Source: Gilvimarinus sp. DA14 (GTDB lineage: Bacteria; Pseudomonadota; Gammaproteobacteria; Pseudomonadales; Cellvibrionaceae). Taken from it: 64,000 nt of DNA. The DNA lies in assembly GCF_024204685.1 (NCBI RefSeq), contig NZ_CP100350.1:3064501-3128500 (forward strand), read 5' to 3'. Below are positions 1 through 64,000 of this stretch, in pieces. The position numbers were made by a program, and so were the translations under genes. Positions within the stretch are counted from its first letter, which is position 1, and each line of letters begins with the position of its first letter. Below the pieces are notes generated by a model, which worked only from the letters and a program-made list of their open reading frames with translations, did not search any database and was not told the origin of the DNA.

Positions 1-522
1 TATAACGTGGATACACCTGTACACAAACCCGAAGATCTGACCGGGCAGAAAATTCGCGTGCAGCAGAGCCAAACCGCGCTGCAGATGGTGAAGGCTCTGG
101 GTGGATCGCCCACGCCTATCTCCTGGGGTGAGCTTTACACGGCTCTGTCCCAAGGCGTGGTGGACGGCGCTGAGAATAATCCCCCCAGCTTCTACACCTC
201 TAAACACTACGAAGTGTGCAAGTACTACACCCTTAACGAGCATACCTCGGTGCCCGACATTGTGCTGATCAGCAGTTATATCTGGAACAATCTGAACGAG
301 CAGGAACAGGTTTGGCTGCAGCAGGCTATGGATGACGCCGTGGTGTACCAGCGTAAACTCTGGGCGGAGAAAACCCAGGAGGCGCTGGATGCGGTAGAGG
401 CCGCGGGCGTTACTGTGATTCGCCCGGATAAGAAGCCGTTTATGGACAAGGTGCAACAAATGCACGAGTCCTACAAAGGCACCGAAATTTACGATCTGAT
501 TCAGACCTTCAAGGCGATGTAG
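1..522 (+). CDS. TRAP transporter solute-binding protein, DctP family (3' part)
   Basis: The reading frame is open from the first base, so only the last ~173 residues are present. Family knowledge: DctP-type proteins are periplasmic receptors that deliver carboxylated solutes to a DctQM permease. Seen here: the 'KIRVQQS' segment, holding the conserved arginine that usually contacts the substrate carboxylate, and the 'GVVDGAENNPPSFY' segment typical of the family. dctQ follows after 9 nt and dctM after that, so the three form one operon. The downstream pectate lyase, kdgK and uxaC make a uronate the likely cargo; this is inferred from context. The signal peptide and N-lobe lie outside the window. 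Confidence 0.93.
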   Translation, partial: YNVDTPVHKPEDLTGQKIRVQQSQTALQMVKALGGSPTPISWGELYTALSQGVVDGAENNPPSFYTSKHYEVCKYYTLNEHTSVPDIVLISSYIWNNLNEQEQVWLQQAMDDAVVYQRKLWAEKTQEALDAVEAAGVTVIRPDKKPFMDKVQQMHESYKGTEIYDLIQTFKAM

Positions 523-531
523 GTTGGCCGT

Positions 532-1026
532 ATGAAAGCGTTCGCACAAATTATCGAAAAAATCCTCGGCGCAGTGGTTGGCCTGTTAATGGCTCTAATG
601 GTGCTGGATGTGACCTGGCAGGTGTTAACCCGCTTTGTGTTAAAAGAGCCCAGCTCTTACACCGAAGAGTTAGCGCGCTTTTTACTGGTGTGGATCGGCC
701 TGTTAGGGGCCGCCTACGCCTATCGTAAAAAAGCGCACCTGGGGCTGGACATTCTGTCGCAAAAACTCGAGGGCGCGGCCAAGCGCAAGCTGGACATTTT
801 TATTTCCATCGTCTGCATGGTGTTCGCCCTGGTTATTATGATCTACGGCGGCGCCAAGTTGATGCTGCTGACATTGGAGCTGGATCAAATGTCCGCCGCA
901 CTGCAGGTGAAAGTGGGTTACCTGTACAGTGTGATTCCGTTAAGCGGGGTTCTAATTGTACTGTTTTCGCTGGACCGAATTATTAACGGTGACCCAGAGC
1001 CAGAAACCCTGGAATTTTACGAATAA
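532..1026 (+). CDS. TRAP transporter small permease, DctQ family
   Basis: 164 residues, the normal DctQ length, with four predicted membrane helices (about residues 13-35, 48-66, 87-110 and 128-150). 'YTEELARFLLVWIGLLGAAYAYRKKAHLGLD' is the family signature region (about residues 43-73). DctQ is the inner-membrane partner that docks the large DctM subunit. It starts 9 nt after the dctP stop and is followed 59 nt later by dctM. The Shine-Dalgarno sequence is weak (aggttgg), which suggests coupling to dctP translation. Substrate is not readable from the sequence; uronate is inferred from neighbours. Confidence 0.92.
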   Translation: MKAFAQIIEKILGAVVGLLMALMVLDVTWQVLTRFVLKEPSSYTEELARFLLVWIGLLGAAYAYRKKAHLGLDILSQKLEGAAKRKLDIFISIVCMVFALVIMIYGGAKLMLLTLELDQMSAALQVKVGYLYSVIPLSGVLIVLFSLDRIINGDPEPETLEFYE

Positions 1027-1085
1027 TATTTTTCACATTTTGCCACCCGAGCAATTGCAAGAATAAACATAATTGAGGTAGTCAG

Positions 1086-2393
1086 ATGGATTGGTCCGTC
1101 GTAGTTTTGTTGGTGACATTCGTCGTTCTGTTGGTTTTGAATGTTCCTATCTCTATCGGCATTGGTATTGCTACCTTCGCCGCCATGTTGTTTACCATCG
1201 ACTTTGGCCCCGCTGCCGTTACCGTGGCGCAGCGTATGGCCAGTGGTATTAACAGTTTTGCCTTGCTGGCGATTCCCTTCTTTGTGCTGTCGGGATTATT
1301 GATGGGGCGCGGCGGTATCGCCCATCGCCTTATCGAATTTGCCAAGGTGCTGATTGGCATGCTGCCCGGTGGTCTGGCGTTTGTGAATATTATTAGCTGT
1401 ACCCTCTTCGGCGCCATTTCGGGCTCGGCGGTTGCGGCCACCTCGGCCATTGGTGGTTTTATGATTCCCACCATGGAAAAAGAAGGCTACGACAAAAACT
1501 TTAATACGGCGGTTACCGTTGCCTCGTCCACCACAGGGTTGCTGATTCCCCCTAGTAATATTCTGATTGTTTACTCCCTCGCCAGTGGCGGCGTGTCCAT
1601 TGCGGCGCTGTTTATTGCCGGTTACCTGCCGGGGATTCTGGTGGCCTTGAGTTTAATGGCTGTGTGTGCGGTGTACGCCAAAATGCACGGCTACCCGGTA
1701 GGTCGGGTTCCCACTGCAAAAGAGTTGACCAAGAAAACTCTGGATGCCATTCCCAGCCTGTTTTTGATTGTGCTGGTCATTGGTGGGATTGTCGGCGGCT
1801 TTTTTACCGCCACCGAAGCCAGTGTGATAGCGGTGCTCTATTCTCTGTTACTGTCGGTGTTTATCTACAAAGAGGTAAAACTGCCAGAGCTGCCAGAGAT
1901 TTTTATTAAGTCGGTGGAGACAACGGCCATTGTGATGTTGCTGATTGCCACCTCTACGGCTATGAGCTGGATGCTCAGCTACGAGAATATTCCGCAGAAT
2001 ATCAGCGCTGCGCTAATGGGGCTGAGTGACAACCCGTTTATTATTCTGCTTACCATCAACTTGATATTACTGTTGGTGGGTATCTTTATGGATATGACTC
2101 CGGCGGTTCTGATTTTTACTCCAATCTTTCTGCCGGTAGCCATGGAGCTCGGCATGTCACCGCTGCACTTCGGCATTATGATGGTGCTTAACCTGTGTAT
2201 TGGTTTATGCACGCCGCCAGTTGGCTCGGTATTGTTTGTCGGTTGTGGTATTGCAAAAACGTCTATTGCCAGTTTGATAAAACCCCTAATGCCCATGTAC
2301 GCAGCGATGATCGTAGTGCTGATGCTGGTGGCATATGTGCCGGCAATTAGCGAGTTCTTGCCAACATTGTTTGGCCTTTACGAAGCTAAGTGA
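1086..2393 (+). CDS. TRAP transporter large permease, DctM family
   Basis: 435 residues of nearly continuous hydrophobic segments, matching the 11-12 helix DctM/SiaM channel subunit that drives sodium- or proton-coupled import. Recognisable family stretches are 'GISVFALLAIPFFVLSG'-like residues around 55-70, 'PPSNILIVYS' around 155-165 and 'DMTPAVLIFTPIFLP' around 338-352. The ATG has a good ribosome binding site (gaggt, 8 nt upstream). It completes a dctPQM operon. The stop codon lies 8 nt before the likely start of the next gene, so the VOC gene is probably co-transcribed. Confidence 0.95.
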   Translation: MDWSVVVLLVTFVVLLVLNVPISIGIGIATFAAMLFTIDFGPAAVTVAQRMASGINSFALLAIPFFVLSGLLMGRGGIAHRLIEFAKVLIGMLPGGLAFVNIISCTLFGAISGSAVAATSAIGGFMIPTMEKEGYDKNFNTAVTVASSTTGLLIPPSNILIVYSLASGGVSIAALFIAGYLPGILVALSLMAVCAVYAKMHGYPVGRVPTAKELTKKTLDAIPSLFLIVLVIGGIVGGFFTATEASVIAVLYSLLLSVFIYKEVKLPELPEIFIKSVETTAIVMLLIATSTAMSWMLSYENIPQNISAALMGLSDNPFIILLTINLILLLVGIFMDMTPAVLIFTPIFLPVAMELGMSPLHFGIMMVLNLCIGLCTPPVGSVLFVGCGIAKTSIASLIKPLMPMYAAMIVVLMLVAYVPAISEFLPTLFGLYEAK

Positions 2394-2401
2394 GTTCTAG
2401 T

Positions 2402-2785
2402 ATGCGTATAGAACATTTTGCCTTTAACGTGGCCGAGCCCATTGCAATTGCCGAGTGGTACTGCAAGCATTTGGGTTTTACGGTAAAACATAAGTTTGAT
2501 AAAGCGCCCCATACTCACTTTCTGGCGGATTCCACTGGAAATGTGATGATTGAAATTTACAACAATCCGCCCGATGAGGTGCCGGATTATCCCTCTATGA
2601 ATCCGCTGACCTTGCACCTTGCTTTTGTCAGTGAAGACCCTGAAGTCGACGCCGAGCGCCTGTGCAAGGCAGGTTGCAAAGTTGTTGATGATGTTCGCTT
2701 AAAAGATGGTTCTGTGTTGCTCATGCTGAAAGACCCTTGGGGTTTTGCCATTCAGTTGTGTAAACGCGGCAACCCCATGGTGTAG
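2402..2785 (+). CDS. VOC (glyoxalase/dioxygenase-fold) small protein
   Basis: About 127 residues forming one vicinal-oxygen-chelate domain with paired beta-alpha-beta-beta-beta halves. Visible features are 'MRIEHFAFNV' at the start (metal-ligand His), 'VMIEIYNNP' in the middle and 'DPWGFAIQLCKR' at the end, where the usual terminal metal-binding Glu appears to be Gln. I chose the ATG at 2402; an upstream GTG at 2390 overlapping the dctM stop is possible but adds only 'MSSS'. It lies between a TRAP transporter and a pectate lyase. Small VOC/cupin proteins are frequent in pectin loci, but no reaction can be assigned. Confidence 0.85.
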   Translation: MRIEHFAFNVAEPIAIAEWYCKHLGFTVKHKFDKAPHTHFLADSTGNVMIEIYNNPPDEVPDYPSMNPLTLHLAFVSEDPEVDAERLCKAGCKVVDDVRLKDGSVLLMLKDPWGFAIQLCKRGNPMV

Positions 2786-2811
2786 CTCTCTTCTCCTAGT
2801 CCGGAGGTTTT

Positions 2812-4098
2812 ATGAAGAAAATGTGTGCTAGTGGCGCTGTGTTGCAAACAGTCGCCACGGTTTTCGCGTGCCTGCTAATTACGTTAGCAAATGCCCAAAG
2901 TTTAGAGAATGTGTCTGGTTTTGGTATGGACACCCCGGCCGGAGAAGGCGGTCGAGTTATTAAGGTTACGAATTTAAATGCCGAGGGGGATGGCTCTCTG
3001 CGTTGGGCCCTGGAGCAAAAAGGTAAACGTATTGTCGTGTTTGAGGTAGGCGGCATCATTGATTTGCAAGGGCGCGGCATGGGTATTCACGAGCCCTACG
3101 TCACTGTGGCGGGGCAAACCGCGCCCAGCCCGGGCATCACCATTATTCGCGGTGGCATTGGTATAGGCACACACGATGTGCGCCTGCAGCATATTCGCGT
3201 GCGCCCGGGCACGAACGGCAAGGCCGAGCGCTCAGGCTGGGAGCCGGATGGGATAGGAATATCGCGGCAATTTGCACGCAATATTCATATCGACCACTGC
3301 TCTGCCAGTTGGGCGGTGGATGAAAATATGTCCGCCTCTGGTGAGCGCTACAAAGGGCCCGAGGCAACCTCGGGTAAGATTACTTTTAGTCATTCCATTA
3401 TTGCCGAAGCCTTGGACTACGCGAGCCATAAAAAGGGTAAACACTCCAAGGGCATTTTGATTCACGACTATGTGCAGGATGTTGCGGTAGTGGGTAATTT
3501 GTTTGCGCACAATGATCGCCGCAATCCCTACTTTAAAGCACACGCCACCGGTGTGGTGGTAAACAACCTGATGTACAACCTGGGTAATGCTGCGGTGCAG
3601 CTGGGCTATGTGGAGGGCGAGTGGGACGGCAAAGAGTTGCGCCCGGGTAACCCCAAAGTCACCGTAGTGGGTAATGACCTTCGCTACGGTCGCGACAGTT
3701 ACTCTGACTTGGCGCTGGTGGCCTACCAGGGCGATGCCTATGTGCACGATAATCAGGTGCTGAACCTCGATGGCAAGCCCATGCCCCAGGTGCAGGGCGA
3801 TGTGCGGCTATTGGATAAACCACCGGTGTGGCCCCAGGGGTTAACCGCGCTGCCGTTGAAAGATGTGTATGAATCGGTACTAAGCCGTGCGGGGGCTCGG
3901 CCCTGGGATCGCGACGAGGTGGATGCACGCATTGTCGCAAGTGTCCGCAATCACACTGGGCGAATTATCGACTCGCAGGAGCAGGTGGGGGGCTATCCGC
4001 AAGCCAAGCCCGTAAGGCGTGCGCTTGAGGTGCCGGAGGACACCGCCGAAGTGTCCGCCTGGTTAGCCAGCTTCGTACCAGAAGCTTACCGCGATTAG
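2812..4098 (+). CDS. Secreted pectate lyase, polysaccharide lyase family 1 type
   Basis: 428 residues with a Sec signal peptide (residues 1-28, cleaved near 'ANA/QS') and a right-handed beta-helix lyase domain. Family hallmarks: 'GSLRWALEQ' and 'GKRIVVFEVGGII' near residues 62-83, 'VRLQHIRVRPG' near 124-134, 'IHIDHCSASWAVDE' near 158-171, and 'HNDRRNP' with candidate catalytic Arg236/Arg237. Pectate lyases cut polygalacturonate by beta-elimination, giving 4,5-unsaturated ends that KduI/KduD encoded later in the window would handle. Strong ribosome binding site (cggaggt). The stop codon overlaps that of the convergent kdgK gene. PL1 is my best family call; subfamily is uncertain. Confidence 0.86.
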   Translation: MKKMCASGAVLQTVATVFACLLITLANAQSLENVSGFGMDTPAGEGGRVIKVTNLNAEGDGSLRWALEQKGKRIVVFEVGGIIDLQGRGMGIHEPYVTVAGQTAPSPGITIIRGGIGIGTHDVRLQHIRVRPGTNGKAERSGWEPDGIGISRQFARNIHIDHCSASWAVDENMSASGERYKGPEATSGKITFSHSIIAEALDYASHKKGKHSKGILIHDYVQDVAVVGNLFAHNDRRNPYFKAHATGVVVNNLMYNLGNAAVQLGYVEGEWDGKELRPGNPKVTVVGNDLRYGRDSYSDLALVAYQGDAYVHDNQVLNLDGKPMPQVQGDVRLLDKPPVWPQGLTALPLKDVYESVLSRAGARPWDRDEVDARIVASVRNHTGRIIDSQEQVGGYPQAKPVRRALEVPEDTAEVSAWLASFVPEAYRD

Positions 4099-5042
4099 CG
4101 GCCGGCTAGCTCGGTAAGAAATACCTGTTTGTCGATTACACCGCCGCGGTGGCGAATAATAATGCCGGCGCAGCGGTTGGCCTGCGTTGCCGCCTCGGCG
4201 GGGCTTTTGCCCGCCAGGTGAGCGGCGAGGTAACCGGCGTTAAAGGTATCGCCCGCTGCGGTAGTGTCGACAATGTCGGTGACCTTGGGAACGGCTACAC
4301 GCTCTTGTTCGCCATCTTTGATAATAATGACATCCTCGGCGCCGCGCTTTAACACCAGCTCGCTGATGTTGCAGTCTTGATAGCGCGCCTGCACCTCGGC
4401 AATGGCGTCGCCATCGGTACCCCAGAGTAGTTCTTCATCATCTAGGGTCAGCAGTGCCAGATCGGTCAGGGCTAAAAGCTCAGAGTTTGCCTGTTGGGCT
4501 TGCTGTGGGTTATCCCAAAGGCGAGGGCGATAGTTACTGTCAAAGGCGACTTTGCCGCCGCGTTCTTTGTAGCGACGCAAAAAGCTCAATAAGTTTTTTC
4601 GCCCAGTCTCGCCAATAATGGCAAGGGTAATACCCGACAGATACACCATGTCAGTGCTGGCGAGCTGTTCGGCCAGGGTGCTCATTTCATCTTCACTATG
4701 AAATAACTCGCGTGCGGGTGCGCGATCACGCCAGTAAAAAAACTCGCGTTCGCCGTCCGGGCTGTTGTGAATCATGTACAGGCCGGGCACTTTACCTTCC
4801 TGGCGCACAATGGTGCCGGTGCTGATGCCTTCGTTTTCCAGCCGCTCAATGATGGCGTCACTGTAGTGGTCATCGCCCAGGCGGGTTACATAGGCGCTGT
4901 CAGTACCCAGCCGCGCCAGGGTAACCAGTGTGTTGTAGGTGTCGCCGGCGTAACCCAAAGCCTTGCGCTCGCCACCTTCGGCCGTGGGTTCTGCCCCGGC
5001 CAGCTCAATCATCACTTCGCCAATGCAGGCAATCTGTGCCAT
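4095..5042 (-). CDS. kdgK: 2-keto-3-deoxygluconate kinase
   Basis: 315 residues of the PfkB/ribokinase family, cytoplasmic. The C-terminal signature 'DTTAAGDTFNAGY' places the catalytic base at about Asp265; the N-terminal sugar-binding 'GEVMIELAG' and 'GYAGDTYNTLVTLARLG' match KDG kinases. It phosphorylates 2-keto-3-deoxygluconate to KDPG, the meeting point of the unsaturated (KduI/KduD) and saturated (UxaC/reductase/UxaA) uronate routes encoded here. The aldolase KdgA is not in the window. The gene diverges from uxaC across 315 bp with FadR-type operator sites, and its stop codon overlaps that of the PL1 gene. Confidence 0.93.
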   Translation of the reverse strand: MAQIACIGEVMIELAGAEPTAEGGERKALGYAGDTYNTLVTLARLGTDSAYVTRLGDDHYSDAIIERLENEGISTGTIVRQEGKVPGLYMIHNSPDGEREFFYWRDRAPARELFHSEDEMSTLAEQLASTDMVYLSGITLAIIGETGRKNLLSFLRRYKERGGKVAFDSNYRPRLWDNPQQAQQANSELLALTDLALLTLDDEELLWGTDGDAIAEVQARYQDCNISELVLKRGAEDVIIIKDGEQERVAVPKVTDIVDTTAAGDTFNAGYLAAHLAGKSPAEAATQANRCAGIIIRHRGGVIDKQVFLTELAGR

Positions 5043-5357
5043 CTTGTCATCTCTTTATGTTTGAATTTTGGATACTGGGTCGCGATTCTACAATTGGTCA
5101 AGCCACTTTTTCAAGTCGAGGCCGGGCTAACCACTGTTAACATATAGTCAATTTTACTATAATGGGGCGGTACATAAATTGAGTTATTTGCCCCGCAGTC
5201 AGTGAGATTATAGGCCTTGTGGGGTAATGCGCGGCGGTTGTTATTGACAGACTGACGCGCTTTTGTAACCATAAATTGGTCATACCTAAAGGCTTGCCGC
5301 AAGCTGACTTGGTCAGACTGGTTTGTCTAACACTATAAACTACGGTAGTTAATTCAC
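5043..5357. promoter_or_regulatory. Divergent kdgK/uxaC promoter region with FadR-type operator candidates
   Basis: This 315-bp gap has no gene. It holds three copies of a TTGGTCnGACCAA-like element: TTGGTCAAGCCAC at 5094-5106 (kdgK side), TTGGTCATACCTA at 5276-5288, and TTGGTCAGACTGG at 5309-5321 (both close to uxaC). A TATAAT hexamer lies at 5158-5163 without a convincing -35. The FadR-subfamily consensus TNGTNNNACNA is established; regulation by the GntR protein at 51041-51811 is inferred. Confidence 0.5.
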
Positions 5358-6773
5358 ATGAGTGCACTTACATTACACCCAGATCGCCTGTTCCCCGCTG
5401 ATGAGACCACCCGCGCCATTGCGCGCCGTCTTTATCAAGAGGTTAAAGACCTGCCCATTGTCAGCCCCCACGGCCATACCGACCCCTCTTGGTTTGCCGA
5501 CAACGAGCTGTTTCCCAACCCGGCGGAGCTGCTGATTAAACCGGACCACTATGTATTTCGCATGTTGTATAGCCTGGGTGTGCCCCTGGTGGATTTGGGT
5601 GTGCCGAGTAAAGCCGGTTTGGCGGTGGAGCAAGATCCGAAAAAAATCTGGCGTCTGTTTGCCAAGCACTACTACGCCTTTCGCGGTACACCTTCGCGTA
5701 TGTGGTTGGATTATGTGTTTAAAGAGGTGTTTGATTTAGATGTGCTGCTCAGCGAGCAAACCGCCGATGCCTACTACGAGCGCATCAACGGCTATTTGCA
5801 AACCGAAGCCTTTCGCCCTCGCGCCTTGATGGAGCGCTACAACATTGAGTGGCTAGCCACTACCGAGTCACCGTTAGACGATTTGCGCCACCACAAAAAA
5901 ATTCGCGAAAGCGGCTGGAAGGGCGGTGTGATTACCGCTTATCGCCCAGACCCCGTAGTCGACCCCGACTTTGAAGGCTTTGCCAATAATGTGGCGCGCC
6001 TGGGTGAGATTACCGGCGAAGACACCAGCAATTGGAATGGTTACTTGGCGGCGCTGAAAAACCGTCGTGAATATTTTAAATCGTTCGGTGCAACCTCTAC
6101 CGATCACGGGCACCCGACGGCGCAAACTTCTGACCTGTCGGTTGCCGAGTGCGAAAAACTATTTGCCAAAGCTTTGGCAGGGCAGTGCAGCAAGCAAGAG
6201 GCGGAAGTGTTCCGCGGGCAAATGCTGACCGAAATGGCGGGTATGAGTATTGAAGACGGCCTGGTGATGCAAATTCACCCGGGCTCGTTCCGCAACCACA
6301 ACCCACATGTGTTTGAAAACTTCGGTCGCGACAAGGGTGCGGATATTCCGTCGCAAACCGAATACGTTAACGCGTTAAAACCACTGCTGGACAAATACGG
6401 TAACGACAATCGCTTATCGATTATTTTGTTTACTTTGGACGAAACCGTGTACTCGCGCGAATTGGCCCCGCTGGCCGGACATTACCCCGTGCTGAAACTT
6501 GGCCCCAGCTGGTGGTTCCACGACAGCCCCGAAGGCATGCGCCGTTTCCGCGAGCAAGTGACCGAGACGGGTGGTTTCTACAACACCGTTGGTTTCAACG
6601 ATGACACGCGGGCGTTCTTATCAATTCCGGCACGTCACGACGTGGCTCGTCGTATGGATTGTAATTTCTTGGCGCGCCTGGTGGCCGAGCATCGTCTGCC
6701 AGAAGATGAAGCGCAAGAAGTTGCTATCGACCTGACCTATCGCCTTGTGAAGCAAGCCTACAAACTCGACTGA
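5358..6773 (+). CDS. uxaC: Uronate isomerase
   Basis: 471 residues, full length for UxaC, an amidohydrolase-superfamily enzyme of the cytoplasm. It converts D-galacturonate to D-tagaturonate and D-glucuronate to D-fructuronate. The metal-site motif 'PHGHTDPSWF' (His38, His40) near the N terminus and 'QIHPGSFRNHNP' near residue 310 are characteristic, as is 'GFNDDTRAF' near residue 415. The next gene starts 14 nt downstream, so uxaC-uxuB-pectinesterase form an operon. FadR-type operator candidates lie 37-82 nt upstream of the start. Confidence 0.95.
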   Translation: MSALTLHPDRLFPADETTRAIARRLYQEVKDLPIVSPHGHTDPSWFADNELFPNPAELLIKPDHYVFRMLYSLGVPLVDLGVPSKAGLAVEQDPKKIWRLFAKHYYAFRGTPSRMWLDYVFKEVFDLDVLLSEQTADAYYERINGYLQTEAFRPRALMERYNIEWLATTESPLDDLRHHKKIRESGWKGGVITAYRPDPVVDPDFEGFANNVARLGEITGEDTSNWNGYLAALKNRREYFKSFGATSTDHGHPTAQTSDLSVAECEKLFAKALAGQCSKQEAEVFRGQMLTEMAGMSIEDGLVMQIHPGSFRNHNPHVFENFGRDKGADIPSQTEYVNALKPLLDKYGNDNRLSIILFTLDETVYSRELAPLAGHYPVLKLGPSWWFHDSPEGMRRFREQVTETGGFYNTVGFNDDTRAFLSIPARHDVARRMDCNFLARLVAEHRLPEDEAQEVAIDLTYRLVKQAYKLD

Positions 6774-6787
6774 GTGGAAGACTATTC

Positions 6788-8263
6788 ATGCAACGTTTAA
6801 ATAAAAATAACCTGGGCGCGCTGGCCAATGTGGCCAGCCTGCCCAACTATGATCGCGACGCCCAGCAGGCGGGCATCGTTCATTTGGGCATCGGTGCCTT
6901 TCACCGTGCTCACCAGGCCTGGTACACCGAAGCGCTGTTAAACAAAGGTGCGCAAAACTGGCAAATCATCGGTGCCAGCTTGCGTTCGCCCACGGTTAAA
7001 AACCAACTGGCCGAGCAAGATGGCTTGTACACCGTCGTTGAGCGGGGCCCGGAAGGTGAAAAATTTCAGGTTATCGGTGCGGTAAAAGACGTTCTGGTGG
7101 GGCCAGAGTCGCCCGCAGCTTTGCTTGAGGTTATGAGCAAGCCCGAAATCAAAATCGTTTCGTTAACCGTCACCGAAAAAGGCTACTGTCACGACCCGGC
7201 CACTGGAAACTTAAACGAAAGTCATCCGGACATTGTGCATGACCTGGAAAACCCAGAAGCGCCCAAGTCTGCCATTGGTTATATCGTCGGTGCATTAAAT
7301 GCGCGTCGCAAAGCCGGCGGAACAAGTTTTACCGTTTTAAGTTGCGATAATCTTCCCAACAACGGTGAAGTGTTGGAAAAGGTTGTATTGCAATACGCCG
7401 ATAAATTCGACACCGAGTTGGCGGCCTGGATTCGCGCGAATACCACTTTCCCTTGCACCATGATCGATCGCATTGTGCCCGCCACTACCGATGCCGATCG
7501 CGGCGAGCTTGAAGGCAAACTTGGCCTGCGCGATGAAGGCATGGTGCTGGCCGAGCCTTTCAGTCAGTGGGTGATCGAAGATAATTTCTGCTCTGACCGC
7601 CCCGCTTGGGAAGACGCCGGTGCGCTGCTGGTGGATGAAGTGCACGCTTACGAAATTATGAAGCTGCGTCTGCTAAATGGCAGTCATTCGCTGCTGGCCT
7701 ACACGGGTTACCTCGCCGGTTTTGACTACGTTAGTGAAGTTATGCGTGAGCCGGTGCTGGCAAGGTTATGTCAGGAATTTATGGACCGTGAAGTGGGGCA
7801 AACCGTTCAGGTGCCCACCGGCTTTGATATGGAAGAGTACAAGGTGCAGCTGCGCGAGCGTTTTGCCAACCCGGGCTTGAAACACCGCACCTGGCAAATC
7901 GCCATGGACGGTTCGCAAAAAATCCCTCAGCGCTGGTTGCAAACCCTGGCGGCGCAGCTTGATGGCGAAGGCAATATTGATTACCTGTGCCTGGCGCTGG
8001 CGGCCTGGATTCGCTATGTCTCTGGTGTGGATGAGCGCGGTCAGCCGATTGATGTGCAAGACCCGCTGGCCGCTGAGCTTAAATCGCTGGTAGACGCCAA
8101 TCGCGGTGACGCGGCTGCAATTGTCACGGCGGTGCTAGGCGTTAAAGCTGTGTTCCCGCAAGCTGTCGCGGCGAGTGAAAAGGTTCACGCTGCGACTGCC
8201 GATTGGCTGGCACGCATCAGCGAGCAGGGCGTTTTGGCGGCGGTGAAAGCGGCTCAGCAATGA
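6788..8263 (+). CDS. uxuB: Fructuronate reductase (mannitol dehydrogenase family, UxuB type)
   Basis: 491 residues, a long-chain NAD-dependent polyol dehydrogenase. The N-terminal 'VHLGIGAFHRAHQAWYT' forms the dinucleotide-binding region; 'SLTVTEKGYC', 'APKSAIGYIV', 'FPCTMIDRIVPA' and 'HRTWQIAMDGSQK' closely follow E. coli UxuB rather than UxaB. The superfamily catalytic lysine pattern KxxxxNxxH is present as Lys292, Asn297, His300. UxuB reduces fructuronate to mannonate. No mannonate dehydratase is in the window, whereas the altronate dehydratase UxaA is, so this enzyme may also or instead reduce tagaturonate (inference). Its stop overlaps the next start (ATGA). Confidence 0.85.
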   Translation: MQRLNKNNLGALANVASLPNYDRDAQQAGIVHLGIGAFHRAHQAWYTEALLNKGAQNWQIIGASLRSPTVKNQLAEQDGLYTVVERGPEGEKFQVIGAVKDVLVGPESPAALLEVMSKPEIKIVSLTVTEKGYCHDPATGNLNESHPDIVHDLENPEAPKSAIGYIVGALNARRKAGGTSFTVLSCDNLPNNGEVLEKVVLQYADKFDTELAAWIRANTTFPCTMIDRIVPATTDADRGELEGKLGLRDEGMVLAEPFSQWVIEDNFCSDRPAWEDAGALLVDEVHAYEIMKLRLLNGSHSLLAYTGYLAGFDYVSEVMREPVLARLCQEFMDREVGQTVQVPTGFDMEEYKVQLRERFANPGLKHRTWQIAMDGSQKIPQRWLQTLAAQLDGEGNIDYLCLALAAWIRYVSGVDERGQPIDVQDPLAAELKSLVDANRGDAAAIVTAVLGVKAVFPQAVAASEKVHAATADWLARISEQGVLAAVKAAQQ

Positions 8264-9399
8264 AGTCCTTTATTAAAAGTACCGGTGCGGCGCGCATAGC
8301 ACAATTTGTAGTGCTTGTTGCTTTTGTGATGCTCGGCGTGCATCAGGCGCGAGGTGAAAGTCGCTTCGATGCTCTGGTTGCCCCGCCGGGCAGCGAGAGC
8401 GCCGACAAGTTCAGTGGCTTGCCCCGTTATGGCTCTATCGCCGGTGCGCTACAGGCTGGCCATAGCCAAATTGCCGTAGCTCCGGGCGACTACTACGAAA
8501 AGCTCACTATCAATCGCGACCAGGTAACGCTTGCCGGCCTTGGGGAAAAACCTCCGCGTATTTTCTTTGATGCCTACGCCGGAATGGCCGGCGTGTATCA
8601 TCGCGATGACTGGGGTACGCCGGGCTCGGCCACGGTGACTATCAACGCTGTGGGCGTGCGTTTGCACAACCTGCATATCGAAAACAGTTTTGATTTTTTA
8701 GCCAACGACGCGCTGGATAAAGAAGACCCTTCACGAGTTCGTCATGCGCAAGCGGCGGCCTTATTGCTGGATATAGACAGCGATCTGACAGTTGTTACCG
8801 ACAGCGTGATTGACGGTTATCAAGACACGGTTTTTGCCGATGGCGGGCGCAGCTATTTTTATAACAGCCAAATCAGCGGCAATGTCGATTTTATTTTTGG
8901 TGATGGTCTGGCTGTGTTTGATCAATGCGAGATTATATCGCGCAAACGTGGCAAGGCCTTTAAGTCGGGAGATATCCAAGGGCATATCTCCGCGCCGTCT
9001 ACCAATATTAGTCAGCCTTATGGTCTGGTCTTTATTAACTCGCGGTTAACGCGGGAGGACGGCGTGCCGGATAACAGCGTCTCTTTAGGTCGCCCCTGGC
9101 ATCCGACCACGACGTTTGCCGATGGCCGCTATGCCGATCCGGATGCGATTGGCTCTGCCGTTTATCTTGATACTTGGATGGATGCCCACATTCGCAAGGA
9201 AGGCTGGGCGAGTATGAACGGCACTGCTCGCGACGGAACCAAAAGCCGCGTGTTTACACCCGCCGAGTCACGTTTTTACGAGTTAAACTCCGGTGGTCCT
9301 GGGGCACAGCCCCACGCACAAAGGCGTACGCTGTCCGCTGCGGAGCAAAACTCCCTGCGTGAGTTTATCGCTCGTTTCAAAAGCGAGCTGAGTTTCTAA
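8260..9399 (+). CDS. Secreted pectinesterase (carbohydrate esterase family 8)
   Basis: 379 residues with a Sec signal peptide ending near 'HQARG' (about residue 31). Pectinesterases remove methyl esters from homogalacturonan. The catalytic set is complete: 'GYQDT' with Gln188 and Asp189, 'GNVDFIFG' with the nucleophile Asp210, and 'LGRPW' with Arg278. I chose the ATG at 8260, which overlaps the uxuB stop (ATGA), because a longer frame from 8203 lies inside uxuB. Coupling an extracellular esterase to two cytoplasmic uronate enzymes in one operon ties demethylation to galacturonate use. A terminator-like hairpin follows at once. Confidence 0.93.
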   Translation: MKSFIKSTGAARIAQFVVLVAFVMLGVHQARGESRFDALVAPPGSESADKFSGLPRYGSIAGALQAGHSQIAVAPGDYYEKLTINRDQVTLAGLGEKPPRIFFDAYAGMAGVYHRDDWGTPGSATVTINAVGVRLHNLHIENSFDFLANDALDKEDPSRVRHAQAAALLLDIDSDLTVVTDSVIDGYQDTVFADGGRSYFYNSQISGNVDFIFGDGLAVFDQCEIISRKRGKAFKSGDIQGHISAPSTNISQPYGLVFINSRLTREDGVPDNSVSLGRPWHPTTTFADGRYADPDAIGSAVYLDTWMDAHIRKEGWASMNGTARDGTKSRVFTPAESRFYELNSGGPGAQPHAQRRTLSAAEQNSLREFIARFKSELSF

Positions 9400-9400
9400 T

Positions 9401-9424
9401 CGGGCAGCTTGCTGCCCGCCTTTA
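9401..9424 (+). terminator. Hairpin after the pectinesterase gene
   Basis: Perfect 8-bp stem CGGGCAGC/GCTGCCCG with a 2-nt gap, directly after the stop codon. It is followed by CCTTTATC, so the U tract is weak. Probably the end of the uxaC operon transcript. Confidence 0.55.
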
Positions 9425-9586
9425 TCTTGTCTGCTTACCTTTTAGTGCCGACGCTTAGGCGTACGATACGGGGAGTCAGTTCTGGCTTCCTGTTCGTTGG
9501 CAAGTTGTTAACCTTTTTCTTCCTACCTAAAGTGTAAAGTTTTTCAATTTGGAGCATTATCCGCCAATTTCTGCAAATTCCTGCCA

Positions 9587-9606
9587 TTGCTAACTCGCGT
9601 TAGCAA
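9587..9606. promoter_or_regulatory. LacI-family operator candidate upstream of the Cra-like regulator gene
   Basis: TTGCTAAC-TCGC-GTTAGCAA is a 20-bp palindrome with a CG centre and one mismatched pair, the usual build of LacI-family operators. It lies 114 bp upstream of the regulator start in a 320-bp gap that otherwise shows only a small hairpin (9663-9680). Autoregulation by the adjacent regulator is inferred. Confidence 0.5.
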
Positions 9607-9719
9607 ATTATGTACTATATATTCCGTAAAAAGTGGTAAAGCCAAAAGCCATTTTTGGTCGTCCTTGCGGTCATGCAAGGGCGTGTAAAACCTGACACAT
9701 AAAAATAATTGGTAGCAGT

Positions 9720-10733
9720 ATGGCCCAAACCGTTGATGACATAGCAGCCCACATGGGGTTGTCGGTAACCACCATTCGCCTGGTGCTGTTAGGTAAGGCG
9801 CGCCAGTATCGTATCAGCCGTGCCACCGAAAGCCGGGTGCGTGAGTATATTGACGAGCATGGTTACCAAATCAATCACAGCGCCCGCAGCCTGCGTTTAA
9901 AGCGTACCGATACGCTGGCGCTGATAATTCCGCGCCTTTCTAACCATTATTTTGCGTACCTTGCCGAGCTTTTAGAGCGGCGCTGCCGCCAGGCAGGGTT
10001 GCAGCTCATGGTGGCCTGCTGTGACGACAGCGAAGAGAACCAGCAGGCGCTGATTGATAATTTTCAACAGCGCAACGTAGACGGCGTTTTTATGGTGCCT
10101 GCCAATGCCAAGCTTGCCGCAACAGCGGCGAGATATTTTGATAACCGTTTGGTGTTGCTGGATCGCGACTTTGGTATGTCTGAGTACCCCGTAGTGGTAT
10201 CCGACAATGAACGGGCGGGATATGAGCTGGGCAGTAAGCTGTTGGAATTTTGTTTTGCTACGCAGCGCGCCCCCTCGATTTTACTGTTAGCGGGTAACCC
10301 TTATATGCCGTCTATTGATGCGCGCACTCAGGGAATAAAGCGCGCAGTTAAAGAGGCCGGCTTAGGGCGTAAAAACCTGCAAATACAAACAGCGCCGCGC
10401 AACGGTTTTAGCGACGGTAAGTCTGCGGTACAGGATTTTTTGCGCACCGGTCACGATCTGCCGTCAGTGTTGGTTACCTCTTCTATTCCTGTGTTTGAAG
10501 GTGCTCTTGATGCGTTGCGCGCCGAGGGGCGCGGCTATAGCTGCGACCAGGTTTTGGCCACCTTTGATGACAATACCATGCTGGACTTTCTGCCCAACCC
10601 TGTCTGCTCAATGCGTCAGGATTGCCCGCAAATGATTGACTTGGCATTTGCTGAAATGCAAGGGCTTATGACCGATCACGCCACCATCAGGCGGCATGTA
10701 TCGACGCTGACTTTAGTGGCAAGAAATATGTAA
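9720..10733 (+). CDS. LacI-family transcriptional regulator, Cra/FruR-like
   Basis: 337 residues. The N-terminal helix-turn-helix ('TVDDIAAHMGLSVTTIRLVLLGKARQYRIS', residues 4-33) has the extended 'GKARQYR' wing found in Cra/FruR rather than the usual LacI hinge. It is followed by a periplasmic-binding-protein-like sensor domain ('LALIIPRLSNHYFAYLAELLERR', about residues 63-85). Such proteins repress or activate sugar genes and respond to a sugar or sugar phosphate. It stands upstream of a GH43/TonB receptor/GH43/esterase set and has a palindromic operator in front of it. The ligand cannot be told from the sequence. GTG or internal starts look less likely than this ATG. Confidence 0.88.
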   Translation: MAQTVDDIAAHMGLSVTTIRLVLLGKARQYRISRATESRVREYIDEHGYQINHSARSLRLKRTDTLALIIPRLSNHYFAYLAELLERRCRQAGLQLMVACCDDSEENQQALIDNFQQRNVDGVFMVPANAKLAATAARYFDNRLVLLDRDFGMSEYPVVVSDNERAGYELGSKLLEFCFATQRAPSILLLAGNPYMPSIDARTQGIKRAVKEAGLGRKNLQIQTAPRNGFSDGKSAVQDFLRTGHDLPSVLVTSSIPVFEGALDALRAEGRGYSCDQVLATFDDNTMLDFLPNPVCSMRQDCPQMIDLAFAEMQGLMTDHATIRRHVSTLTLVARNM

Positions 10734-10756
10734 ACGTAATACGTAACAGGTGACGT

Positions 10757-12421
10757 ATGAAAACAATAACTAAGCTAATGGCAGCATTGAGTGCGGCGGC
10801 ACTTTTATCCGCTTGCCAGAGTGCGGAGCACTCTTCTGCACAAGTTGAGCGCGAGTGTTCGGATAGCCTGGGCAATTCGTTTATTCCCAGCTGCCAGCAA
10901 TGGGCCACTACTTACGAGGGGCAGAGACAGGCGGATTTGGGAGATGGTACTTACCTCAACCCGATCATGGCGGGTGATCATCCCGACCCCAGTATTCTAA
11001 AAGATGGCGAGGACTATTATATGGTCTTCTCTACTTTTGAGTCTTATCCCGCACTGACTATTTGGCACTCCACCGACATGATCAACTGGGAGCCCGTGGG
11101 CCCGGCGCTGGAGAAATACGTGGGCAGCATCTGGGCGCCGGAGCTAACCAAGCACGAAGGTCGCTACTATGTTTATCTGCCCGCGAAGTACCCCGGTCAC
11201 AATTCTAACTATGTTGTTTGGGCTGACCATATTGAGGGCCCCTGGTCCGACCCGGTGGATTTAGACCCGAACGAAGAGTATCCGGATCGCATTGACCCGG
11301 GCCACATTGTGGGCGAGGACGGCAAGCGTTATTTGTTTTTCTCTCACGGTGATTACGTACAGTTGTCTGACGATGGCTTGAGTTATGTCGGCGAAATGAA
11401 GCACGTTTACGACGGTTGGCAATATCCCGAAGAGTGGGATGTGGAAAGCTATGCCCAGGAAGGCCCCAAGATGATGAAGCGCGGTGACTACTTTTATATG
11501 ACTACCGCCGTCGGCGGCACCGCCGGTCCTCCAACGGGCCATATGGTCATCGCTGCACGCTCCAAAAGCATTCACGGCCCCTGGGAGAATTCTCCATACA
11601 ACCCAATCATTCGCACCGAGTCGGCTGCTGAAAAGTGGTGGTCGCGAGGCCATGCCACCGTGGTGGAAGGGCCCACCGAAGGCGATTGGTACATGATGTA
11701 CCACGGCTACGAAAATGGCTTTTACACCCTGGGGCGGCAGAGCCTGCTCGAGCCTATCAAGTGGCTGGATGACGGCTGGTATGTGTCGGCCGGCTACGAT
11801 GTGGGTAAGCCCATCCCTAAGCCCGAGGGCGGAGTAGGCGGTATTCAGCACGGCATGCCATTGTCTGACGATTTCAGCAAAAACAAATTTGGTATTCAGT
11901 GGAGCTTTTTTAAGGGCGATGTAACTGAGCAGGATCGCTTGCACTATGGCGTGGATGACCAGGGCCCTTACCTGAAATTGGACCCTAAGGGTGATTCCCC
12001 CTCTAATTCCTCGCCGATGAGTTTTGTCGCAGGCGACCAGGCCTACCAGTTTGAAGTTGATATAGAGCTAACTCCCGGAGCTATTGGCGGCGCCTTGTTG
12101 TTCTACAACGACAAGCTCTACGCGGGTGTTGGTGTGCTGGAAGACAAGTTTTTGCTGCATCGCTACGGCATGGACCAGCGTTATGCGCAAAAACCCGAAG
12201 GTAATAAGGTGCGGTTGCGGGTTACCAACGACAGGCACATTCTTACCGTTCGCTACAGTGTGGACGGTGGCGTTACATGGCAAAAGTATCCGACCCAGAT
12301 GGAAGTATCGGGTTACCACCACAATGTCGCCTACGGATTTATGAGCTTGCGCCCGGCGCTTTACGCCGCCGGCGATGGCCCGGTTATTTTCCGCAACTTT
12401 ACCTACAAAGCGCTCGAATAA
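10757..12421 (+). CDS. Lipoprotein glycoside hydrolase family 43
   Basis: 554 residues. A lipoprotein signal peptide ends in lipobox 'LLSAC' (Cys20). A five-bladed propeller domain (about residues 65-350) follows, then a beta-sandwich region (about 370-554). The GH43 triad is readable: base Asp77 in 'HPDPS', the pKa-modulating Asp in 'RIDPGH', and the acid Glu in 'AQEGPKMM'. GH43 enzymes are arabinofuranosidases, xylosidases or galactosidases, and I cannot pick one safely. It begins 23 nt after the regulator gene. The TonB receptor follows downstream, suggesting surface or periplasmic trimming of imported oligosaccharides. Confidence 0.88.
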   Translation: MKTITKLMAALSAAALLSACQSAEHSSAQVERECSDSLGNSFIPSCQQWATTYEGQRQADLGDGTYLNPIMAGDHPDPSILKDGEDYYMVFSTFESYPALTIWHSTDMINWEPVGPALEKYVGSIWAPELTKHEGRYYVYLPAKYPGHNSNYVVWADHIEGPWSDPVDLDPNEEYPDRIDPGHIVGEDGKRYLFFSHGDYVQLSDDGLSYVGEMKHVYDGWQYPEEWDVESYAQEGPKMMKRGDYFYMTTAVGGTAGPPTGHMVIAARSKSIHGPWENSPYNPIIRTESAAEKWWSRGHATVVEGPTEGDWYMMYHGYENGFYTLGRQSLLEPIKWLDDGWYVSAGYDVGKPIPKPEGGVGGIQHGMPLSDDFSKNKFGIQWSFFKGDVTEQDRLHYGVDDQGPYLKLDPKGDSPSNSSPMSFVAGDQAYQFEVDIELTPGAIGGALLFYNDKLYAGVGVLEDKFLLHRYGMDQRYAQKPEGNKVRLRVTNDRHILTVRYSVDGGVTWQKYPTQMEVSGYHHNVAYGFMSLRPALYAAGDGPVIFRNFTYKALE

Positions 12422-12479
12422 AGCAGGTGTGAAATCCGGGGTGGCAGCTGCTGCCCCACGGAGAAGTTGCGTCTAAAAA

Positions 12480-12492
12480 TTGGTCAGTCCGA
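12480..12492. promoter_or_regulatory. FadR-type operator candidate, distal, upstream of TonB receptor 1
   Basis: TTGGTCAGTCCGA matches the TTGGTCnGACCAA element at ten of twelve defined positions. It sits in the 308-bp gap between the GH43 gene and the TonB receptor, 238 bp before the receptor start. A G+C-rich inverted repeat (GGCAGC/GCTGCC, 12443-12455) without a U tract precedes it. Confidence 0.4.
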
Positions 12493-12567
12493 TATACTGA
12501 AAAGTGTTCAAAACTAACTTTCTAAATAGCAAAAAAATACTTTGTATATAGTATATAAATACACTAG

Positions 12568-12582
12568 ATTGGTCGGGCCAAT
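12568..12582. promoter_or_regulatory. FadR-type operator candidate, proximal, upstream of TonB receptor 1
   Basis: ATTGGTCGGGCCAAT is a 15-bp palindrome with a single mismatch, one of the best copies of the shared element. A weaker copy, TTGGACAGGCCGG, lies at 12624-12636. An A+T-rich stretch with TATATA runs (12544-12560) just upstream may hold the -10 region. Confidence 0.5.
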
Positions 12583-12729
12583 AGATCGTTAATGAAAGCT
12601 TTAGTGGTCTGTAAAAGCAATAATTGGACAGGCCGGTTGTTTGGGTAAGTGAGGCTGCTCAGCCCCAAGAACGGCCAGCTCGTCAACTACACTATCCGTG
12701 CATTACATAATAAATACGAAGGAGTGCTT

Positions 12730-15486
12730 ATGTTTACTCGCAGAAAACTAACCAACCCGTTGCTCACCAGCTCATCCGTACTTGCCATGACTCTGGCGCT
12801 TTCTGGTCAGACATTCGCCCAAGAAGGTGACGCCGAAGAGTTTGCTTTAGAAGAAGTTGTGGTGACTGGCTTTCGCCAAAGTTTGGAGCGGGCGCTGGAT
12901 GTTAAGCGCGATGCCGTCGGCTCGGTAGATGCCATTATGGCCGAAGACATTGCCGACTTTCCGGATCAAAACCTCGCAGAGTCGTTGCAGCGTATTCCCG
13001 GTGTAACCATCACTCGCGACTCCGGTGAAGGCCGTGAGATTTCGGTGCGCGGTTTATCCGGTGAATTTACCCGCGTACGTATTAACGGCTTAGAAGCCAT
13101 TGCCGCTACTGGCGGTGAGGGTGGCCCCAACCGCGGTCGTAGTTTTGACTTTAATGTGTTTGCCTCTGAGCTTTTCAACTCCATTGAGGTACGAAAAACC
13201 GCACAGGCGAATATCGATGAGGGCTCGTTGGGCGCTGTAGTGGATTTGAACACTGGCCGTCCATTTAATTACGAAGAGGGTGCTACTTTTGCGGCCAATG
13301 TTGAAGGTCAGTACAACGATTTGACCGAAGATGTTGGTCCGCGCGTGTCGGGCTTGTTTGCGTACCACGACCCTGAAGGCGTGTGGGGTGCATCTTTCTC
13401 GGCTGCCTACTCGGATACCACTACCAAAGAAATGGGTCAGAATACCGTTCGCTGGCAGCGAGCTGGTTTCGCTTCAGTTATGGGGGTGGACTGCTCTGCG
13501 AACCCGGGTGACGCAGGTTGTGCTGAAGTGGCTGGAGCTTTCCATCCGCGTATTCCTCGCTACGGTCAAATTGAAGTTAAGCGCGAGCGCTTGGGTTTAA
13601 CCGGTAGCTTACAGTTCCGCCCTACGGATGCCACCAAGGTAAGCATTGATGCACTTTATTCCGAGCTTGATGCGTCGCGCGGCGAAAAGTGGGGCGAAGT
13701 ATTGTTTCGGGGTAATGAAGGTGGCATGGATGTTGTGGATTACAGCTATGATCCAAGCACCAACAACCTGAACATGATGGAGGTCAACAACGCCTGGGTT
13801 CGCAATGAAAATTTTGAAAAAGCCTGGACCACCAAGTTTAATCAAATTGGTGTTGATATAGAGCACGACTTTACCGATAACTTTAGTGGCCATTTGCTTT
13901 TAGGTACATCCGAATCCAAGCTGAACTTCCCTTACGAAATTACCTTTATGTACGATGACCGTGATTACAACGGTTATATGTACGATTACACCAACGATAA
14001 AGATCCCGTGCTGGCCTTTAACGGCCCGGATGTGACCGATGCTACTAACTTCCAGATGTCGGAGTTTCGTGATCGGCCTACGGATACCACGCATGGTTTT
14101 GACAATGTCAGTGTCGACTTTGATTGGCGCTTGAACGATGTGTTCAGTCTGGAGTTTGGTGCCAGCTATAAGAAATTTACCTTTGATACTGATGGTTATC
14201 GCCGCGACTCAACCGTTTGCGGTAACGAATCTATCGACTTCAATTGTGACACCGACGGTGACGGCACGGCTGATTTGTACGGTATTCCTGGCACTGCTGA
14301 GCTGTCAGAGGTTTACACCTTTGACGACGATGTGGGCGCTGGTAGCACGACTTCGTGGGTGATTCCGAGCCTGGACGGTTGGATAAACGAAATTGATTTG
14401 TTTAATCAGCCCGCCAGTCAAGATCAGGGTAGTGTCAACTCGGTTGAAGAGGAAGATCTTGCCGCCTTTGTACAATTGAACGGTACCACTGAAATCGCCG
14501 GCATGGGCTTCAACTTTAACGTTGGTGTTCGTTACGCCGAAACCGACCAAACGTCTTCCGGTTATAACTCCGGTTCTTGGGTAACTGTCGATCGCGATCC
14601 GTACGACGATATTCTGCCTTCTTTGAATACCGCACTTTGGGTGACGGACGATCTAGTGTGGCGTTTTGCTGCGGCGCAGGTAATGACTCGTCCGGGCCTG
14701 GGTAATTTGTCACCCGGTGGTAGCGTAGATACCTTTAACTACAAGGTGTCTTACAAAAACCCCTACCTGGATCCAACCCGTGCCGATTCATTCGATACCT
14801 CGTTAGAGTGGTATTTTGCGGACGAAGCTGTGGTGTCTTTGGCGCTGTTCTATAAAGACATCGAGTCGCGTCCCATCGGTTCTGAAAGCGAAGGCACCTA
14901 CGCCTCTACTGGTTTGCCATTGTCTCTGCTGAACCCAACCTCGCCAGCAGGCCAGAACCCAGAAGGGCAGCCTTGGACCATTTCATCTATCGATAATGGC
15001 CCTGGCGGTGAAGTAGAAGGTTTCGAAGTGGCTTATCAATCGCCGCTGTCGGTATTTGGTGGCGAAGATACTCTTTTGGACAACTTCGGTGTTATTGCCA
15101 ACTACACCTACGTAACCTCTGATGTGGATTACACCTTTGGTGATGAGATTATTACCGAGCGCTTGTTTGGGCTATCAGAAAACTCTTACAACGCTACGCT
15201 CTACTACGAAGATGATAAGTTCAACGCTCGTATCTCGGCGGCCTATCGCGATGATTACCTGACCAGCACCAGTGGTAATGGTAACCAGTTCGAAGGTTAC
15301 GAGGGCACCATGAACGTAGACTTCTCAGCCGGGTATGCCCTGACCGAAAATCTGGACTTGAAACTTGAAGGTCTGAATTTGACCGACAATTATCAAGACC
15401 GCTTTACCGACCTTGAGAACAAGCGTCGTTATGAGTGGGACCACACCGGTCGCGTATTCACCTTCGGTGTTAAATACACCATGTAA
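12730..15486 (+). CDS. TonB-dependent receptor, large carbohydrate-type (TIGR01782-like)
   Basis: 918 residues from the ATG at 12730, which has a strong aaggag site; a longer frame from 12649 lacks support. A Sec signal peptide (about residues 1-29, 'TFAQ/EG') is followed by a TonB box 'EEVVVTGFR', a plug domain ('DIADFPDQNLAESLQRIPGV', 'ISVRGL') and a C-terminal barrel ending in 'FTFGVKYTM' with a final aromatic-type strand. This subfamily imports oligosaccharides across the outer membrane in Caulobacter, Xanthomonas and related degraders. It is flanked by two GH43 lipoproteins, so arabino- or xylo-oligosaccharides are plausible ligands. A clear terminator follows. Confidence 0.94.
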   Translation: MFTRRKLTNPLLTSSSVLAMTLALSGQTFAQEGDAEEFALEEVVVTGFRQSLERALDVKRDAVGSVDAIMAEDIADFPDQNLAESLQRIPGVTITRDSGEGREISVRGLSGEFTRVRINGLEAIAATGGEGGPNRGRSFDFNVFASELFNSIEVRKTAQANIDEGSLGAVVDLNTGRPFNYEEGATFAANVEGQYNDLTEDVGPRVSGLFAYHDPEGVWGASFSAAYSDTTTKEMGQNTVRWQRAGFASVMGVDCSANPGDAGCAEVAGAFHPRIPRYGQIEVKRERLGLTGSLQFRPTDATKVSIDALYSELDASRGEKWGEVLFRGNEGGMDVVDYSYDPSTNNLNMMEVNNAWVRNENFEKAWTTKFNQIGVDIEHDFTDNFSGHLLLGTSESKLNFPYEITFMYDDRDYNGYMYDYTNDKDPVLAFNGPDVTDATNFQMSEFRDRPTDTTHGFDNVSVDFDWRLNDVFSLEFGASYKKFTFDTDGYRRDSTVCGNESIDFNCDTDGDGTADLYGIPGTAELSEVYTFDDDVGAGSTTSWVIPSLDGWINEIDLFNQPASQDQGSVNSVEEEDLAAFVQLNGTTEIAGMGFNFNVGVRYAETDQTSSGYNSGSWVTVDRDPYDDILPSLNTALWVTDDLVWRFAAAQVMTRPGLGNLSPGGSVDTFNYKVSYKNPYLDPTRADSFDTSLEWYFADEAVVSLALFYKDIESRPIGSESEGTYASTGLPLSLLNPTSPAGQNPEGQPWTISSIDNGPGGEVEGFEVAYQSPLSVFGGEDTLLDNFGVIANYTYVTSDVDYTFGDEIITERLFGLSENSYNATLYYEDDKFNARISAAYRDDYLTSTSGNGNQFEGYEGTMNVDFSAGYALTENLDLKLEGLNLTDNYQDRFTDLENKRRYEWDHTGRVFTFGVKYTM

Positions 15487-15547
15487 AACCCATCCCCAGG
15501 ACGATGGTTGGTTGTGAGCACTTCTTGTCATCCGTCCTGAACTCTTC

Positions 15548-15582
15548 AGCCGAACCAGCTTGCTGTGTTCGGCTGCTTTTTT
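15548..15582 (+). terminator. Rho-independent terminator after TonB receptor 1
   Basis: AGCCGAAC pairs with GTTCGGCT, with an inner CAGC/GCTG extension, followed by GC and six T. It lies 62 nt after the receptor stop and 29 nt before the next gene, which may therefore depend on read-through or its own promoter. Confidence 0.85.
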
Positions 15583-15610
15583 ATTGACAGACCACAAGCC
15601 TGAGGTGGAT

Positions 15611-17224
15611 ATGAGAACACTTTGGATGCTGGCGCTTATCGGTATGGCCGGCTGTCAAACCTCTCCCGAATCTGCGCAACCTAGCAAATCGGTTGCGGAT
15701 AAAACCTATCAAAACCCTATTATTCACGCCGATTACTCCGACCCGGATGTGGTGGCTGTAAACGGCAATTTTTATATGACGGCGTCCAGTTTTAACGCGT
15801 CGCCCGGTCTGCCCGTTTTGCACTCTAAAGATCTGGTGCACTGGAAGTTGATTAATCACGCTCTGCCTACCCAAGTGCCGGCCGATGTATTCGCTACGCC
15901 TCAACATGGCAATGGCGTTTGGGCGCCCAATATTCGCTACCACAATAATGAGTATTGGATTTTCTACCCCGACCCCGATTATGGTATTTACGTGACTCGC
16001 ACCAGTGAGCCGGCCGGCCAGTGGAGCGAGCCCGAATTAATTCTTGCAGGCGAGGGCCTGATTGATCCCACACCCGTGTGGGACGATGACGGCAAAGCCT
16101 ATTTGATTCACGCCTGGGCAAAAAGCCGCGCAGGAATTAACAACATACTTACCTTGCGCGAGATGGCGCCCGATACCAGCTGGGTTTCGCCAGAGCACAC
16201 CACCATTGTGGATGCCAATAAGCTTGAGCGTTTTCGCACGCTCGAAGGCCCCAAGTTTTATAAGCGCAATGGCTACTACTATATTTTTGCCCCCGCCGGA
16301 GGCGTGGACATGGGGTGGCAAACCGTTTTTCGCGCACGCGATATCGCCGGCCCCTACGAGCACCGCATCGTCATGGAGCAGGGCAATACGCTTGTCAATG
16401 GTCCCCACCAGGGCAGCTTGATTACCGCCCCCGACGGTCGCGATTGGTTTATCCATTTTCAGTCCAAAAAAGCCTATGGCCGTATACCGCATTTACAACC
16501 TGTTGCCTGGAAAGACGGTTGGCCCATCATCGGTGAAGACCCGGACGGCGACGGTGTGGGACAGCCGGTTACCGGTGGCCCCATGCCTCTGCCCGCTGTG
16601 GCGGAGGGCTTTAGCATTGATCCCGGCGATGAGTTTACCGAGCAATCGTTAAACTTGGTGTGGCACTTTAACGCCAATAAACAACAGCGCTTTTACTCGC
16701 TGAGGGAGAAGCCGGGCTTTCTGCGGTTGTTCGCCCAGCCGGCTCGCAAGGGAGATAACCTGTGGATGGAGCCGGCGCTTCTGATGCAAAAACTTCCCGC
16801 CGAAATCTTTGAGGCGCGCGGCAAAATTACCCTGTCGGAGAATGCTCGGGACGCAGGCTTGCTGCTATTCGGCGAAGACTACGCTTGGGTAGGCTTGCGC
16901 CGGGATGATCAAGGCCAGGTGCGCGTGGCTTATGTGCAGTGTATGGATGCGCGCAAAGGTTGTGAGGAAGATGAGACTGAATCCTTTAAGGTTAATTCCG
17001 ATACCCTCGAGCTGCGGGTGATTGTGCAGCCGGGGGCGACCGCAGTATTCAGCTTTCGCGATGACCTCACCGGCCGCTTCCGCTCTATTGGGGAACACTT
17101 TCAGGCGAAGAAAGGACGCTGGGTCGGCGCTAAGATCGGCTTTTTTAGCCGTGCTAACGATGCACAGGCTTACGCGGATATCGACTATTTTCGTCTGAAT
17201 AAAGTGGGTGGTCTGGGGGAATAA
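15611..17224 (+). CDS. Lipoprotein glycoside hydrolase family 43 with C-terminal beta-sandwich
   Basis: 537 residues from the ATG at 15611 (gaggtg site); the longer frame from 15560 would run through the terminator. Short lipoprotein signal ending 'MAGC' (Cys15). The propeller domain (about residues 33-325) carries base Asp44 in 'DYSDPDV', the second Asp in 'LIDPTPVW' and acid Glu in 'TLEGPKFYKR'. The C-terminal part (about 340-537) resembles the beta-sandwich found in xylosidase/arabinofuranosidase GH43 proteins. The exact linkage is not predictable from the sequence alone. It is followed 2 nt later by a carboxylesterase gene, a tight pair suggesting joint action on acylated side chains. Confidence 0.88.
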   Translation: MRTLWMLALIGMAGCQTSPESAQPSKSVADKTYQNPIIHADYSDPDVVAVNGNFYMTASSFNASPGLPVLHSKDLVHWKLINHALPTQVPADVFATPQHGNGVWAPNIRYHNNEYWIFYPDPDYGIYVTRTSEPAGQWSEPELILAGEGLIDPTPVWDDDGKAYLIHAWAKSRAGINNILTLREMAPDTSWVSPEHTTIVDANKLERFRTLEGPKFYKRNGYYYIFAPAGGVDMGWQTVFRARDIAGPYEHRIVMEQGNTLVNGPHQGSLITAPDGRDWFIHFQSKKAYGRIPHLQPVAWKDGWPIIGEDPDGDGVGQPVTGGPMPLPAVAEGFSIDPGDEFTEQSLNLVWHFNANKQQRFYSLREKPGFLRLFAQPARKGDNLWMEPALLMQKLPAEIFEARGKITLSENARDAGLLLFGEDYAWVGLRRDDQGQVRVAYVQCMDARKGCEEDETESFKVNSDTLELRVIVQPGATAVFSFRDDLTGRFRSIGEHFQAKKGRWVGAKIGFFSRANDAQAYADIDYFRLNKVGGLGE

Positions 17225-17226
17225 AA

Positions 17227-18822
17227 ATGAGCGAATTGATTAATAATACACGCCGTCAATTTTTAAAAACGGGCGCTTTGGTGGCCGCCTCAGCGCCTTT
17301 GGCTGCAAGTGCCTTTGCCACGGCGGGCGCAGAATTACAAACTCGCAGCGGCCGGGTAAGGGGGGAAAAGCACAACGGCTTACATATTTTTAAGGGTATT
17401 CCCTATGGCGGCGACACCGCCCAGCGTCGCTTTCAGCCACCGGTAAAAGAGGCGTCGTGGCAAGGCGTGCGCGATGCCACAAGCTATGGTGCCTCCGCCC
17501 CCCAGGGGCGAGATGACAGCAGTAGTGAAGACTGTCTGTTTTTAAACTGCTGGACGCCAGGTTTAAACGATGGTGGCAAACGTCCGGTCTTGTTTTATAT
17601 TCACGGCGGCGGCTATGCCAATGGCTCGGGCAGTGATCCCTTATATGACGGCTCTAGCCTCTGTCATCAAGGCGATGTGGTGGTCATTACCGTCAATCAC
17701 CGTTTAAACGCGTTTGGCTATTTGTACCTGGCTAATCTGGCTGGGCCTGCGTATGCGCACTCGGGCAATGTGGGGCAGCTGGATTTAATCGCCGCATTGC
17801 AGTGGGTACAAGAGCACGCCGAGGCGCTGGGCGGCGACCCCAACAACGTCACCGTGTTCGGCCAATCCGGAGGCGGCGCCAAAATTGCCACCATGATGGC
17901 CATGCCTGCCGCGCAAGGCTTATTTCACCGCGCCTGGACTATGAGCGGACAGCAAGTCACTGCCGCCGGCCCGCGCGCCGCGACTCAGCGCGCCCAACGC
18001 TTTTTAGATACCCTAAAGCCCGGCGCCAGTCGTAAAACGCAACTCAGTGCCTTGCTTAAAGCGCCCATAGATGAAGTGCTGGAAGCAACCAAGGCCAAGG
18101 ACTTTTCGCGCATTGAGGACAAGTCATTGCATTTTTGTCCGGTTATGGACTCCGGTGTGTTACCGCGTCATCCCTTTTGGCCCGATGCACCCGCGCAGTC
18201 GGCGGCCATTCCCATGGTGATTGGCAACACTCGCGATGAAACCCGCGCGTTTCTCGCCAAGGATGAAAACTTTAATCTTAAGTGGGAAGACTTGCCGGAT
18301 AAAATCCGTCGCCAGCAATATGTAGATATCGAACCGCGCGCAGTGATTGATTTCTACCGTCAGCAATACCCTAATTACACACCCACTCAGGTTTTCTTTG
18401 CTGCCACCACGGCCGGACGGTCCTGGCGCGGTGCGGTCGAAGAACTAGAAGCCCGCGCCGCCCAGGGTAACAACACCTGGGCCTATCAACTGGACTGGGG
18501 CTCGCCATTAGACGGCGGTAAATACGGCGCCTTTCATACCCTGGATATTCCTCTGGTGTTTAACAATATTCATCAGCCGGGGTCGCGCACCGGCGACAGC
18601 GAAAGCGCGCAGAAAATGGCGCGCACCATGAGCGACGCGCTGCTAGCCTTTGCCAAAACCGGCAGCCCCAATGGCGAAGGTGAGCCAGAGTGGAAACCCT
18701 ATGGCCTGGATAAGCGCCAAACCATGGTTTTCGATGTGCCGTCACACCTGGAGAATGATCCGCGCGGCGCAGAGCGAGCCTTTTATGCGCAGGTGCCGTT
18801 TATGCAGCGGGGAACGTTTTAA
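17227..18822 (+). CDS. Type B carboxylesterase with Tat-type signal
   Basis: 531 residues of the alpha/beta-hydrolase type B family. The N terminus has 'NTRRQFLKTGAL', a twin-arginine signal followed by a hydrophobic stretch to 'ASAFA' (about residue 31). Triad: Ser214 in 'FGQSGGG', Glu338 in 'TRDETRAF' and His437 in 'GAFHTLDIP'; 'EDCLFLNCW' (101-109) and the oxyanion 'HGGGY' (126-130) are also present. It starts 2 nt after the GH43 stop. Hydrolysis of acetyl, feruloyl or similar esters on hemicellulose or pectin fits the neighbourhood, but substrates in this family cannot be read from sequence. Confidence 0.9.
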   Translation: MSELINNTRRQFLKTGALVAASAPLAASAFATAGAELQTRSGRVRGEKHNGLHIFKGIPYGGDTAQRRFQPPVKEASWQGVRDATSYGASAPQGRDDSSSEDCLFLNCWTPGLNDGGKRPVLFYIHGGGYANGSGSDPLYDGSSLCHQGDVVVITVNHRLNAFGYLYLANLAGPAYAHSGNVGQLDLIAALQWVQEHAEALGGDPNNVTVFGQSGGGAKIATMMAMPAAQGLFHRAWTMSGQQVTAAGPRAATQRAQRFLDTLKPGASRKTQLSALLKAPIDEVLEATKAKDFSRIEDKSLHFCPVMDSGVLPRHPFWPDAPAQSAAIPMVIGNTRDETRAFLAKDENFNLKWEDLPDKIRRQQYVDIEPRAVIDFYRQQYPNYTPTQVFFAATTAGRSWRGAVEELEARAAQGNNTWAYQLDWGSPLDGGKYGAFHTLDIPLVFNNIHQPGSRTGDSESAQKMARTMSDALLAFAKTGSPNGEGEPEWKPYGLDKRQTMVFDVPSHLENDPRGAERAFYAQVPFMQRGTF

Positions 18823-18909
18823 TCAAATCTAATGTTGCCGCGCGTCACAGCGCGTGGCGAACCAAAAAAATACCGCTTGCGTGCTTTGGTTGTTCCGCAC
18901 AGAAGTGGC

Positions 18910-18938
18910 TTGAGATGCTGGGGTTATGGCACTATAAG
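18910..18938 (+). promoter_or_regulatory. Sigma-70 promoter candidate for the small membrane protein
   Basis: TTGAGA and TATAAG hexamers are separated by 17 nt, about 80 nt upstream of the ATG at 19021. The 198 bp between the esterase gene and that ATG show no other structure. The spacing and hexamers support a separate transcript. Confidence 0.4.
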
Positions 18939-19020
18939 GCTCGGTTCTACTCGCCGGCGCCGGGGTTCACTGCAAGCGGCGCTCTCTTTTTTCGATGAGA
19001 AACCTTTTACAAAAACAACA

Positions 19021-19299
19021 ATGAAGATTAAGAAGCGATATATTTGTTTTATTCTTATAGCTATTGTCTGGTTCGTCTTGTCTGGCGTTTTTTTTTCGAC
19101 TAAAGAGAGTGTTGTAGATTGGGGGGGCGGATTTTTTTTGTACGCGGGTTCTAGCTACTATGTGTGTTGCTGGATATTTAACATTACAATGCCGCCACCT
19201 TTAACAGGTCCCAACATGGAGCCGGGCAAAGATGATTTTCTTCGTGCTGTATGCTTTATCTTCGCTTTAGGGTTAATGCTGGCATCGTCGCTTGGTTAA
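19021..19299 (+). CDS. Small membrane protein of unknown function
   Basis: 92 residues that I do not recognise. It begins 'MKIKKRYICF' and has a hydrophobic helix (about residues 7-25), a second hydrophobic stretch with 'SSYYVCCWIF' (about 43-55), a proline-rich turn and a third helix (about 76-91), so two or three membrane passes are likely. The frame stays open upstream to 18832, but the Lys-rich start at 19021 followed by a helix is the natural beginning. The ribosome binding site is poor. A promoter-like pair lies upstream and a terminator downstream, which argues that it is a real single-gene unit. Confidence 0.5.
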   Translation: MKIKKRYICFILIAIVWFVLSGVFFSTKESVVDWGGGFFLYAGSSYYVCCWIFNITMPPPLTGPNMEPGKDDFLRAVCFIFALGLMLASSLG

Positions 19300-19382
19300 A
19301 GTTTTGCAAAAGAAGGAGTGAGAGCTGGGTAAGCGATCCATCTAAGTCGAACTTACATTTGAATTCCTTCTCGCTTTAATTT

Positions 19383-19415
19383 CCAAAGCCTCGGCGGAGG
19401 CCTCTGGGGTTTTTT
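19383..19415 (+). terminator. Rho-independent terminator after the small membrane protein
   Basis: GCCTC-GGCG-GAGGC with outer CC/GG pairs is followed by six T. Orientation fits the plus strand. It abuts the 3' end of the toxin remnant on the other strand. Confidence 0.7.
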
Positions 19416-19553
19416 AGTTGTAGTAACGGCAGATCTCCGGCGAAGAATTTCGTCGTTTGTGGATTACAGCGATCACATAACACGGTTCACTCCTAAATTC
19501 GTAAATAATCCGGTAAGAACAAATGTTCAGCCCCAAGCCTTAGCCTAGCGATT
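19414..19553 (-). pseudogene. RelE/ParE-family toxin remnant
   Basis: On the minus strand 41 codons (19539 down to 19414) read 'GLGLNICSYRIIYEF...CYVIAVIHKRR...EICRYYN' and then stop. This is the C-terminal strand pattern of RelE/ParE toxins: 'YRIIYEF', then 'VIAVIHKRR' with the basic end. Immediately upstream an in-frame TAA breaks the frame. Matching-looking residues ('MTPEIARL', 'TRLDD') continue in the other two frames, as expected after frameshifts. No start, no N-terminal half and no antitoxin gene were found. I call it a decayed toxin, not an active module; the family call is by pattern only. Confidence 0.55.
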
Positions 19554-19828
19554 TCGGGTGTCATCTAGCCGGGTAGGGCGGTTGGTTCAATATGTCGGTT
19601 TGCCACATTTTCTGCCTCACCTTCCTGTCATAGTGTTCAGCGTCCCAAGTTAGTTAAGGCGCTGGACGGCGGATAAAAATACCCATCAGACCCACCAGTT
19701 CAGTAAATTTCACCTTCAAACATTGACTCTTTCCCAATATTCGCTGGCTATTGTCAACAATAGGTTTACATTAGTAGTAACGCTCGGCTGTTAATTTTAC
19801 TGGTTCAGGAGTAATCTCAATATTTTGA
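19554..19828. other. Gene-free stretch between toxin remnant and DUF2789 gene
   Basis: No credible coding frame on either strand. A short inverted repeat CAGCG/CGCTG (about 19639-19666) is present, too weak to call an integron attC site. The toxin's lost N-terminal part, and possibly its antitoxin, would have been here. The DUF2789 ribosome binding site (gaaggag) starts just after. Confidence 0.3.
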
Positions 19829-19840
19829 AGGAGTTGTATT

Positions 19841-20074
19841 ATGGAACCGCCCGTACATTCCCTAAGCGCGTTGTTCGATCAGTTGGGCTTGCCCAGCGAG
19901 GCCGAAGATGTTGAGGATTTTATTGGCCGCCATCGGCCGCTGGCCGCCGAGATTAAACTGGCCGAGGCCCCGTTCTGGAGCGAGAGTCAGCAGCGTTTTT
20001 TGCAGCAGGCGATTAGTGATGATGCCGATTGGGCCGAGGTGGTGGACGAGCTGGACGCACTGCTGCGCCACTGA
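19841..20074 (+). CDS. DUF2789 family protein
   Basis: 77 acidic residues matching the DUF2789 family of gammaproteobacteria: 'HSLSALFDQLGLPS' at the start, 'FIGRHRPL' and 'APFWSESQQRFL' in the middle, and 'DDADWAEVVDELDALL' at the end. Full length, no signal peptide, probably cytoplasmic. The family's function is unknown to me. The ATG has an excellent ribosome binding site (gaaggag), and a strong terminator follows 4 nt after the stop, so it is a one-gene transcription unit. Confidence 0.9.
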   Translation: MEPPVHSLSALFDQLGLPSEAEDVEDFIGRHRPLAAEIKLAEAPFWSESQQRFLQQAISDDADWAEVVDELDALLRH

Positions 20075-20077
20075 CGT

Positions 20078-20115
20078 AAAGGCAATGCCCTGCGTGTGTG
20101 GGCATTGCCTTTTTT
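20078..20115 (+). terminator. Rho-independent terminator after the DUF2789 gene
   Basis: A 13-bp perfect stem (AAAGGCAATGCCC with its complement), 9-nt loop, and a T run. The symmetric A/T ends could also stop the convergent VOC gene transcript ending at 20120. Confidence 0.92.
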
Positions 20116-20119
20116 CACG

Positions 20120-20626
20120 CTATTGATACGCACCGCTGGCGTAGGTTAACTCGTAGCTGTGGCTGTAGATTTCTAAAATATTTCCAAACGGATCTTCCAT
20201 ATAAATCATGCGGTAGGGTTTTTCGCCCGGATAATAGTATCTGGGTTCTTTCATTCGGCGCTTGCCGCCCGCTTGCTCGATTTTCTCGGCGAGTTCTTCA
20301 AGATTTGGGTCTTGCACACAGAAGTGAAACACGCCTGTTTTCCAGTATTCGAAATTATCTTCCGGGTTTTGCTGGTTGTTAAATTGAAACAGCTCGACAC
20401 CAATTCTGTCGCCCGTGGATAAGTGGGCTATATCAAATTTCTTCCAGCCAGCGCCAAACACATCGGTACACATGACGCCTACGGGGCTGTCATCTTCCTC
20501 AATGGTGGTGGGTGGCATGATCAAATACCAGCCGAGTACCTGGGTGTAGAAGTCTACGGCCGCGTTAAGGTCTGGCACCGAAATACCAATGTGAGAAAAG
20601 GTGCGCGGATAAGGGGTGGTTTGCAT
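20120..20626 (-). CDS. VOC family protein (glyoxalase/dioxygenase fold)
   Basis: 168 residues from the ATG at 20626, which has a perfect aggagg site; a longer frame to 20854 runs into the opposite gene. The N-terminal half begins 'FSHIGISVPDLNAAVDFYTQVLGW' (metal His and the helix after it). The second half starts 'GVFHFCVQDPNLEEL' and ends 'DPFGNILEIYSHSYE', containing the usual C-terminal Glu ligand. It is one bidomain-type VOC enzyme; substrate unknown. It is transcribed divergently from a LysR regulator with a shared 105-bp control region, so it is the likely regulated target. Confidence 0.88.
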   Translation of the reverse strand: MQTTPYPRTFSHIGISVPDLNAAVDFYTQVLGWYLIMPPTTIEEDDSPVGVMCTDVFGAGWKKFDIAHLSTGDRIGVELFQFNNQQNPEDNFEYWKTGVFHFCVQDPNLEELAEKIEQAGGKRRMKEPRYYYPGEKPYRMIYMEDPFGNILEIYSHSYELTYASGAYQ

Positions 20627-20680
20627 AACGGTCCTCCTGTGTGGGTAGGTATTCAGAGTAGTAAAAACACAGCTAAACGT

Positions 20681-20713
20681 AAAATTATGGTTTATGATAA
20701 TTTCCATAATTTT
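20681..20713. promoter_or_regulatory. LysR-type operator candidate between the VOC and LysR genes
   Basis: AAAATTATGG and CCATAATTTT form a perfect 10-bp inverted repeat spaced by 13 bp, in the middle of the divergent region. It contains T-N11-A spacing expected for LysR-type binding sites. Regulation of both genes from here is inferred. Confidence 0.6.
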
Positions 20714-20731
20714 ATGTAATGGTTGTGATGA

Positions 20732-21634
20732 ATGAATTACCGTTGGCTGCATACCTTTATTACCCTTGTGGAAGAGGGCACCTTTACTCAAACCGCGCAA
20801 AAACTGCACATGACGCAGCCGGGCGTGAGCCAGCACATTGCGAAGCTTGAACAATCGCTAGGTGTAAGTTTGCTGGCCCGCGAGGGAAAACGCTTTGAGC
20901 TGACAGAGCCGGGGCGGCGGCTGGCCGATTACGCTGTGCGGGTGTTCCAGCAAGAGCAGCACTTGTTACAGACCCTGGCGGATGACAGCCCGTATCAGGG
21001 CGAGTGTCGCATCGGTTGCTCGGGCAGTTTGGCGCTGTTGCTTTACCCGGTTTTTTTGCAGCGCCAATGTGACCACCGCGAGCTGATGGTCAGCCTTGAG
21101 GCGGCGCCCAATGAGCGCTTAATCAATATGGTCGATAAAGGTGAGTTAGATGTGGCGGTGGTGAGTATTGCAAAGCCCAAGGGGGAGTTGGAGTACACGG
21201 CGATAGGGCATCAGAATTTATGCTTAGTAGTGCCGAAAACCTTCGCGGTCAAGCACAAAGGTTTACCTGACTGGGCGGCATTGCAGCAACTGGGTTTTAT
21301 TGACCACCCGGATGCGGCCTCTTATATGAATCAGGTTTTAGCGTTGGCCTATGGTAAGCAATTTACCGGTTTGCAGGCGTTGTCTAAGCGAAGCTATGTG
21401 AATCAGATTAATCAAATCCTGACCCCGGTTGCCCAAGGCCTTGGCTTTACCGTCTTGCCGCAAGCGACGATCGACAGCTCCCCACACATCAAGAAAATTA
21501 CGTCGGTGCCGTTGCCTAAGGCGGTGGTCGAGCCTCTTTATCTCATTAAGCGCCGGGAGTTTCGCAAGCCCAGCCGATATGAATGGTTTGAGTTGCAAAT
21601 TCGCAGCGAAGTGAATCGGCTAGCCCGAGCGTAA
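20732..21634 (+). CDS. LysR-family transcriptional regulator
   Basis: 300 residues. The winged helix-turn-helix occupies the N terminus ('FITLVEEGTFTQTAQKLHMTQPGVSQHIAKLEQSLG', residues 9-44). A periplasmic-binding-like effector domain begins near residue 87 ('GECRIGCSGSLALLLYP'). Typical length and layout for the family. It is divergent from the VOC gene, the classical arrangement in which the regulator controls its neighbour and itself. The effector is unknown. The ATG at 20732 is the natural start. Confidence 0.93.
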   Translation: MNYRWLHTFITLVEEGTFTQTAQKLHMTQPGVSQHIAKLEQSLGVSLLAREGKRFELTEPGRRLADYAVRVFQQEQHLLQTLADDSPYQGECRIGCSGSLALLLYPVFLQRQCDHRELMVSLEAAPNERLINMVDKGELDVAVVSIAKPKGELEYTAIGHQNLCLVVPKTFAVKHKGLPDWAALQQLGFIDHPDAASYMNQVLALAYGKQFTGLQALSKRSYVNQINQILTPVAQGLGFTVLPQATIDSSPHIKKITSVPLPKAVVEPLYLIKRREFRKPSRYEWFELQIRSEVNRLARA

Positions 21635-21739
21635 ATAACCGTTAGACGTTGCCTGAAAATTTATTAGCACAAAACAAACTTTGCGTGCCAAGCGTTGCTT
21701 GCCTATGGTTTGAGTGAGCCTCAACAAAGGTAATGGATT

Positions 21740-22360
21740 ATGAGCACTGCAACGGCTATGCGCTTTACCGCAATTCCCATGGGGTTAATCTGTACCGCAG
21801 CACTTTTGCTGCTGATGGCAACCCTGATTCAAACCAACTACACCTACATTGAACCCGCTAAACCGGTCAATATTGGCAATGTCGTTATGCCCGAGTTGAA
21901 AGTCGAGGTGGTTTACGACTCGGCGCCCACCCGCCCTGAAGAACCGCCTGTCCCGCCTGCCTCGCCCGCCATTGAAGACCCGGTGCAGGTGGATACTCAA
22001 GGCCCCAATATCACCGTGTTTCGCGATCCGTCGCCGGCGAATGATTCGCTGAGCATAAACTTCGCGCAGCCCGGTGATTACTTGCCCATTGTTAAAGTCG
22101 CACCGCAATATCCGCGTACCGCGCTGAGCCGGAGTATTGAAGGCGAAGTGGTTGTGTCTTTTACCGTCACCGCAACCGGGGCAACGCGTGATGTCGTCGT
22201 GCTGAGTGCGCAAACCCTGGATGGATCGCCCACCAGCGTTTTTAATCGTGCCGCCATTCGCGCGGCCGAAGGCTTTAAATATAAGCCGCGTATTGAAAAC
22301 GGCGTCGCCCAGGAAGTACACGGCGTGCAAAATCGCTTTCTGTTTGAGCTTGCCCGCTAG
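21740..22360 (+). CDS. TonB-family energy transducer protein
   Basis: 206 residues. One N-terminal membrane helix (about 12-30), a proline-rich periplasmic linker ('RPEEPPVPPASPA', residues 55-67) and a C-terminal TonB domain from about 112, with 'VAPQYPRTALSRSIEGEVVVSFTV' and the late 'AIRAAEGFKYKPRIENG'. TonB proteins carry energy from the inner membrane ExbB/ExbD complex to outer-membrane receptors such as the three encoded in this window. No exbB or exbD gene lies nearby, so it must share a complex encoded elsewhere. A terminator follows. Confidence 0.9.
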   Translation: MSTATAMRFTAIPMGLICTAALLLLMATLIQTNYTYIEPAKPVNIGNVVMPELKVEVVYDSAPTRPEEPPVPPASPAIEDPVQVDTQGPNITVFRDPSPANDSLSINFAQPGDYLPIVKVAPQYPRTALSRSIEGEVVVSFTVTATGATRDVVVLSAQTLDGSPTSVFNRAAIRAAEGFKYKPRIENGVAQEVHGVQNRFLFELAR

Positions 22361-22394
22361 CGCATTCTAGGCCTGCTTTTTACTCTCACCCTCT

Positions 22395-22419
22395 GCCGGT
22401 GCTGTGCGCCGGCTTTTTT
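22395..22419 (+). terminator. Rho-independent terminator after the TonB gene
   Basis: GCCGG/CCGGC stem with a short loop followed by six T, 35 nt after the stop codon. Confidence 0.8.
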
Positions 22420-22632
22420 GTGCGTTTATTTTTTCAAGTTCTGAAACAGGCCCTAGTACTCGGCCCACAGTGGTGCCCGCAATGCTCCTTTGTCTGCGCA
22501 TAAACGCCGCACTGTGCGTCGCTTAGGTGGAGGATAAATGCCCGTTGCTCGTCCTAGTTTCCGATATCCAAATAATAACGGCTGCTTCACCTCTTAGATT
22601 GGTGGCACGTAGCCAGCAATCGGAGAACGCCA

Positions 22633-25600
22633 ATGGACTCTCAAACATTTCTGTTTTCACGTTGTCGTGCAATTGGCCTTGGCGCCATGCTCGGCACCTC
22701 AATGCTTTGGGGCAGTAGTGCTGCCTACGCACAGTCGGCGCCGGATGAGGCGGACTTCCAGCGCGAAGTTGTGGCCGAAGGGCTGGATTTGCCAATGGAG
22801 TTTGAAATATCGGCCGACGGGCGCGTATTTATTGCCAGTAAGTGCGGTGGTGTGTACGCCTGGAATTTAGATTCGGGCAGCCCAGCGCAAACCTCTACCG
22901 TGCCTAATGTGCGTTGCGTGTTTGAAGATGGCTTGTTGAGTGTGGCGCTCGACCCCAACTTTACCCAGAACAGTTATATCTACTTTCAATACACGGCGCC
23001 CGGCAGCATTACTCGCGTGTCGCGGTTTACGGTGAATGCGGATAACAGCCTGGATGTCGGCTCTGAGTCGGTACTCTTGGAGTGGATAACGGGCGATGAG
23101 GCCCATGGCCACATGGGCGGTTCACTGCAATTTGATACCCAGGGCAACTTGCTGATTACCACCGGTGATAACAAAGCGGCGGGCGGTTACTTTCAGCCTT
23201 CGGCTCAGGGAACCTCGGGCAACACCAATGATATGCGCGGCAAGATTTTGCGCATTACGCCCACCGCAGATGGCGGTTACACCATTCCGCCCGGTAATTT
23301 ATTTGCAGGCGACGCGCTGCGCCGCCCAGAAATTTACGGCATGGGGTTTCGCAATCCCTTCCGCTTAAGTGTTGACCCGGCGACCAACTGCTCTTATGTC
23401 GGCGATATTGGCCCAGACGCTTCCACCGACAGTGCTGAAGGCCCAGGCGGGTTGGATGAGATCAACGAAATCTGCAGCGCTGGCAACTACGGCTGGCCTT
23501 ATATCATTGGCTACAACCAGCCGTACGCCGGGTTTGACCCCAACAACATTGTCAACAACGCTTCTGATAATACTGGCGCAACGAACCTGCCCAATTCGGT
23601 GGGTGCCTTATGGACGGTGCGCCACCAGGCCACCATGGCAGGGCCGGTATACCGGCTGAATGAGGGTATTGATAACCCCTTTAAATTACCGGCTTACTAC
23701 AATGGCAAACTGATCTTTTGGGATTTTAACAGCAGTCGTTTTAGCACTATCGATTTGAGCTCTCCGGCATCGCCGCCGGTGGCTGAACCCTTTCCCATTA
23801 ATACCCAGGGCTTTCAAGGCGCCATTGACGCTGAGTTGGATCCGCGCACCCATCAACTGTATGTGTTGCAGTGGGGCTCTGGCTGTTGTGACAAAGAACC
23901 CTACGGTGGCGGTGCCCTGTATCGGTTTGATTATGTCGGCAACCGTGACTCGGGCACCAATGTGGCGCTGGGTGGTGTTGCCAGTGCCAGCAGTGAGGTG
24001 GCAGGTAATCTTGCCGCTTATGCCATTGACGGTGACCCAAGCACACGCTGGGAAAGTGACGCATCCGACCCACAGAGCCTGACGGTTGAATTGGCCGAGG
24101 CTGTGACCATAGGTTCCATTTCTATTGTTTGGGAGGGGGCCTACAGCTCGCGTTACGTGATTGAAGGGTCGAACGACGGTCAAAGCTGGACCCCTCTGGC
24201 GGAAGAACTTGCGGGCTCTGGTGGCACGCGCTTGCATATTATTGATTCCAGCGAGGCCTATCGCTATGTACGCTTAACGGGAACAGAGCGGGGCACCGGC
24301 TACGGCCATTCGATTTTTGAATTTGAAGTTTACGCTGGCGAAGTTGAAGAGCCACCCGAAGAGCTGACCGAGCACGCCTACCTGAACATGCCGCGCACGC
24401 TCGATGCGAATTTTACCGATGTGCCTTTGCTGTTGTCTCAAACTGGCGCCTTTGCCGATACCGCAAATCTGGTGCCCAGTGCACATTTAATTCCCTTTGA
24501 GCCCAACACAAAGCTGTGGTCGGACCGAGCGCTAAAAACCCGCTGGTTATCCTTGCCCGCCGAGCGCCAAGTGGAGTGGCACCAGAGCGACGATTGGGGT
24601 TACCCCCAGGGTACCGTGGCAGTAAAACATTTTGAGTTGCCCTTGGTGGGTGACGGCGCCGGGCTGACCAAGCGCCTGGAAACGCGTTTGATTGTGATGC
24701 AGGCCAATGGCCGGGTTTACGGTGTTACTTATAAATGGCGTGATGATAACAGCGATGCCGAGTTGCTGACCACCAGTGTGCTGGAAGACATTGTGGTCAC
24801 CCGAGACGATGGCAGCAGCTGGACGCAAACCTGGGCTTACCCTAGCCCGACGGAGTGTATTGACTGCCATAATCCAGACTCGGCACAAATACTCGGCTTG
24901 TCCACCCGCCAGTTAAATGGTGAGTTCAGTTACCCCGATGGCAGCCGTGAGAACCAGCTGGTGCACTGGAACAATCTGGGTTTGTTTAGTCCCGGGTTTG
25001 ATAACGCAAGTGTAGGCAGCTTTGACAAAATGGTGGCCATTACCGATACCAGTGCCAGTTTGGAGCAGCGGGTTAAATCTTATTTAGACACCAACTGCGC
25101 ACACTGCCACGGCACGGGTAATGGTGGTTCGCAATGGGACGCGCGCTATAACACCCCGTTGGCGCAAATGCGTGTGGTGGGTGAAGCCACCACCGGTATC
25201 CGTAACTACCTGAATTATTACGGAATCGACAACGCCGAGGTGGTAACACCGGGGGCGCCACATCAATCCATTTTGTACATTCGCGATCAAAGCGAAAACC
25301 CTGACGACCGCATGCCGCCCATTGGCCGCGCCTTAGAACACCCGGAATATATCGCGGTGTTGGAGCAGTGGATTGACAGCCTGGATGGCACAACACCGCC
25401 GCCAACTACCGGGTTAATCAGCGGTAATGCCAGTGCCACGGCAACCTCTGTCGAGGCGGAATACGCCGCTGATTACGCCACCGACGGTGACCCGACCACC
25501 CGCTGGGCCAGCGAATTTGCCGATCCGCAATCGCTTACCGTGGATTTACAGCAGGTATACCGCATCGACCGCATTGTTCTTAACTGGGAGGCGGCCTACG

Positions 25601-28572
25601 GCAGTGCGTATGTTATTGAAGGTTCGCTGGACGGCCAGAACTGGGAGCCGGTGTACAGCCAGGAAGCCGGTGTGGGCGGCGAGGAAACCCTGGAAAACCT
25701 TTCTGGTAACTATCGCTACCTGCGCCTTACCGGCACGCAGCGCGGCACTGAATGGGGCTACTCGTTGTGGGAGTTTGAAGTGTACGGCGGCGAGCCGGTA
25801 ACGGCGGCTGAGCCCGAGCTGGTCTCGCAAAATAAGGCGGTTACCGTGTCCAGCACCGAAGCGGACTACGCCGGCGCATTAGTGGTAGACGGGGACGCAA
25901 CCACCCGCTGGAGCAGTGAATTTGCCGATCCGCAGTGGGTGCAGATCGACCTTGGCGAGCTGTATGCGCTGGATAGAATTGAGCTGAGCTGGGAGGCCGC
26001 ACACGCCAGTGCTTACATCATAGAGGGCTCTACCGATGGCAGCGCCTGGTCTGAGTTGGTGAGTGTTGGCAACGCCGCCGGTGGCGACGTTGTACACGAT
26101 GGCTTATCTGGCAGCTTCCGCTATGTGCGCCTGACAGGCACGGAGCGGGCCACCGAATGGGGCTACTCGCTGTTTGAAATGGCGGTATGGGGTGTTGCGG
26201 GCAGTGGCGATCCCGGCGATAACCCGGGCACACCGAGTCTTAGTGTGAATGCTCCGGTGAGCGGGCAAAGCTATCTGGAGGGCGAAGCGGTCATCGTTTC
26301 GGCCAGTGCCTCCGCCAGCCAGTGGTTTGCCGATGGCAATGGTCTGTTGGTGAGCGTCGACGGCGCGGTGGCCGAGTTCAGTGCCGCTAGCACGGTTAAC
26401 CTGGGAGCCTTGGCCGCGGGAGCGCATACAATCGTTGTGCAGCTTGCGGACTCTGAGGCCCAAGCTGTGGGCAACAGCGTGAGCCTTAATGTGGTTGTGA
26501 ACGAGCGCAACACTAACCCGGCGGAATTACTGTCGCTGAACAAAAGTGCTTCCAGCTCGGAAGTGGAGGGCGACTTTGTTGCCGCCAATGCAGTGGATGA
26601 CGACTTGGGCACACGCTGGAGCAGTGCCCACGATGATGCAAACCACTACCTGCAAATTGACTTAGGGGCGAGCTACCCGCTTGGCCGGGTCGAGCTGGAG
26701 TGGGAGGCGGCCTATGCCACCGGTTATCGCATTGAAGTGTCGGGCGATGCGGCCAGCTGGAGCGAAGTGTTCAGCACTAGCAATGGTGATGGCGGCCTGG
26801 ACACGGTTGATGTGTCGGCCAGTGGGCGTTACGTGCGCCTTACCGGCACCAGTCGGGCCACGGCTTATGGGTATTCGCTGTGGGAAATGCGCGTGTACAG
26901 CCAGGGCGATGTCGCACCAACGGCGCAGCTGGATGTGCTATCCCCCCTCGCTGGGCAAACCTTTGCTGCAGGCGAGGCGGTCACGGCCGAGGTCAGTGTC
27001 AGCGACAGTGACTGGTTTACGGACGGCGGTAGTTATCGCTACACCTTGGATGCTAACGCCGCCGTTACACGCAATGACGATGCGCCTTTTTCTCTCGGCG
27101 TTTTAAATGCGGGCGGCCATACGTTTGATGTGACCTTAGTCAGTGCAACGGGCAGCGATGTCGGCGCCGCTGAAAGTGTCACCTTTTATGTGGCGGGCGG
27201 CGAAACGCCTACCACTCCCAGCCCGGCACAATTGTCGCCCATTCAGGCCACAGCCTCTTCAGAAGTGGGTGGCAATCTTGCCAGTTACACCATTGATAGT
27301 ATTTACAATTCACGCTGGGAAAGTGAAATCGCCGATCCGCAATTTTTAACCTTGGATATGGGGCAAAGCGTTTACCTGACCCGGGTGCGCCTGGATTGGG
27401 AGGCCGCCTACGCCCGTGTCTACCGTTTAGAAGTGTCCGCCGATGGTAATGAATGGACCAGCATTTACGAAAACACCAACAGCGATGGCGGAGTTGATGA
27501 TATCGCCTTGAATGGTGAGCAGGGTCGCTACTTGCGGGTGTATGGGACGGAGCGTGCCACAGGCTACGGCTACTCGCTGTTTGAGGTTGAGGTATTTGGC
27601 TTGCCGGCCGATCCCTCACTGGCAATGATTGATGTGCTGAGCCCTGCCAATGGCGCCAGTGTGGCCGAAACCGATGCCGTCACCCTGTCGGTCAATATCA
27701 GTGACAGCAGCTGGCTTGTCAATGGCGGTGCCTACCGTTATCAGCTTAACGACCAGGCGCCAGTTACGGTGAATCAGTTGGCCGATATTAATCTCGGCAC
27801 TTTACCCACCGGGCGTCACACCCTGGCCGTTACCTTAGTCGATAGCACCGGCGCGGCGGTCAGTGTGCCCCGCAGCCACAGCTTTACGGTTAATTGCGGT
27901 GCCGATTGCCCCAATGTGTTGGTGTTCTCGAAAACCTCTGGTTTCCGCCACGGGTCTATCCCCGCGGGTATCGCTATGGTGGAAGCGATTGCCGACGATT
28001 ACGGCTATGGTTTTACCGCCAGTGAAGATGCCGCCGTGTTTACCGACGCGGGTCTCGCCCAGTACGACACCATAGTGTTTATGAACACCACCGGGGATAT
28101 CTTTACCGACAGTCAAAAGGCGGCGTTTAGAAGCTATATCGAAAACGGCGGCGGCTATGTCGGCTCTCACTCGGCCGCAGACACCGAACACGGTTGGGAC
28201 TGGTACACCGATGTGCTGCTCGCCGGTGCCGAGTTTATTCATCACGGTGATGGCATTCCCATGGCCCGGGTGGAAATCGAGCAGCAAAGCGATCCGTTGG
28301 TGAGCCATATAGGCAGTGACTGGAACCTGGCTGACGAATGGTATTTCTGGGAGTCCAGCCCACGAGGTGTGGGAAATGTGCAGGTGCTGGGTAATCTGGA
28401 TCGCAGCAGCTACACCTCGAACTACCCAGTGGATGATCATCCTGTCATCTTTAAAAATACCGTGGGCAGCGGCCGTGTGTTTTACACCGCGATTGGCCAC
28501 GTTGATGCCAACTTTTCAGATCCGAATATGATCGAAATGATGCGTAAAGCGATCGAGTGGACTTCTCAGTAG
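22633..28572 (+). CDS. Secreted PQQ-type sugar dehydrogenase-diheme cytochrome-CBM32-ThuA fusion protein
   Basis: 1979 residues. Order: Sec signal peptide (1-34, 'AYA/QS'); glucose/sorbosone-dehydrogenase-like propeller (about 40-440, 'GHMGGSLQFDTQGNLLITTGD', 'GMGFRNPFRLSVD'); F5/8 type C (CBM32) module 1 (444-571); cytochrome-like region with two CxxCH haem sites at Cys742-His746 ('CIDCH') and Cys822-His826 ('CAHCH') and a candidate axial Met894; CBM32 modules 2 (930-1054) and 3 (1063-1191); Ig-like domain (1203-1295); CBM32 4 (1296-1426); Ig-like (1428-1527); CBM32 5 (1530-1656); Ig-like (1660-1759); ThuA-like domain (1760-1979, 'FRHGSIPAGIAMVE', 'GHVDANF'). Likely an extracellular glycan-bound sugar oxidase passing electrons to its own haems. 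Substrate unknown. Ribosome binding site cggag. It is monocistronic, with a terminator after. Confidence 0.9.
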   Translation: MDSQTFLFSRCRAIGLGAMLGTSMLWGSSAAYAQSAPDEADFQREVVAEGLDLPMEFEISADGRVFIASKCGGVYAWNLDSGSPAQTSTVPNVRCVFEDGLLSVALDPNFTQNSYIYFQYTAPGSITRVSRFTVNADNSLDVGSESVLLEWITGDEAHGHMGGSLQFDTQGNLLITTGDNKAAGGYFQPSAQGTSGNTNDMRGKILRITPTADGGYTIPPGNLFAGDALRRPEIYGMGFRNPFRLSVDPATNCSYVGDIGPDASTDSAEGPGGLDEINEICSAGNYGWPYIIGYNQPYAGFDPNNIVNNASDNTGATNLPNSVGALWTVRHQATMAGPVYRLNEGIDNPFKLPAYYNGKLIFWDFNSSRFSTIDLSSPASPPVAEPFPINTQGFQGAIDAELDPRTHQLYVLQWGSGCCDKEPYGGGALYRFDYVGNRDSGTNVALGGVASASSEVAGNLAAYAIDGDPSTRWESDASDPQSLTVELAEAVTIGSISIVWEGAYSSRYVIEGSNDGQSWTPLAEELAGSGGTRLHIIDSSEAYRYVRLTGTERGTGYGHSIFEFEVYAGEVEEPPEELTEHAYLNMPRTLDANFTDVPLLLSQTGAFADTANLVPSAHLIPFEPNTKLWSDRALKTRWLSLPAERQVEWHQSDDWGYPQGTVAVKHFELPLVGDGAGLTKRLETRLIVMQANGRVYGVTYKWRDDNSDAELLTTSVLEDIVVTRDDGSSWTQTWAYPSPTECIDCHNPDSAQILGLSTRQLNGEFSYPDGSRENQLVHWNNLGLFSPGFDNASVGSFDKMVAITDTSASLEQRVKSYLDTNCAHCHGTGNGGSQWDARYNTPLAQMRVVGEATTGIRNYLNYYGIDNAEVVTPGAPHQSILYIRDQSENPDDRMPPIGRALEHPEYIAVLEQWIDSLDGTTPPPTTGLISGNASATATSVEAEYAADYATDGDPTTRWASEFADPQSLTVDLQQVYRIDRIVLNWEAAYGSAYVIEGSLDGQNWEPVYSQEAGVGGEETLENLSGNYRYLRLTGTQRGTEWGYSLWEFEVYGGEPVTAAEPELVSQNKAVTVSSTEADYAGALVVDGDATTRWSSEFADPQWVQIDLGELYALDRIELSWEAAHASAYIIEGSTDGSAWSELVSVGNAAGGDVVHDGLSGSFRYVRLTGTERATEWGYSLFEMAVWGVAGSGDPGDNPGTPSLSVNAPVSGQSYLEGEAVIVSASASASQWFADGNGLLVSVDGAVAEFSAASTVNLGALAAGAHTIVVQLADSEAQAVGNSVSLNVVVNERNTNPAELLSLNKSASSSEVEGDFVAANAVDDDLGTRWSSAHDDANHYLQIDLGASYPLGRVELEWEAAYATGYRIEVSGDAASWSEVFSTSNGDGGLDTVDVSASGRYVRLTGTSRATAYGYSLWEMRVYSQGDVAPTAQLDVLSPLAGQTFAAGEAVTAEVSVSDSDWFTDGGSYRYTLDANAAVTRNDDAPFSLGVLNAGGHTFDVTLVSATGSDVGAAESVTFYVAGGETPTTPSPAQLSPIQATASSEVGGNLASYTIDSIYNSRWESEIADPQFLTLDMGQSVYLTRVRLDWEAAYARVYRLEVSADGNEWTSIYENTNSDGGVDDIALNGEQGRYLRVYGTERATGYGYSLFEVEVFGLPADPSLAMIDVLSPANGASVAETDAVTLSVNISDSSWLVNGGAYRYQLNDQAPVTVNQLADINLGTLPTGRHTLAVTLVDSTGAAVSVPRSHSFTVNCGADCPNVLVFSKTSGFRHGSIPAGIAMVEAIADDYGYGFTASEDAAVFTDAGLAQYDTIVFMNTTGDIFTDSQKAAFRSYIENGGGYVGSHSAADTEHGWDWYTDVLLAGAEFIHHGDGIPMARVEIEQQSDPLVSHIGSDWNLADEWYFWESSPRGVGNVQVLGNLDRSSYTSNYPVDDHPVIFKNTVGSGRVFYTAIGHVDANFSDPNMIEMMRKAIEWTSQ

Positions 28573-28584
28573 TCTCCCTCCTTT

Positions 28585-28615
28585 GCCCCCGGTAGCTATT
28601 ACCGGGGGCTTTTTT
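28585..28615 (+). terminator. Rho-independent terminator after the giant fusion gene
   Basis: A 10-bp perfect stem GCCCCCGGTA/TACCGGGGGC with a 5-nt loop and a T run, 13 nt after the stop. Confidence 0.92.
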
Positions 28616-28900
28616 GTCCCACTTTCACCTGATTAAAGTGGTCTGTGTGAGCCAGTTCTCGCAAAAAACCAATCGGTGCGCCACAGCCTTGCCACTTTGA
28701 GAGTGTTGCAAAGGTGGAAAACCTCTCGCCAGAAAACTTGATATACAAAACACTCGGCGAGTTTGCGCGCAAGCCTTAGCGGATTTGTTCCGCCCGGTCG
28801 TCTGATGTTAACAGGACCTAGTGACAACAGGCTTGGACGATGTAGTGCAGACGTAAGTCGAAAACAACATAAATAATAACGACAGACATCAGGTGATGGC
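28616..28900. other. Leader region of the ECF sigma/FecR/TonB receptor operon
   Basis: No coding frame and no strong repeat. It must contain the operon promoter, possibly one read by the ECF factor itself, but I could not identify -35/-10 elements with confidence. Confidence 0.3.
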
Positions 28901-29416
28901 ATGCACTACATACGCAGTATGGAGAAAGTGTACTTTAAAGCGCTGGGGTTAATTACCCGTACCGTTGGCAAGGTAGTACCGCCGGACGATGTAGAAGATA
29001 TTGTGCAGGAAACCTACGTAAAAGTCTGCCAGTTGCGCCCGCAGCAGAGCATTCGCAACCCTCAGGCGTTTGTGGTGAAAATGGCGCGCAATCTGGCGCT
29101 GGATCACATCAAACGCGCTGAGTACCGCCTGGCCTCGAGTATGAACGGCTGTGCGGTGGAGGTTGAAGCGCAATTGACCAGCAGCGAAGACCCGACCTTA
29201 GAAACTCTGGTGAGCGATGAGGCCTTTGGTATTTTTTGCGAAGCGGTACGGCAGTTGCCGCCACAGGCGCGACGCGCTTTTGTGTTAAAGAAAGTCTATG
29301 GCTACAGCCAAAAGGAAATAGCCGCGCAGTTAGGGGTCAGTGAAAGCACCGTGGAGAAGCATATCGCCAGCGGCTTGTATCGCTCGCGCCAATATATCAA
29401 GGAAAGAAACACCTAA
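28901..29416 (+). CDS. ECF RNA polymerase sigma factor, FecI-like
   Basis: 171 residues with sigma region 2 ('PPDDVEDIVQETYVKV' and 'NPQAFVVKMARNLALDHIKR', about residues 27-70) and region 4 ('LPPQARRAFVLKKVYGYSQKEIAAQLGVSESTVEKHI', about 119-155). The family directs transcription of TonB-receptor genes after an outer-membrane signal. fecR follows after 11 nt and the receptor overlaps that, forming a three-gene surface-signalling operon. The ATG at 28901 has an aggtga site; a second Met at residue 7 is possible. The target may be this operon or the carbohydrate genes nearby. Confidence 0.93.
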   Translation: MHYIRSMEKVYFKALGLITRTVGKVVPPDDVEDIVQETYVKVCQLRPQQSIRNPQAFVVKMARNLALDHIKRAEYRLASSMNGCAVEVEAQLTSSEDPTLETLVSDEAFGIFCEAVRQLPPQARRAFVLKKVYGYSQKEIAAQLGVSESTVEKHIASGLYRSRQYIKERNT

Positions 29417-29427
29417 GCGAGGTATCA

Positions 29428-30465
29428 ATGGGCAAGGTTTATCGCCTGCGCCGAAAAGAGGATGTCGACCTGCAGGCTGCTCAATGGGTAGTGGCCATTG
29501 AGCGCACGCTCACCCCGCAGGAAGAGCGTGAGCTGTCCCTCTGGTTAAGCCAAAGCCCCCGCCACCGCAAAGCTTTGGCCGAGGCGGCCGATACCTGGGA
29601 GCAACTGGACAGTCTGGCCCGCTTGGCAGACTTGTTTCCCACCGCAGAATCCATGGCCCCGGATTCGGGCACGCGCTTTAACTGGAGTGTCGCGGCCTCG
29701 GTGGCACTGTTTCTGGTTTTCTCCTTCACCAGCAGTTTGTATTTCTGGCGTGATTGGGTCGCACCGGGTTCGCCAGTGGCACAGTTTACACAGCAATTCA
29801 GCACGGATGTGGGTGAGCAAAAACAGTTTGTGTTGAGCGACGGTAGCGAGCTACTGCTAAACACCGACTCAGAAGTGAGCATCCATTACGACAATAATCA
29901 GCGCAATATTTTTCTGTATCGCGGTGAGTTACACATCACCGTCGCCCACGATAGCAATCGCCCACTCAGGGTGCTTTCCGATAACAATATTCTTGAGGCG
30001 GTGGGTACGGCTTTTGGTGTGCAAAAGCTTGATCAAGGCGCGGTTTCTTTATTGGTGACCGATGGGCGGGTAAAGGCGTCTCGGCGCAATGAAAGCAGTG
30101 AAAACTCTGCGCCTGTGGCTGTGGTGGAATCCATTCAGCGCGGGCAGCGACTGATTCTCGCAGAGAATGAGGCGGCGATTGAAACTTTAACTGATTCAGG
30201 TGTTAATGCTCTGCTCGGCTGGCGCAACGGCCAGCTTATTTTTCGCGGCGAGCGGTTAGAAGCGGCCATTGCACAGGTGAGTCGCTATACCGATATCGAT
30301 ATTGTGATTGCCGATCCAAATCTAAAAGACGTAAAAATAGCCGGCTTATTTCGCGCCGGAGATATCCCCGCCTTACTGCAAAGCCTGCAGGATAATTTCT
30401 CAATTTACAGCGAGACGGTAAACGCTCACACCATCGCTCTGCATTCTGCTGCAACCGCACAATAA
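29428..30465 (+). CDS. FecR-family anti-sigma regulator
   Basis: 345 residues. The N-terminal DUF4880-like cytoplasmic part ('AAQWVVAIERTLTPQEERELSLWLSQSPRHRKAL', about 16-51) binds the sigma factor. One membrane helix follows (about 89-105, 'SVAASVALFLVFSFTSSLYF'), then the periplasmic FecR domain ('DVGEQKQFVLSDGSELLLNTDSEVSI', about 128-153) and a DUF4974/STN-contact tail ('NGQLIFRGERLEAAIAQVSRYTDIDI'). Family role: it holds the ECF factor inactive until the receptor's signalling domain engages it. Stop and next start overlap (TAATG). Confidence 0.94.
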   Translation: MGKVYRLRRKEDVDLQAAQWVVAIERTLTPQEERELSLWLSQSPRHRKALAEAADTWEQLDSLARLADLFPTAESMAPDSGTRFNWSVAASVALFLVFSFTSSLYFWRDWVAPGSPVAQFTQQFSTDVGEQKQFVLSDGSELLLNTDSEVSIHYDNNQRNIFLYRGELHITVAHDSNRPLRVLSDNNILEAVGTAFGVQKLDQGAVSLLVTDGRVKASRRNESSENSAPVAVVESIQRGQRLILAENEAAIETLTDSGVNALLGWRNGQLIFRGERLEAAIAQVSRYTDIDIVIADPNLKDVKIAGLFRAGDIPALLQSLQDNFSIYSETVNAHTIALHSAATAQ

Positions 30466-33320
30466 TGATCCGATTCGTATGGAGGAAAGGCGCTATAACT
30501 TCGTCTTTGAAGGGAGCGATGCGCGGCATCGTTTCGGGAGTAGGGTCGGTATTGTTGGTTTTCTCAATGTCTCAGTGTGCTTGGGGTTTTGATAAAAACA
30601 AACGCATAACCTTTCGTATTCCTATGCAGCAAGCTGACGTGTCATTGACAGCGTTTGCAGAGCAGGCGCAGGTGACTTTAGTGTTTCCGTACGACGCGGT
30701 TAAAAACATAACAACGAACGAGGTTAATGGGCAGTTTACATTCTCCGGGGCGTTGGATGTTTTACTTGGTGGAACCTCTCTTGAATATTCTGTCAGTGAC
30801 GACGGCCAGCTAACAATAATGAAGGATCAAACAGTATTAGAGAGCGATGCTATGAATAAAAAAAATTTATCCTTGGCGGTTGCCGGTGTTATGGGTGGTT
30901 TGCTGGGCGCCCCTGTGGATGCGCAGCAAAATGCTAATGTTTCGGCCAGTGGTCTAGAAGAGATTATGGTCACAGCCCGGCGCAAAGAAGAAAATTTGCA
31001 ACAGGTTCCGGATACGGTTGTCGCGTTTTCCAGTGCGACTATTGAACGTGCCAATATTGAGGCCGCTCGGGATATTACCGTGCGTATTCCCAATGTTGCG
31101 ATTACAGAATCTCTGAGTCCGTCTTCTACCTTTTTAATCGTTCGCGGTGTGTCCTCGGTAAGAAACTCCGAGCCAGCGGTTGCCGTTGTGGTGGACGGTG
31201 TGCAGATTGGAAGCTCTTCGGAGGTTTCGCAGTCGCTGTACGATGTGCAGCAGATTGAACTTCTAAAAGGACCGCAAGGCGCACTGTACGGGCGCAACGC
31301 CCTGGGTGGTGCGCTGATTATCACGTCCAAAAAACCAAGCCAGGACTTTGCCGGAAACTTTACGGTAGGCGGCGGCAGTGGTGATTTGTTTGAGGTTCGT
31401 GGCGCGCTTTCTGGCGCAATCACCGACGATGTGTTGTTTCGTTTTTCGGGCAATCACCGCTCTTTTGGCGGAACAATTGAAAATCAGTATTTAAATCGTG
31501 TTTACGAACGCAATGGCCGCGCGGTTGCGGGCTCTTCTCCCGGCAATAGTTACATGGATTTTGAAGAGAACCGTGATTTTCGTGCTCAGATTATGTGGGA
31601 GCCCAGCGATCAAACACGATTCGACTTGCGGTATTCCCACAGTGGCTTGGAGTCGGGTGCCATGTGGTATAGAAACTTATATCGCCTGGAGACCGATCCG
31701 AATGAAGTTTATGAGTTTCCCATAAACTCTAACGGCAATCCCACCGCCGTTCGCTCCATTGACACACTGACGCTAAAGTTTGAGCACGATTTTGACTTTG
31801 CCACTTTTACCTCCATCACCAACAGTACCGATACCAACGAACGCTACGGTGTGGCGGGTGAAACCCGTGGCCATGATCGTACCGGCAATGTTTTATTCTT
31901 TACTGAGCCGTTTGTCGATGAGTTTATTGCCGGTCTTGATTCTGAGGTAGACCGTGACTTTTTCAGCGCTCAATTGGGAGACTGGGCGGCCGGAAACTTT
32001 GTGGGCTCTGACCAGTACTACGATGTGCAGACCGTTTCGCAAGAGTTTCGCCTAACCGGCTCGGCCGACAAGCTCAGCTATGTGTTGGGAGCTTATGGGT
32101 TATTGACCGATCGGGCCGATACCTTGCGCTCGACCTGGGAAACCCCGAGCGGATCGCCTTTTGATTGTGAACCCGCGTATCCCGGTGGGCCCGCGGTGAC
32201 GGACTTTACCTGTAACGGTTTTATCGATGCAACGCAAAATGAGCAGGACAACCGTGCCTGGGCCGTGTTCTTCAGTACCGACTACGACCTAAGCGACACA
32301 TTAACGCTGACACTGGCGGGCCGCTACGATGAAGACAAACGCGAGGTGACGCGTATTGATGGGCCTACGGTCGACACCGAGGGTATGGGAGTAGGTAACA
32401 AGTGTGACGCCGATACGGACCCCGAGAATTGCGCGCGCGCGGGCTCAACCATTGGTAAAACCTATAGCGCCTTTCAGCCCAAGGTGTCGTTAGCGTATAC
32501 GCCCAATGAGGCGCTTACGTTGTATACCACTGCCGCACGCGGATTTCGCAGCGGCGGTTTTAATGCCTCGGGCGCGCTGCTGGCAGACTCTTACGATCAG
32601 GAAACACTGGACAGCTTTGAGGTAGGTTTTAAAAGCAGTTTATTTGGTAATCTGTTACGGCTCAATGGTGCGGCGTTTTATCAGCGCTACGAAAATGCCC
32701 AGCAGTTTGAGTTTGATGGCAATATTTTTGTACAGAGCCTTTATAACATTCCCGAAAGTGAAATTAACGGCATTGAGTTGAGTATGGATTGGGTGGCCAC
32801 CGATCATCTAATGGTGTCGGCGGGGCTTGGCATTATGGAGTCGGAAATTAAAGAGTTTGATACCGACATTCGCGACCGTATGCGTTCTGAATTGCTGGCG
32901 CGTACGGCGAACACAGTCAAACTGCCCGAGGGGACGGCCGAGGCGTTCGAGCGCAATTTTGAAGGCGAGCACATGCCAAACTTCCCACATCAGTCTGCCA
33001 ATATCGCGTTAAATTATGACCTGCCTGTGGGCGACAGTGACAGTTTTATTGCGCATCTCGATTACAGCTACACTGCTGATCGGTACTGGTGGATTGATAA
33101 CGAGGATGTGCAGGACAACCTCGGCCTGGTGGCGGCGAGTTTGTCTTATGTCTTTAAGGATAATTTAGAACTGGAGCTGTGGTGTAAGAATTGTTTGGAT
33201 GAGGAATATGACTCGGAGTACGCGCCGACCGAAAAAGAATTGTTTGGTGGCGCCGCGAAAGATGTTGCCTATCGCGCGCGGGGAATTACTTATGGCTTAC
33301 AGGCCAAATATAACTTTTGA
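30465..33320 (+). CDS. TonB-dependent transducer/receptor with N-terminal STN domain
   Basis: 951 residues. Signal peptide (1-41), then an STN signalling domain (about 47-118, 'FRIPMQQADVSLTAFAEQAQVTLVFPYDAV'), then an unexpected second signal-peptide-like stretch starting at Met130, a TonB box 'EEIMVTARRKEENLQQVP' (about 165-182), plug ('LLKGPQGALYGRNALGGALIITSKKP', about 266-291) and barrel ending 'GLQAKYNF'. STN domains pass ligand occupancy to FecR. The barrel resembles siderophore-like or generic receptors more than the large carbohydrate type; ligand unknown. Its start overlaps the fecR stop by one base. An internal AGAGAG-7nt-ATG at 30852 could allow an STN-less product. Confidence 0.92.
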   Translation: MIRFVWRKGAITSSLKGAMRGIVSGVGSVLLVFSMSQCAWGFDKNKRITFRIPMQQADVSLTAFAEQAQVTLVFPYDAVKNITTNEVNGQFTFSGALDVLLGGTSLEYSVSDDGQLTIMKDQTVLESDAMNKKNLSLAVAGVMGGLLGAPVDAQQNANVSASGLEEIMVTARRKEENLQQVPDTVVAFSSATIERANIEAARDITVRIPNVAITESLSPSSTFLIVRGVSSVRNSEPAVAVVVDGVQIGSSSEVSQSLYDVQQIELLKGPQGALYGRNALGGALIITSKKPSQDFAGNFTVGGGSGDLFEVRGALSGAITDDVLFRFSGNHRSFGGTIENQYLNRVYERNGRAVAGSSPGNSYMDFEENRDFRAQIMWEPSDQTRFDLRYSHSGLESGAMWYRNLYRLETDPNEVYEFPINSNGNPTAVRSIDTLTLKFEHDFDFATFTSITNSTDTNERYGVAGETRGHDRTGNVLFFTEPFVDEFIAGLDSEVDRDFFSAQLGDWAAGNFVGSDQYYDVQTVSQEFRLTGSADKLSYVLGAYGLLTDRADTLRSTWETPSGSPFDCEPAYPGGPAVTDFTCNGFIDATQNEQDNRAWAVFFSTDYDLSDTLTLTLAGRYDEDKREVTRIDGPTVDTEGMGVGNKCDADTDPENCARAGSTIGKTYSAFQPKVSLAYTPNEALTLYTTAARGFRSGGFNASGALLADSYDQETLDSFEVGFKSSLFGNLLRLNGAAFYQRYENAQQFEFDGNIFVQSLYNIPESEINGIELSMDWVATDHLMVSAGLGIMESEIKEFDTDIRDRMRSELLARTANTVKLPEGTAEAFERNFEGEHMPNFPHQSANIALNYDLPVGDSDSFIAHLDYSYTADRYWWIDNEDVQDNLGLVAASLSYVFKDNLELELWCKNCLDEEYDSEYAPTEKELFGGAAKDVAYRARGITYGLQAKYNF

Positions 33321-33376
33321 CCGTTTGGGGTTGAGTGAGCGGGCTCACTGTTAACCCGGCCATCGGGCCGCGCGAG

Positions 33377-33460
33377 CCCTTGAAATACCAGCGCGTCCAC
33401 GCAGATGCGCCAGTATTTCAGGGGTGACAATAAAGTAGATCAGCACGGTCTACTTTATTG
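33377..33460. terminator. Double hairpin between convergent TonB receptor 2 and GH16 genes
   Basis: Two inverted repeats in series: CCCTTGAAATAC/GTATTTCAGGGG (33377-33388 and 33413-33424, one G-T mismatch) and a perfect 12-bp CAATAAAGTAGA/TCTACTTTATTG (33428-33439 and 33449-33460). A further T run lies at 33479-33486. Best read as a bidirectional transcription stop between tail-to-tail genes. Confidence 0.6.
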
Positions 33461-33483
33461 CTAAGTTAACAGCTCCGCTTTTT

Positions 33484-35169
33484 TTATTGGTAAACCCGTA
33501 CATAGTCCACGTACATACGCTGGGTGCTGTAGTTGGCATGATCCGGATCGCCGGGCCAGTTACCGCCCACGGCGACGTTGAGCAAGAACCAGAAGGGCTG
33601 GTCGTAAACCCATTGGCCATACTGTTCAACTTGAGCGCGGCTGATACTGTAAAAGTTGATGTCGTTAACGAACCAGCGAATGCCGTTGGCATCCCACTCG
33701 ACGGCGTAGACGTTGTAGGTCTGTTCGATTGGTTGCGCATGGTCTAAGTGGCCGGTAATAGGGGTGTTGCCGGAATAGCCGGGTCCGTGCAGAGCGCCGG
33801 AGGTAATATTGTTGGTGCCCACGTGCTCCATAATGTCCAGCTCGCCGCCTTGAGGCCAGCCCTGCGTATTAAAGTTATCTCCCAGCATCCAGAACGCCGG
33901 CCAGATTCCCTGAGCCTTTGGCAACTTAATTCGCGCTTCCATACGGCCGTACTGGAACGAGTGCTTGTTGCGGGTGTTCATGCGTGTAGAGGTATACCCG
34001 CAATTGCCGCCCCACCAGCATTGGCCGCCTTGTTCCTGGCGAGCTTCAATCACTAGTACATTGCTGCCCGCCTGGGGGTCGAACTGGATATAGGCGTTAT
34101 TGCCATTGGTGTAATACTGCAGCTCGTTGTTGCCCCAGCCACCGCCACCGGTTTCAAAGTTCCAGGTGTTGGTGTCAATGCTGTCAAACTCGTCGCTCCA
34201 GGTGACAGTAGGGTTGGGTGTAGGAGGTGTTCCGCCCGCGGGAGACGCCTTTATCCAATTGAGATTCCAGCCGCCAGTGGTGGCGTATACGCCTAAGCTG
34301 TGGTTGCCCGCAGGCAGATAGGCATTCAGGGTAAGTGTCTGCCAGTTTTGCCAACCGCCGGTGTTGGGGATGTTCACCTCGCCCAGTAGGGTGGTGCCGC
34401 CGTTTAAGTCCAGCGACAGGGTACCGCCGGAACCGCTTGCGGCGCGTACCTGGATGTCGTAATTACCCGCCGTTGGAACTTCAAGGCCGGTGTAGCTCAG
34501 CCACTCGCCAGTTTCCGTCCAGCCAATGTTGTAACCGCCGCCGGTATCGCTGGTCGCTTCAATATCGACATCGCCTGTGCGATAAGCGCCGCCGGTGTTG
34601 CCCGCCGTGGTGTCGTAAGCTTCGTTGTAGTCTTCGGCTTCAAAGGTTTGCTCACTGGGGCTGGGGTTGACGCCGGTGGGTATAATTTCTATCCAGTTGA
34701 GGTTCCAGCCACCGGTTGCAGCGTACACGCCCAGTGAGTAGGTACCGGCATCCAGCGCCACTTGGGTTTCGACGGTTTGCCAGCTCTGCCAGCCGCCAGT
34801 GGCGGGCAGGGCGAGTTCGCCCAAGAGGATGCTGCCGCCGTTTAAATCCAGCGAAATTGTGGCGCCAGTATCGGTGGCGACCCGGGCGCGCACAATATAC
34901 TGACCGCTGGCGGGGATGGTGAGATTATCGTAAGTCAGCCATTCGCCCGCTTCGGTCCAGCCAATATTGTAGCCACCGCCGGTGTCACTGGTGGCTTCAA
35001 TATCAACGTCGTCGTTGCGATAAACACCGCCGGTATTGCCCGCAGTGGTATCGGAAAAGGCGTTGTAATCTTCCGCCTGAAAGGTGACGGCGCCAGCGGC
35101 GAGGGGAGTGCTCACCAGCAAGCCCAGCGCTAGTGGGCGCAGCTGATTTAACAAGGGGGTATAACGCAT
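33484..35169 (-). CDS. Secreted GH16 endo-beta-glucanase (laminarinase-like) with two CBM6 modules
   Basis: 561 residues. Signal peptide (1-27, 'AAGA/VT'), two adjacent CBM6-type modules (about 28-164 and 175-309) and a C-terminal GH16 domain (about 322-561). The catalytic motif 'GGELDIMEHVG' gives nucleophile Glu443, Asp445 and acid/base Glu448, the ExDxxE form of laminarinases; 'GIWPAFWMLGDN' and 'WYVNDINFY'-like 'IRWFVNDINFYS' are also family features. Cleavage of beta-1,3(-1,4)-glucan outside the cell is likely. The two CBM6 copies are very similar to each other, a recent duplication. Strong ribosome binding site (aaggagag). It stands alone, unlinked to the pectin genes in function. Confidence 0.92.
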   Translation of the reverse strand: MRYTPLLNQLRPLALGLLVSTPLAAGAVTFQAEDYNAFSDTTAGNTGGVYRNDDVDIEATSDTGGGYNIGWTEAGEWLTYDNLTIPASGQYIVRARVATDTGATISLDLNGGSILLGELALPATGGWQSWQTVETQVALDAGTYSLGVYAATGGWNLNWIEIIPTGVNPSPSEQTFEAEDYNEAYDTTAGNTGGAYRTGDVDIEATSDTGGGYNIGWTETGEWLSYTGLEVPTAGNYDIQVRAASGSGGTLSLDLNGGTTLLGEVNIPNTGGWQNWQTLTLNAYLPAGNHSLGVYATTGGWNLNWIKASPAGGTPPTPNPTVTWSDEFDSIDTNTWNFETGGGGWGNNELQYYTNGNNAYIQFDPQAGSNVLVIEARQEQGGQCWWGGNCGYTSTRMNTRNKHSFQYGRMEARIKLPKAQGIWPAFWMLGDNFNTQGWPQGGELDIMEHVGTNNITSGALHGPGYSGNTPITGHLDHAQPIEQTYNVYAVEWDANGIRWFVNDINFYSISRAQVEQYGQWVYDQPFWFLLNVAVGGNWPGDPDHANYSTQRMYVDYVRVYQ

Positions 35170-35388
35170 GTGTCTCTCCTTATTGTTAGTTTTGCCTCTA
35201 AGGCCTGCTCAGCATAGGGGGGGCGCGTAGTTGCTTGCGCTTCACTTTCCGGTAGGGGCGCAAGTGGGCGTTCCAAATAGAGTAAGACTTTGCGCAATTG
35301 CGGACTGGTTCGTGGCTTAAGTGCCAAATCCATAGCCTGTGCTATGATTGGCGCCAGTCAAAAAAGGACCGCTGTGCGGAGATTTGGA

Positions 35389-36228
35389 ATGCTGCAAAAA
35401 GTTGTACTGCTTGTGCTGGGGCTACTGGCTTGTTGTCTGGTTCAAGCCTCTTCAAAAGGCCAGACAGGTGCGGCCGCAGTACCCGAGTATGTGCTTTGGG
35501 TGGGCGGTAACGCCCCCGGCCGCGCAGAACACGAAGTGCGGGTGATTCGCGAGGCGCTTGAGCGCACCCGCAGCGATTTTGGCGGCTACCGGCTTGAGGT
35601 TAGCAGCGACCCCAGCATCGCCGGGCGCTGGCGCCAGCACCTTGCACAGGGTGAGACTATACACATTGTGCCCACCTCTTATACTGACTTTCCTCCTGAA
35701 GAAATCACCCTAATTCCCGTGCCTGTGGCGGGCGGTCGTTTAGGGTATCGCAATCTGGTGGTGTTAAAAGATCGCCTGGCGGAGTTTGGCCGCATTAAAT
35801 CGCGCAGCGAGCTCAGTCGTTATACTGCTGGGCAAGGTATTACCTGGCCGGATATGTGGGTGTATGAGGCCAACGAGTTGCCGATTCTTGGCGCCGATGA
35901 ACTGCCCCAACTCTTTGCGCTGTTGCGCAGTGAGGATATCGACTATATCCCGCTGGGGGTGGAGGAGACTGAGTCCATCTTAGAACACTACACCCAGGCG
36001 GCGGATGAGTTTGCGGTGGTGCCCGAGCTGTTGATTTACTATCCGCTGTCGAGCTTTCCGGTGGTCTCAAACCAGCAGCCCGAGCTGATTACACGCCTCA
36101 AGGCCGGCCTTGAGGCGATGCACGCCGATGGCAGCTTGCCGCTCGATATTGGCCAGGGCGTAGAGAAGCCTCGTCAGTGCCGGGTCATCAAGCTGGAAAA
36201 CCCCAGCCGTATTTTCCCTTTGCTTTAA
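35389..36228 (+). CDS. Periplasmic substrate-binding-protein-like protein
   Basis: 280 residues from the ATG at 35389 (ggag, 7 nt upstream), which directly begins a signal peptide 'MLQKVVLLVLGLLACCLVQAS'; a frame from 35290 is longer but less likely. The remainder resembles the bacterial extracellular solute-binding fold of amino-acid-type receptors ('HIVPTSYTDFPPEEITLIPVPVAGGRLGYRNLVVL', about 92-126, then 'EDIDYIPLGVEETESIL'). No ABC permease or sensor domain is attached or adjacent. Stand-alone proteins of this kind can act as sensors or orphan receptors. It is tail-to-tail with the next gene, 6 nt apart. Confidence 0.65.
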   Translation: MLQKVVLLVLGLLACCLVQASSKGQTGAAAVPEYVLWVGGNAPGRAEHEVRVIREALERTRSDFGGYRLEVSSDPSIAGRWRQHLAQGETIHIVPTSYTDFPPEEITLIPVPVAGGRLGYRNLVVLKDRLAEFGRIKSRSELSRYTAGQGITWPDMWVYEANELPILGADELPQLFALLRSEDIDYIPLGVEETESILEHYTQAADEFAVVPELLIYYPLSSFPVVSNQQPELITRLKAGLEAMHADGSLPLDIGQGVEKPRQCRVIKLENPSRIFPLL

Positions 36229-36234
36229 CAGGCG

Positions 36235-38667
36235 TTAGCGGCTGTACCGCATCTGCATAGCGGTCAGCACAAAGCGCCCGCCCGGGCTTACGGTGCCCGT
36301 GTGTTGCAGGCCAAACCCGCCCGATAAGGCGCCACCTACCTCGGCCTGCAGTTGAACCTCCGTCGCCAGCCCCGCACGCTTTTGTTGCTCTGTTTGCCCC
36401 TTGGCGCTACTTACCTGTGCGCTTAGCTGAGTCTTTGTGCGACGCAGAACAATCCGCGTGCCCGGATTAAACGCCGTGGCGGAGACGGATTTGCTGATAG
36501 CCTGGCCCACGCCGCGGCGATAGCGGTAGAGGGTGAAGTCGGTGGCGTTAGCGTACTTGTCGGTGCGCTCAATACGCAGGGCATAACCACTTTGGCTGGC
36601 TGCATCGTAATCGATATACACCTCTAGGTACTGGCCATTGGGACTGCCAAAGCCCTGGGCTGCCGTCTTCTCGGTGTCCAGATGAACACTCAGCTGCATA
36701 TCAGTACTCGGCTGGGGCCGGTGGTACAGCAGGCGCGCGCCCTGAACCCTGGGTATCAGTCCCACGCTGTCGGCAGCGCCGTTAATCCCGCGGCCATAGT
36801 GCCAGGGAGTTTCACTGGAGGCGCGCCACTTCACGGTTTGATCTTTGGGGTAATGGGCGTCGCGCAGCCAGGCGTTGTTCTGTAGCCGAGGTTGTCGCGC
36901 CAGCGGAAAAAATTCTGGAGTTAGGGTGACGCGGTCGGTGTCGATTTCGATATCCTGCGGGTCGATAGCGCGGTCACTGACAACCCAGGTGGGCTCGCCC
37001 GTGGTGCTGCGATTGTGTTGCGGCTGAATACGGGCCGCCAGGTAGTGACCGGCATCGCCAGTTTGCAAGGTGTAATGCTGCAGTGGATCGCCGCGCTGGT
37101 TGATTGCCAGAGCTATGGGATTAGCATCGTCCGGATTTTGCATTCGGTACCATTGAATCCGCGAGCGATCGGGGCGTTGACCGTGACGGTAGTGCAGTGC
37201 CAGCGCATAATCCAACTTGGCTTTACCATTGGCAATCGCGATGGTTGGCCGTTGCGTGAGTTTGGGCGCGGGCAATTCACTGGGCACAATGGTCACTGCA
37301 ATATTATTGCTGATGCTACCGTTGCCAGTTACCCGTACCGATTTGCTGATTGGTGTCTCGATATCTGCGGTATTGTTTATTTGTATTTGCTGCGGCGCTA
37401 CCGGCGTTAGAGTAAGGTCGGGTGAATACCACTTTAATGTTTCGGCCGCGCTTGGTGGGTACACTTCGGCGTCCAGTTGCACTGTCGCGGATGCCGTTGC
37501 AGTCTGTGCTTTGAGCTGCACAATTAAGGGGACAGATTTATTTAACGGCACCGTGTTGTCGGTAGGGTTCCAGCCATCGCTTCCGGCCAGCAGTTGGCGG
37601 GCGGAATATAGCTTGGCCTGCGACTTGCTCAGCTGATAGCTGGCACTGGTGGGGTGAAGAGTGTAGTTCGCCTGGTTGAGGGTTACACCGTATGCATAAT
37701 TTTGCACCCCGGACTTAGGCCGGGGCGTCCAGTGAATGGAATTGAGTGTGCCTTTGCTGTCGTGAAAGCGTACTTGGTTAAGAATAATGGCAGAAGCGCT
37801 TTTAGCGAGATACAGATCACCCGGCTCTTGCAGAGCCACCTCCCAGTCGGTATTGATAAACGCGGTGGTGGTCTTTCCGGCGCTGAACAGCGGCTTACTA
37901 CTAAAGCTTTTAATACGACTGTTGGCAAATACATGTACATTGCCGCCGCCGATAAAATCATCCGTGCCTTGCACATACACGTTATTGAAATAAGCCCGTT
38001 TCACCTCGGCGAGTGCCAGGGTGTCGAGCATGCCGATAAAGTGCACATTAGCAAAGGTAAATTTATCCAATATTTTACCGCTGTTGTGCGCGCCTATGGC
38101 GTAGGCCTGAGTAATCGTGTCGCTGCGCTTTTTCTGGTTGAGGGTCGGGTTGCGTGGATACACCAAATCCACATTGCAGTAGTTGCCAATGGTAAGATTG
38201 CGCGCGCTAAAGCCGGTGCCGGTAACCAACAGTGACTCGGCGGGGGAAGAGCCCCCGGTGCTGGAGGCACCGATCATGTGGCCGCGATTATCCGCCAGAA
38301 CAGTATCGCGAGGGTTATCCGTCAGGCCCGCGAGTGTGATCCAGTCTTTATCAATCACCAGCCCATGAGCTCGCTCTGTGCCCTTAAGTTGGTAGACGCT
38401 GGGCGCCAGGTAAATTACGGTGGGCTGACTTTGCGACCCAGATGGCGCGGCTTTTATCGCGGCGTGAAGACTGTTAAACCGGAAATGCCCATTACCCTCG
38501 AGTGTTTGATCGACATAAAGCGCTCTTGGCCCCAACGTTGGCAGAGCGGCGGACGTTTGCGATGGGGCTTTCGCAGAAGGAGCTTTGTTGACGCAACCGC
38601 CTAATAAACTCAGGCCAATCAATAAGATCCCTAACCGTTGTGCGTACGTGTTGTTACGGGTTTGCAT
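36235..38667 (-). CDS. CE8 pectinesterase-like lipoprotein with long C-terminal extension
   Basis: 810 residues from the ATG at 38667, which starts a lipoprotein signal ending 'LLGGC' (about Cys25); the longer frame to 38754 lies within GH95. Residues about 50-360 form a beta-helix with pectinesterase features: '[12 protein letters not shown]', 'KDWITLAGL', 'LDTL' with Asp215, and 'TDDFIGGG' with Asp237. The usual Gln before the first Asp is Leu214, and the last motif is 'TPRPKSG' instead of LGRPW. The extension (about 380-810) looks like Ig-type and beta-sandwich domains I cannot name. Activity is therefore uncertain; it could be an altered esterase. It overlaps the GH95 stop by 14 nt, so it is co-translated. 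Confidence 0.78.
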
Positions 38668-41164
38668 GGAATTGGTATTGCGCTCCGACTTCAGTGTTAA
38701 AGGTATAGGTGTAACTGGGGCTGAGCTCCAATGCCGAGGTGTCGATACCTGCATGATCTACGGCGGGCTTTATGCGCGGTACCGACATTAGAGCGTTATC
38801 GGCCTGCACTTGGTCGTCAGCCGGGGTTAGAGTCGTCGTTCCGCTGAGTTTAACCGGGCTGCGCAAGGCGCTGTGCCCGCCCAGAGGCGATTGAATATTC
38901 ACTTGCACGGGCTGATAGTTTTGCCACTTTAGATCGACGATAAATCCCCCCCGAGTAACCAAGCCTTTTACTTCCCCATTGGGCCAGGCTGAGGGCAGCG
39001 CGGGTAATAGATCGATAACGCCATCGTGGCTTTGCACCAGCATTTCGGCAATGCCTGCGGTTACGCCAAAGTTGCCATCAATTTGGAAAGGCGGGTGGGC
39101 GTCCAAAAGGTTAGGGTAGGTGCCGCCAGACTCGGAAAGACTATCAGAGGTGACCAGCGAAATTTGATCCTGCAGCAGTTTGTAGGCCCGGTCACCGTCG
39201 CGCAGGCGAGCCCATAAATTAATTTTCCAGCCCATCGACCAGCCGGTGGATTCATCGCCGCGTTGGTTCATTGACTGACGTGCGGCTAAAAACAGTTTGG
39301 GGGTGCGGTAGGCACTGATCTGATTACTGGGGTGCAGGCCATACAAGTGCGACACATGACGGTGTTTATCGCTCGGGCTGTCCCAGTCGTCCAGCCACTC
39401 CTGCAGCTGGCCGTGCTGGCCTATTTGCATGGGCGGTAATTGATCGCGCAGTTGCGCCAGCTCTTGTGCAAAGCTTTGGTCTTGTTCGAGTGCGTGGCTG
39501 GCTTCGATCACTAAGTTGAACAAATCAAAAATCAGTTGGTTGTCGATGGTAGTGCCGGCGGCAATAGAAAAACGTGCTTCTTCGGTGTCGCCTGGCTGGG
39601 TTTTAATGTAACTGTTTTCGGGCGAATTTGAAGGCAGTGCTACGAGCCAGCCGGTATCGGGGTCGCGTTGCAAAATACTGGCGTAAAACTGGGCAGCACC
39701 TTTGAGGACCGGGTAGTAGCGCGCAAGGAATTGCGTGTCGCCGGTAAAGTGATAGCGGTAGCCAATATGTTGTGCCAGCCAGGCACCGCCGCCGATCCAT
39801 TGGCCCCAGAAGGGGCCGTCAACTTCGCCGGTGATGCGCCACAAATCGGTGTTGTGGTGCATCATCCAACCGTCGGCGTTGTAGATTTCTTTTGCCGAGC
39901 GCCGGCCGGTTTGCGACAAATCTTCCAGCATATCAAACAGCGGTTGATGCAGTTCTGATAAATTGGTTAACTCGGCCGGCCAGTAATTCATCTCGGTATT
40001 GATGTTGACCGTGTACTTGCTGTCCCACGGCGGCTTAGTGTGACGGTTCCAAATGCCTTGCAAATTAGCCGGCTGGGTGCCCGGCTGGGAGCTGCTGATG
40101 AGTAGGTAGCGGCCGTACTGAAAGTAGAGTTCGGCCATGGCGGGGTCTTGTAATTGCGCAAATTGGGCAATGCGCTTATCGGTTGGCAGGTGCGATGCTA
40201 CCGCGTCCCCCAGGTCTAAGCTGACGCGATGAAACAGTTGCTGATATCGGGCGACATGCTCGGATTTCAACTCGGAAAAACTTTTTCCTAATGCGCAGCT
40301 TAAGTCCTCTTGCGCGCGTCGCCTGTCATCGCCGCTGACGTCATCGTAGTGATTAAAGTTGGTGCCAGTGCTTATATAAAGGGTTGCTTCACTTGCTCCG
40401 GTAATACTCAGCCCCTGGTCGTGGGTAATGATTTCACCGTCGGTAATCACCGGCTTTACCAAGGTGGTAAAACGTATTTTCCCCTCCACACCCTCGTGGT
40501 CTTGGCCTCGACCGGATATCACCAGCGTGGCATCTTTGATGCTGACTGTGTGAGGCTGCTCACTGCTAAACGACAGATCAAAGTTGAGTTTTTCAGGGCC
40601 CTTGGCGCTGTAATGGTGTACCAGCACGCGTTCGTCTAAAGCGGCAATACTCTCGCGAGTAAATTTCGTGTTTTGGCTGTGGTAACTCAGCGTATGGACG
40701 GCGTTATCGATATCCAGCTGGCGCTGATAGTCAGTAAATTGTTGCTGCCCAGGCCAGTCGATTTTGATGCTGCCGATGGTCTGATAGGGCATGCCATTAT
40801 TTTTAGATTTAATCGCCTGGTTGGCCAGCGCCTGGGCCTGCTGATTTTGGTTGTTGAGCAGTAGCCGGTTTATCTCTTTAACTTGCTCGGCATAGTCGCC
40901 GCTGACATTATTATTGGGTCCGCCGGCCCAAATGGTGTCTTCGTTTATTTGGTACTCGTCTTGGCTTACGCCGCCGTAAATCATTGCTCCCAGGCGACCG
41001 TCGCCAATCGGCAGCGCCTGGTTCCAGTTTTCCGCCGCCCGATCGTAACGCAGGGTCAGTTCAGCTTGTGGCGATTGCGGTTGGGTTTCTGTGCTTGAGG
41101 GTGTACACGCACCGAGCGCAATACATGCCAGTGTGCCTAGACAGGCGATTATGGTTTTTTTCAT
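38654..41164 (-). CDS. GH95 family lipoprotein (alpha-L-fucosidase or alpha-L-galactosidase type)
   Basis: 836 residues. Lipoprotein signal ending 'ALGAC' (Cys20), N-terminal beta-sandwich (about 35-280, '[19 protein letters not shown]'), (alpha/alpha)6 catalytic barrel, and a C-terminal beta domain. Catalytic residues by family pattern: Asn387 and Asn389 in '[11 protein letters not shown]', Glu589 in 'LQEWLDDWD' and Asp696 in 'IDGNFG'. GH95 enzymes release L-fucose or L-galactose from xyloglucan, RG-II-like or other side chains. It starts 19 nt after the CE12 gene and overlaps the CE8-like gene, forming a rhamnogalacturonan/side-chain operon. Confidence 0.92.
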
Positions 41165-41183
41165 TGCATTGCCTCCTTAGGCC

Positions 41184-41984
41184 TTAATGGGTTTGGGCTA
41201 TGTCGACCAGGCCCCGATAAACCAGCTTGGCGACCTCTTCCGCGCCCTCGGGTTGGAAATGAGTGTTGTCGTCTTGACCGTCCGGGTAGGCGGGAAATTC
41301 TCCGGCCGGGAGGTTCATAAAATAGTTTGCACTGGTGTAGTCTTTACCTTTATCGGTAAAAAAGGCTTTGGAGCGCGCTAGAAGATCTATCCAGGGTGTG
41401 CCGGTTTCCAGGGCGATCTCTTTTACCGCGATGGTATATTCCCCGTGGTTATTTATCAGTTTTCCATCTTCCCAGGGGTAGTTGCGGGCGACTGGTGTCA
41501 TCAAAATAGGGTAGGCGCCACGCTCGCGGGTTTGGGCAATAAACAGGCGCAGATATTCGCGGTAGCCCTCTGGGGTGACGTAGCGCTCGGTTTTTTCCAC
41601 TGCCGCGTCGTTGTGACCGAATTGAATCAACACAAGGTCGCCTGGGTTCAAGTCGCGATAAACTCGACGCCAGCGGCCCTCTTCAAAAAACGTGCGAGTG
41701 CTTCGGCCACCGCGAGCGCGGTTGATAACCTGGACCTTTTCGGCATCGATTAACGGTGCTAATGCTTTTAGATTTTCACCGTTTACCAGCGGCTCAAGTT
41801 TTTGCGCCCAGCCGGTAACCGGGTGTCTATTTTCCCAATAGTCATCATTTAGTGTGTGATCCGCTGCGGTAGAGTCCGATGCGATGTAGATGTGGGTAAT
41901 CTGACTTGTGTTCTCGGCCCAAGCGCTAAAAGTTACCGAGACCAATAAAAAAATGGCTGTGGTTTTTATTTTATTTAAGTTCAT
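41184..41984 (-). CDS. Rhamnogalacturonan acetylesterase (CE12, SGNH hydrolase)
   Basis: 266 residues with a Sec signal peptide (1-23, 'AWA/EN'). SGNH blocks are all present: nucleophile Ser38 in 'ASDSTA', Gly in 'RARGGRST', 'IQFGHND' and the late 'DDNTHFQPEG' with the catalytic Asp-His pair. These enzymes deacetylate rhamnogalacturonan I so that lyases and GH105 enzymes can proceed. First gene of the CE12-GH95-CE8-like operon. A strong terminator stands directly upstream, after kduD, so the operon needs its own promoter or read-through. Confidence 0.92.
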   Translation of the reverse strand: MNLNKIKTTAIFLLVSVTFSAWAENTSQITHIYIASDSTAADHTLNDDYWENRHPVTGWAQKLEPLVNGENLKALAPLIDAEKVQVINRARGGRSTRTFFEEGRWRRVYRDLNPGDLVLIQFGHNDAAVEKTERYVTPEGYREYLRLFIAQTRERGAYPILMTPVARNYPWEDGKLINNHGEYTIAVKEIALETGTPWIDLLARSKAFFTDKGKDYTSANYFMNLPAGEFPAYPDGQDDNTHFQPEGAEEVAKLVYRGLVDIAQTH

Positions 41985-42020
41985 CTTAACTTGCCGATAG
42001 TTATGGTTTTTTACAGACGA

Positions 42021-42050
42021 AAAAAAACCCTGCTGGGCAGGGTTTTTTTT
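42021..42050. terminator. Bidirectional terminator between kduD and CE12 genes
   Basis: AAAAACCCTGC/GCAGGGTTTTT hairpin with a 3-nt loop and T runs readable on both strands. It lies 6 nt after the kduD stop (minus strand) and 37 nt before the CE12 start. Confidence 0.9.
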
Positions 42051-42055
42051 AAAAG

Positions 42056-42850
42056 CTAACTTTCGTTAGCTGGGCGGCCGATGGTGGCCAGTATGCCACC
42101 ATCGACATAGACTATCTGCCCCGTGACAAAGTCCGATGCCCTGGACGATAAAAACACCGTGGCGCCCTGCAGGTCCTCCGGGTCGCCCCAGCGCCCGGCC
42201 GGGGTGCGGCTGATAATAAACTCATTCATGGGGTTGCCTTCCACGCGGATGGGCGCGGTTTGGCTGGTGGCAAAATAGCCGGGGCCAATGCCGTTCACCT
42301 GAACATTGTGTTTCGCCCATTCGGTGGCCATATTGCGGGTCAGCATTTTAAGGCCACCCTTCGCGGCGGCGTAGGCGCCGACCGAGCTGCGGCCCAGCTC
42401 GCTCATCATTGAACAGATGTTAATGACCTTACCGCCGCCGCGTTTGATCATGCTGGCGACTACGGGTTTGGTCATCACAAACACGCCGGTAAGGTCGGTT
42501 TTAATCACGTTCTCCCACTCGGCCAGCTCCATTTCCAACATGGGGGTGCGACGGATAATGCCGGCGTTGTTCACCAGGATATCAATGGGGCCGACTTCGC
42601 TTTCGATTTTGGCGACTGCGTCGGCGACCTGGTTCTCGTCGGTCACGTTAAACAGATAGCCGTGAGCGGTAATGCCGGCGTCGCGGTACTCTTTGAGTGC
42701 GGCGTCCACTTTCTCCTGCGAAGAGTGGCCGTTAATTACCACGGTGGCGCCGGCTTTGCCGAGGCCCATGGCCATAGCCATGCCCAGGCCGTGAGTGGCG
42801 CCGGTAACCAGCGCTACTTTGCCTGCAAGGTTAAATAATTCGGTAGACAT
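42056..42850 (-). CDS. kduD: 2-dehydro-3-deoxy-D-gluconate 5-dehydrogenase (SDR family, KduD-like)
   Basis: 264 residues of the short-chain dehydrogenase family. Cofactor motif 'TGATHGLG' (16-23), 'NNAG' (94-97) and catalytic Ser147, Tyr160, Lys164. KduD reduces the diketo product of KduI to 2-keto-3-deoxygluconate. The sequence also resembles gluconate 5-dehydrogenases ('VINGHSSQEKVDAAL'), so the name rests partly on its position directly after kduI in a GH105-kduI-kduD operon. It starts 21 nt after kduI and ends at a strong terminator. Confidence 0.87.
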   Translation of the reverse strand: MSTELFNLAGKVALVTGATHGLGMAMAMGLGKAGATVVINGHSSQEKVDAALKEYRDAGITAHGYLFNVTDENQVADAVAKIESEVGPIDILVNNAGIIRRTPMLEMELAEWENVIKTDLTGVFVMTKPVVASMIKRGGGKVINICSMMSELGRSSVGAYAAAKGGLKMLTRNMATEWAKHNVQVNGIGPGYFATSQTAPIRVEGNPMNEFIISRTPAGRWGDPEDLQGATVFLSSRASDFVTGQIVYVDGGILATIGRPANES

Positions 42851-42871
42851 ATTGGATCCTTAAACGTCGTA

Positions 42872-43711
42872 TTACTTCAGAGTATGAGGCTTGTGAAAGT
42901 CCATGTCGGTGTAGTCGAGGTTTTCACCGGCCATACCCCAAATAAAGGTGTAGTTGGCGGTGCCCACGCCCGAGTGCATGGACCAGGGTGGCGAGACAAT
43001 AGCCTGCTCGTTACCCACCCAGATATGACGAGTCTCCTCGGCGGGGCCCATAAAGTGACACACGGCCTGCTCTTCGGGAATGTTGAAGTAGAAGTAGGCT
43101 TCCATACGGCGGCTGTGGGTGTGTACCGGCATGGTGTTCCAGATGCTACCGGGCTGCAATTCGGTCATGCCCATCTGCAGTTGGCAGGTGTCGACGACCC
43201 CGTTGATCAACAGCTGGTTAATGCGGCGCTCGTTACACGTTTCGCTAGAGCCCAGCTCCAGTACCTTGGCATCAGACATGCCGACTTTTTTGTGCGGATA
43301 GGCGTGGTGCGCCGGCGCCGAGTTCATATAGAACTTGGCGGGTTGGTCCGGGTTGTCGCTGGAAAAAATCACTTCTTTAGCGCCGCGGCCGATGTACAGT
43401 GCCTCTTTGGTGTTTAGCTCAAAGCGCTCACCATCGACCGTGATCGCACCCTTGCCGCCCACGTTAATGGCACCCAGCTCGCGGCGCTCGAGAAAGTGAT
43501 CGGCTTTTTGCTGATAGACGGGCTCAAGTGGCACGGTGGCATTTACCGGCATGACTCCACCCACCATAATTCTTTCATAGTGGGTGTAGGTAAACAGCAC
43601 TTCGTCGGCGGCAAAAATTTTCTCAATCAGAAAATGCTTGCGCAGCTTGTCGGTGTCATAGTGCTTGTAGTCGTCTTTATGAACAGCAAAACGCTCTTCA
43701 ATGATTTTCAT
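42872..43711 (-). CDS. kduI: 5-keto 4-deoxyuronate isomerase
   Basis: 279 residues, full length for KduI, a cupin enzyme. The zinc ligands match E. coli numbering shifted by one: His197, His199, Glu204 ('HTHSRRMEA') and His246 ('WSMHSG'). It isomerises 5-keto-4-deoxyuronate, formed from unsaturated galacturonate, for KduD. The lyase in this window (PL1) and the GH105 upstream in the same operon both supply this substrate. It starts 43 nt after the GH105 gene with a good aggag-type site. Confidence 0.97.
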   Translation of the reverse strand: MKIIEERFAVHKDDYKHYDTDKLRKHFLIEKIFAADEVLFTYTHYERIMVGGVMPVNATVPLEPVYQQKADHFLERRELGAINVGGKGAITVDGERFELNTKEALYIGRGAKEVIFSSDNPDQPAKFYMNSAPAHHAYPHKKVGMSDAKVLELGSSETCNERRINQLLINGVVDTCQLQMGMTELQPGSIWNTMPVHTHSRRMEAYFYFNIPEEQAVCHFMGPAEETRHIWVGNEQAIVSPPWSMHSGVGTANYTFIWGMAGENLDYTDMDFHKPHTLK

Positions 43712-43754
43712 GGTATCTCCTAATCACGGTTTGCGAGCCTTCGGGGTTTTCCCT

Positions 43755-46259
43755 CTATTGGCTCAGCATGCGGTGCATTTCAATGCCGGCGAGAATAAAC
43801 GGCCCGGTCCCTTTCGGATCATTCTCGTACACCGGCTCGCTCATATAGTAATCATAACTGCCGTCGCGGCCGAATCCGAGGCCCGCTACATAACAAATAT
43901 TGGTAAGGCTGATGGTGTCATCGGCGTTTACGGTAATAAACTCGCGGATTAAGCCGTCGTAAGCTTTTCGTGCGGTATCTTTATATTCATCACCGATATA
44001 GCCATTGCGAATCGCTTTGGCGTAAAAATAGGTGAACATGGAGCTGGCGCTGGATTCACGATAGTTACCGGTGGCTTCGGGCATGTTCATAATTTGCCAC
44101 CAGGTACCGGTTTGCGGATCTTGATACTTTTTCAGATCGGCCGCCATTTCGGTGATCATGTTCAGCAGCACTTGGCGAGACTCGGTGTCTTCGGCGGGAA
44201 TATAATCAAGCACATCTACTACCGCCATGGCCAGCCAGCCCATACCTCGACCCCAGAAGTAACCAGACAGTCCGGTTTCTTTATCGGCCCAATCCTGTTG
44301 TTTTTCTTCATCCCAGGCGTGGTAGTACAGGCCGGTTTCGGCGTCGCGTAGGTATTTGTGGGTCAGCTCGAATTCTTTAACCACCTCGTGGATGCTGGCG
44401 CCGTCTTCAAACAGCTGCGAGTAATGAGCGAGAAAGGGCATGCCCATATAAACGCCGTCCAACCACACTTGGCTGGTGTACTTTTGCTTGTGCCAGAAAG
44501 CGCCTTCGCTGGTTTTCGGATGCGACTCTAACTGCTCGCGCAAAGTGGTGGCGGCAATTTTGTATTTTTCTTTGCCGGTATCTTCAAACAGACGTAGCAA
44601 GTTACGGCCAGGGGCGATCGAGTCAATGTTGTAATTGGATAATTTGTAACGCCCAATTTCGCCTTTGTCGTTGATAAAACTGCCGGTCACTTTGGGCATA
44701 ACTTGCGCATACTTTTCGGCAGGCGCTTCTTTATTGAGTTCGTCGTAGGCCATTGGCAGTAGGCCGACTATGTCATATTCAAACTTAGGATCACGCTCGC
44801 GGTTAACGTCCCAGCCGTCGTAGTGATAACTGAGCGCTTTGCGTTCTAGCTCTGAGTCGGCTAGCCGCTTACTCCACTCCAGTGCTTGTTCGCCCGTTAC
44901 TGGGTAAGATTTTTCGGCTTCACTGTGGGCGGTAGTGACCTGTTCACGCAGCGGTAACGTCAGCTTCTCCGCCTCGCGCTCCAGGTAATCAACAAACTCG
45001 GCTTTGGTTGCAACTCCATCGATTTCACCTTCCCAGGCAGCCAGAAAATAGTAGTCCATATCTTCGGCGGCAGATTTCATCACCGAGACATAATTGTGTT
45101 CGTCTTCGGTTTGCGCTTCGCGTTCTGATTTGCGGAACAGCAATGCCATGCCTAAGTGATCGTCATTCAGGGTTTGTTTGCCCCAGCTGGCGACATAGGT
45201 GTAGGCCTTGCCGGTAATATTGACGTCACCCTCAATCAGTTCGGTGCCCGGGTGCTTAACCAGACCAATGGCAAAATTATTCAGCGGCTGAGTCAACTCT
45301 AAGCGGGTGTGTACCAGTCGGCTACCGCCGTGCATAGACAGCTTGGCGTTTAAGTCGGTTTCGGTGTCGGCCACCTTCCAGTTTTTATAATCAATGCTGA
45401 AAGATGAATAAAAGTTGCCGTTGTCGAGAATCTTGGCGTCCCAACCCGTAACGTCGTTGACGCGAACGACTTGTTCGCCGTCCCAATAACCATAGCCGCC
45501 GGCCCCCAGCGAGCTGCCTACTTTAAGGATGTCCATACCCCAATCGGCGGGCTCATGGTAAGAGTCAAAACCGTCTTGTCCGACGTTTTGCAGCACCATG
45601 TCGTGGGTTTTCTTGCCAAAAATATCAAAACCGTTGCGGCGGTCTAAGTAAATTCGATAACCCACTAAGTCCGACTCAATGCCCGGACCTTCATAGCGAA
45701 TAAAATACGAGTGATCGTCGTGCTGCTCGGGCGGGGTCAGGGCGTTAACGTTTTCGAACTCACCGCCCACATAAATTTGCTTGCCGGGCTTCTCCGGGTC
45801 CTCTCGCCATTCGCCGCCGGTTTTCCGCGAGATTTCGGCCTGGGCACGCTGGGTGTTGGCCTCTTTAGCGGCGCCTTCTTGCACCTGCAGGGTAATACTG
45901 GCGCTGGCCTCGATATCGATTAGGGTAAACAGGCTGTCGTCGTTGCCATCGCCATCGCGATCAATCGCCTGGCTGGGAATGGCCTCGCCATCGACTACAA
46001 AGCCCAGGGTGGCGGCGCTGCTACCGCTGACGCCCAGCTCGTTGTAGCTAATGAAATAGGGCTCATCGCTGCGGGCAAATTCGGAAGGGTTGCTAAGTAC
46101 GATACTGGCGATGCTCTGTGCCTGTTTCGCAACACTCGCTTTGCTGCTTTCAGCTTTGGCAGCAGGGGCTGGCGCAGTATTGGTTTCGGATTCCTGACAG
46201 GCGGTTAACGCCAGCGAACTCAGCGCAACAAGCGCAGCAAGAGATGCATGTTTGGGCAT
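43755..46259 (-). CDS. DUF4861-GH105 fusion lipoprotein, unsaturated (rhamno)galacturonyl hydrolase
   Basis: 834 residues. Lipoprotein signal ending 'LTACQ' (Cys21). An N-terminal DUF4861-type beta domain (about 60-440, 'FIRYEGPGIESDLVGYRIYLDRRNGFDIFGKK') is joined to a C-terminal (alpha/alpha)6 GH105 domain (about 490-834). The candidate catalytic Asp601 is in 'VWLDGVYMG', and 'SGYFWGRGMGWLAMA' (about 690) is the family signature. GH105 enzymes remove the unsaturated uronate from lyase products, feeding KduI/KduD encoded next in the operon. The two domains are more often separate genes; here they are continuous with no frameshift. Confidence 0.9.
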   Translation of the reverse strand: MPKHASLAALVALSSLALTACQESETNTAPAPAAKAESSKASVAKQAQSIASIVLSNPSEFARSDEPYFISYNELGVSGSSAATLGFVVDGEAIPSQAIDRDGDGNDDSLFTLIDIEASASITLQVQEGAAKEANTQRAQAEISRKTGGEWREDPEKPGKQIYVGGEFENVNALTPPEQHDDHSYFIRYEGPGIESDLVGYRIYLDRRNGFDIFGKKTHDMVLQNVGQDGFDSYHEPADWGMDILKVGSSLGAGGYGYWDGEQVVRVNDVTGWDAKILDNGNFYSSFSIDYKNWKVADTETDLNAKLSMHGGSRLVHTRLELTQPLNNFAIGLVKHPGTELIEGDVNITGKAYTYVASWGKQTLNDDHLGMALLFRKSEREAQTEDEHNYVSVMKSAAEDMDYYFLAAWEGEIDGVATKAEFVDYLEREAEKLTLPLREQVTTAHSEAEKSYPVTGEQALEWSKRLADSELERKALSYHYDGWDVNRERDPKFEYDIVGLLPMAYDELNKEAPAEKYAQVMPKVTGSFINDKGEIGRYKLSNYNIDSIAPGRNLLRLFEDTGKEKYKIAATTLREQLESHPKTSEGAFWHKQKYTSQVWLDGVYMGMPFLAHYSQLFEDGASIHEVVKEFELTHKYLRDAETGLYYHAWDEEKQQDWADKETGLSGYFWGRGMGWLAMAVVDVLDYIPAEDTESRQVLLNMITEMAADLKKYQDPQTGTWWQIMNMPEATGNYRESSASSMFTYFYAKAIRNGYIGDEYKDTARKAYDGLIREFITVNADDTISLTNICYVAGLGFGRDGSYDYYMSEPVYENDPKGTGPFILAGIEMHRMLSQ

Positions 46260-46473
46260 AGTGGTTACCTGTTTTTATTAATGCAGTTTAAAGTGTAAGG
46301 TCGCTTCACCTTTGTACGCAGGCAAGAGTGCCCGCGGGTAAGAAACAGCTTTTCCGGCAGTGACGGTCAGAGTTTCAATCGGCTTATAGTGCGATTGAAG
46401 CGGCGGACGTTTTTGGCTGCAAGAAAACTTTGGTTAAGGAGCACGCTCCGTAAGCAAAGGCTTCCTGATAACA

Positions 46474-46500
46474 AATGGGCACCGCGTTGCGGTGCCCATT
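46474..46500 (-). terminator. Hairpin after TonB receptor 3
   Basis: AATGGGCACCGC/GCGGTGCCCATT, a 12-bp perfect stem with a 2-nt gap, 17 nt beyond the receptor stop on the minus strand. The following U tract is poor. Confidence 0.65.
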
Positions 46501-46517
46501 GTTGCTCTAAGAAATAC

Positions 46518-49220
46518 TTAGAACTTGTACTGAGCACCTAAATAGTACTGGGTGCCAGTGTGGTGGTAAACGCTAACACGATCAGAGCTATCCACCACCT
46601 GGTGGTTAAACTCGTCGGTCAGGTTGATACCTTCCAGAGTCAGCTTCAGGCTTTCGGTCACATTGTAGTTCAGTGACAGATCAACGTTGGCTGTGCTGGC
46701 GGTGTACTCCAAGTCATTACCATTACGGCCTGGGTAGCGGGTCAGGTAATCGTCACGGAAGGTGTAGGAAATACGAGCACCGAAGGTGTCGTTTTCAAAG
46801 TACAGGGTACCGTTATAAGACTTGGGTGACATGCCGGTCAGCTGGTTGTAATCTGGCTCTTCACCGTCAGCGGCGTAGTTCACTTCAGAATCTACTTTGG
46901 TGTAGTTCAGAATCACACCAATGTTTTCAGTGAATGGCTGCTGATACTGGATTTCGAAGCCATCCAGATCGCCGCCACCGCCGTTCACACGACGGTTAAC
47001 ATCGAAGCTTTCGCTCGGGTTGGCCGGAGTTCCATTCAGCAGGTCGTCTGGCAGACCCAGGTCAGCCCATGGCACGCCCTCGTCGGTACGGCTGGTGATG
47101 AACGACTCGATGTCTTTTTGGAAGTAGGCCACAGACAGCAGCGCATCGTCCATAAAGTACCATTCCCACGACAGGTCAATGGCATCGGCGCGGAAAGGAT
47201 CGAGGAAGGGGTTGCCGTAGCTCACAGTGTTGTTAAAGCCATCGACGCTACCGCCCGGAGTTACATCGCTCAGTGATGGACGAGTCATAACTTTGGCCCA
47301 TGAGGCACGCACGAACATGTTGTCGGTCACTTCCAGCACAGTGTTGATGGCTGGTAGAGTATCATCGTAGGTGCGATCAACCGTTACCAGTACTGGCTCG
47401 TCGCCGGCATCCTGGAAGCCAGAAGATGATTGCTCGGTTTCTACGTAGCGCACGCCCGCGTTACCACGGAAGCCCATGCCGGCGAGTTCAGTGTTCCAGT
47501 CCAGCTGTACAAAGTAGCCAGTGTCATCTTCGCTCACGCTGCGGTTGTCTTGCAGACGATCGTTGGAAACCGGCAGACTGTCCAGACCTACGGCGTCTGA
47601 GGCTGCACCTACATCTGGGCTGATCCAGCTCAGGGTTGTACCGCTCGGTGCGCCCAGGCCGTTGCCCATGCTGGTGATGTAGTAGAGGCCATCGATAGCA
47701 ATAGGGCCGCCAATACCGTCAATGCCGCTCAGGCTGGTATCGTAGCGTTTTTCGCCGACATCAAACTCATAGCTTTTGTAGCTAACACCGGCTTTTAAAG
47801 TCAGCGCGTTGTTGATGTCCCATTCACCGTCAAACTTGAAGTTGTCAAAGCTGTTATCGGTGTAGTTAGGACGCTGACGAATATTGGTGTAAACAAAGTT
47901 GTCCGGGTTCTGCACATCGAAGTTGCCAAAAGATACTTCGGGCAGCTCATTGTTACTGGTGAAATCCCAGGTGTATTGCGCGGGAGTCGCACCTTCGATT
48001 CCGGCAGAGGCTTTGTCATCGAAAATGACGGTGGTTTGAATCGGATTGTCAAAGGTTGACTCCGAGGTGCCCACCAAGGCGTGAATGCGGAAGCTGTCGG
48101 TGAAGTCGTGAGTCAGCTCGGCGGTCCATTGAGAAAAGTCAGTTTCCAGCTCGTCGTGACGGTTTTCAATGCGGATGTTGGCGTTGTCCAGAGAACCCGC
48201 CACCATGGTGCCGCTGTCGTTTACCTGGTAGCTCAGCAGGTTGGTGGTGTCTGCTTCAGAACGAATCAGCGCTTCCAGGAATTCCTCGTCGCGACTGGCA
48301 TCGAAGGTTGATTGCAAGTAATCAACAACAATTTCGGTGCGATCGGTGGGGCGCCACTGAAGGGTACCGGTAAAACCAATACGCTCCTGCTCGTGAGTCA
48401 GCTTGCCATAGCGAGGAATACGCGGGTGAAAGTAATCACTGACTTCGCTGGTGTCGCCGTTAGCACAAGTACCGCAGGATACCCAGTCGCTAGACTGCTG
48501 CCAGCGCACGGTGCTGAAGCCTTCTTCCAGAGCGTTGCGGTCGCTGTAAGAAATAGACGCTAACCAGCCGAAGGTTTCCGCGTCATTCTTGCCGCTGATT
48601 ACTGCGGACAAGCGCGGATCGGATTCTTCAGACAGGTCGTTATAGCCCAGTTGAGCATTAATAGCGGCGTTAAAGTTGTCGTCGGCATCCAGAGGGCGAG
48701 CGGTTTTCAGCTGGATGGTCGCACCCAGGGAACCTTCATCGACATCGGCTGAGGCCGTTTTCAATACCGCCAGCTCGGTAAACAGCTCGGAGGCGAAGGT
48801 GTTGAAGTCAAATGAGCGAGAGCGGTTGGCACCACCTGATGAGTCAGTACCGCCGGTGGTGGACATGGCCTCCATTCCGTTGATCTGTACCCGGGTAAAT
48901 TGCGCGCCAAGGCCGCGCACACTTACCTGACGACCTTCACCGGCATCACGGGTAATGGCAACACCCGGAATACGCTGCAAAGATTCGGCAAGGTTTTGAT
49001 CTGGAAAGTCGGCGATGTCTTCGGCGTAAATGGCGTCAACAGAGCCTGCCGCATCGCGCTTGGTGTTAAGTGAGCTTGCAATACTGCCGCGGAAGCCTGT
49101 TACTACGACCTCCTCAAGCATTCCCATTTCTTGTTCACTGCTGTCCTGGGCATAGGACGAAGTTGCAACACTCGCAAAAGCGATGGCTGCAACCAGTGGT
49201 TTTACGCTAGGAGTTTTCAT
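46518..49220 (-). CDS. TonB-dependent receptor, large carbohydrate-type (TIGR01782-like)
   Basis: 900 residues. Sec signal peptide (1-24, 'SYA/QD'), TonB box 'EEVVVTGFRGS', plug with 'DIADFPDQNLAESLQRIPGVAIT' and 'VSVRGLG', and a barrel ending 'YLGAQYKF' with terminal Phe. It is a clear paralogue of the receptor at 12730-15486: the first ~170 residues of the mature parts are nearly collinear. It lies between the GH105 operon and the GH28 gene, so oligogalacturonides or rhamnogalacturonan pieces are likely cargo (inference). Its upstream region contains several operator-like elements shared with the uronate genes. Confidence 0.94.
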   Translation of the reverse strand: MKTPSVKPLVAAIAFASVATSSYAQDSSEQEMGMLEEVVVTGFRGSIASSLNTKRDAAGSVDAIYAEDIADFPDQNLAESLQRIPGVAITRDAGEGRQVSVRGLGAQFTRVQINGMEAMSTTGGTDSSGGANRSRSFDFNTFASELFTELAVLKTASADVDEGSLGATIQLKTARPLDADDNFNAAINAQLGYNDLSEESDPRLSAVISGKNDAETFGWLASISYSDRNALEEGFSTVRWQQSSDWVSCGTCANGDTSEVSDYFHPRIPRYGKLTHEQERIGFTGTLQWRPTDRTEIVVDYLQSTFDASRDEEFLEALIRSEADTTNLLSYQVNDSGTMVAGSLDNANIRIENRHDELETDFSQWTAELTHDFTDSFRIHALVGTSESTFDNPIQTTVIFDDKASAGIEGATPAQYTWDFTSNNELPEVSFGNFDVQNPDNFVYTNIRQRPNYTDNSFDNFKFDGEWDINNALTLKAGVSYKSYEFDVGEKRYDTSLSGIDGIGGPIAIDGLYYITSMGNGLGAPSGTTLSWISPDVGAASDAVGLDSLPVSNDRLQDNRSVSEDDTGYFVQLDWNTELAGMGFRGNAGVRYVETEQSSSGFQDAGDEPVLVTVDRTYDDTLPAINTVLEVTDNMFVRASWAKVMTRPSLSDVTPGGSVDGFNNTVSYGNPFLDPFRADAIDLSWEWYFMDDALLSVAYFQKDIESFITSRTDEGVPWADLGLPDDLLNGTPANPSESFDVNRRVNGGGGDLDGFEIQYQQPFTENIGVILNYTKVDSEVNYAADGEEPDYNQLTGMSPKSYNGTLYFENDTFGARISYTFRDDYLTRYPGRNGNDLEYTASTANVDLSLNYNVTESLKLTLEGINLTDEFNHQVVDSSDRVSVYHHTGTQYYLGAQYKF

Positions 49221-49264
49221 TATTGTATCCCCATTCCGATGGTTGGTTGTGAGCTAAAAAATTA

Positions 49265-49345
49265 TTGCATTGACCAATTATTATGAATTAGCAAATCGAT
49301 AATGGCATAAATTGGTAAACCACACAACCACTCCTGCATTACCAA
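49265..49345. promoter_or_regulatory. Cluster of FadR-type half and full sites upstream of TonB receptor 3
   Basis: Within 125 bp of the receptor start are TTGCATTGACCAA (49265-49277), TTGGTAAACCACA (49312-49324) and GCATTACCAA (49336-49345). Each is an imperfect copy of the TTGGTCnGACCAA element. The other promoter parts were not resolved. Confidence 0.45.
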
Positions 49346-49478
49346 TTTCAATTTTTATTGCCACTTTACAAATGTATTATCGTACAAAATGCGCGCAATT
49401 ATGGTTTTGGTTTCAGCAATGAAAGCCAATGTCGCTGATGGATTAAGCGGGTAGCGTTCGGACGGTCATGGGAGTGGC

Positions 49479-49510
49479 AAATGCGGTCCTAAATTGGTCG
49501 GACCGCATTT
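49479..49510. promoter_or_regulatory. Inverted repeat containing a FadR-type operator
   Basis: AAATGCGGTCC/GGACCGCATTT is a perfect 11-bp inverted repeat with a 10-nt loop. The loop and right arm contain TTGGTCGGACCGC (49494-49506), nearly the same as GCGGTCTGACCAA read from the other strand in front of uxaA. It lies 15 nt beyond the GH28 stop and 259 bp before the TonB receptor start. No U tract follows, so operator is favoured over terminator. Confidence 0.5.
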
Positions 49511-49524
49511 GGTCTGGCTGACTA

Positions 49525-50934
49525 TCAGCTGCGAAAGGGTTTGCCGTTAATGCTGACTTGGTGGGTTACCAGGCCTTCTACATTCTCGATAATCCCGGGC
49601 TCGTCTGCTTGTTTAAACTCGCAGTTGTAAAAGCGCAGGTCGGTGATGGGCGCGCGATCGAAGCCGCGCACTTTAAAGACCTGCTGAGCTTCGTCGCATA
49701 TCAGGTTGCGCACTTCTACATGGCGCACGGTGGGGTCGAATTTGCCTGCGTCGCCTTCCTCATAATGGAAGTTGATGACAATGGCGTCTTTTACGGTGCC
49801 TATGGTGCAGTTGCGCATGTAAAGGTGTTCGAGCAGGCCACCGCGTACGGAGTTGGTTTTAATGCGAAAACCGCGCTCCAAGTCGGGGCTGCTCATGGTG
49901 TTGTTTTCGGCAAAGACATAGCGCACGCCGCCGGAAATTTCGCTGCCAATAACCACGCCGCCGTGTCCGGCGCGCATCTGGCAGTTGCGGATAACCACAT
50001 TTTCGGTGGGGGTGTTTACCCGGCGCCCGTCGTTGTTGCGGCCAGATTTAATCGCAATGCAGTCGTCCCCTGTGTCGAAATAGCAGTTCTCAATGACGAC
50101 ATTTTTACAGCTCTCCGGGTCGCAGCCGTCCGAGTTGGGGCCCAGGCTTTCCAGGGTCACGCCCTGCACGGTGACGTTTTCACTCAGCACTGGGTTAAGT
50201 AGCCAGAAGGGGGCGTTAATGATCTTTATGCCTTCAATTAATACGTTTTGGCAGCGATAGGGTTGGACGAAGGGCGGGCGGAAGTAGTAGCCCTCGCTGT
50301 AGTGGCGGTCCTCGGGGGGCACACCTGCTTCGGCTTCGGCGAACAATTTGTCGCGCCCTTCTTTCTGGCTGGGATAGCCTTCAACGCCCCATTCTTTATT
50401 GCCTTTCCATGGCCACCAGGTGGTGGGGTTGGCACGCCCGTCCAGCACGCCGCGGCCAGTTACCGCAATGTTTTCTTGTCCGTAGGCGTAGATAAGAGGC
50501 GAGTACCCCATAAATTCCACCCCTTCCCAGCGGGTGAATACTTCCGGTAAGAACCGTTTCGGGTCTGTATAGAAGGCGATAACCGCGTCTTTTTCCAGGT
50601 GCAGGTTGACGTTGGATTTGAGATGGATTGGGCCGGTTAAAAAGGTGCCGGCCGGCACCAAGACCCGGCCGCCTCCGGCGGCGTTACAGGCCTCGATAGC
50701 TTGGGCGAAGGCCTGGGTGCAATCGGTTTTGTCATCGCCTTTAGCGCCGTAATCGGTAATGGCAAAGTTGCGGTCGGCAAAGGTGGGAATGGTAGTTTTC
50801 TCCACTATCTGATCGGCCAGGTGCCAGGGGGCGGTTTGTGTGGTGCTCGGCTTGTCTGGGCCGCCGGTAGCGCAACCTGCCAGTGGAAGTGCCGCTAAAC
50901 CCTTTAGGGTATTTCGTCGTGAAATCTGGGGCAT
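49525..50934 (-). CDS. GH28 polygalacturonase family lipoprotein with Tat-type signal
   Basis: 469 residues. The N terminus has 'SRRNTLKGLAALPLAGC', a twin-arginine motif combined with a lipobox at Cys21. The beta-helix carries the GH28 catalytic residues: Asp269 in 'NSDGCDPE', Asp290/Asp291 in 'TGDDCIAIKSG', His324 in 'GHGGVVIGSE' and the later 'GFRIKT'. GH28 enzymes hydrolyse galacturonan or rhamnogalacturonan, often exo-acting in lipoprotein forms. It is anchored in the cell envelope, so it likely acts on imported oligomers. Its start lies 50 nt from a 39-bp palindrome that also ends the gntR gene. Confidence 0.93.
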   Translation of the reverse strand: MPQISRRNTLKGLAALPLAGCATGGPDKPSTTQTAPWHLADQIVEKTTIPTFADRNFAITDYGAKGDDKTDCTQAFAQAIEACNAAGGGRVLVPAGTFLTGPIHLKSNVNLHLEKDAVIAFYTDPKRFLPEVFTRWEGVEFMGYSPLIYAYGQENIAVTGRGVLDGRANPTTWWPWKGNKEWGVEGYPSQKEGRDKLFAEAEAGVPPEDRHYSEGYYFRPPFVQPYRCQNVLIEGIKIINAPFWLLNPVLSENVTVQGVTLESLGPNSDGCDPESCKNVVIENCYFDTGDDCIAIKSGRNNDGRRVNTPTENVVIRNCQMRAGHGGVVIGSEISGGVRYVFAENNTMSSPDLERGFRIKTNSVRGGLLEHLYMRNCTIGTVKDAIVINFHYEEGDAGKFDPTVRHVEVRNLICDEAQQVFKVRGFDRAPITDLRFYNCEFKQADEPGIIENVEGLVTHQVSINGKPFRS

Positions 50935-50983
50935 AAAAGGCCTCTTATGATGATTGTTATTGATGATGAGGCTAGATTAACGT

Positions 50984-51022
50984 AAAAAACCGGTTTTTGG
51001 TATTACCAAAAACCGGTTTTTT
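50984..51022. terminator. Perfect 39-bp palindrome, terminator and operator-like, between gntR and GH28 genes
   Basis: Nineteen bases (A6-CCGG-T5-GGTA) mirror exactly around a central T, ending in T6. On the minus strand this is a textbook terminator 18 nt after the gntR-type stop, and it reads equally well on the plus strand. Its core TTGGTATTACCAA (50997-51009) is a perfect FadR-type palindrome, 50-60 bp upstream of the GH28 start, so it may also be that gene's operator. Confidence 0.75.
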
Positions 51023-51040
51023 GTCAGGCAAGGGGGCGGA

Positions 51041-51811
51041 TCAGGGGTTGATCAGGTTAAAGCGCTGGCGGTTGTGCATAATGGCGCGACGCGCCTCTTC
51101 GACGGCTTCGGCTTCGGTGGCATCCAGTAGCTGTTGAATTACGCGGGTCAAGTGCTCGCGCATGGCGGCGCGGGCGGCTTTGGCATCGCGGGCTTCCAGC
51201 GCTTCCAGGATGGCGTGGTGCTCTTCAATGCGAGGCTTGGAGCCCGCCTGGCGCACCTTTTCCAGAATGCGCGCTGATACCGGAGAGCTGTTGCGCAGCG
51301 CCCATAAATGACTGCACACAGAAACTATGGCGTCGTTTTTGGTGGCGCGGGCGATCAGCATATGGAAATTTTCGTCGGCCTTTTCGCAGATCGGCTCGCC
51401 TTCGTTTTCGGTGACCATGTCATCCAGTGCCTGGCGCACCTCAGCCATCTCTTCGTCGGTAATCTTTTGCGCGGCCAGGCCTGCAGCCTCGCCTTCGAAC
51501 AGGATGCGGGCTTCGAGAATATCAAAGGGGCCTACGTCCAGATTGGTGCTGGCCAGGCGATCGCTTTCGCCGTCGCAGATGTATACCCCGGAGCCACCGC
51601 GCACTTCAACAAAGCCTGCCAGTTCAAGCGCGATAATGGCTTCGCGAATGGTGGGGCGGCTGACTTCAAAGCGCTCGGCGAGCTTGCGTTCGGCCGGCAG
51701 GCGCGAGCCGGGAGGGTATTCGCCCTCGGCGATGACGGAGGCCAATTGCTCGGCTACCCGCTGGTAGAGCCGGCCGCCGGAAAGTTTGCCTGCATCAAGT
51801 GATACGTTCAT
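51041..51811 (-). CDS. FadR-subfamily GntR transcriptional regulator, likely of uronate genes
   Basis: 256 residues. N-terminal winged helix (about 14-80, 'YPPGSRLPAERKLAERFEVSRPTIREAIIALELAGFVEVRGGSGVYI') and an FCD effector domain (about 98-225) with metal/ligand-site residues in 'ILEARILFEGEAAGLAA', 'DENFHMLIARA' and 'EEHHAILEALEARD'. This matches the ExuR/UxuR/KdgR-like group that senses uronates or their derivatives. It is divergent from uxaA with operator candidates between them. The same element occurs before kdgK, uxaC and two TonB receptors, suggesting a local regulon. Ligand and regulon are inferred. Confidence 0.9.
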   Translation of the reverse strand: MNVSLDAGKLSGGRLYQRVAEQLASVIAEGEYPPGSRLPAERKLAERFEVSRPTIREAIIALELAGFVEVRGGSGVYICDGESDRLASTNLDVGPFDILEARILFEGEAAGLAAQKITDEEMAEVRQALDDMVTENEGEPICEKADENFHMLIARATKNDAIVSVCSHLWALRNSSPVSARILEKVRQAGSKPRIEEHHAILEALEARDAKAARAAMREHLTRVIQQLLDATEAEAVEEARRAIMHNRQRFNLINP

Positions 51812-51880
51812 GTGTTTTTCTGCGCCGTGTTTGGGGAGTTTGACCGGCCGATTTTACCAAGAGTAGATTTTTTGCTCAAG

Positions 51881-51931
51881 CCAATATTGGTCTTTTTTAG
51901 TCATACCAAAATGCTATTGCGGTCTGACCAA
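51881..51931. promoter_or_regulatory. gntR/uxaA divergent control region with operator candidates
   Basis: The 202-bp gap holds CCAATATTGG (51881-51890), a half site in TCATACCAA (51901-51909) and GCGGTCTGACCAA (51919-51931), the last matching the site at 49494 on the opposite strand. Positions fit control of both genes. Confidence 0.5.
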
Positions 51932-52013
51932 TTAGCTGATAGATTGTCGGTCATAAGTTGAGAAAGGTGGCGCTAGCCGCCTGTGTCATGTTCGGAATAG
52001 TTTAGAGGTGGTC

Positions 52014-53540
52014 GTGAGCAAGCTGATTCATTTGCATCAACAGGACAATGTCGCCATTGCTGTTGAGGATATTGCGGCCGGGGAGCAACTGAGTATCGCT
52101 GGGCGAGACTTTGAGGTAGTTGAGCCCATCGGTCAAATGCACAAAGTGGCGGTAAAGGCTGTCGCGCAGGGCGAGGCAATCATTAAGTATGGGCAGTTTA
52201 TTGGTTACGCTGCTGCCGATATCTCCCCTGGCCAGCATGTGCATACCCATAATTGCATTATGGGGGACTTTGCCAAAGATTACGGCTTTTGCCGTCATGC
52301 GGTGCCCACAGATTATGTTCCGGAAAGTGAGCGCGCGACCTTTATGGGTTATCGCCGCGATAGCGGTAAAGTGGGTACGCGCAACTATATAGGTATTTTA
52401 ACCACGGTAAATTGCTCGGCTACCGTAGCCAAGCAGATTGCGGCCAACTTTAGTTTTATCGGTGCGCTGGATGACTACCCTAATGTGGATGGTGTGATTG
52501 CGTTAACTCACGAGTCCGGCTGCGGCATGCGTGCCGAAGGTGAGGGTTATGAGTTGCTGCAGCGTACCTTCGAAGGTTATGCGGCGCACCCTAATTTTGG
52601 CGCAGTGCTGCTGGTTGGTCTGGGTTGTGAAACCATGCAGGTCGATGGCGTGCTGGAGCAGGCAGGTCTGCAGGAGTCGGACCGTTTTAAGGCCTACAAT
52701 ATTCAGGGGGTTGGCGGCACCCGCGCGGCGGTTGAGCAGGGTGTGGCTGAGGTACGCAAAATGCTGCCGCTGGTAAATGACATTCAGCGCGAGCCCTGCC
52801 CGGCTTCTGAGCTGGTGCTGGCGGTGCAGTGCGGTGGTTCCGATGCCCTTTCTGGCGTTACTGCTAATCCGGCGCTCGGTGTGGCTGGTGATATCCTGAT
52901 TCGCCATGGCGGCACCGTGATCTACTCTGAAACCCCGGAAATTTTCGGCGCCGAGCACTTGCTGACCCAGCGCTCGGCCACCCCCGAGGTGGCGGAGCAG
53001 CTGTTAGAGCGTATTCGCTGGTGGGAGGACTACACCCGTGTGCACGGCTTTGAGTTGAATAACAACCCGTCTCCGGGTAACAAGGCCGGCGGTCTTACGA
53101 CTATTTTGGAAAAGTCGCTCGGGGCTCAGGCCAAAAGCGGCTCTACCACTATGACCGCGGTGTATCAGTACGCTGAGCCGGTTACTGAAAAGGGCTTAGT
53201 GTTTATGGATAGCCCCGGTTTTGACCCTGTGTCGGTGACGGGGCAGGTGGCCTCGGGGGCGAACGTAGTGGCATTTACCACTGGCCGCGGGTCAGCATTT
53301 GGTTACAAGCCGGTGCCCAGTATTAAGCTTTCAAGCAACAGCACCATTTACCAGCATATGAAAGAAGATATCGACATTAACTGCGGGTCAGTGGTTGATG
53401 GTGACGAAACCCTTGAGTCGTTGGGGGAGAAGATTTTCGACGTTCTGTTGCGCATCGCCTCGGGAGAGCCAACCAAGAGCGAAGAGCTTGGCTATGGTGA
53501 GGCCGAGTTTAATCCCTGGAAAATTGGCGCAGTCGTTTAA
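52014..53540 (+). CDS. uxaA: Altronate dehydratase
   Basis: About 508 residues, full length for UxaA. The N-terminal SAF-like domain ('QDNVAIAVEDIAAGEQLS', 'ISPGQHVHTHN', residues 7-80) is followed by the large iron-dependent dehydratase domain ('RRDSGKVGTRNYIGILTTVNCSATV', 'HESGCGM', 'LGCETMQ', 'QCGGSDA'). It dehydrates altronate to 2-keto-3-deoxygluconate, the KdgK substrate. I prefer the GTG at 52014, spaced from 'agaggtg', over the GTG at 52008; both give almost the same protein. It is divergent from the GntR regulator. No altronate-forming UxaB is in the window. Confidence 0.93.
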   Translation: MSKLIHLHQQDNVAIAVEDIAAGEQLSIAGRDFEVVEPIGQMHKVAVKAVAQGEAIIKYGQFIGYAAADISPGQHVHTHNCIMGDFAKDYGFCRHAVPTDYVPESERATFMGYRRDSGKVGTRNYIGILTTVNCSATVAKQIAANFSFIGALDDYPNVDGVIALTHESGCGMRAEGEGYELLQRTFEGYAAHPNFGAVLLVGLGCETMQVDGVLEQAGLQESDRFKAYNIQGVGGTRAAVEQGVAEVRKMLPLVNDIQREPCPASELVLAVQCGGSDALSGVTANPALGVAGDILIRHGGTVIYSETPEIFGAEHLLTQRSATPEVAEQLLERIRWWEDYTRVHGFELNNNPSPGNKAGGLTTILEKSLGAQAKSGSTTMTAVYQYAEPVTEKGLVFMDSPGFDPVSVTGQVASGANVVAFTTGRGSAFGYKPVPSIKLSSNSTIYQHMKEDIDINCGSVVDGDETLESLGEKIFDVLLRIASGEPTKSEELGYGEAEFNPWKIGAVV

Positions 53541-53682
53541 GGCCTTTCACCGGCCCGCGCTCTAGTTGTTTATCTGACTGATTTTGTATCGGCACTCGCT
53601 TTGTGTGGGTGCCGGGCTTGCCCTTGAGTATTGGCGGGGTGCCACCTACATTCAAAACAATAACAAAAGCGAGGCTTGGTCT

Positions 53683-54840
53683 ATGAAGATAGTCGTGCCG
53701 AAGGAGCGCCGCGCTCACGAGCGCAGAGTTGCCGCTACCCCGGATACCGTTAAAAAGTATGTCGCCATGGGTTTCGAGGTGGCGGTTGAGGCGGCAGCGG
53801 GGCTTGCCAGTCAGTTTCCCGATGATCTATACCGCGCCGCTGGCGCCCATATCGAACCGGATGTCGCTCACCTGTACTCGGGTGCCGGCATTGTGCTTAA
53901 GGTGCAGCGGCCCTTGTTGGCGGGTGAGGGTGAGCTGGATGAGTTGGCGCTAATTCCTCGCGATGCGCTGTTGCTTGCGGTGCTTTCTCCCTATGCCGCT
54001 ACCGATTCAGTGCCTGCCTATGCTGAGGCGGGCATCACCGCTATGGCGCTTGAGTTTGTGCCCCGTATTACCCGCGCCCAGAGCATGGATGTGCTTAGCT
54101 CCCAGAGTAATCTTGCCGGTTATCGTGCGGTGCTCGATGCCGCTTACGAGTACGACCGCGCCATGCCTATGATGATGACCGCTGCCGGTACCGTGGCGCC
54201 CGCCAAGGTGATGGTGTTGGGGGCTGGTGTGGCTGGCTTACAGGCCATTGCCACCGCCAAACGCCTGGGTGCTATTGTCTCGGCCACGGATGTGCGCCCG
54301 GCGGCAAAGGAGCAAGTCGAAAGCCTGGGTGGACGTTTTGTGATGGTGGAGTCCGACGAGGTCAAAGAGGCCGAAACCGCCGGTGGCTATGCCAAAGAAA
54401 TGAGCGACGATTTTAAGCGTCAGCAGGCCGCGCTGGTTGCCGAGACGATCAAGTCCCAGGATATTGTGATTTGCACGGCGCTAATACCGGGGCGTAAAGC
54501 GCCGGTATTGGTGACTGACGCCATGGTGGCCAGTATGGGGACAGGCTCAATCATTATTGATCTGGCTGTCGAGCAGGGCGGCAACTGCACCGCATCGCGC
54601 CCTGGCGAGGTGGTGGACGTTGGTGGTGTGAAAGTAGTTGGGCACTTTAATGTGCCAGGCCGAATTGCTGCGGACGCCAGCGCGCTCTACGCCAAAAACC
54701 TTCTTAATTATTTGACGCCGCTGGTTGATGCCGAGGCGGGTGCATCATTGCAGCTGGATTTCGAGGATCAGATTCTTGCGGCTACCACTCTGACCCGAAA
54801 CGGTCAGGTAGTTCACCCGGCATTTGCTGATAATAAATAG
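53683..54840 (+). CDS. pntAA: NAD(P) transhydrogenase subunit alpha part 1
   Basis: 385 residues from the ATG at 53683, the usual length for the split alpha subunit (domain I, NAD(H)-binding, cytoplasmic). 'VPKERRAHERRVAATPDTVKKY' begins it, and the nucleotide fold 'VLGAGVAGLQAIATAKRLGA' lies near residues 177-196. With PntAB and PntB it forms the proton-translocating enzyme that makes NADPH from NADH. A longer frame from 53584 is not needed. It starts 142 nt after uxaA in the same direction; that gap shows no strong terminator. Confidence 0.95.
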   Translation: MKIVVPKERRAHERRVAATPDTVKKYVAMGFEVAVEAAAGLASQFPDDLYRAAGAHIEPDVAHLYSGAGIVLKVQRPLLAGEGELDELALIPRDALLLAVLSPYAATDSVPAYAEAGITAMALEFVPRITRAQSMDVLSSQSNLAGYRAVLDAAYEYDRAMPMMMTAAGTVAPAKVMVLGAGVAGLQAIATAKRLGAIVSATDVRPAAKEQVESLGGRFVMVESDEVKEAETAGGYAKEMSDDFKRQQAALVAETIKSQDIVICTALIPGRKAPVLVTDAMVASMGTGSIIIDLAVEQGGNCTASRPGEVVDVGGVKVVGHFNVPGRIAADASALYAKNLLNYLTPLVDAEAGASLQLDFEDQILAATTLTRNGQVVHPAFADNK

Positions 54841-54849
54841 GAGGTGGTT

Positions 54850-55134
54850 ATGCACGGCGATTTTATCTCTCAGTTGTCCATCTTTGTGTTGGCGGTATTT
54901 GTCGGATACTACGTGGTGTGGAGCGTGACCCCGGCGCTGCATACACCCTTGATGGCGGTGACCAATGCTATTTCCAGTGTGATTGTAGTGGGCGCGCTAA
55001 TTGCGGCTGGGCCAGAAGGGGTGAGTCAGGCCAAGATTCTCGGCTGCATAGCGGTGGCACTGGCTTCGGTGAACATCTTTGGTGGTTTTGCTGTCACCCA
55101 GCGGATGCTGGCCATGTATAAAAAGAAGAAGTAG
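54850..55134 (+). CDS. pntAB: NAD(P) transhydrogenase subunit alpha part 2
   Basis: 94 residues with three membrane helices (about 7-27, 33-53 and 61-81) and a lysine-rich tail. This is the membrane portion of the alpha chain in the three-subunit form of the enzyme. The ATG at 54850 sits behind a perfect taggaggt site overlapping the pntAA stop; a GTG at 54844 would overlap that site and is rejected. pntB follows 12 nt downstream. Confidence 0.94.
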
Positions 55135-55146
55135 GGGGAGTCTGAT

Positions 55147-56547
55147 ATGGATATGCAAAGTATCACCTCGCTGGCTTACCTGGTGGCGGCTGTTCTGTTT
55201 GTTCTCGCTTTGCGGGGGTTGTCGTCGCCCGAGACTTCACGCACTGGCAATATAATGGGCATGCTGGGTATGGCCATTGCCGTGGGCACCACCATTCTCA
55301 GTCCAGAGATTGCCTCCTATACCTGGATTGTTGGCGCTGTATTGATCGGTGGTGCGGCGGGCTTATTGATTGCCTCCCGGATCGCCATGACGGCTATGCC
55401 GCAGTTGGTGGCGGCTTTCCATTCTCTGGTGGGGATGGCCGCTGTGCTGGTGGCGGGGGCGGCCTATTTGAATCCCGCCTCTTTTGGGTTGCTGGATGCC
55501 GAAGGTAGCATTTATATCGCCAGCCGTATTGAAATGAGTTTGGGGGCTATGATTGGCGCCATTACCTTCTCCGGCTCTGTGATTGCCTTTGCCAAGCTGC
55601 AGGGTTTGGTGTCGGGGCGACCGGTTGTTTTCTCTGGGCAGCACCTGCTCAATGCGTTGCTGGGAGTGACGGCCTTGGGGTTGGTGGCATATTTCTGCCT
55701 CGATCAGTCTGGCTGGGTGTTCTGGTCGCTGGTGGGGCTCGCCTTTGTGCTCGGGTTTCTTATCATTATCCCCATCGGTGGTGCCGATATGCCGGTGGTG
55801 GTAAGTATGTTGAACTCCTACTCGGGCTGGGCTGCGGCCGGTATCGGTTTTACCTTGCACAACAATGCTCTGATTATCACCGGTGCGCTGGTCGGCTCAT
55901 CCGGCGCTATCCTTTCTTATATTATGTGTAAGGGGATGAACCGTTCTTTCTTTAACGTGATTTTGGGCGGATTTGGCGGCGACTCGACTGCGGTGGCTGC
56001 TTCGGGTGGGGCCGATGAACGCCCGGTTAAGCAGGGTAGTGCAGAAGATGCCGCCTTTATTATGAAAAACGCCGGTTCGGTGATTATTGTGCCTGGCTAT
56101 GGCATGGCTGTGGCTCAGGCGCAACACGCGTTGCGTGAGATGGCAGATGAGTTAAAAAAGGCTGGGGTGAAGGTAAGTTACGCGATTCACCCGGTGGCGG
56201 GGCGTATGCCTGGGCATATGAATGTGCTCTTGGCTGAGGCGAATGTGCCCTACGACGAGGTTTTTGAGCTTGAAGATATTAACAGTGAGTTTCAGCAGGC
56301 GGATGTGGCGTTCGTGATTGGTGCTAACGATGTCACCAACCCGGCGGCCAAGACGGACCCGGCCAGCCCCATTTATGGCATGCCGATCCTCGATGTGGAA
56401 AAGGCTAAGACCGTTCTGTTCGTGAAGCGCGGCATGGCTACAGGTTATGCTGGGGTTCAAAATGAACTCTTTTTTAACGACAACACCATGATGCTGTTCG
56501 GTGATGCGAAAAAGATGGTTGAGACGGTATTGCGCTCATTGGATTAA
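55147..56547 (+). CDS. pntB: NAD(P) transhydrogenase subunit beta
   Basis: 466 residues: an N-terminal membrane part of about nine helices (residues 6-265) and a C-terminal NADP(H)-binding domain III (about 290-466) with 'IIVPGYGMAVAQAQHALREMA' and 'GRMPGHMNVLLAEANVPY'. Together with PntAA and PntAB it completes the proton-pumping transhydrogenase. NADPH supply could support uronate reduction and growth on sugar acids, but the position next to uxaA may be chance. It ends before a clear terminator and the ribosomal operon promoter. Confidence 0.96.
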   Translation: MDMQSITSLAYLVAAVLFVLALRGLSSPETSRTGNIMGMLGMAIAVGTTILSPEIASYTWIVGAVLIGGAAGLLIASRIAMTAMPQLVAAFHSLVGMAAVLVAGAAYLNPASFGLLDAEGSIYIASRIEMSLGAMIGAITFSGSVIAFAKLQGLVSGRPVVFSGQHLLNALLGVTALGLVAYFCLDQSGWVFWSLVGLAFVLGFLIIIPIGGADMPVVVSMLNSYSGWAAAGIGFTLHNNALIITGALVGSSGAILSYIMCKGMNRSFFNVILGGFGGDSTAVAASGGADERPVKQGSAEDAAFIMKNAGSVIIVPGYGMAVAQAQHALREMADELKKAGVKVSYAIHPVAGRMPGHMNVLLAEANVPYDEVFELEDINSEFQQADVAFVIGANDVTNPAAKTDPASPIYGMPILDVEKAKTVLFVKRGMATGYAGVQNELFFNDNTMMLFGDAKKMVETVLRSLD

Positions 56548-56571
56548 TTGCCGTGTATCGCTTGCCTGAGG

Positions 56572-56594
56572 GGGTGCTGTACGCACCCTTTTTT
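56572..56594 (+). terminator. Rho-independent terminator after pntB
   Basis: GGGTGC/GCACCC stem with a 5-nt loop and six T, 24 nt after the pntB stop. It separates the pnt operon from the S10 operon. Confidence 0.88.
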
Positions 56595-56765
56595 GTAGGT
56601 TCGTGCTTCTTTATATATAAGGCTAAATAATTTACCGGTAGTACTTGTATCTGCGCACCAAGTCGCTACAATGCGCGCCCGCTCGCGTTTTTACGGCGGA
56701 AACGACCTGATCTGGGCGCGGTTTTCCCTCTGGTTAAAATATTTACAATTTTTCCTGGTTTTTGG

Positions 56766-56794
56766 TTGACACCGGCCGGGTCGGTCATTAATAT
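56766..56794 (+). promoter_or_regulatory. S10 operon promoter
   Basis: TTGACA and TAATAT separated by exactly 17 bp, a near-consensus sigma-70 promoter. The predicted start near 56801 leaves a ~75-nt leader before rpsJ. The rest of the 327-bp gap (56548-56874) holds the pntB terminator and no gene. Confidence 0.85.
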
Positions 56795-56850
56795 TGCGCC
56801 TCCATTTTGCACGGGCCCCGGTGGTCTTGCCGAGATGGATTGTTCTTTAA

Positions 56851-57186
<336 letters not shown>

Positions 57187-57202
57187 AAACTTGTAAATGT
57201 CT

Positions 57203-57228
57203 GGCTGAGTAAAACAATTTATTCAGCC
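57203..57228 (+). promoter_or_regulatory. Hairpin in the rpsJ-rplC gap
   Basis: GGCTGAGTAAA pairs with TTTATTCAGCC across a 4-nt ACAA loop (11 bp with one G-U pair), 17 nt after the rpsJ stop. Without a U tract it is more likely an RNA processing or control element than a terminator. Confidence 0.5.
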
Positions 57229-57294
57229 TTGTGTAACGCTCTGAAATGGGCGGCCATAGCGGGTAAGAGCCCCGTACACTAAGAGGTTAGTAAA

Positions 57295-57939
57295 ATGACG
57301 ATTGGTATTGTCGGCCGCAAAAGCGGTATGACTCGTATATTTACCGATGATGGTGTTTCCATTCCCGTGTCTGTGATTGAGGTAGAGCCCAATCGCATCA
57401 CTCAGGTTAAGAATGTAGAAACCGACGGTTACAATGCTGTGCAGGTTACCGTAGGGTCTCGTCGTGCCTCCCGTGTTAGCAAATCTGCTGCAGGTCACTT
57501 CGCCAAGTCTAATAACGAGGCTGGTCGTGGCGTGTGGGAGTTGCGTAACAATTCTGAAGAAAATTTCGAAGCTGGGTCCGAGTTGACTGTTGCCACATTT
57601 GAGGCAGGTCAAGTCGTTGACGTAACCGGCACCTCCAAGGGTAAAGGTTTTGCAGGTACAGTTAAACGCTGGAACTTCCACATGCAAGACGCTACCCACG
57701 GTAACTCACTTTCTCACCGTGCTCCGGGTTCTATTGGCCAGTGCCAAACTCCGGGCCGCGTCTTTAAGGGCAAGAAAATGTCGGGCCATATGGGTGCTGA
57801 GCGTGTAACCGTTCAGAACTTAGAAGTGGTTCGTGTTGATGCCGAACGCAATCTGCTGTTGGTTAAAGGTGCCATTCCGGGAGCTCCCGGAAGCGACGTA
57901 ATCGTACGTCCAGCGGTTAAAGCGAGCAACAACGCTTAA
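57295..57939 (+). CDS. rplC: 50S ribosomal protein L3
   Basis: 214 residues, usual length. '[14 protein letters not shown]' starts it; '[27 protein letters not shown]' holds the glutamine methylated by PrmB in related bacteria. It binds 23S rRNA near the peptidyl-transferase region and starts 50S assembly. Preceded by a 108-nt gap with a hairpin, unusually long within this operon, and a taagaggt site. rplD follows 20 nt downstream. Confidence 0.98.
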
Positions 57940-57959
57940 TTGTCCTAGGGGAATCGACC

Positions 57960-58574
57960 ATGGAATTGAATATAGTTACTCCCGGCGGCTCCAACGGTAC
58001 TTTGAAAGTGTCTGAGGTTGCCTTCGGCAAAGAATTTAATCAGGACCTGGTTCACCAGGCGGTAGTTGCCTACATGGCAGGTGCGCGTCAGGGTACCAAG
58101 GCCCAGAAAACTCGCTCTGAAGTAGCTGGTGGCGGTAAGAAGCCCTGGCGTCAAAAAGGCACTGGCCGCGCGCGTGCCGGTACTATCCGCAGCCCAATCT
58201 GGCGCTCTGGTGGTACTACTTTCGCAGCCAAGCCACGCAACTTCGAGCAAAAGCTCAACAAGAAAATGTATCGCGCAGCACTGCGTTGCATTCTGTCTGA
58301 GTTGAATCGCCAAGAGCGTTTAGTGGTTGTTGAAGAGTTTGATGTTGAAGCTCCTAAAACCAAAGCTCTGGTGCAAAAGCTGGCTCAGTATGGCTTGTCT
58401 GAAGCGCTGATCGTGACAGAAGAAGTAAGCGAAGGTTTGTACCTGGCTTCTCGCAACCTGCACAAGGTTGATGTTCGCGACGTAGCAGGTATCGACCCTG
58501 TTAGCTTGATTCGCTTCGACAAAGTGGTAGTGACTGTTGCTGCGATGAAGAAATTCGAGGAGATCCTGGGATGA
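57960..58574 (+). CDS. rplD: 50S ribosomal protein L4
   Basis: 204 residues. The extended loop ('[25 protein letters not shown]', about 50-74) that lines the exit tunnel is present. In E. coli L4 also represses its own S10 operon through the leader; whether this shorter leader serves that role is not visible. The stop overlaps the rplW start (ATGA), so the two are translationally coupled. Confidence 0.98.
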
Positions 58575-58867
58575 ATCAAGAGCGCATCTATAAAGTCTTG
58601 TTAGGCCCGGTGGTTTCCGAAAAGGCGGCTGCCGCAGGCGAAACTGGTAATCAAGTGGTATTTAAAGTTGCCGCTGATGCTACCAAGCTGGAAGTTAAAG
58701 CCGCTGTTCAGGCGCTGTTCGATACTAAAGTTGAGCAGGTCCGCATTCTGAACGTTAAAGGCAAAACCAAGCGTACACGCTACGGTCTCGGCAAGCGCAG
58801 TGACTGGAAAAAAGCTTACGTGCGCCTTGAGCAAGGTCAAGACATCGACTTTGCGGTAGCTGAGTAA
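58571..58867 (+). CDS. rplW: 50S ribosomal protein L23
   Basis: 98 residues, full length. '[17 protein letters not shown]' at the start and '[25 protein letters not shown]' near the end are typical. L23 sits at the tunnel exit and docks trigger factor and SRP. It begins inside the rplD stop codon region (4-nt overlap) and is followed 13 nt later by rplB. Confidence 0.98.
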
Positions 58868-58880
58868 GGGGATTGTTGCA

Positions 58881-59708
58881 ATGGCTATTGTAAAACGTAA
58901 ACCAACCTCGCCCGGTCGCCGCTTTGTAGTAAGCGTCGTTAATCCGGACTTGCACAAAGGTGCGCCTTACGCGCCCCTGTTGGAAAAGCAGTCTCGCTCT
59001 GGCGGTCGTAACAACGCTGGTCGAATCACCACTCGTCACATTGGTGGTGGTCACAAGCAGCACTATCGCCTGATCGATTTCCGTCGCAACAAAGACGGCA
59101 TCGCAGCGACCGTAGAGCGTATTGAATATGATCCGAACCGCACGGCCTACATCGCACTGGTGTGCTATGCCGACGGTGAGCGTCGCTATGTGATTGCGCC
59201 TAAGGGTCTGAAGGCGGGTGACAAAATTGAATCTGGTGATGCTGCGGCTATCAAGCCCGGTAATGCTCTGCCTCTGCGCAACATTCCCGTAGGTAGCGTG
59301 GTTCACTGTGTTGAGCTTAAGCCTGGTAAGGGTGCGCAAATTGCTCGCTCTGCCGGTACTTCGGCTCAGTTGGTAGCTCGTGACGGTGTATACGCCACTC
59401 TGCGTCTGCGCAGCGGTGAGACCCGTCGAGTGCTGTCGGAATGCCGCGCCACTTTGGGCGAAGTATCCAACAGCGAGCACAGCCTGCGTTCTTTGGGTAA
59501 AGCAGGTGCCACACGCTGGCGCGGTGTGCGCCCGACTGTTCGCGGTGTTGCGATGAACCCGGTTGATCACCCGCATGGTGGTGGTGAAGGTCGTACCTCT
59601 GGTGGCCGTCATCCAATTTCACCTTGGGGTACTCCAACCAAGGGTTACAAAACGCGCAAGAACAAGCGTACTGACAAGATGATAGTTCGTCGTCGCGACA
59701 AGCGTTAA
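58881..59708 (+). CDS. rplB: 50S ribosomal protein L2
   Basis: 275 residues, full length. It contains the conserved '[13 protein letters not shown]' loop with the histidine important for peptidyl transfer, and the basic ends '[13 protein letters not shown]' and '[16 protein letters not shown]'. It joins the subunits and supports 23S rRNA folding. Well-spaced ribosome binding site. rpsS follows after 33 nt. Confidence 0.99.
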
Positions 59709-59741
59709 TTGACGACCTGACAACCTAAAGAGGAAGCAACA

Positions 59742-60020
59742 GTGCCACGTTCACTGAAGAAAGGTCCTTTTATCGATCTTCACCTGATTAAGAAGGTCGA
59801 AGCAGCGATCGAAAAAAATGATCGTCGCCCGATCAAAACCTGGTCTCGCCGCTCCATGATTCTTCCGGAGATGGTTGGCTTGACTCTGGCGGTACACAAC
59901 GGGCGTCAACACGTGCCGGTCCTGATCAACGAAGAGATGGTTGGGCACAAATTGGGCGAGTTTGCAGCGAGCCGCACTTACCGCGGTCACATTGCAGACA
60001 AGAAAGCTAAAAAGCGCTAA
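59742..60020 (+). CDS. rpsS: 30S ribosomal protein S19
   Basis: 92 residues starting at a GTG (agagga site 12 nt upstream), giving the standard N terminus '[18 protein letters not shown]'. '[28 protein letters not shown]' matches the family core. S19 binds 16S rRNA with S13 in the 30S head. GTG use here is the only non-ATG start in the ribosomal cluster. Confidence 0.98.
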
Positions 60021-60045
60021 GCGCTAGTGCCTACGAGGTAATACG

Positions 60046-60378
60046 ATGGAAGTAGCAGCAAAATTACGCGGTGCTCGTCTGTCGGCGCAGAAAGCGCGTT
60101 TGGTCGCTGACCAGATTCGCGGTAAAGGCGTTGAAGAAGCTCTTGATATTCTGACTTTTAGTCCGAAGAAGGGCGCTGCGATTATGAAGAAAGTGCTCGA
60201 GTCTGCAATTGCAAACGCTGAGCATAATGAAGGTGCTGATATTGACGAGTTGAATGTGTCTACCGTGTTTGTAGACGAAGGCATGACTATGAAACGTATC
60301 ATGCCGCGCGCAAAAGGTCGTGCAGACCGTATTTTGAAGCGCACTTGTCATATCACCGTAAAAGTAGCCGATCAGTAA
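60046..60378 (+). CDS. rplV: 50S ribosomal protein L22
   Basis: 110 residues, usual length. '[26 protein letters not shown]' begins it, and the tunnel-lining hairpin '[25 protein letters not shown]' (about 80-104) is intact, the region where macrolide-resistance changes arise. Located 25 nt after rpsS and 13 nt before rpsC. Confidence 0.98.
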
Positions 60379-60391
60379 GAGAGTAGGCGTT

Positions 60392-61072
60392 ATGGGTCAG
60401 AAAGTACATCCGACAGGTATTCGTCTGGGTATTGTCAAAAGCCATACCTCTACTTGGTATGCTGGCGGCGATGATTACGCAGACAAGCTGAACAACGACT
60501 TGGAAGTGCGTCAGTACATCCAAGACAAACTGGCAAATGCCTCTGTTAGTCGCGTTGATATTGAGCGTCCGGCTAACACTGCGCGCATCACCATTCACAC
60601 TGCCCGTCCGGGTATTGTGATTGGTAAAAAAGGTGAAGATGTTGATCGCCTGCGCGCTGAAGTAAGCCAGAAAATGGGCGTGCCTGTTCACATTAACATT
60701 GAAGAAATTCGCAAGCCTGATCTGGATGCGGCTCTGGTTGCCCAGGGTGTTGCTCAGCAGCTCGAGCGTCGCGTTATGTTCCGTCGCGCCATGAAGCGCG
60801 CGGTACAAAACGCCATGCGCCAGGGTGCTGAAGGTATCAAGATTCAGGTAGGTGGCCGTCTTGGTGGCGCTGAGATCGCCCGCTCTGAATGGTACCGCGA
60901 AGGTCGTGTGCCGCTGCATACTCTGCGTGCGGATATCGACTACAACACTGCCGAGGCGTCAACTACCTACGGGATCATTGGCGTTAAAGTTTGGATTTTC
61001 AAAGGCGAGATTATCGGTGATGTAGAAACCACCGAAGCCGCGCCTAAGAAAAAAGGCTCAAAGTCTAAGTAA
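60392..61072 (+). CDS. rpsC: 30S ribosomal protein S3
   Basis: 226 residues. N-terminal '[23 protein letters not shown]', KH domain with '[17 protein letters not shown]' (about 72-88) and the C-terminal '[17 protein letters not shown]' helicase-face region. It forms part of the mRNA entry channel. The tail is lysine-rich. rplP begins 12 nt downstream. Confidence 0.98.
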
Positions 61073-61084
61073 GGGGTACGCAAG

Positions 61085-61498
61085 ATGCTGCAACCGAAGC
61101 GTACGAAGTTTCGCAAGCAACAGAAAGGCCGCAACCGCGGTTTGGCCCATCGCGGCTCCAAAGTTAGCTTTGGCGACTTTGGATTGAAAGCGACTGGTCG
61201 CGGTCGTATTACAGCACGTCAGATCGAAGCGGCCCGTCGTGCTATGACTCGTCACATTAAACGTGGCGGTAAAATTTGGATCCGAGTATTCCCGGACAAG
61301 CCAATTACCGAAAAGCCTCTGGAAGTTCGTCAGGGTAAAGGTAAGGGTAATGTCGAATACTGGGTGGCACAAATTTGCCCAGGTAAAGTCCTGTATGAAA
61401 TGGACGGCGTAAGCGAAGAGCTGGCTCGTGAAGCTTTTGCGCTGGCTGCGGCAAAGTTGCCAATTACTACAACATTCGTTAAACGTTCGGTGATGTGA
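61085..61498 (+). CDS. rplP: 50S ribosomal protein L16
   Basis: 137 residues, full length. '[19 protein letters not shown]' at the start; '[20 protein letters not shown]' near residue 75-95 includes the arginine hydroxylated by RoxA/YcfD-type oxygenases in some bacteria, here followed by Gln instead of the Met of E. coli. It helps position tRNA in the A site. Stop overlaps the rpmC start (ATGTGATG). Confidence 0.98.
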
Positions 61499-61689
61499 TG
61501 AAAGCTTCAGAACTCCGGGAAAAGTCCGTTGAAGAGCTGAACAACGAGTTGCTTGCCCAGCTGAAAGAGCAGTTCAAGCTGCGTATGCAAGCGTCGACTG
61601 GCCAGCTGAGCCAGACTCACTTGTTGTCGCAAACTCGTAAAGATATTGCTCGCATCAAAACGGCGCTTAGACAAAAGGCAGGTAATTAA
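61498..61689 (+). CDS. rpmC: 50S ribosomal protein L29
   Basis: 63 residues, two-helix coiled hairpin ('[29 protein letters not shown]', then '[20 protein letters not shown]'). The ATG at 61498 overlaps the rplP stop by one base and is preferred to a GTG at 61495. L29 lies near the tunnel exit beside L23. rpsQ starts 2 nt after its stop. Confidence 0.97.
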
Positions 61690-61691
61690 CG

Positions 61692-61958
61692 ATGGCTCAG
61701 ACAGAAAAACTGGCTCGTACACTGACTGGTAAAGTCGTCAGCGACAAGATGGATAAAACCATCACAGTATTGATCGAGCGTCGCGTTAAGCACCCGATTT
61801 ACGGCAAGTACGTGAGTAAGTCATCCAAGCTGAAAGCGCATGACGAAAACAACGAGTCCAAGATGGGCGATACCGTGACTATTGCTGAGTCACGTCCCCT
61901 GTCTAAAAGCAAGTCATGGGCTTTGGTGAAAATTGAAGAGCGCGCAACTGAAATCTAA
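61692..61958 (+). CDS. rpsQ: 30S ribosomal protein S17
   Basis: 88 residues, OB fold, with '[32 protein letters not shown]' and '[21 protein letters not shown]'. It binds 16S rRNA helix 11 early in assembly. Last gene of the S10 operon proper in the classical arrangement; a 38-nt gap precedes rplN without an evident promoter. Confidence 0.98.
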
Positions 61959-61996
61959 GGATTTCTTGCGGCATAGATTAGTTTCGGAGACGGACG

Positions 61997-62365
61997 ATGA
62001 TTCAAACAGAATCCTACTTAGATGTAGCGGACAACAGCGGCGCACGCCGTGTCCAGTGCATCAAGGTGCTTGGCGGCTCCCACCGTCGTTACGCAGCCGT
62101 GGGTGACATCATCAAAGTTACCGTAAAGGAAGCCATTCCACGCGGTAAGGTGAAAAAAGGCCAGGTAATGAAGGCGGTAGTGGTACGCACCAAGCGCGGT
62201 GTGCGTCGTCAGGACGGTTCGTTGATCAAGTTCGACGACAACGCTGCTGTACTGCTGAACAACCAGGATGCTCCGGTTGGTACACGTATTTTCGGACCCG
62301 TAACTCGTGAGTTGCGCGGCGAGAAATTCATGAAAATCATTTCTCTGGCGCCGGAAGTGCTTTAA
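61997..62365 (+). CDS. rplN: 50S ribosomal protein L14
   Basis: 122 residues, standard. '[28 protein letters not shown]' begins it and '[18 protein letters not shown]' ends it. L14 forms intersubunit bridges and is the target of the silencing factor RsfS. First gene of the classical spc operon order (L14-L24-L5-S14-S8). A cggag site precedes it. Confidence 0.98.
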
Positions 62366-62401
62366 GCACTTTGACAGAGTTAGAGAGACGAGGGCAGACA
62401 A

Positions 62402-62716
62402 ATGCGTAAGATTAAACGTGATGACGAAGTGATTGTTATCGCCGGTCGCGACAAAGGCAAACGTGGCAAAGTGGTTCGCGTTTTGGCCAATGACAAGGTG
62501 ATCGTATCTGGTATCAATCTCGTCAAAAAGCACCAGAAGCCAAACCCTCAGTTGGGTGTTGCTGGTGGTATTGTTGAGAAAGAAGCCGCTATTCATGTTT
62601 CCAACGTTGCGATCTACAACGCCGCAACCGGAAAAGCTGATCGTGTTGGCTTCAAGGTTGAAGGCGATAAGAAAGTTCGCGTCTTCAAATCCAATGGCGA
62701 AGCCGTAGGGGCGTAA
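62402..62716 (+). CDS. rplX: 50S ribosomal protein L24
   Basis: 104 residues with the KOW motif '[21 protein letters not shown]' (about 8-28) and '[21 protein letters not shown]'. It starts 50S assembly at the 5' end of 23S rRNA. The gap of 36 nt after rplN carries the ribosome binding site only. rplE follows 5 nt downstream. Confidence 0.98.
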
Positions 62717-62721
62717 GTAAC

Positions 62722-63261
62722 ATGGCTAGGCTTAAAGAAGTATACAGCAAAGAGATCGCTCCCAAACTGAAAGAAGAGTTGGGTTTGGCGAACGTTATGG
62801 AAGTGCCGCGCATCACTAAAATCACCATCAACATGGGTGTTGGTGAAGCAGTGGGCGATAAAAAAGTGCTTGAAAACGCTGTGGGTGATCTGGAAAAGAT
62901 CGCCGGTCAGAAAGTAGTCGTAACCAAGGCGCGTAAGTCTATCGCGGGTTTTAAAATCCGTGACGGCTGGCCGATCGGCTGTAAAGTGACCCTGCGTCAA
63001 GACCGTATGTACGAGTTTTTGGATCGTCTTATCTCGATCTCAATTCCTCGTATCCGCGACTTTCGCGGTATCAGCCCAAAGCAATTTGACGGCCGTGGCA
63101 ACTTCTCTATGGGTGTGACTGAACAGATCATCTTCCCCGAGATTGACTACGACAAAGTAGACAAACTGCGTGGTCTGGATATCTGTATCACCACAACGGC
63201 ACGTAATGACGAAGAAGGACGCGCTTTGTTGAAAGCGTTTAACTTCCCGTTCAAAGGCTAA
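62722..63261 (+). CDS. rplE: 50S ribosomal protein L5
   Basis: 179 residues, full length. '[20 protein letters not shown]' and 'RVTLR'-like '[17 protein letters not shown]', then '[20 protein letters not shown]' near the end. It binds 5S rRNA and contacts P-site tRNA. Only 10 nt separate it from rpsN. Confidence 0.98.
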
Positions 63262-63271
63262 GGGTAGAGAC

Positions 63272-63577
63272 ATGGCTAAAAAATCTATGATCGCACGCGA
63301 AGCAAAACGTGCACGTCTGGTTGAGAAGTACGCTGCCAAGCGTGCCGAATTGAAAGCGATTATTTCCAGCCCTGCTTCATCTGAAGAGCAAGTATGGGAA
63401 GCGCAAACCAAGTTGCAGAAACTGCCTCGTGACGCCAGCCCTTCTCGTGGTCGCAACCGCTGCCGCGTGACCGGCCGTCCGCACGGTGTTTATCGTAAGT
63501 TTGGTCTTTGCCGTCACAAGCTGCGTGAAGCGGCTATGCGCGGTGACGTCCCGGGTCTGGTTAAGGCGAGCTGGTAA
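63272..63577 (+). CDS. rpsN: 30S ribosomal protein S14, zinc-independent long form
   Basis: 101 residues. The C-terminal core '[26 protein letters not shown]' lacks the paired CxxC zinc motifs of the short form, so this is the long C-minus type usual in gammaproteobacteria. It binds 16S rRNA in the head late in assembly. Intact, no second copy in the window. Confidence 0.98.
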
Positions 63578-63607
63578 GCTCAGGCCCATATATAGGAGCA
63601 GATTCAG

Positions 63608-64000
63608 ATGAGTATGCAAGATCCGTTAGCAGATATGCTGACCCGCATTCGTAATGCGCTGCAAGTTGGTAAGACTGAAGTGAGCATGCCTTCTTCCAAG
63701 CTTAAGGCAAACGTTGCCAAAGTTCTGGTAGAAGAAGGTTATGTCAAAGACTTCTCTGTAAGCGAAGGCCCTAAGGCCGAGCTGACCATCGAGCTGAAAT
63801 ATTTTGAAGGCAAGCCGGTAATCGCGGAACTCGACCGCGTTAGTCGTCCCGGTTTGCGTAACTACGCTGGTAAAACCGAGCTGCCGAGTGTTCGTAACGG
63901 CCTGGGTGTTGCCATCGTTTCGACCAGTAAAGGTGTTATGACTGATCGTGCTGCACGCGCCGCTGGCGTGGGTGGCGAAGTCCTCTGCACAGTATTCTAA
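63608..64000 (+). CDS. rpsH: 30S ribosomal protein S8
   Basis: 130 residues, complete: the TAA stop occupies the final three bases of the window. '[21 protein letters not shown]' at the start and the C-terminal '[33 protein letters not shown]' match the family. S8 binds the central domain of 16S rRNA and represses spc operon translation in E. coli. A taggag site precedes the ATG. Confidence 0.98.

Follow-up and report, generated by a model that had tools for sequence, protein, structure and literature searches.

What does a single bacterial polypeptide do when it joins a dehydrogenase-like propeller, two haem sites, a set of F5/8 type C modules and a ThuA domain? This question is raised by a gene of Gilvimarinus sp. 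DA14 that lies in a window of 64,000 nucleotides, the whole stretch of DNA analyzed here. A preliminary description, made from the letters of the window, had proposed an uninterrupted frame of 1979 residues encoding a PQQ-type glucose/sorbosone dehydrogenase (GSDH)-like propeller, haem sites at residues 742 and 822, five F5/8 type C (F5/8C) modules and a ThuA domain. Its coordinates and residue numbers were right, and the frame is open on the forward strand from an ATG start with no stop inside (Table 1). Pfam (GSDH, F5_F8_type_C and ThuA) and NCBIfam (TIGR03806) place these domains in one chain, and 16 other genes have them too. The order is GSDH, F5/8C module 1, a SO2930-type domain with two CxxCH motifs, F5/8C modules 2 to 5 and a C-terminal ThuA domain. 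This combination of a dehydrogenase-like part with haems, glycan modules and ThuA is a real and conserved variant of sugar-attached redox proteins. Our main reading, to which we give a probability of about 0.4, is that it is a secreted or cell-surface redox protein anchored on glycans, in which the propeller would oxidize sugar, the two haems would carry the electrons and ThuA would handle the product.

Table 1. Features of the gene and its flanks; coordinates are positions in the window.
Feature	Residues	Coordinates	Strand	Basis
Upstream terminator-like hairpin, after TonB gene		22395..22413	+	consensus match
Whole gene, 1979-aa multidomain protein		22633..28572	+	frame reading, orthologues
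Candidate Sec-type signal peptide, ending SSAAYA before QS	1-33	22633..22731	+	by-eye reading
GSDH six-bladed propeller	~40-432	22750..23928	+	Pfam, AF2, Foldseek
Equivalent of sGDH catalytic His144	His160	23110..23112	+	His in 112/112 alignment rows
Equivalents of sGDH Arg228-Asn229	Arg240-Asn241	23350..23355	+	alignment
Positions of canonical Arg-x-Arg (RIRD motif), lost here	Gly396-Ala-Ile398	23818..23826	+	alignment
F5/8C (CBM32-like) module 1	441-566	23953..24330	+	between propeller and haem domain in 17/17 genes
SO2930-type domain, haem-1 part: beta-rich ahead of CxxCH, perhaps P460-like	~586-770	24388..24942	+	profiles, AF2
Lysine opposite PxGxxxxK lysine of cytochrome P460 proteins	Lys665	24625..24627	+	29/29 invariant
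Haem site 1, CIDCH	742-746	24856..24870	+	sequence, alignment
Haem site 2, CAHCH, weakly cytochrome c-like	822-826	25096..25110	+	profile search, alignment
Likely axial ligand of haem 2	Met894	25312..25314	+	29/29 invariant
F5/8C module 2	928-1050	25414..25782	+	sequence
F5/8C module 3	1060-1185	25810..26187	+	sequence
Ig-like spacer 1		26200..26508	+	by eye, sequence only
F5/8C module 4; nearest solved chain is chitosan-binding module 4zy9	1296-1421	26518..26895	+	structure-chain comparison
Ig-like spacer 2		26920..27207	+	by eye, sequence only
F5/8C module 5	1533-1654	27229..27594	+	sequence
Ig-like spacer 3, a weak Big_7-like match under the cut-off		27610..27888	+	Pfam
ThuA domain	1761-1977	27913..28563	+	Pfam; solved relatives 4jqs, 4e5v
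Downstream terminator-like hairpin with an 11-pair stem and six T after it; begins 13 bases past last stop base		28585..28609	+	consensus match

A sequencing join between separate genes had been named as one finding that would overturn this picture. The other genomes in which the same architecture was sought exclude it. The architecture is found in 14 of 144 Cellvibrionaceae genomes, as 17 genes including the one studied here, and the order GSDH, F5/8C, diheme domain, at least one F5/8C and ThuA is identical in each of the 16 further genes. Thus an assembly join or frame artefact is ruled out and the chain represents a stable protein family. One F5/8C module always separates the propeller from the haem domain; the number of modules varies among orthologues, and one orthologue (in genome G018) has extra N-terminal CBMs. 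A signal-peptide-like start is present by eye, four orthologues have small-x-Ala ends akin to the end of this candidate signal peptide, and the protein is probably secreted. Terminator-like hairpins lie on both flanks, so the gene looks monocistronic, which suggests that it has its own transcript; for the same reason an operon with the neighbors is unsupported. Nine such hairpins were found in the region against 7.5 expected, and these are consensus matches only. The genome also contains CcmE and two GspD secretins over the cut-off, from which it follows that haem attachment and outer-membrane export of a 1979-residue protein would be possible.

The GSDH match of the propeller covers residues 51-300 with 134.3 bits (cut-off 25), the AF2 model has a pLDDT of 81-97 in most 10-residue blocks, and the best Foldseek matches are sGDH (1qbi/1cq1), Asd (3das/2g8s) and HHIP. 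Pfam, AF2 and Foldseek hence agree on a six-bladed GSDH propeller. The structure prediction that had been recommended succeeded for this fold but not for the second half of the haem domain, much of which is below pLDDT 50, so that the modeled packing of the propeller against the haems is unusable. We aligned 112 rows that span ThuA-type, diheme-type and canonical propellers. The catalytic His and Arg are kept in all 112, and the Asn in all but one, a canonical row that has Ser. The 1979-residue protein keeps His160, Arg240, Asn241 and the Gly-Pro calcium loop; this loop is kept in ThuA-type propellers, with one exception at the Pro among 59 ThuA-GSDH rows.

The cofactor is a different matter. 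In canonical enzymes a C-terminal Arg-x-Arg binds the carboxylates of PQQ, and its first Arg is the one that we take to be numbered R406 in sGDH. R408 and K377 are named in the accessible text of PMC6881789; Lys377 was dropped from the comparison because the aligned column holds Leu in our canonical set, which consists of three local sequences. Arg-x-Arg is intact in these three enzymes and absent from the 1979-residue protein, and in the GSDH-F5/8C-diheme-F5/8C(n)-ThuA family it becomes Gly-x-Ile/Asn. All 20 rows with this architecture, which stand for 17 distinct genes because L054, L057 and L061 repeat L147, L144 and L146, have Gly at the R406 position. Among the 112 rows, the three canonical ones alone have Arg at the R408 position. 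In 20 of the 59 ThuA-GSDH rows and in 5 of 18 rows with GSDH alone the first Arg persists, and it is thus not uniformly lost in the wider clade. The complete Gilvimarinus sp. DA14 genome has no match to PqqC, whereas 27 of the 145 genomes examined from the order score above the cut-off for it. It has only sub-cut-off matches to PqqE, a search that lacked a positive control because no genome searched passed, controls included. PQQ, if used, must therefore come from outside. The use of PQQ as in canonical enzymes, which the preliminary description had implied, is not supported by these results, and an ordinary canonical PQQ enzyme is rejected as stated because the C-terminal Arg pair is missing. 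AA12 holds PQQ through other residues, according to the accessible text of PMC6881789, so the loss of the pair is compatible with PQQ. The label 'PQQ-dependent' is nevertheless unsafe for the ThuA-linked and diheme-linked GSDH clades, as the second Arg is absent in every such row.

The same observations bear on a reading in which the propeller is no oxidoreductase at all. HHIP is a binding protein with a non-redox role, and the propeller could be a binding scaffold of that kind, or a hydrolase or lactonase, with the haems fed from elsewhere, for example by a DHOR partner. The presence of HHIP among the best fold matches, the lost Arg pair and the lack of any PQQ biosynthesis marker over the cut-off are all in line with this, as is the negative result reported in the available part of PMC10916295 for a GSDH-like propeller of Teredinibacter, which was without PQQ binding and without glucose dehydrogenase activity. 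A DHOR gene is the immediate upstream neighbor in two of the fetched loci (L143 and L145), and in a third (L149) a single short ORF lies in between. A pure scaffold, however, would not need a His and an Arg in every row and an Asn in all but one, and the repeated fusion of propellers to cytochromes also speaks against it; we consider this reading unlikely. DHOR as an obligate partner is rejected, because 100 of the 144 family genomes contain relatives (E 1e-20) and only 5 of 16 loci have the gene within the fetched stretch.

The haem domain is matched by TIGR03806, the 'SO2930 family diheme c-type cytochrome', over residues 598-917 (profile positions 2-314 of 314). A domain search of the full protein had been suggested, and around the CxxCH motifs it gives this nearly full coverage but a score of 221 bits, below the curated cut-off of 313.3; six of seven relatives scanned match as well, all six likewise below the cut-off. 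The CxxCH motifs at residues 742 and 822 compare with 0.0014 expected from composition. Both motifs, and after them Met894, which had been proposed as an axial ligand, are invariant in 29/29 distinct related domains (33 rows less four duplicates), as are Lys665 and Tyr700. Besides Met894 these 29 domains hold no invariant Met or His as an axial candidate for haem 1; Met586 is kept in 19 of them and His666 in 22. It is thus doubtful that haem 1 is a Met-ligated wire, and it is probably not an ordinary one. The proposal of an internal electron path is accordingly divided: the path fits the repeated pairing of GSDH propellers with cytochromes, but haem 1 as an ordinary Met-ligated wire within it is unsupported. 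Profile searches gave no significant solved relative of the haem domain (best E 0.0058 and 0.11).

Haem 1 could instead be a catalytic or gas-binding haem like that of cytochrome P460 or c'-beta, a type marked by a five-stranded sheet, a CxxCH near the C-terminus and, in P460, a cross-linking Lys, and the chain would then detoxify or use NO, hydroxylamine or peroxide at the glycan surface with electrons from sugar. The lack of an invariant axial Met or His beside an invariant Lys665 is consistent with this. AF2 models the haem-1 part as successive strands and then, where the first CxxCH lies, a short helix, and cytochrome P460 of N. europaea is the Foldseek match at rank 5, with an E of 0.2 that is not significant. 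In hhalign, a profile of the P460 family (ten proteins, from 10 of 20 fetched loci, the rest being without a fitting frame or repeats) reaches a probability of 58.6-61.9% against the haem-1 part when aligned locally and of 80.7% when aligned globally, compared with <1% for control profiles of F5/8C, GSDH and ThuA and 16.8% for the cytochrome c half. Lys665 falls opposite the lysine of the P460 motif PxGxxxxK. Table 2 of a review, in the part available (PMC11928373), places the cross-linking Lys 24-26 residues before the distal carboxylate position. The PxGxxxxK lysine of the P460-family protein L155 has a Glu 24 residues on, counted from the alignment, and from this spacing we infer that it is the cross-link lysine. 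Against this reading, CxxCH falls opposite CxxCH only once the alignment is loosened, 3 of 200 column shuffles that keep CxxCH score as high, and P460 sub-groups taken alone score 27.7-40.7%. PF16694 weakly matches 9/29 haem domains (best E 0.005), but an unrelated cold-shock profile matches more of them (14/29, best E 0.002), and profile searches of solved structures with the haem domain bring up no P460 chain. The link to cytochrome P460 is thus a lead, weak and contested, that the comparison suggests rather than a finding, and the detoxification reading built on it is quite improbable.

The five F5_F8_type_C stretches score 355.8 bits in Pfam and belong to the F5/8C (CBM32-like) family. Their nearest solved chains are chitosan-binding modules of a Paenibacillus glucanase/chitosanase, and a related module of a beta-1,3-glucanase bound chitin, lichenan, cellulose and laminarin (PMC2789033, accessible part). 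By analogy, the modules would bind carbohydrate. The three Ig-like spacers of the preliminary description are only weakly seen in this protein, where Big_7 scores 22.5 bits against a cut-off of 24.1, but Big_7 is over the cut-off in an orthologue (35 bits). ThuA (PF06283) scores 205.1 bits against a cut-off of 33.4, and its H, E and D columns are invariant over 29 rows. A lone ThuA gene elsewhere in the genome adjoins UbiD and Rho, a context that is uninformative for ThuA function. A literature search that left most subscription journals outside found no paper on ThuA joined to a sorbosone dehydrogenase and a cytochrome. The GSDH-diheme-ThuA family gives ThuA a fixed redox partner.

The relatives of the chain show how these parts came together. 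A motif-based scan of 84,980 species, each represented by one genome, used the propeller-to-haem region as query; candidates were found through two propeller motifs, and the scan is thus biased to ThuA-type propellers. Among the best 80 of 116 confirmed stretches are relatives in Gilvimarinus agarilyticus, G. algae, G. gilvus, a Cellvibrio MAG and other Gammaproteobacteria, and in this same set the ThuA-GSDH-cytochrome c records are mostly Bacteroidota or Rhodothermales by name. Fusions of ThuA, GSDH and cytochrome are common outside the architecture of the Cellvibrionaceae family: 50 of the 59 ThuA-GSDH fusions collected have one CxxCH after the propeller, and five of the other nine end at most 9 residues past it. 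At least three settings therefore show a GSDH propeller coupled to a c-type haem site (a diheme domain with ThuA, a diheme domain without ThuA, and one CxxCH in these 50), an argument for electron flow from propeller to haem.

Trees of the GSDH, ThuA and diheme domains were built by quick searches with SH-aLRT support only, and the repeats L054, L057 and L061 were left out. The 17 genes form one group in each tree (SH-aLRT 100 for GSDH, 100 for ThuA and 98 for diheme), and this group joins three ThuA-GSDH-x-diheme genes in each (93, 97 and 100, respectively). The ThuA-GSDH-diheme fusion is thus common to both domain orders. The three ThuA-first genes form a group of their own with only 77 in the ThuA tree, and the GSDH-diheme proteins that lack ThuA belong to a distant clade of the GSDH tree (SH-aLRT 100). 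Because the trees of all three domains tie both orders together, the simplest account would be one ancestral ThuA-GSDH-diheme fusion that was rearranged, with ThuA switching ends. The ThuA-first order is probably the older one, since ThuA-GSDH fusions are common. The diheme tree carries a long-branch warning that sets part of the GSDH-diheme group against the rest, and so we are less certain of how often the diheme domain was acquired than of the grouping that unites both orders.

The main reading can be set out as a series of steps. The F5/8C modules would hold the protein on a polysaccharide, and the GSDH propeller would oxidize a sugar or a sugar end, with His160 acting as the base and Arg240-Asn241 positioned next to the cofactor. 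The cofactor would be bound unlike in classical PQQ enzymes, either as PQQ in an altered site or as another quinone. Electrons would pass to the adjacent two-haem domain and leave it for an external acceptor by way of the Met894-ligated haem, and the ThuA domain would then handle the oxidized sugar product. A more elaborate version, which we regard as a long shot, is a glycan-anchored answer to cellobiose dehydrogenase assembled from other parts: a GSDH with a non-classical quinone, a catalytic P460-like haem with an invariant Lys that may be cross-linked, a cytochrome c haem as exit and ThuA acting on the oxidized sugar, all in a single secreted chain.

In weighing the redox explanation, we counted in its favor the propeller fold, the kept His/Arg/Asn, the GSDH-haem settings, the 17 genes, the trees, CcmE/GspD and the kinship to chitosan modules. 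The loss of the Arg pair, the PqqC/PqqE results, the presence of HHIP in the fold matches and the PQQ-negative propeller reported for Teredinibacter were counted against it.

The surroundings of the gene leave the substrate wide. A GH43 gene lies nearby (Pfam), and pectin/uronate genes and a GH16-like gene were seen by eye. Sigma and FecR genes follow in the four Gilvimarinus loci examined, and a cluster with a TonB-dependent receptor (one member scanned) is nearby in 7 of 16 fetched loci. The neighbors change across species, and thus no single substrate follows from them. The preliminary description had suggested that electrons are supplied to oxidative polysaccharide enzymes. This has some basis in the genome itself, which encodes three AA10 LPMOs, but it is not obligatory, as the genome of G. 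gilvus (G004) carries an orthologue and has no AA10 match.

Whether the protein nonetheless serves an LPMO is best judged beside known systems. It could be a bacterial counterpart of the fungal AA8-AA12-CBM1 proteins or of cellobiose dehydrogenase, in which electrons from sugar travel by way of the haems to an LPMO acting on the same polysaccharide. CcPDH of Coprinopsis cinerea (AA8-AA12-CBM1) likewise has a six-bladed PQQ-type propeller, a cytochrome and a CBM in one chain (PMC5960967; PMC6881789). It drives LPMO, and removal of its CBM impaired the PDH-LPMO system (accessible text of PMC5960967). CcPDH differs in its b-type AA8, its CBM1, its proven PQQ with other ligands and its lack of ThuA, as far as the available parts of PMC5960967 and PMC6881789 go, and the c-type CxxCH and F5/8C modules place our protein outside AA8-AA12-CBM1. 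The Cellvibrio protein Cbp2D also joins a CBM to c-type haem domains (PMC8981238; PMC12542752, in part); its isolated c-type haem domain starts LPMO reduction, slowly (PMC8981238, in part), and Cbp2D plays an important part in growth on insoluble cellulose (PMC12542752, in part). Its haem domains are X183/X132, in contrast to the SO2930-type domain here. The SO2930-type rather than AA8 haem domain, the F5/8C modules in place of cellulose-type ones, the G. gilvus orthologue and the report that the TERTU proteins of Teredinibacter are inconsistent with a role as LPMO donor (accessible text of PMC10916295 and PMC12055684) make the LPMO-donor reading decidedly improbable.

A sugar-oxidizing propeller, a cytochrome and a CBM in one chain are already published for fungi and Teredinibacter, going by the accessible texts. 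CBM-GSDH-cytochrome c proteins of the Teredinibacter secretome have been likened to CcPDH (PMC12055684, in part), and TERTU_2567 and TERTU_3803 of Teredinibacter turnerae are similarly multimodular, with a CBM, a c-type haem and a GSDH-like propeller (PMC12055684; PMC10916295, in part). The protein L040 (GSDH-TIGR03806-PA14-CBM10-CBM5) has a CBM set equal to that reported for TERTU_2567 (CBM5 and CBM10). ThuA and an F5/8C array go unmentioned for the Teredinibacter and Cbp2D proteins in the available portions of PMC12055684, PMC10916295, PMC8981238 and PMC12542752. ThuA-GSDH-cytochrome c fusions share the same ThuA and GSDH sub-families, and one of them, an 832-residue paralogue in the same genome, is 40% (GSDH) and 42% (ThuA) identical to the 1979-residue protein. 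They differ in an N-terminal ThuA and a single CxxCH; no F5/8C was found in the three scanned with Pfam (L042, L045, L050), nor a local F5/8C profile match in related frames. GSDH-TIGR03806 proteins without ThuA, such as one of 764 residues in the same genome, also have GSDH followed by a SO2930-type diheme domain but belong to the distant GSDH clade and have GQ...EEIN instead of GP...DEIN. The nearest group in all three trees is that of the ThuA-GSDH-x-diheme proteins of Gilvimarinus gilvus (L060), NORP12 (L059) and Paraglaciecola algarum (L062), which have ThuA first and no local F5/8C profile match. As far as we searched, what is new is the presence of ThuA together with F5/8C arrays in this class, a common origin for both domain orders, the absence of the second Arg from ThuA-type as well as diheme-type propellers, and the lead on haem 1. 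The bacterial equivalent of cellobiose dehydrogenase is stated as not yet identified in the accessible text of PMC10916295. The family of the 1979-residue protein, which combines conserved catalytic residues with haem sites in a single chain, is a testable candidate for such an enzyme.

Relatives of the di-haem oxidoreductase (DHOR) are found in 100 of the 144 Cellvibrionaceae genomes. A DHOR gene lies immediately upstream of the orthologue in two fetched loci of relatives (L143 and L145, with a gap of 26 bases in the latter), while in a third (L149) a single short ORF stands between the two genes. This arrangement suggests that some relatives transcribe DHOR and the orthologue together, as a redox operon of two proteins. 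DHOR is also joined to CBM35, CBM6 and CBM56 in one protein, encoded at locus L152 of the Gilvimarinus sp. DA14 genome itself.

Downstream of the gene under study lie an ECF sigma factor and FecR, both identified by Pfam, and a putative TonB-dependent receptor recognized by eye; sigma factor and FecR genes are also downstream of the orthologue in three further Gilvimarinus loci. Elsewhere, the window contains an apparent pectin/uronate utilisation region, where transporter, pectinesterase-like, UxaC-like and fructuronate reductase-like genes were recognized by eye, together with two GH43-like proteins (one Pfam-confirmed) and a carboxylesterase (Pfam).

Coordinates of the features described
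Feature	Location	Strand	Basis
Apparent pectin/uronate utilisation region	window 1-18822		by eye, part Pfam
ECF sigma, FecR, TonB-dependent receptor with STN-like start	window 28901-33320		Pfam (sigma, FecR); by eye (receptor)
DHOR protein with fused CBM35, CBM6, CBM56	L152:3259-6978 (own genome near 2093261)	-	
GSDH + multi-CxxCH protein	L046:4313-10291		
GSDH + multi-CxxCH protein	L047:3111-9605	-	
GSDH + multi-CxxCH protein	L048:3023-9790		
Adjoining Maribacter frames, ThuA-type GSDH	L064:2531-9526 and 9785-18148		

Large GSDH proteins of 1992-2255 residues, encoded in three other loci (L046, L047 and L048), contain a closely spaced CxxCH pair plus two more CxxCH motifs. Pfam scans of the L046 and L047 proteins identified CBM26, GSDH and PSD3/PSD5/PSD4/PSCyt3/PSD2 domains, and the neighbouring gene in L047 encodes a DUF1552 (HXXSHH) protein. 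The two adjoining Maribacter frames (2332 and 2788 residues) both contain a ThuA-type GSDH; neither ThuA nor CxxCH was detected in them.

Within the propeller, two cysteines immediately precede the catalytic histidine (His160) in 18 of the 36 GSDH rows of the A3 alignment. A second Cys-Cys pair (residues 418-419) is present in 13 of the 36 rows, including the window protein. Eight-bladed quinoproteins provide known examples of vicinal disulphides close to PQQ.
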